Source: a virus. From it: 23,562 nt of DNA. Each line of letters opens with the position of its first letter. Position 1 is the stretch's first letter. Where the stretch lies: the IMG/VR virus record IMGVR_UViG_3300037487_001653, positions 1-23,562 of that record; one strand, given 5' to 3'. Of this stretch, positions 1 through 23,562 are shown piece by piece. Made by a program: the position numbers and the translations under genes. The notes below the pieces were generated by a model, which was not told where the DNA came from, ran no database searches, and saw only the letters and a list, made by a program, of their open reading frames with translations.

Positions 1-133
1 GCGCCGCGCCGCGGCGGCAACGGTTGGATTTAACCGCGGAATCGGCCCGGTTGAAAAAAGCGCAAGCGGACAAAACGGAATTGGAGGTGGACGTTTTGCG
101 CGGGACGTTGATACCCGCGGAAACGGCCCTTTT
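1..133 (+). repeat. Terminal overlap, left copy
   Basis: Identical to 23430-23562 except at base 127 (C) versus 23556 (T). It lies inside the terminase small subunit gene and most simply reflects a circular or circularly permuted assembly. Confidence 0.95.
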
Positions 134-446
134 GATTTGGGCCAATTTCGTTACGGCGGCGCGGGCAAAATTCATTTCGCTACCGTCCACGGCGGCGCCG
201 CGGGTTATCGGGTTGGAATCGGTGCGCGAGGTGGAAACCGAATTGCGCGAGTTGGTCCACGCCGGGCTTTCGGAGTTGAAAGAATATGATGGCGGCGAGT
301 ACGGCAACGGCGCAAGCGTCGGCGGTACTATCGAAAGCGGTCCGGTTGATCGGCCCGCCGCCGTCCCTGACGGTCTCCCAGTGGGCGGACGCAAATCGAA
401 TACTAAGCCGGGAGGCAGCAAGCGAACCCGGCCGGTGGCAGACTGA
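1..446 (+). CDS. Terminase small subunit, Nu1-like, C-terminal part (continues from 23252)
   Basis: This frame is open from the first base and ends at TGA 444-446. Because bases 1-133 repeat at 23430-23562, the gene begins at about 23252 and crosses the join, giving about 207 residues. The family binds the packaging site through an N-terminal helix-turn-helix and recruits the large subunit. Here one sees the charged helical segment (SARLKKAQADKTELEVDVLRG, about residues 70-90 of the joined protein) and a following segment (WANFVTAARAKFISLPSTAA), both typical of Nu1-like proteins. The final 54 codons are Gly/Ser-rich and overlap the large subunit gene by 161 bases in another frame. Family assignment is by pattern recognition plus position next to the large subunit. 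Confidence 0.8.
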   Translation, partial: AAPRRQRLDLTAESARLKKAQADKTELEVDVLRGTLIPAETALLIWANFVTAARAKFISLPSTAAPRVIGLESVREVETELRELVHAGLSELKEYDGGEYGNGASVGGTIESGPVDRPAAVPDGLPVGGRKSNTKPGGSKRTRPVAD

Positions 447-2178
447 CCGGGCGCCGTTCCAACGCGGGATTATGGACGCGATGGGCGAGCCGGGAATCCA
501 TACCGTCGTAGTAATGTGTTGCTCACAAGTTGGGAAAACTGAGGCGTTGCTAAACGGGATCGGTTATTTCATTGACCAGGACCCGGCGCCGATATTGGTA
601 ATCGAACCGACGTTGCAAATGGGTGAGGCGTTATCAAAGGATCGCGTTGCGCCAATGGTGCGCGATACGCCGGCCCTGGCCGGCAAGGTGCGGGCCGTCC
701 GGTCGAAGGATTCCGACAATACGCTTTTGCACAAGGGTTTTCCGGGCGGGCATTTGACGATTTGCGGGGCCAATTCCGCGGCGTCCCTGGCCATGCGGCC
801 GATACGCGTAATCTTTGCCGATGAAGTGGACCGTTATCCGGTGTCCGCCGGAACTGAGGGCGATCCGCTGAAACTGGCGTCAAAGCGTTCGGCCACGTTC
901 CACAATCGCCTAACGGTTATGGTTTCGTCGCCAACGGTTAAGGGCGCGTCCAGAATTGAACAGGCTTTCAACCAATCGGACCAACGGCGTTTCTATTGTC
1001 CGTGTCCCCATTGCGGGACGTACCAACCGCTATTGTGGCGAAATTTGAAGTGGGGCAAAAACGCGGACGGCCACGGTTGGGACGGTTTGGACCCGTGGTT
1101 GGAATGTGAGTCTTGCGCGGGCGCGATACCGGAACAGGCGCGGCCGGCAATGCTGCGGGCTGGCGTTTGGACCGCCGAAGCGTTCGCGGCTGGCGTGGCC
1201 GGGTTCCATTTGTCCGAGCTATATTCTCCCTGGGTGCGCTGGCGCGAAATGGTGGCCGGCCATTATGAGGCAATCGGTGACACCGAATTGCGGCGCGTTT
1301 TTGTGAATACGTGTTTGGGCGAAACGTTCGAGGAAATCGGGGAGGGTATCGAACCCGGCCGCCTTATCGACCGCCGCGAAAAATACGCGGCGCCGGTGCC
1401 GGCTGGCGCCGTTGTCCTGACCGCCGGCGTTGATGTGCAGGATGATCGCCTAGAGGTGCAGGTGAGGGCGTGGGGGCCAGGGGAGGAAAGTTGGCGCGTA
1501 ACCTACCGCGTTTTGTACGGCGATCCGGCGCAACCGGAAGTGTGGAACGCGTTGGACGATGTGATTTTATCGGGGCAGTTTGTCCACGAAACCGGGAACC
1601 GGCTTTCGGTTTCCGCAACGGCCATTGATAGCGGCGGCCACCATACCAAAGCGGTTTATGCCTACGTGCAGACGCGAGCGGCGCGGCGCGTTTTCGCCAC
1701 AATCGGCCGGGCCGGGTTCGGCCGGCCTATGGTGTCGGCGCCGTCCAGGCGCAAAATGGGGCGGGACCGCCGGCCGGTGGATTTGTTTATTGTCGGCGTG
1801 GATGAAATCAAAAGTCTGGAACAATCGCGGTTGCGGCGCCAGGACCACGGACCCGGTTATTGCCATTTCCCGGAAACAGACGAATTTTCCACGGAGTATT
1901 TCGCGCAATTGACCGCGGAGGATTTGCACACCACGTTCCATATGGGAGTAGCCAAACGCGTTTGGAAAAAGAAACGGACGCGCAACGAGGCGCTCGATTG
2001 TTCGGTTCTGGATTACGCGGCGCTTGTCCTGTTGAAGCCGAATTTTGCGGCCCTGGGCCGGCGCCTGGACCGTCCGGAAACGCCGGGCGGTAATGATCCG
2101 TCTGGCGGCGCAAAGCCGGGTGGCGGCCGCGTCCGGCCGCCTGCGGGAAAGCGTGGCGGGTTTGTCAATAGGTGGTGA
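286..2178 (+). CDS. Terminase large subunit, GpA family
   Basis: This is the ATP-driven packaging motor and nuclease that cuts concatemeric DNA and pumps it through the portal (630 residues; lambda gpA is similar). Start ATG 286 (or 289) has GGAG at 272-275. Visible parts are the N-terminal GpA signature (SLTVSQWADANRIL, about 27-40), a Walker A-like SQVGKTE (80-86), a Walker B-like VIFADEVD (175-182), a zinc-binding-like cysteine set (C238, C240, C243, C274, C277), and C-terminal nuclease acidic residues in AGVDVQDD (D383), AIDSGG (D448) and near D571/D576. Length is normal and the gene appears intact. Its first 161 bases also encode the end of the small subunit. Confidence 0.95.
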   Translation: MMAASTATAQASAVLSKAVRLIGPPPSLTVSQWADANRILSREAASEPGRWQTDRAPFQRGIMDAMGEPGIHTVVVMCCSQVGKTEALLNGIGYFIDQDPAPILVIEPTLQMGEALSKDRVAPMVRDTPALAGKVRAVRSKDSDNTLLHKGFPGGHLTICGANSAASLAMRPIRVIFADEVDRYPVSAGTEGDPLKLASKRSATFHNRLTVMVSSPTVKGASRIEQAFNQSDQRRFYCPCPHCGTYQPLLWRNLKWGKNADGHGWDGLDPWLECESCAGAIPEQARPAMLRAGVWTAEAFAAGVAGFHLSELYSPWVRWREMVAGHYEAIGDTELRRVFVNTCLGETFEEIGEGIEPGRLIDRREKYAAPVPAGAVVLTAGVDVQDDRLEVQVRAWGPGEESWRVTYRVLYGDPAQPEVWNALDDVILSGQFVHETGNRLSVSATAIDSGGHHTKAVYAYVQTRAARRVFATIGRAGFGRPMVSAPSRRKMGRDRRPVDLFIVGVDEIKSLEQSRLRRQDHGPGYCHFPETDEFSTEYFAQLTAEDLHTTFHMGVAKRVWKKKRTRNEALDCSVLDYAALVLLKPNFAALGRRLDRPETPGGNDPSGGAKPGGGRVRPPAGKRGGFVNRW

Positions 2179-2180
2179 CG

Positions 2181-2723
2181 ATGAGCGTTATTGAGCCAAC
2201 AACCATTTTCGCCGGGGCGCCGGTTACGTGGACGAAATCCCTTTCCGACTATCCAGCCGGAACGTGGACGTTGACCTATACGTTTTTGAACGCAACCGGG
2301 AAATTTACGGTGGTTTGTTCCGCGTCGGGAACGGACCACGTGGCCACAATTTCCGCGGTGGCGTCGGCGGCCCTGGTGGCCGGCGTTTACGGGTGGCAGA
2401 GTAAGGCAACGAAAACGGGCGCCGCGGCCGTGGTCGAATATGGCGAAACGTTGGTTGTTGCCGATTACGCGGCGGCCACCACGTTGGAAACCCGAACGGA
2501 CGCGGCCATAATCGCGGCCGCGATTCTGGCGGTCCTAAAGGGCCGGGCCACGGAGGACCAGTTAGCGGTGTCCATTGCCGGGCGGTCGATTACAAAAATG
2601 ACGCTGGCGGAGTTGCGGACCGAATTCGCGGCATGGTCGGCGGTTGTGGCAAAGGAAAAACGCGCCGCGGCGATTGCCGCGGGTACGCGTCCACGTGGCA
2701 AAACGTTGGCCCGATTCCCTTGA
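2181..2723 (+). CDS. Head-tail joining protein, gpW-like C-terminal domain with an extra N-terminal domain
   Basis: About 180 residues between terminase and portal, where lambda carries gpW. ATG 2181 is chosen because AGGTGG (2170-2175) sits 5 bases upstream; in-frame GTGs at 2172/2175 would place the start inside that site. The first ~90 residues are Thr/Val/Ala-rich with beta-strand character (an Ig-like sandwich is possible). The last ~75 carry a conserved-looking pattern (AILAVLKGRATEDQLAVSIAG, then KMTLAELRTEF and a basic tail ending in ARFP) that resembles gpW's TATSVSDLKKYIAELE region. The gpW link is inference from that pattern and gene order. The protein is much longer than lambda gpW (68 residues). 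Confidence 0.65.
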   Translation: MSVIEPTTIFAGAPVTWTKSLSDYPAGTWTLTYTFLNATGKFTVVCSASGTDHVATISAVASAALVAGVYGWQSKATKTGAAAVVEYGETLVVADYAAATTLETRTDAAIIAAAILAVLKGRATEDQLAVSIAGRSITKMTLAELRTEFAAWSAVVAKEKRAAAIAAGTRPRGKTLARFP

Positions 2724-2735
2724 TCGGTGGTGCAA

Positions 2736-4274
2736 ATGCGGCTGGTTGATATTTTCAAGCGGAAACCGGAACCGGCGCGGCGGCCGCATTATGTCCGCCT
2801 GCCGGCGGCCCGCGGTTTCAATGCGGCGAAATCGGACCGCCTGGCGTCCGGTTGGTTGACACAATCCGAGTCAATCAACCAAAATCTTTATGAGTCCCTA
2901 AACGCGTTGCGGGCGCGTTCGCGGGATTCCTATTTGAATAACGATTTTGTGCGGCGCTTTGTGTCCATGAATAGGACCAACGTAATCGGCGCGAGGGGCG
3001 TTATCCTGCAATCGCGGGCGGTGGGCGCTGACGGAAAGGCCGATAGCGGCGCGAACGACGGGGTTGAAAGGGCGTGGTTGGATTGGGGCCGGCCGGAAAA
3101 TTGTGAAGTTGCCGAGCGGCTTTCGTGGGTCCGCGTCCAATTGCAGGCGATAACGTCCCTTGCCGTGGACGGCGAAATATTGACCCGCCACGTTGTCGGC
3201 CGGCCTGGCGGCGGTAAATACGGCTACCGTATTCAAATGCTGGACCCGGAATCCCTGGATTGCCGCTATAACGAAACCGGTCCGGGCGGTTCAATGATCC
3301 GGCTTGGCGTCGAGTTTGACGCAATGGGGAAACCGCTGGCCTATCATTTGCGCCAATACCATGACCCGGCGCGGGCGTATACCGCCGGCAACGGCCGGAA
3401 ATATGTCCGCGTTCCTGCAGCCGAAATCGTCCACGCATTTTCCGCGGACCACGTTGGCCAATTGCGCGGATACCCACCGATTTCGACGTCGATGGGGCGG
3501 CTCAAAATGCTAGATGGATATTTTGAGGCGGCCATGACGGCGGCCAGGGCCGGCGCCGCAAAAATGGGATTTGTAACCACGCCAACGGGTGATGAATACG
3601 AGGGGGACGGGGAGGATTCGAGCGGAAACCGCGTAACGGATTTCGAGGCCGGCGTGATCGAAGAATTGGCCGCCGGCCAGACGTTTACCGCGTTCGATCC
3701 GCGTTATCCGCATGAGCAATTCGGCGCGTTTGTCAAAACGTGTTTGCAAACTATTTCCGGATCATTGGGACCCGGCGTTTCATATTCGGCGCTTTCGGGT
3801 GACCTTGAGGGCGTGAATTATTCCAGTATCCGGACCGGGGTTTTGGAGGAACGCGAGGCGTGGAAAGCAATCCAACAATTTTTCATTGAAGCGTTTTGCC
3901 ACCCTATTTACGAGCGTTGGTTAACAATGGCCCTAACGTCGGGCCAAATTTTCGTGGTTCCGCCGCGTGAGGGCGGGCCGCGGCCGGTGCCGCTCAAGGC
4001 CGGCATGGAATCCAAACTGCGGGCCGTGTCCTGGCAACCGCGGCGGTGGTCCTGGGTGGACCCGGCCAAGGACATGTCGTCGGCCGTTGAGGCAATCAAC
4101 AATTGCCTAACCACGCGGTCCGCCGTGATTCGGGAACAGGGCCGGGACCCGGACGATGTTTTCCGCGAACTGGCGGCCGAAAATGCGAAAATGGCGCTGG
4201 CCGGGATTGTGCCGACGCCTGGAACCCAGACGCCGGCGGCGCCGGACAACAATGGGGGAACCGATGCCGAATAA
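2736..4274 (+). CDS. Portal protein, lambda gpB family
   Basis: This forms the dodecameric ring at one capsid vertex through which DNA enters and to which the tail attaches (about 512 residues, normal for gpB-like portals). ATG 2736 is preferred over GTG 2727 because GGTGG at 2726-2730 is correctly placed for it. Typical features include the early segment LNALRARSRDSYLNNDFVRR, the RTNVIGARGVILQSR stretch, RIQMLDPESLD and the HAFSADHVGQLRGYPPISTS motif of lambda-type portals. SLGPGVSYSALSGDLEGVNY also matches the conserved SYe.lsrDlsgvNYSS region. It lies directly upstream of the protease/capsid gene and overlaps it by 11 bases. Confidence 0.93.
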   Translation: MRLVDIFKRKPEPARRPHYVRLPAARGFNAAKSDRLASGWLTQSESINQNLYESLNALRARSRDSYLNNDFVRRFVSMNRTNVIGARGVILQSRAVGADGKADSGANDGVERAWLDWGRPENCEVAERLSWVRVQLQAITSLAVDGEILTRHVVGRPGGGKYGYRIQMLDPESLDCRYNETGPGGSMIRLGVEFDAMGKPLAYHLRQYHDPARAYTAGNGRKYVRVPAAEIVHAFSADHVGQLRGYPPISTSMGRLKMLDGYFEAAMTAARAGAAKMGFVTTPTGDEYEGDGEDSSGNRVTDFEAGVIEELAAGQTFTAFDPRYPHEQFGAFVKTCLQTISGSLGPGVSYSALSGDLEGVNYSSIRTGVLEEREAWKAIQQFFIEAFCHPIYERWLTMALTSGQIFVVPPREGGPRPVPLKAGMESKLRAVSWQPRRWSWVDPAKDMSSAVEAINNCLTTRSAVIREQGRDPDDVFRELAAENAKMALAGIVPTPGTQTPAAPDNNGGTDAE

Positions 4275-6171
4275 GGCGGGCGTGGTGGCCGGCGCTTTCA
4301 AGGCCGGGGAGCGGGTCCGGAGCGTCGAATTTAGCCGGGAAGCGGTGGACCCGGACGCCAGGACCGCGGCGGTTGTGTTTTCGTCGGAGGCGTTGGTTGA
4401 TCGCGGCGGGTACTATGAAGTTTTGAGCCACGAACCCGGCGCCATCCGTGGCGGCCGGCTGGACCGCGGTATGGCGGTCCTGGTTAACCACGAACCCGCG
4501 GACCACGTGGGCGTTGTTGAAAGTTGGACCGTTGGCCAGGACCGCCGGGGGCGGGCTTCATTGCGTTTCGGCGTAGGCGCAAGGGCTGCGGAAATTTTTG
4601 AGGACGTTAAAACGGGGATTCGGTCGGGCGTGTCCGTGCGGTACGTTGTCCACGATTTCCGCGAGGAAACCGCGCCGGACGGGTTGCCGCTAATGAGGGT
4701 AACGGATTGGGAGCCAACGGAAATTTCGTTAGCCAGTGTGCCGGCGGATATTGAATCGGCCGTTGGGCGCACTATCACCACGTGCCCGGCAACGCCGGGG
4801 GGGAGAAGTGAGAACATGAGCCAAGAGCAAAACCCGGCGCCGGCCGCGTCGGTGGTGGACGTTCGGGAAGTGGAAACGCGGACGCGTGCCGCGGATCTGG
4901 CCCGCGTCAATGAAATCATGGCAATCGGTGACGCCAACAAGTTGCCGGAACTGGCCCGCCACGCAATCGCCACGGGGCAGACGCTTGACGATTTCCGCCG
5001 CCAGGCGCTTGACGAAATCGGCAAGCGGCAAGCGGCCATTTCGTCCGCGTCGGCGTCGGTCGGCATGACGGAAAAGGAAATCAAGCGGTATTCCTTTGTC
5101 CGGGCGATCCGGGCGCTGGCCAATACTACGGACCGCGGTTTGCAGGAAGCGGCCGCGTTTGAATTCGATTGTTCGCGGGCGGCCCAGGATTCCAGCGGCC
5201 GAACGTCCCGCGGTATCATGGTGCCGCATGATGTGACCACGTACCAGCGTGCCGTGATGATCGCCGGAACCGCGAACGTCGGCGGCTATTTGAAGGAAAC
5301 CGCGATTCATGCGGAATCTTTCATTGACGCTCTGCGGAACCGTTGCGTTGTTTTGCAGGCCGGCGCTACGGAAATGGGTGGCCTGGTCGGGGACGTTGCG
5401 ATTCCGCGGATTGATACCGTGTCAACCGCAACGTGGGTTGGCGAGGACACCGCGCATACACAAACGAACCCGGTTTTGGGGCAGATGGCCCTTACTCCGC
5501 GGCAGGTCGGCGCATATTCGGACATTTCAAAAAAACTGTTGGCGCAGTCCACGCCGGCCGCCGATATGATCGTCCAGAATGACCTTGCGCTGGCCCTGGC
5601 AACGGCCATTGACCGCGCCGCGTTCCACGGCACCGGGACGCTGCAGCCGTTGGGCATTGCCGGCGCCACGGGCACCGGCATTACCGGCGTTTCAGCGTCC
5701 TATACCGGCGCCACAGACGGCGCCTCGCCGACGTATGCCCATTTGGTCGGCGTCGAGTCGGCGCTTGCGGGCGCCAACGGTGACGTTGGCAAAACGGCGT
5801 GGATTACCAACGCGTCGGTTCGCGGCAAGTTGCGGCAGATTTTCACCAACGCCACGTATGGAAGCCAGCCGTTGTTTACCAACGTTGCCGGTTCGCCTGG
5901 TGAGGGTGAAATCCTGGGATACCGTTGTTTGGTGACTAACCAAGTCGCCAATAACGTTACGCGTGGAGCGTCAACGTCAATTTGTTCTTTCGCGTTCCTG
6001 GGTGATTGGTCGGCGCTGGTTGTCGGTATGTGGACCGGCGTAGATTTGCTGGTTGATCCCTATTCGCTTTCCACGCGTGGCCAGGTGCGGGTTGTGGCCA
6101 TTCAGTTGGCTGACGTTAACCTGCGGCAGGCCGGCGCTATGGCGTTCCTGGGTGGTATCCTGACCACGTAG
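4264..6171 (+). CDS. Prohead protease fused in frame to HK97-fold major capsid protein
   Basis: One open frame of 635 residues. ATG 4264 follows GGGGG (4254-4258), so the start 36 codons further upstream is rejected. Residues ~1-175 match the U35 (HK97-type) prohead protease: SRE start region, LVNHEPADHVG (H76 candidate catalytic), RSGVSVRY (S124 candidate) and EISLASVPAD. A strong internal start, ATG 4816 (residue 185) behind GGGGGGAGAAGTGAG, begins the capsid half. A helical scaffold-like segment (185 to ~300) is followed by the HK97-fold core with VGGYLKETAI, ALTPRQVGAYSDISKKLL and HGTGTLQPLGI. Both the fusion and a separate 451-residue capsid protein could be made. Protease-capsid fusions are known in phages; the dual product here is inferred. 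Confidence 0.92.
   Translation: MPNKAGVVAGAFKAGERVRSVEFSREAVDPDARTAAVVFSSEALVDRGGYYEVLSHEPGAIRGGRLDRGMAVLVNHEPADHVGVVESWTVGQDRRGRASLRFGVGARAAEIFEDVKTGIRSGVSVRYVVHDFREETAPDGLPLMRVTDWEPTEISLASVPADIESAVGRTITTCPATPGGRSENMSQEQNPAPAASVVDVREVETRTRAADLARVNEIMAIGDANKLPELARHAIATGQTLDDFRRQALDEIGKRQAAISSASASVGMTEKEIKRYSFVRAIRALANTTDRGLQEAAAFEFDCSRAAQDSSGRTSRGIMVPHDVTTYQRAVMIAGTANVGGYLKETAIHAESFIDALRNRCVVLQAGATEMGGLVGDVAIPRIDTVSTATWVGEDTAHTQTNPVLGQMALTPRQVGAYSDISKKLLAQSTPAADMIVQNDLALALATAIDRAAFHGTGTLQPLGIAGATGTGITGVSASYTGATDGASPTYAHLVGVESALAGANGDVGKTAWITNASVRGKLRQIFTNATYGSQPLFTNVAGSPGEGEILGYRCLVTNQVANNVTRGASTSICSFAFLGDWSALVVGMWTGVDLLVDPYSLSTRGQVRVVAIQLADVNLRQAGAMAFLGGILTT
4796..4818 (+). promoter_or_regulatory. 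Internal ribosome binding site and start for free capsid protein
   Basis: A purine-rich run (GGGGGGGAGAAGTGAG) lies just before ATG 4816, inside the protease-capsid frame. It is one of the strongest Shine-Dalgarno-like stretches in the window. An in-frame internal start here would produce capsid protein without the protease, which makes sense because hundreds of capsid subunits but few proteases are needed. Confidence 0.65.
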
Positions 6172-6195
6172 GCGGCGCGTCGGGTGTATCGGGTG

Positions 6196-6227
6196 GGCGC
6201 CGGCCGGGCAATCTGGCGGCCGGCGCC
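6196..6227 (+). terminator. GC-rich hairpin after the capsid gene
   Basis: A perfect 10-bp inverted repeat, GGCGCCGGCC (6196-6205) and GGCCGGCGCC (6218-6227), flanks a 12-base loop. There is no T-run directly after it, so it may slow or partly stop transcription, protect the 3' end of capsid mRNA, or be a by-product of the many GGCCGGC motifs in this genome. Confidence 0.35.
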
Positions 6228-6316
6228 TAAGTTGAAAACGGCGGTCAACGCGAGCTGTTGCTTTTTCGTGATAGTTGCTGCCGGCGGCAGGCCGGCGGCG
6301 GTGAAAGGTGGGGGTT

Positions 6317-6556
6317 GTGGCAAACGTTTTTGTTGTGATAACCGCGGGCGTCCAGGCGGCCGGCAAAAGTTGGGCGGCCGGCGATCTGGTCGAAGTGTCC
6401 CAAAATGACGCCAATATTTTGTTAGGCGTCCGCCGGGCCGTTTTGGCGACACCGGAGGAAATCGCGTTGGCGGCCGGCGTATTGCCGGACGTTGACCCGG
6501 AAGTTACCGCCGATCCGGTGAAACCGAAACGCGGACGGCCGGCCCGTGCCGATTGA
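6317..6556 (+). CDS. Small head-associated protein of unknown function
   Basis: 79 residues, between capsid and head-tail connector genes. GTG 6317 is chosen because GGTGGGGG at 6307-6314 lies just ahead, while the earlier GTG 6308 would sit inside that site. The first half is hydrophobic/beta-like (ANVFVVITAGVQAAGKSWAAGD) with the pattern GDLVEVSQNDANILL, seen in short proteins encoded after capsid genes. The tail is acidic and then basic (KPKRGRPARAD). The position matches lambda gpFI, but I see no firm similarity. It could assist packaging or be a head-completion factor. Confidence 0.7.
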   Translation: MANVFVVITAGVQAAGKSWAAGDLVEVSQNDANILLGVRRAVLATPEEIALAAGVLPDVDPEVTADPVKPKRGRPARAD

Positions 6557-6920
6557 AACCGCCGCGGACCGGATGGCGGCCCTAAAGTGGGCCGGCCAGT
6601 TGGTAACGCTGGACCGCGTGGCCACGCCGGCGCCGGGGGAAACCGTGCCGTTGGGCGGGCCGCCGCTGGTCAACGCCTGGACCGCGTGGGCCGTATTTGA
6701 CCGGCAATTTGTGGCCGTGTTAGGCGTCGAATCCTACCGGCCAACGCTGACGTTGCGCGAAACGGACGCGTATTTGGCCGGGTATAACGGGCAGGCGGCG
6801 TATCTGGCCGAACGGGCGACCGTGGCCGCCACGGAAACGCTGGCCGGGACGTTTACGGTGTTAGGGATCGAACGGGACGGGACGGGTCTGGCCCTAATGA
6901 TTTTGGAGGCGTCCGCGTAA
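6546..6920 (+). CDS. Head-tail attachment protein, gpFII-like
   Basis: 124 residues from GTG 6546, overlapping the previous gene by 11 bases, probably translated by coupling since no good ribosome site is seen. The C-terminal two thirds show the joining-protein pattern: AVFDRQFVAVLGVESYRPTLTLRETDAY, then a short barrel ending FTVLGIERDGTGLALMILEA. This resembles lambda gpFII, which caps the connector and docks the tail. Position (after capsid, before gpZ/gpU) supports it. The assignment is by pattern and synteny, not alignment. Confidence 0.65.
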   Translation: MPIETAADRMAALKWAGQLVTLDRVATPAPGETVPLGGPPLVNAWTAWAVFDRQFVAVLGVESYRPTLTLRETDAYLAGYNGQAAYLAERATVAATETLAGTFTVLGIERDGTGLALMILEASA

Positions 6921-7513
6921 TGGCGCAAAATGGTGGTTTTTCGATCCGGCTCAAAACCGACTTCGCGGTTACGCGCCGCGAATTGGAACGGATTGAGCGG
7001 GTCCATATCCCCAAAGCCAAAGCGGCGGCGTTTGCGCGGGCCGGAAATGCCGCGTTGTCGGCGGCGTCAACGGAATTGGCAATGGTGGCCGGCGTCCCTA
7101 AGTGGATGATTCGGGGCGTCGGCGGCGGAGCCGGCGCGAAATCGTCCGGCGCCAGGCTACGGCGCACCAATTATATCCCGCGAATCGACGGGATTATTCT
7201 GGTCCTGTTGCACCGGCATATAAATCCGGCCGGCAACGTCCGAAAGGAAAACCGCGTAACCACGATGGCCCGCGGCGGCGGCGTTCGCGTGGCGGCGGTT
7301 GGTAAGGCGTACCCAAACGCGTTTCATCGGCCCGGCCCGGCCGGCGGCGCGGTCTTTACGCGGATCGGCACCGGGCCGGGGCGCGGCCTGAAAATGGAAA
7401 CGCTGGCAATGGACCCGTGGGCGGAAAAATTGGTCCGGCGGACGGCCGGCGTGGTGGTCCCGCGGGTTTTCGCGGAACGCTTTGAACATGAAATGCGGCG
7501 CCGCATTAAGTAG
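6920..7513 (+). CDS. Minor tail protein, gpZ-like
   Basis: 197 residues, close to lambda gpZ (192). ATG 6920 shares one base with the preceding TAA. It is a basic protein with the gpZ layout: FAVTRRELERIERVHIPKAKAAAFARAGNAAL, an IP-RIDGIILVL strand, an FHRPGPAGGAVFTRIG segment and a basic C-terminus ending EHEMRRRIK. In lambda, gpZ acts late in tail maturation so that the tail can join heads. It sits between the gpFII-like and gpU-like genes, exactly as in lambda. Confidence 0.82.
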   Translation: MAQNGGFSIRLKTDFAVTRRELERIERVHIPKAKAAAFARAGNAALSAASTELAMVAGVPKWMIRGVGGGAGAKSSGARLRRTNYIPRIDGIILVLLHRHINPAGNVRKENRVTTMARGGGVRVAAVGKAYPNAFHRPGPAGGAVFTRIGTGPGRGLKMETLAMDPWAEKLVRRTAGVVVPRVFAERFEHEMRRRIK

Positions 7514-7531
7514 CGCGGGGGGTTGCGGGTA

Positions 7532-7990
7532 ATGGCCCACGCCAGGGAAACGATCCGGAAGGCCGTGGTAACCGCGGTTACCGGGTTAACGTCCACGGGT
7601 TCGCGGGTGACCTGCGGCGTGGCGCATGACCGGCCGTTGGCGTCCCTGCCGGCCCTGGTGGTTGAGGTGGCCACGGACGGCGGGGAAACGGTATCGGCCG
7701 AAATGGAAAACGAATTCGGCGCCGTCCATATCCGCCGCCTGCCGGTGACCATAACCGCAATGGTATACGGCGGGACAACGTATTTGGACGCGCTCGATTT
7801 GATTTGCTTAGAAGTCGAAACGGCTATTCATGCGGCCACGGCGCTAACGGCAATGGTCAAACGGATCGGCCTGGAATCAACGGAAATATCAATGTCCGGG
7901 GAGGGCGAAACGCCGGTGGCGGTGGCCGTCCAACGGTGGGCGGTCCTTTATGCAGTTGACGAAACGGCGCCGTCCGCGGCGCTAACCTAA
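7532..7990 (+). CDS. Tail terminator, gpU-like
   Basis: 152 residues. ATG 7532 is chosen over TTG 7523 because GGGGGG (7517-7522) is well spaced from it. The start HARETIRKAVVTAVTGL, followed by LPALVVEVATDGGETVS, RRLPVTITAMVYG and DALDLICLEVETAI, is the common plan of tail terminator/completion proteins, which form a hexameric ring that stops tail-tube growth and provides the head-docking surface. Gene order (gpZ-like before, tail tube after) supports this. Confidence 0.75.
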   Translation: MAHARETIRKAVVTAVTGLTSTGSRVTCGVAHDRPLASLPALVVEVATDGGETVSAEMENEFGAVHIRRLPVTITAMVYGGTTYLDALDLICLEVETAIHAATALTAMVKRIGLESTEISMSGEGETPVAVAVQRWAVLYAVDETAPSAALT

Positions 7991-8003
7991 CGGGGGTTCC
8001 AAA

Positions 8004-8420
8004 ATGGCGATTGTGCGGGGCAAGTTGGCGCGGGTTTTGATCGGTTCCACGCCGGCGGTTGTCGGGCATCTGGTCGGAAAAATCGACTACGAAGTTTCCG
8101 ATACGTTGATCGAAACGACGGCGTATGATTCGACCACGCGGACATATGTGCCGGCCGATTTGAAAACGGCCACGTTGTCCATTGAGGCGCAATTCGATGC
8201 CGCGGACGCGCCGCAGGACGCGTTGCGGACCGCAATGGTGGCGGGTGCCGTGGCCCTGGTCCCGGTGACGATTTACCCGGAGGGTTCCACGGCCGGCCTG
8301 GTGAAATTTTCCGGGTCGATGGCGCTCAAAAGTTTGAAAGTCCTTTCCGCGGACGTTGAGGGGATAACCACGATGGCGGCCACGTTTGAAGGGGCGCCGC
8401 TGGTCGAGGCTACGGTATGA
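8004..8420 (+). CDS. Major tail tube protein
   Basis: 138 residues. ATG 8004 follows GGGGG (7992-7996) by 7 bases. It is beta-rich with a tube-protein plan: RVLIGSTPAVVGHLVGKIDYEVS, DTLIETTAYDSTTRTYVPADLK, and LVKFSGSMALKSLKVLSADVEGITTMAATFEG near the end. This matches TP901-1-type tail tube proteins, which polymerise around the tape measure. It directly precedes the tail chaperone genes, the standard position for the tube gene. Confidence 0.85.
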   Translation: MAIVRGKLARVLIGSTPAVVGHLVGKIDYEVSDTLIETTAYDSTTRTYVPADLKTATLSIEAQFDAADAPQDALRTAMVAGAVALVPVTIYPEGSTAGLVKFSGSMALKSLKVLSADVEGITTMAATFEGAPLVEATV

Positions 8421-8761
8421 CAGCAATTGGCCTGTTGCCGTTTACGTTTGATTTCCAGGACGGGAGCGGGCCGCTCACGTTTTACGCTAGGCGTATGTCG
8501 GCCCGCGAACGGATGCAGGTCGAGGCTGTCCGCCAAACGCGAATGGTGGCCGGCCCGGACGGTAAGGCGGTCGAGGTTATCGCCAATCCAACGGAAGTTG
8601 TCACAACGGCGTTTATCATCCGGGCGCGTGATTCCATCGGGGGCCGGCTGTTTTTCCAGCCGGCGGACGCGGCCCGCGTTTGGGATTTGTACAATCCCGA
8701 AGTGATTACCGCCGCGGTGGTGGCCCTTAACGCGCTGGACAATGAACCGGGAAACGGATAA
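8417..8761 (+). CDS. Tail assembly chaperone, gpG-like
   Basis: 114 residues. ATG 8417 overlaps the tube gene stop (ATGA). It has a beta-like start (FTFDFQDGSGPLTFYARRMSARERMQVEAV) and helical remainder, as in chaperones that keep the tape measure soluble before tube assembly. The last codons include G GGA AAC (8749-8755), a classic -1 slippery heptamer in the correct register, six bases before the TAA. A fraction of ribosomes should therefore make a longer G-T-like product. Confidence 0.85.
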   Translation: MTAIGLLPFTFDFQDGSGPLTFYARRMSARERMQVEAVRQTRMVAGPDGKAVEVIANPTEVVTTAFIIRARDSIGGRLFFQPADAARVWDLYNPEVITAAVVALNALDNEPGNG

Positions 8762-8970
8762 CGGACGCGGGTATGGCGGAGTTGTTCGCTATTGCGCACC
8801 GGTTGGGAAAAACGGTGGCGGAAATGCAGGACGTACCCGCGTCCGAAATCGACGGCTGGCGCGAGTATTTCGCGGGGGTTGACGGGTCCGCCGTAGCGGG
8901 CGCGGACGATTGGCGGGCCGGCCTGGCGGCTGGTGGTGACAACCGGAGGGGGGCGCGGCGTGTCGGTTAA
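8417..8970 (+). CDS. Tail assembly chaperone G-T fusion made by -1 frameshift
   Basis: Predicted 184-residue product: 113 residues of the upstream chaperone, then a -1 slip at 8749-8755 and 71 residues read from CGG 8755 to TAA 8970. The new frame has no stop between the slip site and its end, and its own upstream stop is TGA 8743-8745, so only the window 8746-8761 permits the fusion, and the heptamer lies in it. The T half reads AELFAIAHRLGKTVAEMQDVPASEIDGWREYF, the usual pattern of T-like chaperone extensions (LG-TV-E-L-MS--E---W--Y). ATG 8773 could also start it separately. Confidence 0.85.
8749..8755 (+). promoter_or_regulatory. -1 programmed ribosomal frameshift site GGGAAAC
   Basis: The heptamer fits X XXY YYZ in the zero frame of the chaperone gene (codons GGA AAC at 8750-8755). 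Lambda uses the closely similar GGGAAAG between G and T. I did not resolve a downstream pseudoknot or hairpin. Confidence 0.9.
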
Positions 8971-10780
8971 CCCGGCAAAAATCATAATCGGGGCGAAAGA
9001 CGAAACCGCGGGCGCGTTCCGATCCGTCGAAACGGGCCTAAAGGGTATCGAAAAAACCGCCGGCGGCGTCGGGAAATTGTTGGCAAACCTGGCCGGCCCG
9101 TTGTCGGTCGCCGGCCTGGTTATGGTCGGCAAGGCGGCGCTCGATTCCGGGGACCAAATCAAAACGTTGTCGGATAAGTTGGGCGTTGGCGCCGTTGCGC
9201 TTTCGCAATACCGGTATATTGCCGGCCAGACGGGAACCGATTTTGAGACGTTGGGCAAGGGCCTTAAATTTTCCATGAAAGCCGTTTCCGAGGCGGCCAA
9301 TGGTAATGATTCCCTGGCGGCGCGGTTTAACGATATTGGCCTATCAGTAAAACAATTGAGGGCGCTTAACCCGCAGGACGCGTTCGAGAAAATCGGCGCC
9401 GCAATCGCGGAATTGCCGAACGAATCGGACCGCGCCGCGTTCGCAATGGCCATTTTAGGCAAGGCCGGCGCCGATTTGATTCCGGTTTTCGCCGGCGGTG
9501 CCGGTGCGCTGGCGGCCATGCGGGCCGAATCCGACCGGTTGGGCCTGACGTTGACCGATGAAGCGGCCGCGGCGTGCGATTCCGCGAACGATGCCGCCAC
9601 GGCGTTACAGCAAACGCTTTCGGCCGCGGCCACCACTATCATGGTTGAGGTGGCGCCGGCGCTTACAGAGGCGGCCATTGCGTTGCAACCGGTGGCCAAA
9701 GGATTGGGGACGTTAGCGGGGTTTTTCAAGCTATTCCAGCGGCCGAATAAAGTGGCGTTTTTGGGCGGGATTACCGAAACGTCCGCGGCTTATAAGGAAT
9801 GGCTAGAAATCTACTATTCCAAAGGGCCAGAGGCCGGGGACGATTTCATAACGCGCTATAACGTCGGCGTCCAGGCGGCCCGTGACCGAACGTGGCAGTT
9901 GGTAACCGGAACGCAAGCGTATACGGTTTCCGCGGGGGGCGCGGAAAAGGCGACCGCGGCGCAAACGCTGGAATTGCGCCGGCTGGCCGCGGCGACCGCG
10001 GACGGCGTATCGGAGGCGCAAAAGGCGGCGGCCGACGCGGATAAGGCGGCCCAAAAAACCGCGGCCGCTGCGGCGGCCAAAGCGGCAGAGTCGAAAGCGG
10101 CGGACGATTTGGCGGCGTCCCTGGCCCGGCTGGCCGTGGCGCGGGAATTGGCCGATTTCCAAACGCGGATAGCCGGGGACCAGGAAACCGCCGCGCAACG
10201 GGCCGGCGGCAAGCGGGCGTCCGAAGTGCAGGCGTTGGACGAAACGCGGGCGGCCGCTGCGGCCGCAGAAGCGGCGCTACACAAAACCAAAACCGCGGCG
10301 GATACGGCATTTTCAACGGCCGAAAACGCGGCGCGGGCCGCGGCCGACACTATCGCGGATTCCTTTACCGCGGCGGTTTTTGATTCCAAACGGAAATTGA
10401 TTGATTTGCGGTCCATTGCCGGGTCAATTTTCGGTATGCTAATGTCTTACGGCGTCCGCTATGCAATCGGAGCGTTGATTCCCGGCCTGGCTCCGGCAAT
10501 GGGGTTTGCAAAGTCCGCCGGCCCGGTGGCCGCGGCGCCGGCGCTTGGTTTGAAGTCCGCCGGCCCGGTGGCCGCGGCGCCGGCGCCTGGTTTGAAGTCC
10601 GCCGGCCCGGTTGGCCCGGCACCGGCCGCCGGATCCGCCGGCCCGGTGTCGCTGACGGTCAACGTTTCCGGCGTGGTGGACGTTACCAATCCGCTATCGG
10701 TTCGCCGGCTGGCAACGGCGATTCAGGCGGAGTTGGACGCCGTAGCCAAATTCCACGGACCAACCGGGAGCGTGGCCTAA
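8960..10780 (+). CDS. Tail length tape measure protein
   Basis: 606 residues. GTG 8960 is chosen because GGAGGGGGG at 8945-8953 is correctly spaced and because longer starts would be swallowed by the chaperone gene. It is largely helical and Ala/Lys-rich with long coiled-coil stretches (residues ~320-470), a start typical of tape measures (IGAKDETAGAFRSVETGLKGIEK), and a hydrophobic segment near 485-515 (IAGSIFGMLMSYGVRYAIG). Near the C-terminus there are 14-residue repeats beginning KSAGPVAAAPA (from residue 518). Using the usual ~0.15 nm per residue, the tail would be about 90 nm. It follows the chaperone pair, as expected. Confidence 0.92.
   Translation: MSVNPAKIIIGAKDETAGAFRSVETGLKGIEKTAGGVGKLLANLAGPLSVAGLVMVGKAALDSGDQIKTLSDKLGVGAVALSQYRYIAGQTGTDFETLGKGLKFSMKAVSEAANGNDSLAARFNDIGLSVKQLRALNPQDAFEKIGAAIAELPNESDRAAFAMAILGKAGADLIPVFAGGAGALAAMRAESDRLGLTLTDEAAAACDSANDAATALQQTLSAAATTIMVEVAPALTEAAIALQPVAKGLGTLAGFFKLFQRPNKVAFLGGITETSAAYKEWLEIYYSKGPEAGDDFITRYNVGVQAARDRTWQLVTGTQAYTVSAGGAEKATAAQTLELRRLAAATADGVSEAQKAAADADKAAQKTAAAAAAKAAESKAADDLAASLARLAVARELADFQTRIAGDQETAAQRAGGKRASEVQALDETRAAAAAAEAALHKTKTAADTAFSTAENAARAAADTIADSFTAAVFDSKRKLIDLRSIAGSIFGMLMSYGVRYAIGALIPGLAPAMGFAKSAGPVAAAPALGLKSAGPVAAAPAPGLKSAGPVGPAPAAGSAGPVSLTVNVSGVVDVTNPLSVRRLATAIQAELDAVAKFHGPTGSVA
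10511..10630 (+). repeat. 42-bp tandem repeats in tape measure gene
   Basis: Unit 1 is 10511-10552 and unit 2 is 10553-10594, differing by one base. A diverging third copy runs 10595 to about 10630, and GGATCCGCCGGCCCGGTG after it echoes the start again. Each unit encodes a 14-residue Ala/Pro/Gly linker starting KSAGPV. Copy number could vary by recombination and would change the length of a flexible linker before the C-terminal domain. Confidence 0.9.
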
Positions 10781-11211
10781 TGGCTATCGGGTTCCAGCAA
10801 ATCGCGGACCGTTGGTCAACGTCGGGCAGTTGGGGCGCGTCCTATTTCGGAACGGCGCCGTTCGGCGGCCAGGATTTCGCGGTTGTTTTCGTGCCGGCGC
10901 CGCAATGGGGTTCCGACAATTTGACGCTGACCACGGCGCAAAGCGTTTCCGATATGGTCCTGCGGCGCAACGGCCAGCCGGTGTCCGTGCGGCCGTGCGC
11001 GAATTGGGCCACGTGGCGGGTTGTTTACGCTCGGCTGACGGGCGCGGAAGTTGCGGCGTTGTGGGCGTTTTGTCTGGCGCGGATCTTTTACCTTTTGCCA
11101 ACCGGCGATCCGGGCATAACGCGCCGCGTATATTGGACGGACGGGGTTTTCCGGCCGGAACCGGTCGGGCCTGACGCCTATTCCCTGGCGTTTACCCTTG
11201 AGGAAATTTGA
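10780..11211 (+). CDS. Distal tail / minor tail protein, gpM-like
   Basis: 143 residues. ATG 10780 overlaps the tape measure stop by one base. It directly follows the tape measure gene, where lambda has gpM. It shows the plan of small distal tail proteins: strand-rich start, a central TWRVVYARLTGAEVAALWAFCLAR helix, then VYWTDGVFRPEPVGPDAYSLAFTLEEI, like the DGY...-EF--EFE ending of gpM relatives. It probably forms the ring at the tube tip. The assignment is from pattern and order. Confidence 0.6.
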   Translation: MAIGFQQIADRWSTSGSWGASYFGTAPFGGQDFAVVFVPAPQWGSDNLTLTTAQSVSDMVLRRNGQPVSVRPCANWATWRVVYARLTGAEVAALWAFCLARIFYLLPTGDPGITRRVYWTDGVFRPEPVGPDAYSLAFTLEEI

Positions 11212-11226
11212 GAAAGGCGGCCGGCT

Positions 11227-12228
11227 GTGGCAATCCTATATGGTCCAATCGCAAGGCTGGCGTTGCCGGACGATGGGAATCAAGCGTGGGGCGGTGCGAT
11301 CCGGCAGAATTTCGAAACGCTGGAAAAGTTGGCCGCGGCGTCTAACTGCTATTACGTGAGTCCGGCATTTACTGACGCGGAAATTCATACGGCCGGCGCC
11401 ACGGACCCGCGGTTTTTCCAAACAATCCAGGCGGCCCACGATGCGATTCCGGCCACGTATGGGCACAACAATCTGGCGACAATTTTTGTTGAGCCGGGGC
11501 AGTATACCGAAAACCTAACCATTACAAAATGCGTTCGGTTGGTTGCCCACGGAGCAACAAATTATCGGGGATACGTTGGCGGCGTAATCATTGCCGGCAC
11601 TTCTGCGGCCCTGGTGCCGACTGTTACGGTAACCGCGCCGTCTGGACAATTTATTTGCGTCGGATTTGATGGGTTTGGTTTTCAAAACGTCTACAGTGGC
11701 GCGGCCACAACGATTTCCCAGGCGCAATTATTGAAGGTGACAAAGCAAACGGTTTACGGCGCGTCACCGGTTACGCTGACCTTGCAAAATTGTGATTTGC
11801 GGGCGCAAACGTGGGGCGTCAACAATGATTGGGCGTATGGAATCCACGTTGACGGTTACGCCGATTTTTTCATGCGGCGTTGCGCTATGGTCGCTTTAAA
11901 TTTCAATAACGGCGGCGTTGGAGATTCCGGAATCGCCAACGTTATTTGCGTGACCGGCGATAATGCGAACTCCAAACCGGCAACGGCTTTGATTGACCAG
12001 TGTGCGTTTTCCCAAGCATACGCGGGCGACGGCGCCGGCACCGGAAACCGGTCCGTGTTTTACGTGAATAACAGGGCCGCCGTTGTAGTGGCGCGAACGT
12101 CAGTATTGAAGGCGGCAATTGGCGGGTTTACGGCAATTGGGATCACGGGCACAAACTCCGTTACCGGCTTGGCGGCCGATACCGGGACGTATGGTAACCT
12201 GCTGAATATTGATTTGGCGAATCTGTAA
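11227..12228 (+). CDS. Tail fibre or spike with right-handed beta-helix
   Basis: 333 residues. GTG 11227 is preceded by AAAGGCGG. Residues ~10-35 (ALPDDGNQAWGGAIRQNFETLEKL) match the short N-terminal segment common in phage fibre/appendage proteins. FFQTIQAAHDAIP, followed by IFVEPGQYTENLTITKCVRLVAHG, is a typical pectate-lyase-like parallel beta-helix entry; later rungs include LTLQNCDLRAQ and ALIDQCAFSQA. Such proteins bind or cleave surface polysaccharide. No catalytic residues can be assigned. The base composition is visibly more AT-rich than neighbouring genes, suggesting exchange of this host-range module. Confidence 0.75.
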   Translation: MAILYGPIARLALPDDGNQAWGGAIRQNFETLEKLAAASNCYYVSPAFTDAEIHTAGATDPRFFQTIQAAHDAIPATYGHNNLATIFVEPGQYTENLTITKCVRLVAHGATNYRGYVGGVIIAGTSAALVPTVTVTAPSGQFICVGFDGFGFQNVYSGAATTISQAQLLKVTKQTVYGASPVTLTLQNCDLRAQTWGVNNDWAYGIHVDGYADFFMRRCAMVALNFNNGGVGDSGIANVICVTGDNANSKPATALIDQCAFSQAYAGDGAGTGNRSVFYVNNRAAVVVARTSVLKAAIGGFTAIGITGTNSVTGLAADTGTYGNLLNIDLANL

Positions 12229-12243
12229 CGCGGGGGGTGCGGC

Positions 12244-12558
12244 GTGGCGGAAATCGGGGTTCTTTCGCGGGTGTTTCGGCCAATGGTGCAGGCGGCCGGC
12301 GCCGGCGGCGAGGTGGGGGCCATTGAACCGGCGCCGTTCCTGGTGGCGGTTGTGGGCCGGTCTGGAAACGTGATTATCGAGGATGATTTGATATTGGCCT
12401 TTGCGGATTACGCGGGTCTTGAGGCCGAATGGACGGACGGAACCGCCACAACGGTCCTGGTGGCCGCCATTGACGCGGCAATGGCCGGAAAGGCCGTGGT
12501 CGATTACGGGTTGACGGCGCCGCAACGGTCCCTGTTGGGCGTGACGGTGGAGTTGTAG
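12244..12558 (+). CDS. Small tail-region protein, unknown function
   Basis: 104 residues from GTG 12244, behind GGGGGG (12232-12237). I do not recognise the family. Composition is mixed beta/helix: a Gly/Ala-rich start, then FLVAVVGRSGNVIIEDDLILAF and a helical AAIDAAMAGKAVVDYGLTA. It has no signal peptide or membrane segment. It lies between the fibre and hub-like genes and is separated from the next by one base, so it is probably a structural or assembly partner of one of them. Confidence 0.72.
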   Translation: MAEIGVLSRVFRPMVQAAGAGGEVGAIEPAPFLVAVVGRSGNVIIEDDLILAFADYAGLEAEWTDGTATTVLVAAIDAAMAGKAVVDYGLTAPQRSLLGVTVEL

Positions 12559-12559
12559 C

Positions 12560-14089
12560 GTGGCTATGGATGCCGCATTTCTGGCCGCGTGCGCGGACCC
12601 GTTCGGGGAAATCCTGGCGGTCCGGATAACCGCCGCGTCGGATTATGGTCCCTGGGACCTAACGGAAAATTGGCCCGTTGTGGCGATGGGTCCGATTTCG
12701 TTTGTCCGGGAACGAGAATTCGGCGTGGTGCAGGGCCAGGCGTGGCAAGTGACGTTGAACAATACGCCGGGGACATTCCCGGTTGCGCTGGCCCGCGGCT
12801 GGTGGGTGGCGCTTGAAACCGGGTTTGCCGTGGCGAATACGTGGACCGTGGTAGCCCAGGGCCGCATTACGCGGGTTATTTCCACGGCGGCGGCTACGGT
12901 TACCCTAGAGGTAACGGACGCGGTGGTGGGGCTATTGGGGGCCACGTTGCCGCGGGATATTCGGTTTCAATCGACGGGCTGGATTTCCGAAGTCAAAACG
13001 CAAGGCCGGGCGCTGGCGTCCGGATCCTGGGATTCTACGGTGCCGCTGGTCCTGAATACGCCGGCCGCCGCTGACGATGAAACGTTTACCATCGAATTTA
13101 CGTCAACAACGGCGTACAAAATCGGATTGCAGGACGGGACCGCAACGCAAACGGGGACCACGGCCGCGAACAAAACGATTGCCAACGTTGCCGGGGATGC
13201 CGGGATTATCACCATACCGGCCGCGGGTTGGGCAGGCAGTACGTTTGCCGCGGGTGATATTTTTGTGTTTTCGACGGCGCGGGCGCGGACCGCCGCGGAG
13301 CGTTCGCCAATTTGGATGATAAAACATTTGGTGGCCGATTTCGTGGGCCTGGCAATTTATGACGTTTTGGCCGAGGGCTATTTTGCAACGCCATTTTATG
13401 ACGTTGACGCCTGGGATACGTTGGCCGAGGCGGCGCGGGGGGACGGCCACCAAATAACCGGGACGTTCGCGGCCGGAACGTCGATTGTGGCAATGATTCA
13501 GGATTGCCTAAAAATCGTCCACGGGTCGATTTTCCCAACGCCAACGGGCCAATTGGGGCTTTGGGTTATTTCTCCGTCCGTGTCCGGCGTGGTATCGCTA
13601 AACGGCAACGCTGCGGCCGGCCCGGTGTCCATACTTGACGGGCTTTCGGTTGCAGACGGCGTTGACCAGGCCGTTTCCGCGGTAATCTTTCGCTATCTCA
13701 CACAAAGCGGCGCGGACGCGGAATATAGGGTGGTCGATCCGGATTCCGAATTGCCGTTCCTTCAGGAAACCACGATTTCCGTTGATTGGGAATTGCGCCA
13801 GTTGTCGGCAAAAACCGCGGCCGATCAATTTTTGGCCCGCTATCGCAACGGCGCCAAGGTGTATACGGTGCCGGCAACGCTGGCCGCAATGCCGGCCGCG
13901 GTCGGCGGCGGCGTTACGCTGACCGATGCCGCGTTGTCCTTTGACGCGGTGACTAACGAGGTAACCGGCGTCGAGTTGGATTTGATCGAAAACAAAGTGA
14001 CGCTAACGGTCCAATCGGACCCGGTGGCCGGATATGGCTGGTTCTACCTGAATTTGTCCTTACTGGACGGGACGGCGGTAATCTGGTGA
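12560..14089 (+). CDS. Tail tip hub-like protein
   Basis: 509 residues from GTG 12560, with GGTGGAG (12546-12552) 7 bases ahead; ATG 12566 is an alternative. It has a beta-rich start (ILAVRITAASDYGPWDLTENW, VVAQGRITRVISTAAATVTLEVTDAV) like hub/baseplate barrels, an inserted Thr/Ala-rich segment (residues ~160-245), then a helical stretch (SIVAMIQDCLKIVHGSIFPTPTGQLGLW). The end WELRQLSAKTAADQFLARYRNGAKVYTV, followed by VTGVELDLIENKVTLTVQ, is the pattern of tail-associated hub proteins. It probably closes the tube and carries the fibre. No gpJ-length protein exists here, so this may replace it. Confidence 0.62.
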   Translation: MAMDAAFLAACADPFGEILAVRITAASDYGPWDLTENWPVVAMGPISFVREREFGVVQGQAWQVTLNNTPGTFPVALARGWWVALETGFAVANTWTVVAQGRITRVISTAAATVTLEVTDAVVGLLGATLPRDIRFQSTGWISEVKTQGRALASGSWDSTVPLVLNTPAAADDETFTIEFTSTTAYKIGLQDGTATQTGTTAANKTIANVAGDAGIITIPAAGWAGSTFAAGDIFVFSTARARTAAERSPIWMIKHLVADFVGLAIYDVLAEGYFATPFYDVDAWDTLAEAARGDGHQITGTFAAGTSIVAMIQDCLKIVHGSIFPTPTGQLGLWVISPSVSGVVSLNGNAAAGPVSILDGLSVADGVDQAVSAVIFRYLTQSGADAEYRVVDPDSELPFLQETTISVDWELRQLSAKTAADQFLARYRNGAKVYTVPATLAAMPAAVGGGVTLTDAALSFDAVTNEVTGVELDLIENKVTLTVQSDPVAGYGWFYLNLSLLDGTAVIW

Positions 14090-14565
14090 CGTTTACGCCA
14101 AAGGTGTTTACCAGCGGTTCGGCGCTGCCGGCGTTGAGCCTAAACGAAATGGACGCGAACGACGATCACGTACGCGAGGAAACCGCGTATAGGCTTGTCG
14201 TATCCCTGGCCCAAATAACGGAAGTTTGGGTGGGTGGAACCGGGTTTGTTGGGTTCCGCCTGTTGCTGGACGGCGCCACGTATTTGGGAACGCCTGTTTA
14301 CGGGACCGGCTCAAAAAAGATTGCGGACATTGGTTTGGGCGGCGTGTCGGTCGGGCTTCATTATATCCGGCTGGCGTTGTGTCGGTCCGCCACGGACGGC
14401 GGGGCGGTCCTGGAAAACCTGGCCATGCCGGGCATTGTCCGGTTTTACCGGACCGCGGACCTGCAATATTTGTCCGTCTGGTGGACCTACGTTTCGTTTT
14501 CGGCGTCGGTGGTGACGGTGCGGGACATAACGGTTTTGGGGCACCGGGAAGTTAAGGGTTGGTAA
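14086..14565 (+). CDS. Beta-rich tail-region protein, unknown
   Basis: 159 residues. GTG 14086 overlaps the hub gene stop (GTGA), so translation is likely coupled. It has Phe/Val/Gly-rich strands throughout (VWVGGTGFVGFRLLLDGATYLGT, YIRLALCRSATDGG, YVSFSASVVTVRDITVLG), suggesting a jelly-roll or similar adhesion/structural fold. There is no signal peptide. By position it is the last gene of the tail block and could be a tip or fibre accessory protein. I do not recognise a family. Confidence 0.7.
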   Translation: MTFTPKVFTSGSALPALSLNEMDANDDHVREETAYRLVVSLAQITEVWVGGTGFVGFRLLLDGATYLGTPVYGTGSKKIADIGLGGVSVGLHYIRLALCRSATDGGAVLENLAMPGIVRFYRTADLQYLSVWWTYVSFSASVVTVRDITVLGHREVKGW

Positions 14566-14579
14566 CTGAGGGGGGCACG

Positions 14580-14933
14580 ATGAAACGGATTTTGGTTGTC
14601 CTGGCGCTTGTCCTGGTGGCGCTGGCCGCGTTCGCGGCAAATGACCGGGAGAAAATCATTACGGCGGACGGCGGCGGTTCACTGACAAAGGGCCTTAATT
14701 TCTGGTCCGGTCCGCAGTTTGTGGATGTGGCCAGCAACGGGACGGCAACAATCAAATTCCTATGGTTCAACAATGCGGCAACGGACCGCGCCGATTCCAA
14801 TTTGGCGGAAATCGGGCCGATTTGGGTTCTGCGGGATTGGACCGGACCGCGTTCCTTTGGCCCGTTCGCGGGGGCGCCGGATTCCTTCTTTGTTGATTTG
14901 GGGACGGCAACCGAGGTTATCGTATCGTGGTAA
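14580..14933 (+). CDS. Secreted small protein with signal peptide
   Basis: 117 residues. ATG 14580 follows GGGGGG (14570-14575). The N-terminus (MKRILVVLALVLVALAAFAA) is a clear Sec signal peptide with likely cleavage after A20. The mature part is ~97 residues, beta-like, with aromatic-rich patches (FLWFNNAATD, IWVLRDWTGPRSFGPF). It overlaps the following lipoprotein gene by 7 bases, suggesting that the two act together at the cell envelope. Function is unknown; candidate roles are envelope modification or blocking of further phage entry. Confidence 0.78.
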   Translation: MKRILVVLALVLVALAAFAANDREKIITADGGGSLTKGLNFWSGPQFVDVASNGTATIKFLWFNNAATDRADSNLAEIGPIWVLRDWTGPRSFGPFAGAPDSFFVDLGTATEVIVSW

Positions 14934-15817
14934 GGCGGCTCATTTGGGCCGCCGCGTTGGCCGGCCTGGTGGTGGTGGCCTGCGGGTTCAACCGCGGCCA
15001 TTACGGCGCAACGCGGTATTCCGGGCGGTCCAAAACGTACCAGGCGCGGGCGCTTTACGTGCCAAATAAGGCATGGCAACCGTTTACCGGCCCGTCCCTT
15101 GCGTGGGCGTCGGTTTCCATTTCGTCCACAGAGGACGCGGTGATTACCTACGCGGCCACAACGGACACTGACGCGGCCGGCGTCGAATTCCGGCTGTATT
15201 GTGCCGGAGTCGGGAAAACGTATACGTCAGGCGTTTCGGTGGCCGGCACAAGTCACACCATTGCCGACACCATACCGGCCGCCGATTCGGAATCCCTGGA
15301 CGGAACGGCGCAGTTTGTTTGGTCCTGGCGCTATAACGACGGCGCCGGCCACGTTGGGGATTGGGTGGAATTGGAGGACACCGGTCCGGCCGGCGTGGTG
15401 ATTCCGCCGTTTACCGGTGGCCCGGTTTTTGAGCGTGAACAATGGCCCGCACCGGCGTTTGCCGCGGCGGCAACCGGGTGCTACGTGTCCCGGACGTTCA
15501 ATACGTTGGGATTGACCACGGTTCCGCTGGCGGCCGTGGCAACCGTTACGGTGCGCTTGTGGAATATTACGGACGGCGTGGCCGTGAGTACCGATCAAAC
15601 GAAAGGGCCGGCCGCCACGGTCGGGGTTGCGGCGAAGGGCACCGGCTTTCTCGCCAGGGCCGCGGCTGTCGGCAGTGATTACGCGTGGCAGTATAAAGCC
15701 GTAACCACGGTGGCCGGGTACAAAAACGTTACCGCCTGGACGGAGTTTCCGACCCTAACTTTCGTGTCCGAAAATTCAACGGCGTGCGGATACGATCCGG
15801 ACGCGCCTACGGAATAG
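14927..15817 (+). CDS. Putative lipoprotein with beta-sandwich domains
   Basis: 296 residues from GTG 14927. The N-terminus MVRRLIWAAALAGLVVVAC has a basic start, a hydrophobic core and a lipobox VVAC with C19 as the lipidation site; the following residue is Gly. The remainder reads like two strand-rich domains: residues ~50-150 (ASVSISSTEDAVITYAATTD, ending AQFVWSWRYNDGAGHVGDW) and ~165-290 (VTVRLWNITDGVAVS, DYAWQYKAVTTVAGY). The first resembles fibronectin-III/Ig-like folds. A lipoprotein among late phage genes is unusual; exclusion of competing phages or cell-surface change are possible roles. An alternative is an envelope-facing tail component. Confidence 0.72.
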   Translation: MVRRLIWAAALAGLVVVACGFNRGHYGATRYSGRSKTYQARALYVPNKAWQPFTGPSLAWASVSISSTEDAVITYAATTDTDAAGVEFRLYCAGVGKTYTSGVSVAGTSHTIADTIPAADSESLDGTAQFVWSWRYNDGAGHVGDWVELEDTGPAGVVIPPFTGGPVFEREQWPAPAFAAAATGCYVSRTFNTLGLTTVPLAAVATVTVRLWNITDGVAVSTDQTKGPAATVGVAAKGTGFLARAAAVGSDYAWQYKAVTTVAGYKNVTAWTEFPTLTFVSENSTACGYDPDAPTE

Positions 15818-15826
15818 GGGGGCGCG

Positions 15827-16093
15827 TTGGCAATTTCAGAAACGGACGAGCGAAACATTTTTGTGGCCCTGGCCGAAATCAAAGCGGAGTTGCGCGAATT
15901 GCGGGCCGGCCGGCCAACGTGCGCGGTCCACGATGCGGCGCTAGAGGCGTTGGACCGCCGCGTTTCGGTAATGGAGACGGCCGCCGGCAAAGAAAAGTTT
16001 GCAACCGCGGTTATTGCGGCCGTTGCGGCGTCCCTGGTCCTATTGGCACAATATCTGTTTGCCGGCGGCGGAAAACCCGCGGCCGGCGCGTAA
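15827..16093 (+). CDS. XhlA-like holin / membrane protein
   Basis: 88 residues from TTG 15827, justified by AGGGGGG (15816-15822) and lack of a better start. It has an N-terminal charged helix with heptad character (ETDERNIFVALAEIKAELREL, then HDAALEALDRRVSVME) and one C-terminal membrane helix (ATAVIAAVAASLVLLAQYLF, about 59-78) with a short tail. That coiled-coil-plus-single-helix plan matches XhlA-type haemolysin/holin partners. It sits immediately upstream of the endolysin gene. Confidence 0.62.
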   Translation: MAISETDERNIFVALAEIKAELRELRAGRPTCAVHDAALEALDRRVSVMETAAGKEKFATAVIAAVAASLVLLAQYLFAGGGKPAAGA

Positions 16094-16112
16094 CCCAACC
16101 GCGGGGGCGGCA

Positions 16113-16676
16113 ATGCTGACGGATGATCGGATAATCGGAATCGCCATCGGCGCGGCGAAAGCGGCGGACATTCCGGCGCCGTTTGTTCTGGCCCTGGTTG
16201 AAGTCGAATCAGGCGGCAATCCGTGGGCGTGGAATCCGGAGCCGGCGTATCGGTATTATTGGAATACCAAAACCGGCCGGCCGTTCCGTGCGCTGACGCC
16301 GGCCGAAACGGCGTCAAGGGTTCCGCCGTGCGATTTTCCGGCGTTTCCCGGTGCGGATCGAGACGCCGAATTTTGGGGCCAGGGCGTTTCGTGGGGGTTA
16401 ATGCAGGTAATGGGAGCCGTGGCGCGGGAACGCGGGTTCGGGGCGCCGTTCCTAACGGCGCTATGTGACCCGGCGGAAAACTGCCGGATCGGCGTGGCGG
16501 TTTTCCGGTCCATGATGGAACGTTTCGGCAAGGCGCCGTCCGCCATTGCGGCGTATAACGCCGGGAGTCCGCGGTATGTGCCAGGAACGCGGACGTTTGT
16601 TAACCAAAGTTACGTTGACCGGGTTTTGGCCGCGGTGGCGGCCTGGACGAAAAAGCTAGAGGGGCCGCCGCTATGA
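16113..16676 (+). CDS. Lytic transglycosylase endolysin
   Basis: 187 residues. ATG 16113 follows GGGGGCGG (16103-16110). It is an SLT/goose-lysozyme-type domain: the catalytic glutamate is likely E32 in LVEVESGGNPWAWN, followed by GLMQVM (95-100) and AYNAGSPRY (147-155), the three usual motifs of the family. It cleaves the glycan strand of peptidoglycan and is likely the main lysis enzyme. No signal peptide is seen, so it needs a holin. An alternative is a tail-borne wall-piercing enzyme, but the lysis-gene neighbourhood favours endolysin. Confidence 0.88.
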   Translation: MLTDDRIIGIAIGAAKAADIPAPFVLALVEVESGGNPWAWNPEPAYRYYWNTKTGRPFRALTPAETASRVPPCDFPAFPGADRDAEFWGQGVSWGLMQVMGAVARERGFGAPFLTALCDPAENCRIGVAVFRSMMERFGKAPSAIAAYNAGSPRYVPGTRTFVNQSYVDRVLAAVAAWTKKLEGPPL

Positions 16677-16885
16677 CGGGCGTTCGCAAGTTTACGCTTT
16701 CGGTCCTGGCCCTGGTGCTAACGCTGGCGTTTGCCGCGTGGGCGCCGGGGATAACAGAGGCGGCCCGCCTGCGGGCGTTGCAGTTGGCGGAATTTGAATT
16801 CGGGGCGGCCATATTGGGCCACGTGGCAAGCGATTTGGTGAAACGTCCGGCCGGCGGCCGGCAAACGGAGGGCGGAACAAAGTGA
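16673..16885 (+). CDS. Small membrane protein in lysis cluster
   Basis: 70 residues. ATG 16673 overlaps the endolysin stop (ATGA). It has one N-terminal hydrophobic helix (FTLSVLALVLTLAFAAWAPG, about 7-26) preceded by basic residues, then an amphipathic Ala/Leu/Glu segment and a basic tail. It could be a holin partner, an inner-membrane spanin-like protein or a secreted peptide. It overlaps the next gene by a GTGA junction, so it is part of the same operon. Confidence 0.68.
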   Translation: MTGVRKFTLSVLALVLTLAFAAWAPGITEAARLRALQLAEFEFGAAILGHVASDLVKRPAGGRQTEGGTK

Positions 16886-17310
16886 GCGTGTTTACCGCAA
16901 TCGGAAAAATCGTGGCAAAAGCGTATGGTGCGGTTTCGTTTGTTGTGGGGATCGGAAAACAGATGGTCCCGTTTGTCCGGGCGGCCCGCGAATTGTCGCC
17001 GGACCTTGACCGCGTGGTTGACCGTATCGAGGCGCAAGTGACCGCGGGCGGGGACGCGGCGGATGATTGGATTGACCGCAACGTCGAAGCGGTGCGGGCG
17101 CTGGACAATTTCTTTTCCGAATTGGTGGTTGCGGGCCAGGCCGGCCGGGAAGTAACCGCGTTGGCCCTGCGGTTTTCGCAAGCGGAAACGCCGGATACCA
17201 TTACGCCACGTGAAACCGAAACGTTGGTCCTGGCCGTGGCGGCGCTGCGGGCGGCCCTGGCGGATTTGGGAACCGCGGACGATTTGGAAAAGATGCTGGC
17301 GGGCCTTTGA
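16882..17310 (+). CDS. Helical protein at end of late operon, unknown
   Basis: 142 residues. GTG 16882 overlaps the previous stop. It is all-helical in character: a mildly hydrophobic start (FTAIGKIVAKAYGAVSFVVGIG), then acidic amphipathic helices (DLDRVVDRIEAQVTAGGDAADDW) and a Leu/Ala-rich C-terminus. It has no cysteine and no clear membrane span. Its place after the endolysin and before the promoter block makes it the last late gene. No family is recognised. Confidence 0.7.
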   Translation: MSVFTAIGKIVAKAYGAVSFVVGIGKQMVPFVRAARELSPDLDRVVDRIEAQVTAGGDAADDWIDRNVEAVRALDNFFSELVVAGQAGREVTALALRFSQAETPDTITPRETETLVLAVAALRAALADLGTADDLEKMLAGL

Positions 17311-17323
17311 CCGCGTAAAACGG

Positions 17324-17353
17324 TTGACCGCCGGCCGGCTGGTGCGGTAGAAT
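17324..17353 (+). promoter_or_regulatory. Promoter P1 (sigma-70-like)
   Basis: TTGACC at 17324-17329, an 18-base spacer, then TAGAAT at 17348-17353. Both boxes are close to consensus, and this is the best promoter I see in the window. Transcription would start near 17360. The -35 box lies within CGGTTGACCGC (17321-17331), which recurs at the second promoter. Confidence 0.6.
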
Positions 17354-17359
17354 TAACCA

Positions 17360-17424
17360 TGCGTTACCGGACGGAACCGGTGGCGTTGGGCGGTCCCTTG
17401 CGCGAGGGGGGCCGCCTATTTTTT
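17360..17424 (+). ncRNA. Short leader / possible small RNA between P1 and terminator
   Basis: A transcript from P1 would run about 64 bases and end at a strong intrinsic terminator. It could fold into a first hairpin (ACCGG 17366-17370 with CCGGT 17377-17381) and then the terminator hairpin. It may be an attenuated leader, an antitermination target or a free small RNA. The ATG at 17359 would be leaderless, and I do not believe it is used. Confidence 0.35.
17389..17424 (+). terminator. Intrinsic terminator between late and early operons
   Basis: GGCGGTCCC (17389-17397) pairs with GGGGCCGCC (17408-17416), giving nine base pairs including one G-U, with a 10-base loop. TATTTTTT follows directly (17417-17424). 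This is the clearest rho-independent terminator in the window and would separate the structural operon from the genes downstream. Confidence 0.8.
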
Positions 17425-17436
17425 CGCAAATATCGG

Positions 17437-17466
17437 TTGACCGCATTTCGGGGCGCGGATTATTGT
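17437..17466 (+). promoter_or_regulatory. Promoter P2 for the early gene cluster
   Basis: TTGACC at 17437-17442, an 18-base spacer, then TATTGT at 17461-17466, directly after the terminator. Its -35 box is embedded in the same 11-mer, CGGTTGACCGC (17434-17444), as P1. Transcription would begin near 17473 and lead into the gene at 17510. The shared near-palindrome CGGT-TG-ACCG could be an operator for one regulator acting on both. Confidence 0.5.
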
Positions 17467-17509
17467 GGGCGCGTCGGCGTGGTGTCGGCGCGAAACCGTG
17501 GGGGTTGTC

Positions 17510-17746
17510 ATGCTGGAATTGGTGGCGTTGAAGGCCGTTTTTGTTCTCACGCTTGGCGCCGTGGACGGCTGGTTGGTCCGCGGCGTTTTGCGTTCCGTCC
17601 CGCGTTCCGGGGATTGGTGGATAGGGGTTTTGTTGTCGGTGTCGGTCGGCCTGTTGGTCCTGGCGGAATTGCTGCGGCTGGTGGCGCTGGTGGCCGGCGG
17701 TACGGTGGGCCAGCCGGGCGGCCCGGTGGTCGGGGGCGGGATATGA
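17510..17746 (+). CDS. Small two-helix membrane protein
   Basis: 78 residues. ATG 17510 follows GGGGG (17500-17504). Two likely membrane helices (ELVALKAVFVLTLGAVDGW, ~3-21, and WWIGVLLSVSVGLLVLAELL, ~36-55) are separated by a basic loop (RSVPRSGD), with a Gly/Pro-rich tail. It is the first gene after the promoter block. It could be a class II holin-like protein (two helices) placed apart from the endolysin, or an early membrane protein affecting the host. A longer overlapping frame from 17359 is judged spurious. Confidence 0.68.
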   Translation: MLELVALKAVFVLTLGAVDGWLVRGVLRSVPRSGDWWIGVLLSVSVGLLVLAELLRLVALVAGGTVGQPGGPVVGGGI

Positions 17747-17997
17747 GCCGGCGCGGGGCCGTGGCCATTTACGCGGCAAAAGATCCGGCGGGCCGCTACC
17801 GTCCGGAAACCGTTAGCTATCAAGTGCGGTGGTGCTGGACGCGGACGGCGGTTACCTGCCCGGATTTCCCGCGGCCAGGGCGCGGCGTGGACGTTTTGAA
17901 TCCGGGCCACGCGAAACGGCGCGGAACGCGTGAGGGCTGGACGGTAGCCCGCGTGGTATTGCGCGGGGTTCCGGATTCGGGGGGCACCAATGGATAA
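17743..17997 (+). CDS. Small basic protein, unknown
   Basis: 84 residues. ATG 17743 overlaps the previous stop (ATGA) and has GGGGGCGGG (17732-17740) ahead. It starts MSRRGAVAIYAAKDPAGRYRP and contains two cysteines and a Trp pair (RWCWTRTAVTC). It is rich in Arg/Gly, with no membrane span. No family is recognised. It belongs to a chain of overlapping small early genes. Confidence 0.6.
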   Translation: MSRRGAVAIYAAKDPAGRYRPETVSYQVRWCWTRTAVTCPDFPRPGRGVDVLNPGHAKRRGTREGWTVARVVLRGVPDSGGTNG

Positions 17998-18346
17998 TCA
18001 GGCGGACCGTATGTTGGCCGGCGCCGCCGGTCCATTTGACGGCGTGAAACGGGCGTCCGCGGCCGTCCAGGCGTTGCGGGCGCTGTTGGCCTGTTGCCGG
18101 TTGGGCGGACCGAATAACCGATGGAACAACGGTTGCGGTTGTTGCGCCACGGAAACGCTGGTCGAAATGCCTGAATATCTGGCCGCCGTGGCAGCCCTGG
18201 CGGCCATTGACGGCGGTTACGGGCCGGACGCGGCCGCGGCCGCCGGCGTTTGCAATTGTTCGCTGCGGGTTCGGTTGGTCGGTGACGGGTGCCGGGTTTG
18301 TAACCAGGATTACGCGGCCGGCCTGGACGGTGCCGAAAATGGCTAA
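17990..18346 (+). CDS. Cysteine-rich small protein, possible metal binder
   Basis: 118 residues. ATG 17990 follows GGGGGG (17979-17984). Nine cysteines fall in four clusters: ACCR, GCGCCA, VCNC and GCRVCNQ. These are spaced so that one or two zinc or iron-sulphur sites could form, with a helical Ala-rich segment between (PEYLAAVAALAAIDGG). No known domain is recognised. It overlaps the winged-helix gene by 8 bases, so the pair may act together, for example a metal-dependent DNA-binding partner. That is inference. Confidence 0.68.
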   Translation: MDNQADRMLAGAAGPFDGVKRASAAVQALRALLACCRLGGPNNRWNNGCGCCATETLVEMPEYLAAVAALAAIDGGYGPDAAAAAGVCNCSLRVRLVGDGCRVCNQDYAAGLDGAENG

Positions 18347-18899
18347 ATGGCGCCGCGTTGACCCGGAGGCGTGGACCCGGCCGGAATCTGGCCGGCCGGT
18401 GCCGTCCGGTATTGATTTGTTCACACCGGCGCCGTTTGTCCGGCAATCGGAAACGTCGGCCGCGGCGGCGGAGTCAATCGGCGCGGTTGCCGGGACGATC
18501 CGGGCGGCCGTATACCGCGAATTGCAGGACCGCGGCAAGGCCGGCGCCACGGACGATGAACTACAAACGGCGCTTGGCCTGCGGGTCCAGACGGAAACCG
18601 CCAGGCGTTGCGAGTTGGTGGATTTGGGGTTGGTGTCTGATTCTGGCCATACCCGCAAAACGTCCGCCGGCCGGCTGGCCGTGGTTTGGGTGGCCGCGCC
18701 TGACCGTTTCGGGGCCGGCCGCAAGCTATCGGCCGGCGGATTCCGCGGAACGGCGCGGCGCAAGGCGGCCAGGACGGCCCTATTGGAGTCCGTGATAGCA
18801 GACGCGCAACGTTGGTTAGAATCGGCCGGCGCGGAACGTAGCGGCGGTCCGGACCTTGCGGCGCTGTTTGAAATCCTGGCGCGGGGGGGCGGCAAATGA
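18339..18899 (+). CDS. Winged-helix DNA-binding protein
   Basis: 186 residues. ATG 18339 is taken because it gives a compact overlap with the upstream gene; the open frame extends 44 codons further but over coding DNA. Residues ~55-110 show the pattern RAAVYRELQDRGKAGATDDEL, QTALGLRVQTETARRCELVDLGLV, then DSGHTRKTSAGRLAVVW, a winged helix with recognition helix and wing as in phage/transcription winged-helix proteins that sense whether a following residue pattern is conserved in DNA-binding factors. The rest is an Ala/Arg-rich helical tail. It may regulate the early promoters or support replication. Confidence 0.72.
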   Translation: MAKWRRVDPEAWTRPESGRPVPSGIDLFTPAPFVRQSETSAAAAESIGAVAGTIRAAVYRELQDRGKAGATDDELQTALGLRVQTETARRCELVDLGLVSDSGHTRKTSAGRLAVVWVAAPDRFGAGRKLSAGGFRGTARRKAARTALLESVIADAQRWLESAGAERSGGPDLAALFEILARGGGK

Positions 18900-19120
18900 G
18901 CGGGAACGAAAAACGGCGATTGGCTGACGGTGACCGGATAACCGCCGCCGGCCTGCGGTTCCGGTTGTCATGCCATTGGACATTTTGGGCGGTTGGCGTG
19001 TCGGTTTCGGTCCGCCGCCATTGGTACGATTTGCAGGCTGGCCGCCAGGCGGCAACAACGTTCGGCGTTATGGCTGGCCCGTGGACGTTGTGGGCCACAA
19101 TCGAAAGGGCGGAAAAATGA
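18896..19120 (+). CDS. Small early protein, unknown
   Basis: 74 residues. ATG 18896 overlaps the previous TGA, with GGGGGGG (18883-18889) upstream. It is Trp-rich (six Trp) and Arg-rich: HWTFWAVGVSVSV, RRHWYDLQAG, PWTLWATIERAEK. It has no membrane span or metal motif. It is held as real on ribosome site, overlap and position; function is unknown. Confidence 0.6.
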   Translation: MSGNEKRRLADGDRITAAGLRFRLSCHWTFWAVGVSVSVRRHWYDLQAGRQAATTFGVMAGPWTLWATIERAEK

Positions 19121-19392
19121 GCGGTTGCAATCGGGCATTTGTCCGCCTGGTCCTGGCGGCGCGGATCCGGGCCACCAACGCCAGGCGCCGGCGCGGCTGG
19201 CCGCGGGCCACGGTGGCGGCGGCCTGGGCGGAATACCGCTGCAGGCGGCGCCGGCCGGCGCTGGACGCGCCGCGGCCGGCTGGTGGCCCGGTGGCCCGGC
19301 CTGGCCGGCGCGGCCCGCAGGCGGCCGCCGTGGCGCTTGTGGGATGGGTTAAAAATGCGTTGCGGGTTCCTGGCCGCGGTCGGGCGCGGTAG
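19117..19392 (+). CDS. Arg/Ala-rich small protein, unknown
   Basis: 91 residues. ATG 19117 overlaps the preceding stop (ATGA) with AAAGGGCGG upstream. It is very basic (many Arg, e.g. ARIRATNARRRRGWPRA, EYRCRRRRPAL), so it might bind nucleic acid. Low sequence complexity and the presence of other open frames here reduce certainty. It is the last gene of the first early cluster, before the hairpin at 19399. Confidence 0.5.
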   Translation: MSGCNRAFVRLVLAARIRATNARRRRGWPRATVAAAWAEYRCRRRRPALDAPRPAGGPVARPGRRGPQAAAVALVGWVKNALRVPGRGRAR

Positions 19393-19398
19393 CGGGCG

Positions 19399-19422
19399 AC
19401 GGCGCCAGACGTTCGGCGCCGT
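19399..19422 (+). terminator. Hairpin between early gene clusters
   Basis: A perfect 8-bp stem, ACGGCGCC (19399-19406) with GGCGCCGT (19415-19422), and an 8-base loop, followed by AAGTCCTATCTGTTT. The T-tract is poor, so it may be a weak or factor-aided terminator. It lies in the 66-base gap ahead of the next gene. Confidence 0.45.
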
Positions 19423-19458
19423 AAGTCCTATCTGTTTAACAATCTGCCGGGGGTGGTT

Positions 19459-19914
19459 ATGAGGCAATCGGAAATTGACGCGGGGGTTGCGCGGCGGGCG
19501 GCGGCGGCTATCGACGGGCCAAGAATGGCGCGTGGCCGGATCAATATCGGATCGGCCAGCGGGACGCTTTACGCGTTCCGCCAAGAAATGATTGTACGCG
19601 TGCCGGCCGTGGCGGACGATAGGTTTCCGGCGTTCCGCTATTACGTGGCCGCGGAATTCGGACGCGAGGAAATCCGCGGCCTGCGGCGCCTGGCCGCCGC
19701 AAACGCTGACGGAATCGCGGCGCCGTCCCGCCTGGTCCTTTCCCTGGACGGTCCGCCGCCGTCCTATTGTCCGGGTGCGCGGGTGGTGTCGGTAATGGTT
19801 ACCGGCAAGCTGGGCGGCCTGGCGGACGCGGACGTTGTTCTGGTCGGGGCGCCGTTCCTGGCGGTCCCGAAATCGAATTGGCGCCGCCGGCTGGCGGCAT
19901 GGTTTCGGCGGTGA
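19459..19914 (+). CDS. Unknown early protein
   Basis: 151 residues. ATG 19459 follows GGGGGTGG (19449-19456), which rules out GTG 19453. The N-terminus is helical (SEIDAGVARRAAAAIDGPRMARGR), the middle has strands (TLYAFRQEMIVRVPAVADDRFPAFRYYVAAEFG) with REEIRGLRRLAAANADG after it, and the end is basic (PKSNWRRRLAAWFRR). No domain is recognised. It is the first gene after the hairpin at 19399. Confidence 0.65.
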   Translation: MRQSEIDAGVARRAAAAIDGPRMARGRINIGSASGTLYAFRQEMIVRVPAVADDRFPAFRYYVAAEFGREEIRGLRRLAAANADGIAAPSRLVLSLDGPPPSYCPGARVVSVMVTGKLGGLADADVVLVGAPFLAVPKSNWRRRLAAWFRR

Positions 19915-19980
19915 CGGTGTTAACCCGGATTCCGTTCGGGTCTGTTTGGGAACAACTAAACCATTTCCGTGGGGGAAAAC

Positions 19981-20673
19981 ATGAATCGAGCGTTGAACCT
20001 TTCGCCGGACGTTTTGGGCCTGATTCGGGACGCGTTGCCGGACATTTTGGGAATTTCCATTTCCGCGGCCGGTGCATCCGGCCGCTGGTCCGTTATCGCG
20101 GTAACGGGTGACGTTGGCGTTGTTTTACACCGGGGCATTTCGCGGGCGCGGGCGACCGATTTGGCCGATGAGGCGCGGTACGCCGTTTTGGCCCTGCGGG
20201 CCGGCGCCAATAACCCGGCAACCGGCGCCGTTTGTCCGCCAGGACCGCGGCCGGCGCCGCCGCTGGCCCGTGGCGCCACGTTTGACCGCGGGGCGGCCGC
20301 TGGTGCAGGCCGGCGCCAGGGCGCCGCAGGCGGCCAGCGGGACGCCACGGTGCCAAAACTGGCCGGCGTCCCGGTAATGACGATAGCGGCCAACCGGATG
20401 ATCCCGCCGGGAGCGTGGACCAGGATAGGCGCCACGTACCCGGCCGGCGCCGTGAAAATGGTGCATTGGCGGACGCGGTTCCACGCCAGGCCAACGTGTC
20501 ATTTTTCAGCGGACCGGGCCACAACGCTTTGCGGCCGGCCGATTCCGCTGGACGATGGCGCGGCAACCGTGGCGTGGGGGACGCGGGCCGGAACGTCGGG
20601 AACGTGTGCGGTATGTGAGGCAAAGCGGGAATCGGCGGCGGCGCTGGCGTCCGCCGTGGGGACCGCATTATGA
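19981..20673 (+). CDS. Unknown early protein with C-terminal cysteine pairs
   Basis: 230 residues. ATG 19981 is 5 bases after GGGGG (19971-19975), and the GTG 19969 overlaps that site. The N-terminal ~75 residues form a compact domain (SPDVLGLIRDALPDILGISIS, WSVIAVTGDVGVVLHRGIS, ARATDLADEARYAVLALRAG). A Pro/Gly/Arg-rich linker follows, then a C-terminal segment with HFSADRATTLCGRPI and GTCAVCEAK whose Cys/His could bind zinc. It overlaps the replication gene start by four bases. A role in replication or recombination is possible only by neighbourhood. Confidence 0.65.
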   Translation: MNRALNLSPDVLGLIRDALPDILGISISAAGASGRWSVIAVTGDVGVVLHRGISRARATDLADEARYAVLALRAGANNPATGAVCPPGPRPAPPLARGATFDRGAAAGAGRRQGAAGGQRDATVPKLAGVPVMTIAANRMIPPGAWTRIGATYPAGAVKMVHWRTRFHARPTCHFSADRATTLCGRPIPLDDGAATVAWGTRAGTSGTCAVCEAKRESAAALASAVGTAL

Positions 20674-21497
20674 GGGCGCGGAATATCAAACCCGGCTTTT
20701 TCGCTAATGACCGCCTGGTTTCCCTGGACCCGATATACCGGTTGCTGTTTGTCGGGCTTTGGTGCATGGCGGACCGCCGCGGATTGGTAGAGGACCGTCC
20801 GGCCAAAATCAAGTTGACGCTGTTTCCCGGTGACAATATCGACGTTGAGGCCGGGATTGCGGCACTTGTGGCCGGCGGGTTTCTGGTGCGCTACGTGGAC
20901 GCCAAAGGAACCACGGCCATTTCGGTGGTCAATTTCAGCCGGCACCAAAACCCGCACCAACGGGAAAAGGAAAACCCGGACATTGAACCGCCGGAATCGA
21001 GCGATTCCGCGCCTGTTGAGCCTAAACCAAACGGGCCAAAGCCGGTTACGCCGGCCGCGGGCCGGCCTGGTGCCGGCACCGGGCCGGCCCGGCTGATTCC
21101 TGATTCCGGATTCCTGATTCCTGATTCCGGATTGTTGAATCCTGAAGGGGGAGCCGGGCCGGGCCGGCCGGCGGCCGGCCCCCGGCCCGGCCTATCCCGT
21201 CCCGCCACGTTGAAACAAACGGAATTCGCGGCGCGGCTGTTGGACGGCCACGGGTTGACGGTTTCCAAATGGCTGGCAAACCACGGTGCCGGCGCCGTGT
21301 TACTTGACGGCCACGTTGACCGAATCAAGGCGGATTATTCCGAACCGCCGGCGCCGCGGCGGGCCTATGAAATCCCGCAACCGCCGGACCCGGAGTTGAC
21401 CGCGGCCGAACGCAACGCCGGCCTGGCGGCCCTGGCCCGCCTGCGGGCGGCTGGCGGCCTGCCGGTCGGACGGCCGGCCGCTACGGTGGGCAATTGA
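20670..21497 (+). CDS. Replication initiation protein with internal origin-like repeats
   Basis: 275 residues from ATG 20670 (ATGA overlap). The first ~105 residues (ARNIKPGFFANDRLVSLDPIYRLLFVGLW, EDRPAKIKLTLFPGDN, GFLVRY, VVNFSRHQNPHQREK) are the characteristic N-terminal domain of phage replication proteins related to DnaD/lambda O-type initiators, a winged-helix region. Residues ~142-158 are encoded by a tandem 7-bp repeat array (21094-21142), as lambda's origin lies inside gene O. The C-terminus is helical (LKQTEFAARLLDGHGLTVSKWL), possibly for binding a host helicase or loader. No phage helicase is seen, so host factors are probably recruited. Confidence 0.82.
   Translation: MRARNIKPGFFANDRLVSLDPIYRLLFVGLWCMADRRGLVEDRPAKIKLTLFPGDNIDVEAGIAALVAGGFLVRYVDAKGTTAISVVNFSRHQNPHQREKENPDIEPPESSDSAPVEPKPNGPKPVTPAAGRPGAGTGPARLIPDSGFLIPDSGLLNPEGGAGPGRPAAGPRPGLSRPATLKQTEFAARLLDGHGLTVSKWLANHGAGAVLLDGHVDRIKADYSEPPAPRRAYEIPQPPDPELTAAERNAGLAALARLRAAGGLPVGRPAATVGN
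21094..21142 (+). other. Candidate replication origin: 7-bp / 21-bp iterons
   Basis: Seven consecutive heptamers: TGATTCC, TGATTCC, GGATTCC, TGATTCC, TGATTCC, GGATTGT and TGAATCC. They form a 21-bp unit repeated twice and started a third time. The block is markedly AT-richer than its surroundings and lies inside the initiator gene, the arrangement used by lambda ori. Confidence 0.65.
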
Positions 21498-21694
21498 AGG
21501 CGCCGCCGGACGGGTGCGCTTGTCCCGCGTGTGGGGCGTCTGGCGTGGTCGGCGTGGTTCCGCGCCGCTACCTTTGCGGAACGTGGACGGATGCCGCGGC
21601 CAACGTATACCCGTCCGTTTTTTGCTTAATGACGGCCGAACAAATGGCAACCGGGAAATGGGACGAAAGCGGGGCTGACAATGCCGGCCGATAG
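21494..21694 (+). CDS. Small zinc-ribbon-like protein
   Basis: 66 residues from TTG 21494, overlapping the previous stop (TTGA) with GGTGGG upstream. CACPACGASG, followed by RRYLCGTW and a further Cys (VFCLM), suggests a small zinc-binding knuckle. It is similar in layout to short phage proteins found near replication genes. Function is unknown; the TTG start makes the exact N-terminus tentative. Confidence 0.6.
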   Translation: MKAPPDGCACPACGASGVVGVVPRRYLCGTWTDAAANVYPSVFCLMTAEQMATGKWDESGADNAGR

Positions 21695-22028
21695 GAATTT
21701 GGCGCCTTACGTGTCCAGCGAATCGCGGGCCATTGAATCGCTGGCCCTGGTGGTGACCGCGTTAGCGGCCCGGCTGGCGTTACTTGAGGCGGAAACGGCA
21801 ACGGTCCGCCTGGTCTGGACGCGTGATATAAATCTAACGGGCGGCCATTTAGCGAACGAAACGCGGGCGCGGGTTGTTGCGTTGCGGGACGCGTTATTGG
21901 CCGCCGAAACGGCTGCGGCTGGCGCGTCTTTAGTGGTCGATACGCTGGCGGCCGTGGCCGGCGGCTATCGGTGGCGGCGGTCGGAGTTGGGGAACCATAA
22001 CGGTCCGGGGATACCGGACGATTTCTAG
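21681..22028 (+). CDS. Helical small protein, unknown
   Basis: 115 residues from ATG 21681, overlapping the previous gene by 14 bases. Residues ~15-45 form a leucine-rich amphipathic helix (SRAIESLALVVTALAARLALLEAETATVR) with coiled-coil character; another helix spans ~60-95. The C-terminus is short and polar (GNHNGPGIPDDF). No family is recognised. Confidence 0.6.
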   Translation: MPADRNLAPYVSSESRAIESLALVVTALAARLALLEAETATVRLVWTRDINLTGGHLANETRARVVALRDALLAAETAAAGASLVVDTLAAVAGGYRWRRSELGNHNGPGIPDDF

Positions 22029-22039
22029 GGGGTGGCGGT

Positions 22040-22393
22040 TTGAAAAACGTGTTTCGGGTGGCGCTGTTTGTGGCAATGCTGGCGCCGCTGGTGGTGTCCG
22101 GCCAAACGGTAACGGTTGCGGTCCGGTATTCATGGACCGCGCCGGTTGACGGATCGGCGGTCCACCATTACGAAATCCAAACGTCGGCGGCCGATCCGGT
22201 GTCCTGGTCCGCCGCGGGTACGGTGACCACGCCGGCCGCTACGTTGGGCCTGGCGGCCAACGTGGCCACAATCGTCCGCGTCCGTGGCGTTGACGCGTTG
22301 GGGCGGTCGGGCGTCTGGTCGGACAATTCGGTTCCATATACGGCCGATCCTGGCCCGCCGGGCGCCTGCGGCAAACCGGCCCGCCAGTTATGA
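22040..22393 (+). CDS. Secreted fibronectin-III-like protein
   Basis: 117 residues from TTG 22040, with GGGGGTGGCGG (22028-22038) upstream. The signal peptide is MKNVFRVALFVAMLAPLVVS, with cleavage likely near G21/Q22. The remaining ~95 residues follow a fibronectin type III plan: VRYSWTAPVDGSAVHHYEIQTS, then TIVRVRGVDALGRSGVWSD. A secreted single-domain protein between replication and HNH genes is unusual. It may act in the periplasm or outside. It overlaps the HNH gene start by four bases. Confidence 0.7.
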   Translation: MKNVFRVALFVAMLAPLVVSGQTVTVAVRYSWTAPVDGSAVHHYEIQTSAADPVSWSAAGTVTTPAATLGLAANVATIVRVRGVDALGRSGVWSDNSVPYTADPGPPGACGKPARQL

Positions 22394-22740
22394 AAACCGC
22401 GGTCCGTTGGCGGTCTGAGGATTATTTGCGTTGGGTGGCGTCCAGGCCGTGCGCCAGGTGCGGACGCGAGGGTGAAACCCAGGCGCACCATATCCGCGGC
22501 GCCGGCCACGTGTCGGGCGTTGGCGTCAAGGCGCCGGACCATTGGGCCGCGCCGTTGTGCTGGCGTTGCCATAATGATTTCCACGCAAACCCGTGGCCGG
22601 GAGCGGCGGCGGATCAGTACCGATGGATTGCCGAAACGCTGGCCGCGTTTGTGGATGAAATGGCGGACCATTACCCGGCAACGCTGCATGGTTTTTGTGG
22701 GTGGTTGGCCCGGTTCGGAACGTGGCCGCCGGCAAAATAG
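22390..22740 (+). CDS. HNH-type nuclease (YbcO/DUF968-like)
   Basis: 116 residues from ATG 22390 (ATGA overlap). The zinc/HNH pattern is clear: C21-x2-C24, AHH (H33, H34), GVGVKAPDHWAAPLC (C57), C60-H61 and H65. This layout (C..C, HH, G-G-K--D----PLC--CH---H) belongs to phage recombination-associated HNH nucleases such as YbcO/NinG-like proteins. It probably cuts branched or single-stranded DNA during replication/recombination or assists packaging near the terminase genes. It is the last gene before the 22741-23251 region. Confidence 0.8.
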   Translation: MKTAVRWRSEDYLRWVASRPCARCGREGETQAHHIRGAGHVSGVGVKAPDHWAAPLCWRCHNDFHANPWPGAAADQYRWIAETLAAFVDEMADHYPATLHGFCGWLARFGTWPPAK

Positions 22741-22929
22741 GTGCCGCGTCCGTCGATGATTTGTTGACCGTGGCCCGCCGCGGGGCGGAAGGTGGCGGCG
22801 CTGACCGGGAAACCGGTTGGCGCAAATGGCGGCGCCGGACCCCACGCCGGCGCCGCCGGCCACCACGCTGGGAGCGGCCGAAATGGCGAATAGAACCCGT
22901 CCGCAGGCTCAAAATGGCACAATGCCGAA

Positions 22930-23018
22930 TAGCGGCCGCTTAGCGGGTCCTTCCGGGGCTTTTGGCGTAGCGGGTCGCCGGCGCCCCAAGATTTGCCTAG
23001 AGTTGCGGCGCCCTAGCG
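22930..23018 (+). repeat. TAGCG(GG) and GGCGCCC direct repeats
   Basis: TAGCGG occurs at 22930, TAGCGGGTC at 22941-22949 and at 22968-22976 (27 bases apart), and TAGCG at 23014. GGCGCCC occurs near 22980 and near 23008. Repeated short motifs just ahead of terminase genes are what one expects at terminase binding sites, but this is inference. Confidence 0.5.
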
Positions 23019-23043
23019 TTCCACCACAGGATAACGGCAAGAC

Positions 23044-23065
23044 GGACCACAATCGGTTGTGGTCC
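23044..23065 (+). terminator. Palindrome 1: hairpin with T-rich tail, or operator
   Basis: GGACCACAA (23044-23052), a TCGG loop (23053-23056) and TTGTGGTCC (23057-23065) form a perfect 9-bp stem, followed by TTTCGTGTTTT. It is a plausible intrinsic terminator for the early operon. It also shares its CCACAA core with palindrome 2, so a dimeric protein may bind both. Confidence 0.6.
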
Positions 23066-23088
23066 TTTCGTGTTTTACGAGCTGCGGA

Positions 23089-23108
23089 AACCACAACCGG
23101 TTGTGGTT
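23089..23108 (+). promoter_or_regulatory. Palindrome 2: perfect 20-bp CCACAACC/GGTTGTGG operator-like site
   Basis: A perfect 20-bp palindrome centred between 23098 and 23099. It is spaced 43-44 bases centre to centre from palindrome 1, i.e. about four helical turns. A TTGTGG (23101-23106) with CAAAAT 17 bases later could be a weak promoter for the terminase operon overlapping this site. Confidence 0.55.
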
Positions 23109-23251
23109 GGGCGGTCCCGTGTCCAAAATAAAAAACCCCACAATACCGCGGACGGGCGCCAGGGCCGGCGCCGCCGCTATTTGTCGGCGGACGGACCAGT
23201 GGCCGCCTAACCAAAACCGGATTCCCAAGCCAACGGCGGTTAACTGTGGCA

Positions 23252-23562
23252 ATGGTAGCGCGGCGCTGGTCGATTTCGGCGCTGGCCGTCGAATTGAGCG
23301 CGGACCGGCGGACGATTGCCGCGGCTTTGGCGGACGTTCCGCCGGCCGGCAAATCCCGCGGGTCCCCAACGTTCCGGATGGCGGACGCGGTGGCGGCGCT
23401 TTATGGAACGGTGGACCCGTCCAGGGCCGGCGCCGCGCCGCGGCGGCAACGGTTGGATTTAACCGCGGAATCGGCCCGGTTGAAAAAAGCGCAAGCGGAC
23501 AAAACGGAATTGGAGGTGGACGTTTTGCGCGGGACGTTGATACCCGCGGAAACGGTCCTTTT
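23252..23562 (+). CDS. Terminase small subunit, Nu1-like, N-terminal part (continues at window start)
   Basis: ATG 23252 (GTG 23246 is an alternative) opens a frame that runs off the end and continues at base 134 of the window. The start VARRWSISALAVELSADRRTIAAALADV is a Nu1/MerR-like winged helix-turn-helix used to bind the packaging site; GSPTFRMADAVAALYG follows as in Nu1-like proteins. The helical segment ARLKKAQADKTELEVDVLRG is shared with the copy at the window start. The final 7 bases include the single mismatch to the start copy, C127 versus T23556, changing Ala102 to Val. Confidence 0.82.
   Translation, partial: MVARRWSISALAVELSADRRTIAAALADVPPAGKSRGSPTFRMADAVAALYGTVDPSRAGAAPRRQRLDLTAESARLKKAQADKTELEVDVLRGTLIPAETVL
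23430..23562 (+). repeat. Terminal overlap, right copy
   Basis: Right copy of the 133-base overlap. Joining it to the left copy restores an uninterrupted terminase small subunit gene, supporting a complete genome of about 23,429 bp. Confidence 0.95.

Follow-up and report, generated by a model that had tools for sequence, protein, structure and literature searches.

A strong intrinsic terminator between two promoter-like sites at a probable operon boundary of an uncultured phage

In the viral DNA analyzed here (IMG/VR record IMGVR_UViG_3300037487_001653, positions 1 to 23,562; the whole stretch of 23,562 nucleotides is referred to as the window), a block of 199 nt holds a strong intrinsic terminator placed between two σ70-like sites, P1 and P2. 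This block is probably an operon boundary, at which the terminator ends a structural/lysis operon, P2 starts the next operon, and P1 would add a short RNA, and this is the simplest account that makes use of all the parts. The terminator, the two promoter-like sites, the fold, the gene layout, and the circularity of the genome are established by computation; transcription at the block and the direction of its use are what we infer. The block is ordinary in kind and neatly built, a control region of a familiar type.

Genome Organization Around the Block

The end and the start of the window overlap by about 133 bp (1–133 and 23430–23562); this overlap is not letter-perfect, and there is no exact terminal repeat in the window. 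Since a near-identical contig from another record (L160) joins window 22973–23562 to window 1–8371, the genome is circular or circularly permuted, with a length of about 23.43 kb, and the record is complete. Every convincing gene of the window is carried by the + strand, and the features that define the surroundings of the block are the following:

17311–17509, + strand: the block, 199 nt, from the stop of gene 16882–17310 to the ATG at 17510
16882–17310, + strand: gene of 142 aa that closes the upstream structural/lysis operon, no assigned family
17510–17746, + strand: first gene after P2, 78 aa, holin-like with two hydrophobic stretches, GGGGG 5 nt before the ATG
20670–21497, + strand: replication initiation protein, in the downstream operon
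22390–22740, + strand: HNH/DUF968 protein, in the downstream operon
22944–23254: second clear non-coding stretch, the only other one in the genome, before the terminase genes

The upstream operon encodes, in this order, terminase small subunit, terminase, portal, capsid, tape measure protein, SLT lysozyme, and the product of gene 16882, where the labels for portal and capsid rest on gene order and sequence without a family match. The gene for the terminase small subunit starts with an ATG at about 23255 and spans the junction of the circle. The downstream operon (17510–22740) encodes a small membrane protein with two transmembrane segments, unknown proteins, the replication initiation protein, and the HNH/DUF968 protein. 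Start and stop codons of the genes in 17510–18346 overlap, which suggests that these genes form one operon.

The earlier note had presented the block as the only clear switch in the genome between structural and early genes. Its position at a junction holds, in that a structural/lysis operon is followed by one of replication type; the first downstream gene is holin-like, and the terms “early” and “late” are deduced from gene content only. The word “only” went too far, since another non-coding stretch, 22944–23254, is present on the circle ahead of the terminase genes. Two palindrome-like repeats of 18 bp, 44 nt apart, are located in this second stretch before the gene for the terminase small subunit:

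23046–23063: ACCACAATCGGTTGTGGT, with a T-rich stretch after it
23089–23108: ACCACAACCGGTTGTGGT, a perfect palindrome of 20 bp, longer than any other perfect one in the window

Among the other fetched loci, both palindromes occur only in L160. They may serve the late operon as operators.

Terminator and Fold of the Predicted RNA

A transcript starting at P1 and stopping at the terminator is predicted to consist of the following elements:

17359–17424, + strand: predicted P1 transcript, about 64–66 nt, two abutting hairpins and U6
17361–17386, + strand: hairpin 1, 10 pairs, loop of 6, −15.3 kcal/mol
17387–17424, + strand: hairpin 2, intrinsic terminator; 13 pairs and loop of 6 (17387–17418), −23.7 kcal/mol, U6 at 17419–17424

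The strong terminator that had been proposed for this place is better than described, as its stem comprises 13 pairs, closed by a loop of 6 and followed by TTTTTT. A stable GC-rich hairpin thus stands directly before a U-tract, and hairpin 2 with its U6 is therefore predicted to be a terminator of the intrinsic type. Among the 24 + strand T-runs of at least five in the genome, this one has the most stable upstream hairpin, and its energy of −24.5 kcal/mol is equalled by 0.33% of random + strand positions. In RNA folding, named before as a check, the 67-nt stretch folds with −40.3 kcal/mol, compared to −26.4 for shuffles (z −4.5).

Hairpin 1 begins within 0–2 nt of the predicted start of P1 and adjoins the terminator hairpin, so that the predicted RNA is almost devoid of unpaired bases outside its loops and tail. 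Both hairpins are kept when the folded region is widened to 17311–17520 and would therefore form in transcripts arriving from upstream as well. The − strand folds far less stably (−23.9 kcal/mol over 71 nt), and the element thus points along the + strand. Positions 17375–17397 resemble 23095–23118 (common GTTGGGCGGTCCC), a likeness that was dropped since the genome contains other internal matches that are at least as good.

Two Promoter-Like Sites Sharing an 11-mer

A promoter scan places both promoters of the earlier note where they had been proposed, with the same boxes and with spacers of 18 nt:

17324–17353, + strand: P1, σ70-like, TTGACC-18-TAGAAT, 10/12 matches, predicted start 17359–17361
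17437–17466, + strand: P2, σ70-like, TTGACC-18-TATTGT, 9/12 matches, predicted start about 17472–17476
17321–17331, + strand: first copy of CGGTTGACCGC, holding the P1 −35 box and the dyad CGGT-TG-ACCG
17434–17444, + strand: second copy of CGGTTGACCGC, holding the P2 −35 box

These scores refer to the Escherichia coli consensus, which may not apply in the host of this phage. P1 and P2 are the only separate pair of + strand sites of such quality at most 150 nt apart, none of 2000 shuffled versions of the block with dinucleotides preserved contained two sites of at least 9/12, and the combination of −35 and −10 hexamers at 16–18 nt exceeds chance at both. A promoter, a hairpin with T5, and a second promoter within about 200 nt are found once in 5.6 million strand-bases of other fetched phage DNA, and in that case the hairpin is weak; as those loci differ in base composition, this figure is a guide and not a probability. 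In the same scan, a − strand site (17488–17459, 9/12) overlaps P2; no gene on the − strand could be assigned to this site.

That both −35 boxes sit in a common 11-mer, CGGTTGACCGC, is confirmed, and the two copies belong to a 20-nt repeat with 80% identity (17312–17331 and 17425–17444). The 10-mer CGGTTGACCG represents the dyad CGGT-TG-ACCG. With two occurrences in the window (in the copy at 17321–17331 and at 17434) vs. 1.5 expected, CGGTNNACCG is neither rarer nor commoner than by chance, and only its placement is notable, not its frequency. The dyad over both −35 boxes hints at a shared operator, through which a single DNA-binding protein of the phage could control the two promoters. TTGACCGC is present at 10 sites of the window vs. 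1.6 expected, half of them (5 of 10) in 17006–17444; some of these sites are Asp-Arg codon pairs.

It is possible, rather than probable, that only the terminator and P2 are real and that P1 is a relic or a chance match, perhaps through duplication of the 20-nt element CGC..AAA..CGGTTGACCGC. Such a repeat could copy an operator with its −35 box without creating a working promoter, and the P1 spacer is of 18 nt, as is that of P2, vs. an optimum of 17. Against this reading, P1 scores better than P2, and a −10 box follows both −35 copies at equal spacing, an event that is rare among the TTGACM sequences of the genome: on the + strand, only three of 24 are followed by a −10 box at 16–18 nt, two of these three being P1 and P2.

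Related Genomes and Coding Potential of the Block

No genome covering the block was found by blastn of 16800–18200 against phages and of 17290–17520 against plasmids, by scanning viral contigs at the protein level with an alignment or proteins of the window, by a pattern search for the twin 11-mer, or by two genome scans. Three small contigs of related viruses (L161, L162, and L163; portal 75% identical in L161, the other value being 57%) hold only the part from terminase to capsid, L162 with a few tail genes in addition, and for this reason the block is out of view in them. An otherwise different genome, L023, encodes a homolog of gene 16882 with 46% identity that ends at the same point. What follows in L023 differs from the block and contains no promoter-like site; it includes a strong GC hairpin without T-run (11282–11345) and, beyond it, an ORF of 499 aa on the other strand that may encode a recombinase.

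This homolog bears on the question of whether the block itself is coding, i.e., whether read-through or an overlapping gene in frame 1 extends over 17311–17500 and the likeness to promoters and terminator is accidental. Past the TGA of gene 16882, its frame has no further stop from 17311 to 17997, the codon score of this frame over 17311–17460 is 0.20 and thereby within the coding range (in-frame mean 0.28, sd 0.12; out-of-frame mean −0.16, sd 0.14), and coding-like codon use in this frame lasts to about 17490, so that the block may be, or derive from, coding sequence. In opposition to this, the L023 homolog ends where gene 16882 ends and the frame 17311–17997 has no family match, and therefore it is improbable that the block is coding at present. 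A different frame is clearly coding from 17510 onward, and a hairpin with U6 together with twin promoters is improbable by chance. Altogether, we consider a coding role of the block very unlikely.

Possible Roles of the P1 Transcript

A small RNA gene was among the functions proposed earlier for the segment from P1 to the terminator. This proposal is compatible with the two abutting hairpins, the U6, and sub-threshold Rfam matches to two-hairpin small RNAs; it gained no family assignment, since no Rfam family reaches its cut-off on the window. In the search with the block alone, the best match, BjrC68 (RF02353), aligns at full length to 17353–17424 and scores 22.4 bits against a gathering cut-off of 39, too little for membership. 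BjrC68, a small RNA of Bradyrhizobiaceae, has the same shape as the block, a hairpin followed by a terminator hairpin with a U-tail, and the likeness is mostly one of shape. Matches of the block to RF01489, RF02241, and other small RNA families are at chance level.

If P1 and the terminator formed a dedicated phage small RNA gene, an RNA of about 64 nt would accumulate and act in trans on RNA or protein of phage or host. The P1 start and the base of hairpin 1 agree within 2 nt, the two hairpins and U6 fill the predicted RNA, whose fold is more stable than that of shuffles by the z-score given above, Rfam points to small RNAs of two hairpins with a terminator, if below threshold, and phage small RNAs are known (PMC12197685). 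Conversely, apart from its 6-nt loops the RNA offers hardly any unpaired seed, the search for targets at translation start sites gave none that convinces (best gain −5.0 kcal/mol, at 20670), and no Rfam family reaches its cut-off. We hold this reading only tentatively. It would be a highly speculative and quite improbable step further to see in this seedless RNA a new kind of phage RNA whose structure is the active part, which might bind RNA polymerase or a protein of the phage in trans, for instance, and thereby time the switch between the two operons.

The earlier note had also compared the block with the antitermination leaders of phage HK022. The HK022 put RNAs are about 70 nt long, form two stem-loops, and let polymerase pass later terminators, and putL starts a few nucleotides after the PL start (PMC9378689). 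The block resembles putL and putR in its two predicted stem-loops and in its length. The stem-loops are predicted directly after P1, a position like that of putL provided that P1 is an active early promoter. In contrast to put, which passes terminators, hairpin 2 of the block is itself a terminator, so that its function would be the opposite one. There is no likeness in sequence either. When putL and putR were located by their mutual likeness in the HK022 record, which lacks put annotation, they aligned to each other with a score of 26, whereas the leader scored 8 with putL (77% of shuffles as good) and 10.5 with putR (29%). As the shared put sequence is absent from the leader and hairpin 2 carries U6, a put-like antitermination leader is not supported.

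Of the attenuator proposed for the block, the leader-peptide variant finds no support. The predicted leader has a single ATG, placed at the predicted +1 (17359), which leaves no untranslated leader upstream of it. The frame of this ATG remains open as far as 17997, so that no closed frame exists and attenuation by a leader peptide is unlikely.

In the late leader of phage λ, a short transcript from pR′ ends at the intrinsic terminator tR′ before the operon, and Q provides antitermination. The block is similar in that the short transcript of a promoter would meet an intrinsic terminator before an operon; it differs from pR′-tR′ by a much shorter leader, a second promoter after the terminator, and the lack of a recognized Q-like gene. 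A −10-like pause element as used by λ Q is absent from the first transcribed bases (ATGCGTTACCGGACGG from 17359, read directly), so that the λ Q layout is not supported, and no gene of the Q family was found among the genes scanned, many of which have no family.

More generally, P1 might also serve the downstream operon as an attenuated leader whenever a phage or host factor passes polymerase over the terminator. The order of promoter, short leader, terminator, and operon is the classic one, and an unseen antitermination factor is conceivable because several genes of the operon have no known family. Such an antitermination switch is nevertheless unlikely: with P2 right behind the terminator, the operon has no need of read-through, no antitermination protein was recognized among the genes scanned, and pause element, leader peptide, and likeness to put are all missing.

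A Boundary Between Two Operons

The operon boundary that we favor would work as follows. The hairpin with U6 would terminate transcription of the structural/lysis operon (terminase to 16882–17310) and shield P2 from read-through, and P2 would start transcription of the operon 17510–22740. P1 would fire an RNA of about 64 nt that folds into the two abutting hairpins and stops at the terminator, and therefore P1 would add no operon mRNA unless something lets polymerase read through. Its product would be either a stable small RNA or an attenuated transcript that lies idle. This arrangement is supported by the position of the strongest + strand hairpin with T-run in the very gap between gene 16882–17310 and gene 17510, and by the content of the flanking operons, with SLT lysozyme upstream and replication initiation and HNH proteins downstream.

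Phage operon junctions with terminator and promoter show the same GC-rich hairpin and U-tract after the last gene, with the next promoter directly downstream. Compared to such an ordinary junction, the block has an extra promoter before the terminator, an 11-mer common to both −35 boxes, and an abutting second hairpin. It gives a defined place to the boundary between the two operons of this uncultured phage, which has no more than distant relatives. An active P1 would make of the block a small RNA or an attenuator of compact build; with P1 inactive, the block would illustrate clearly how an operon junction can be insulated.
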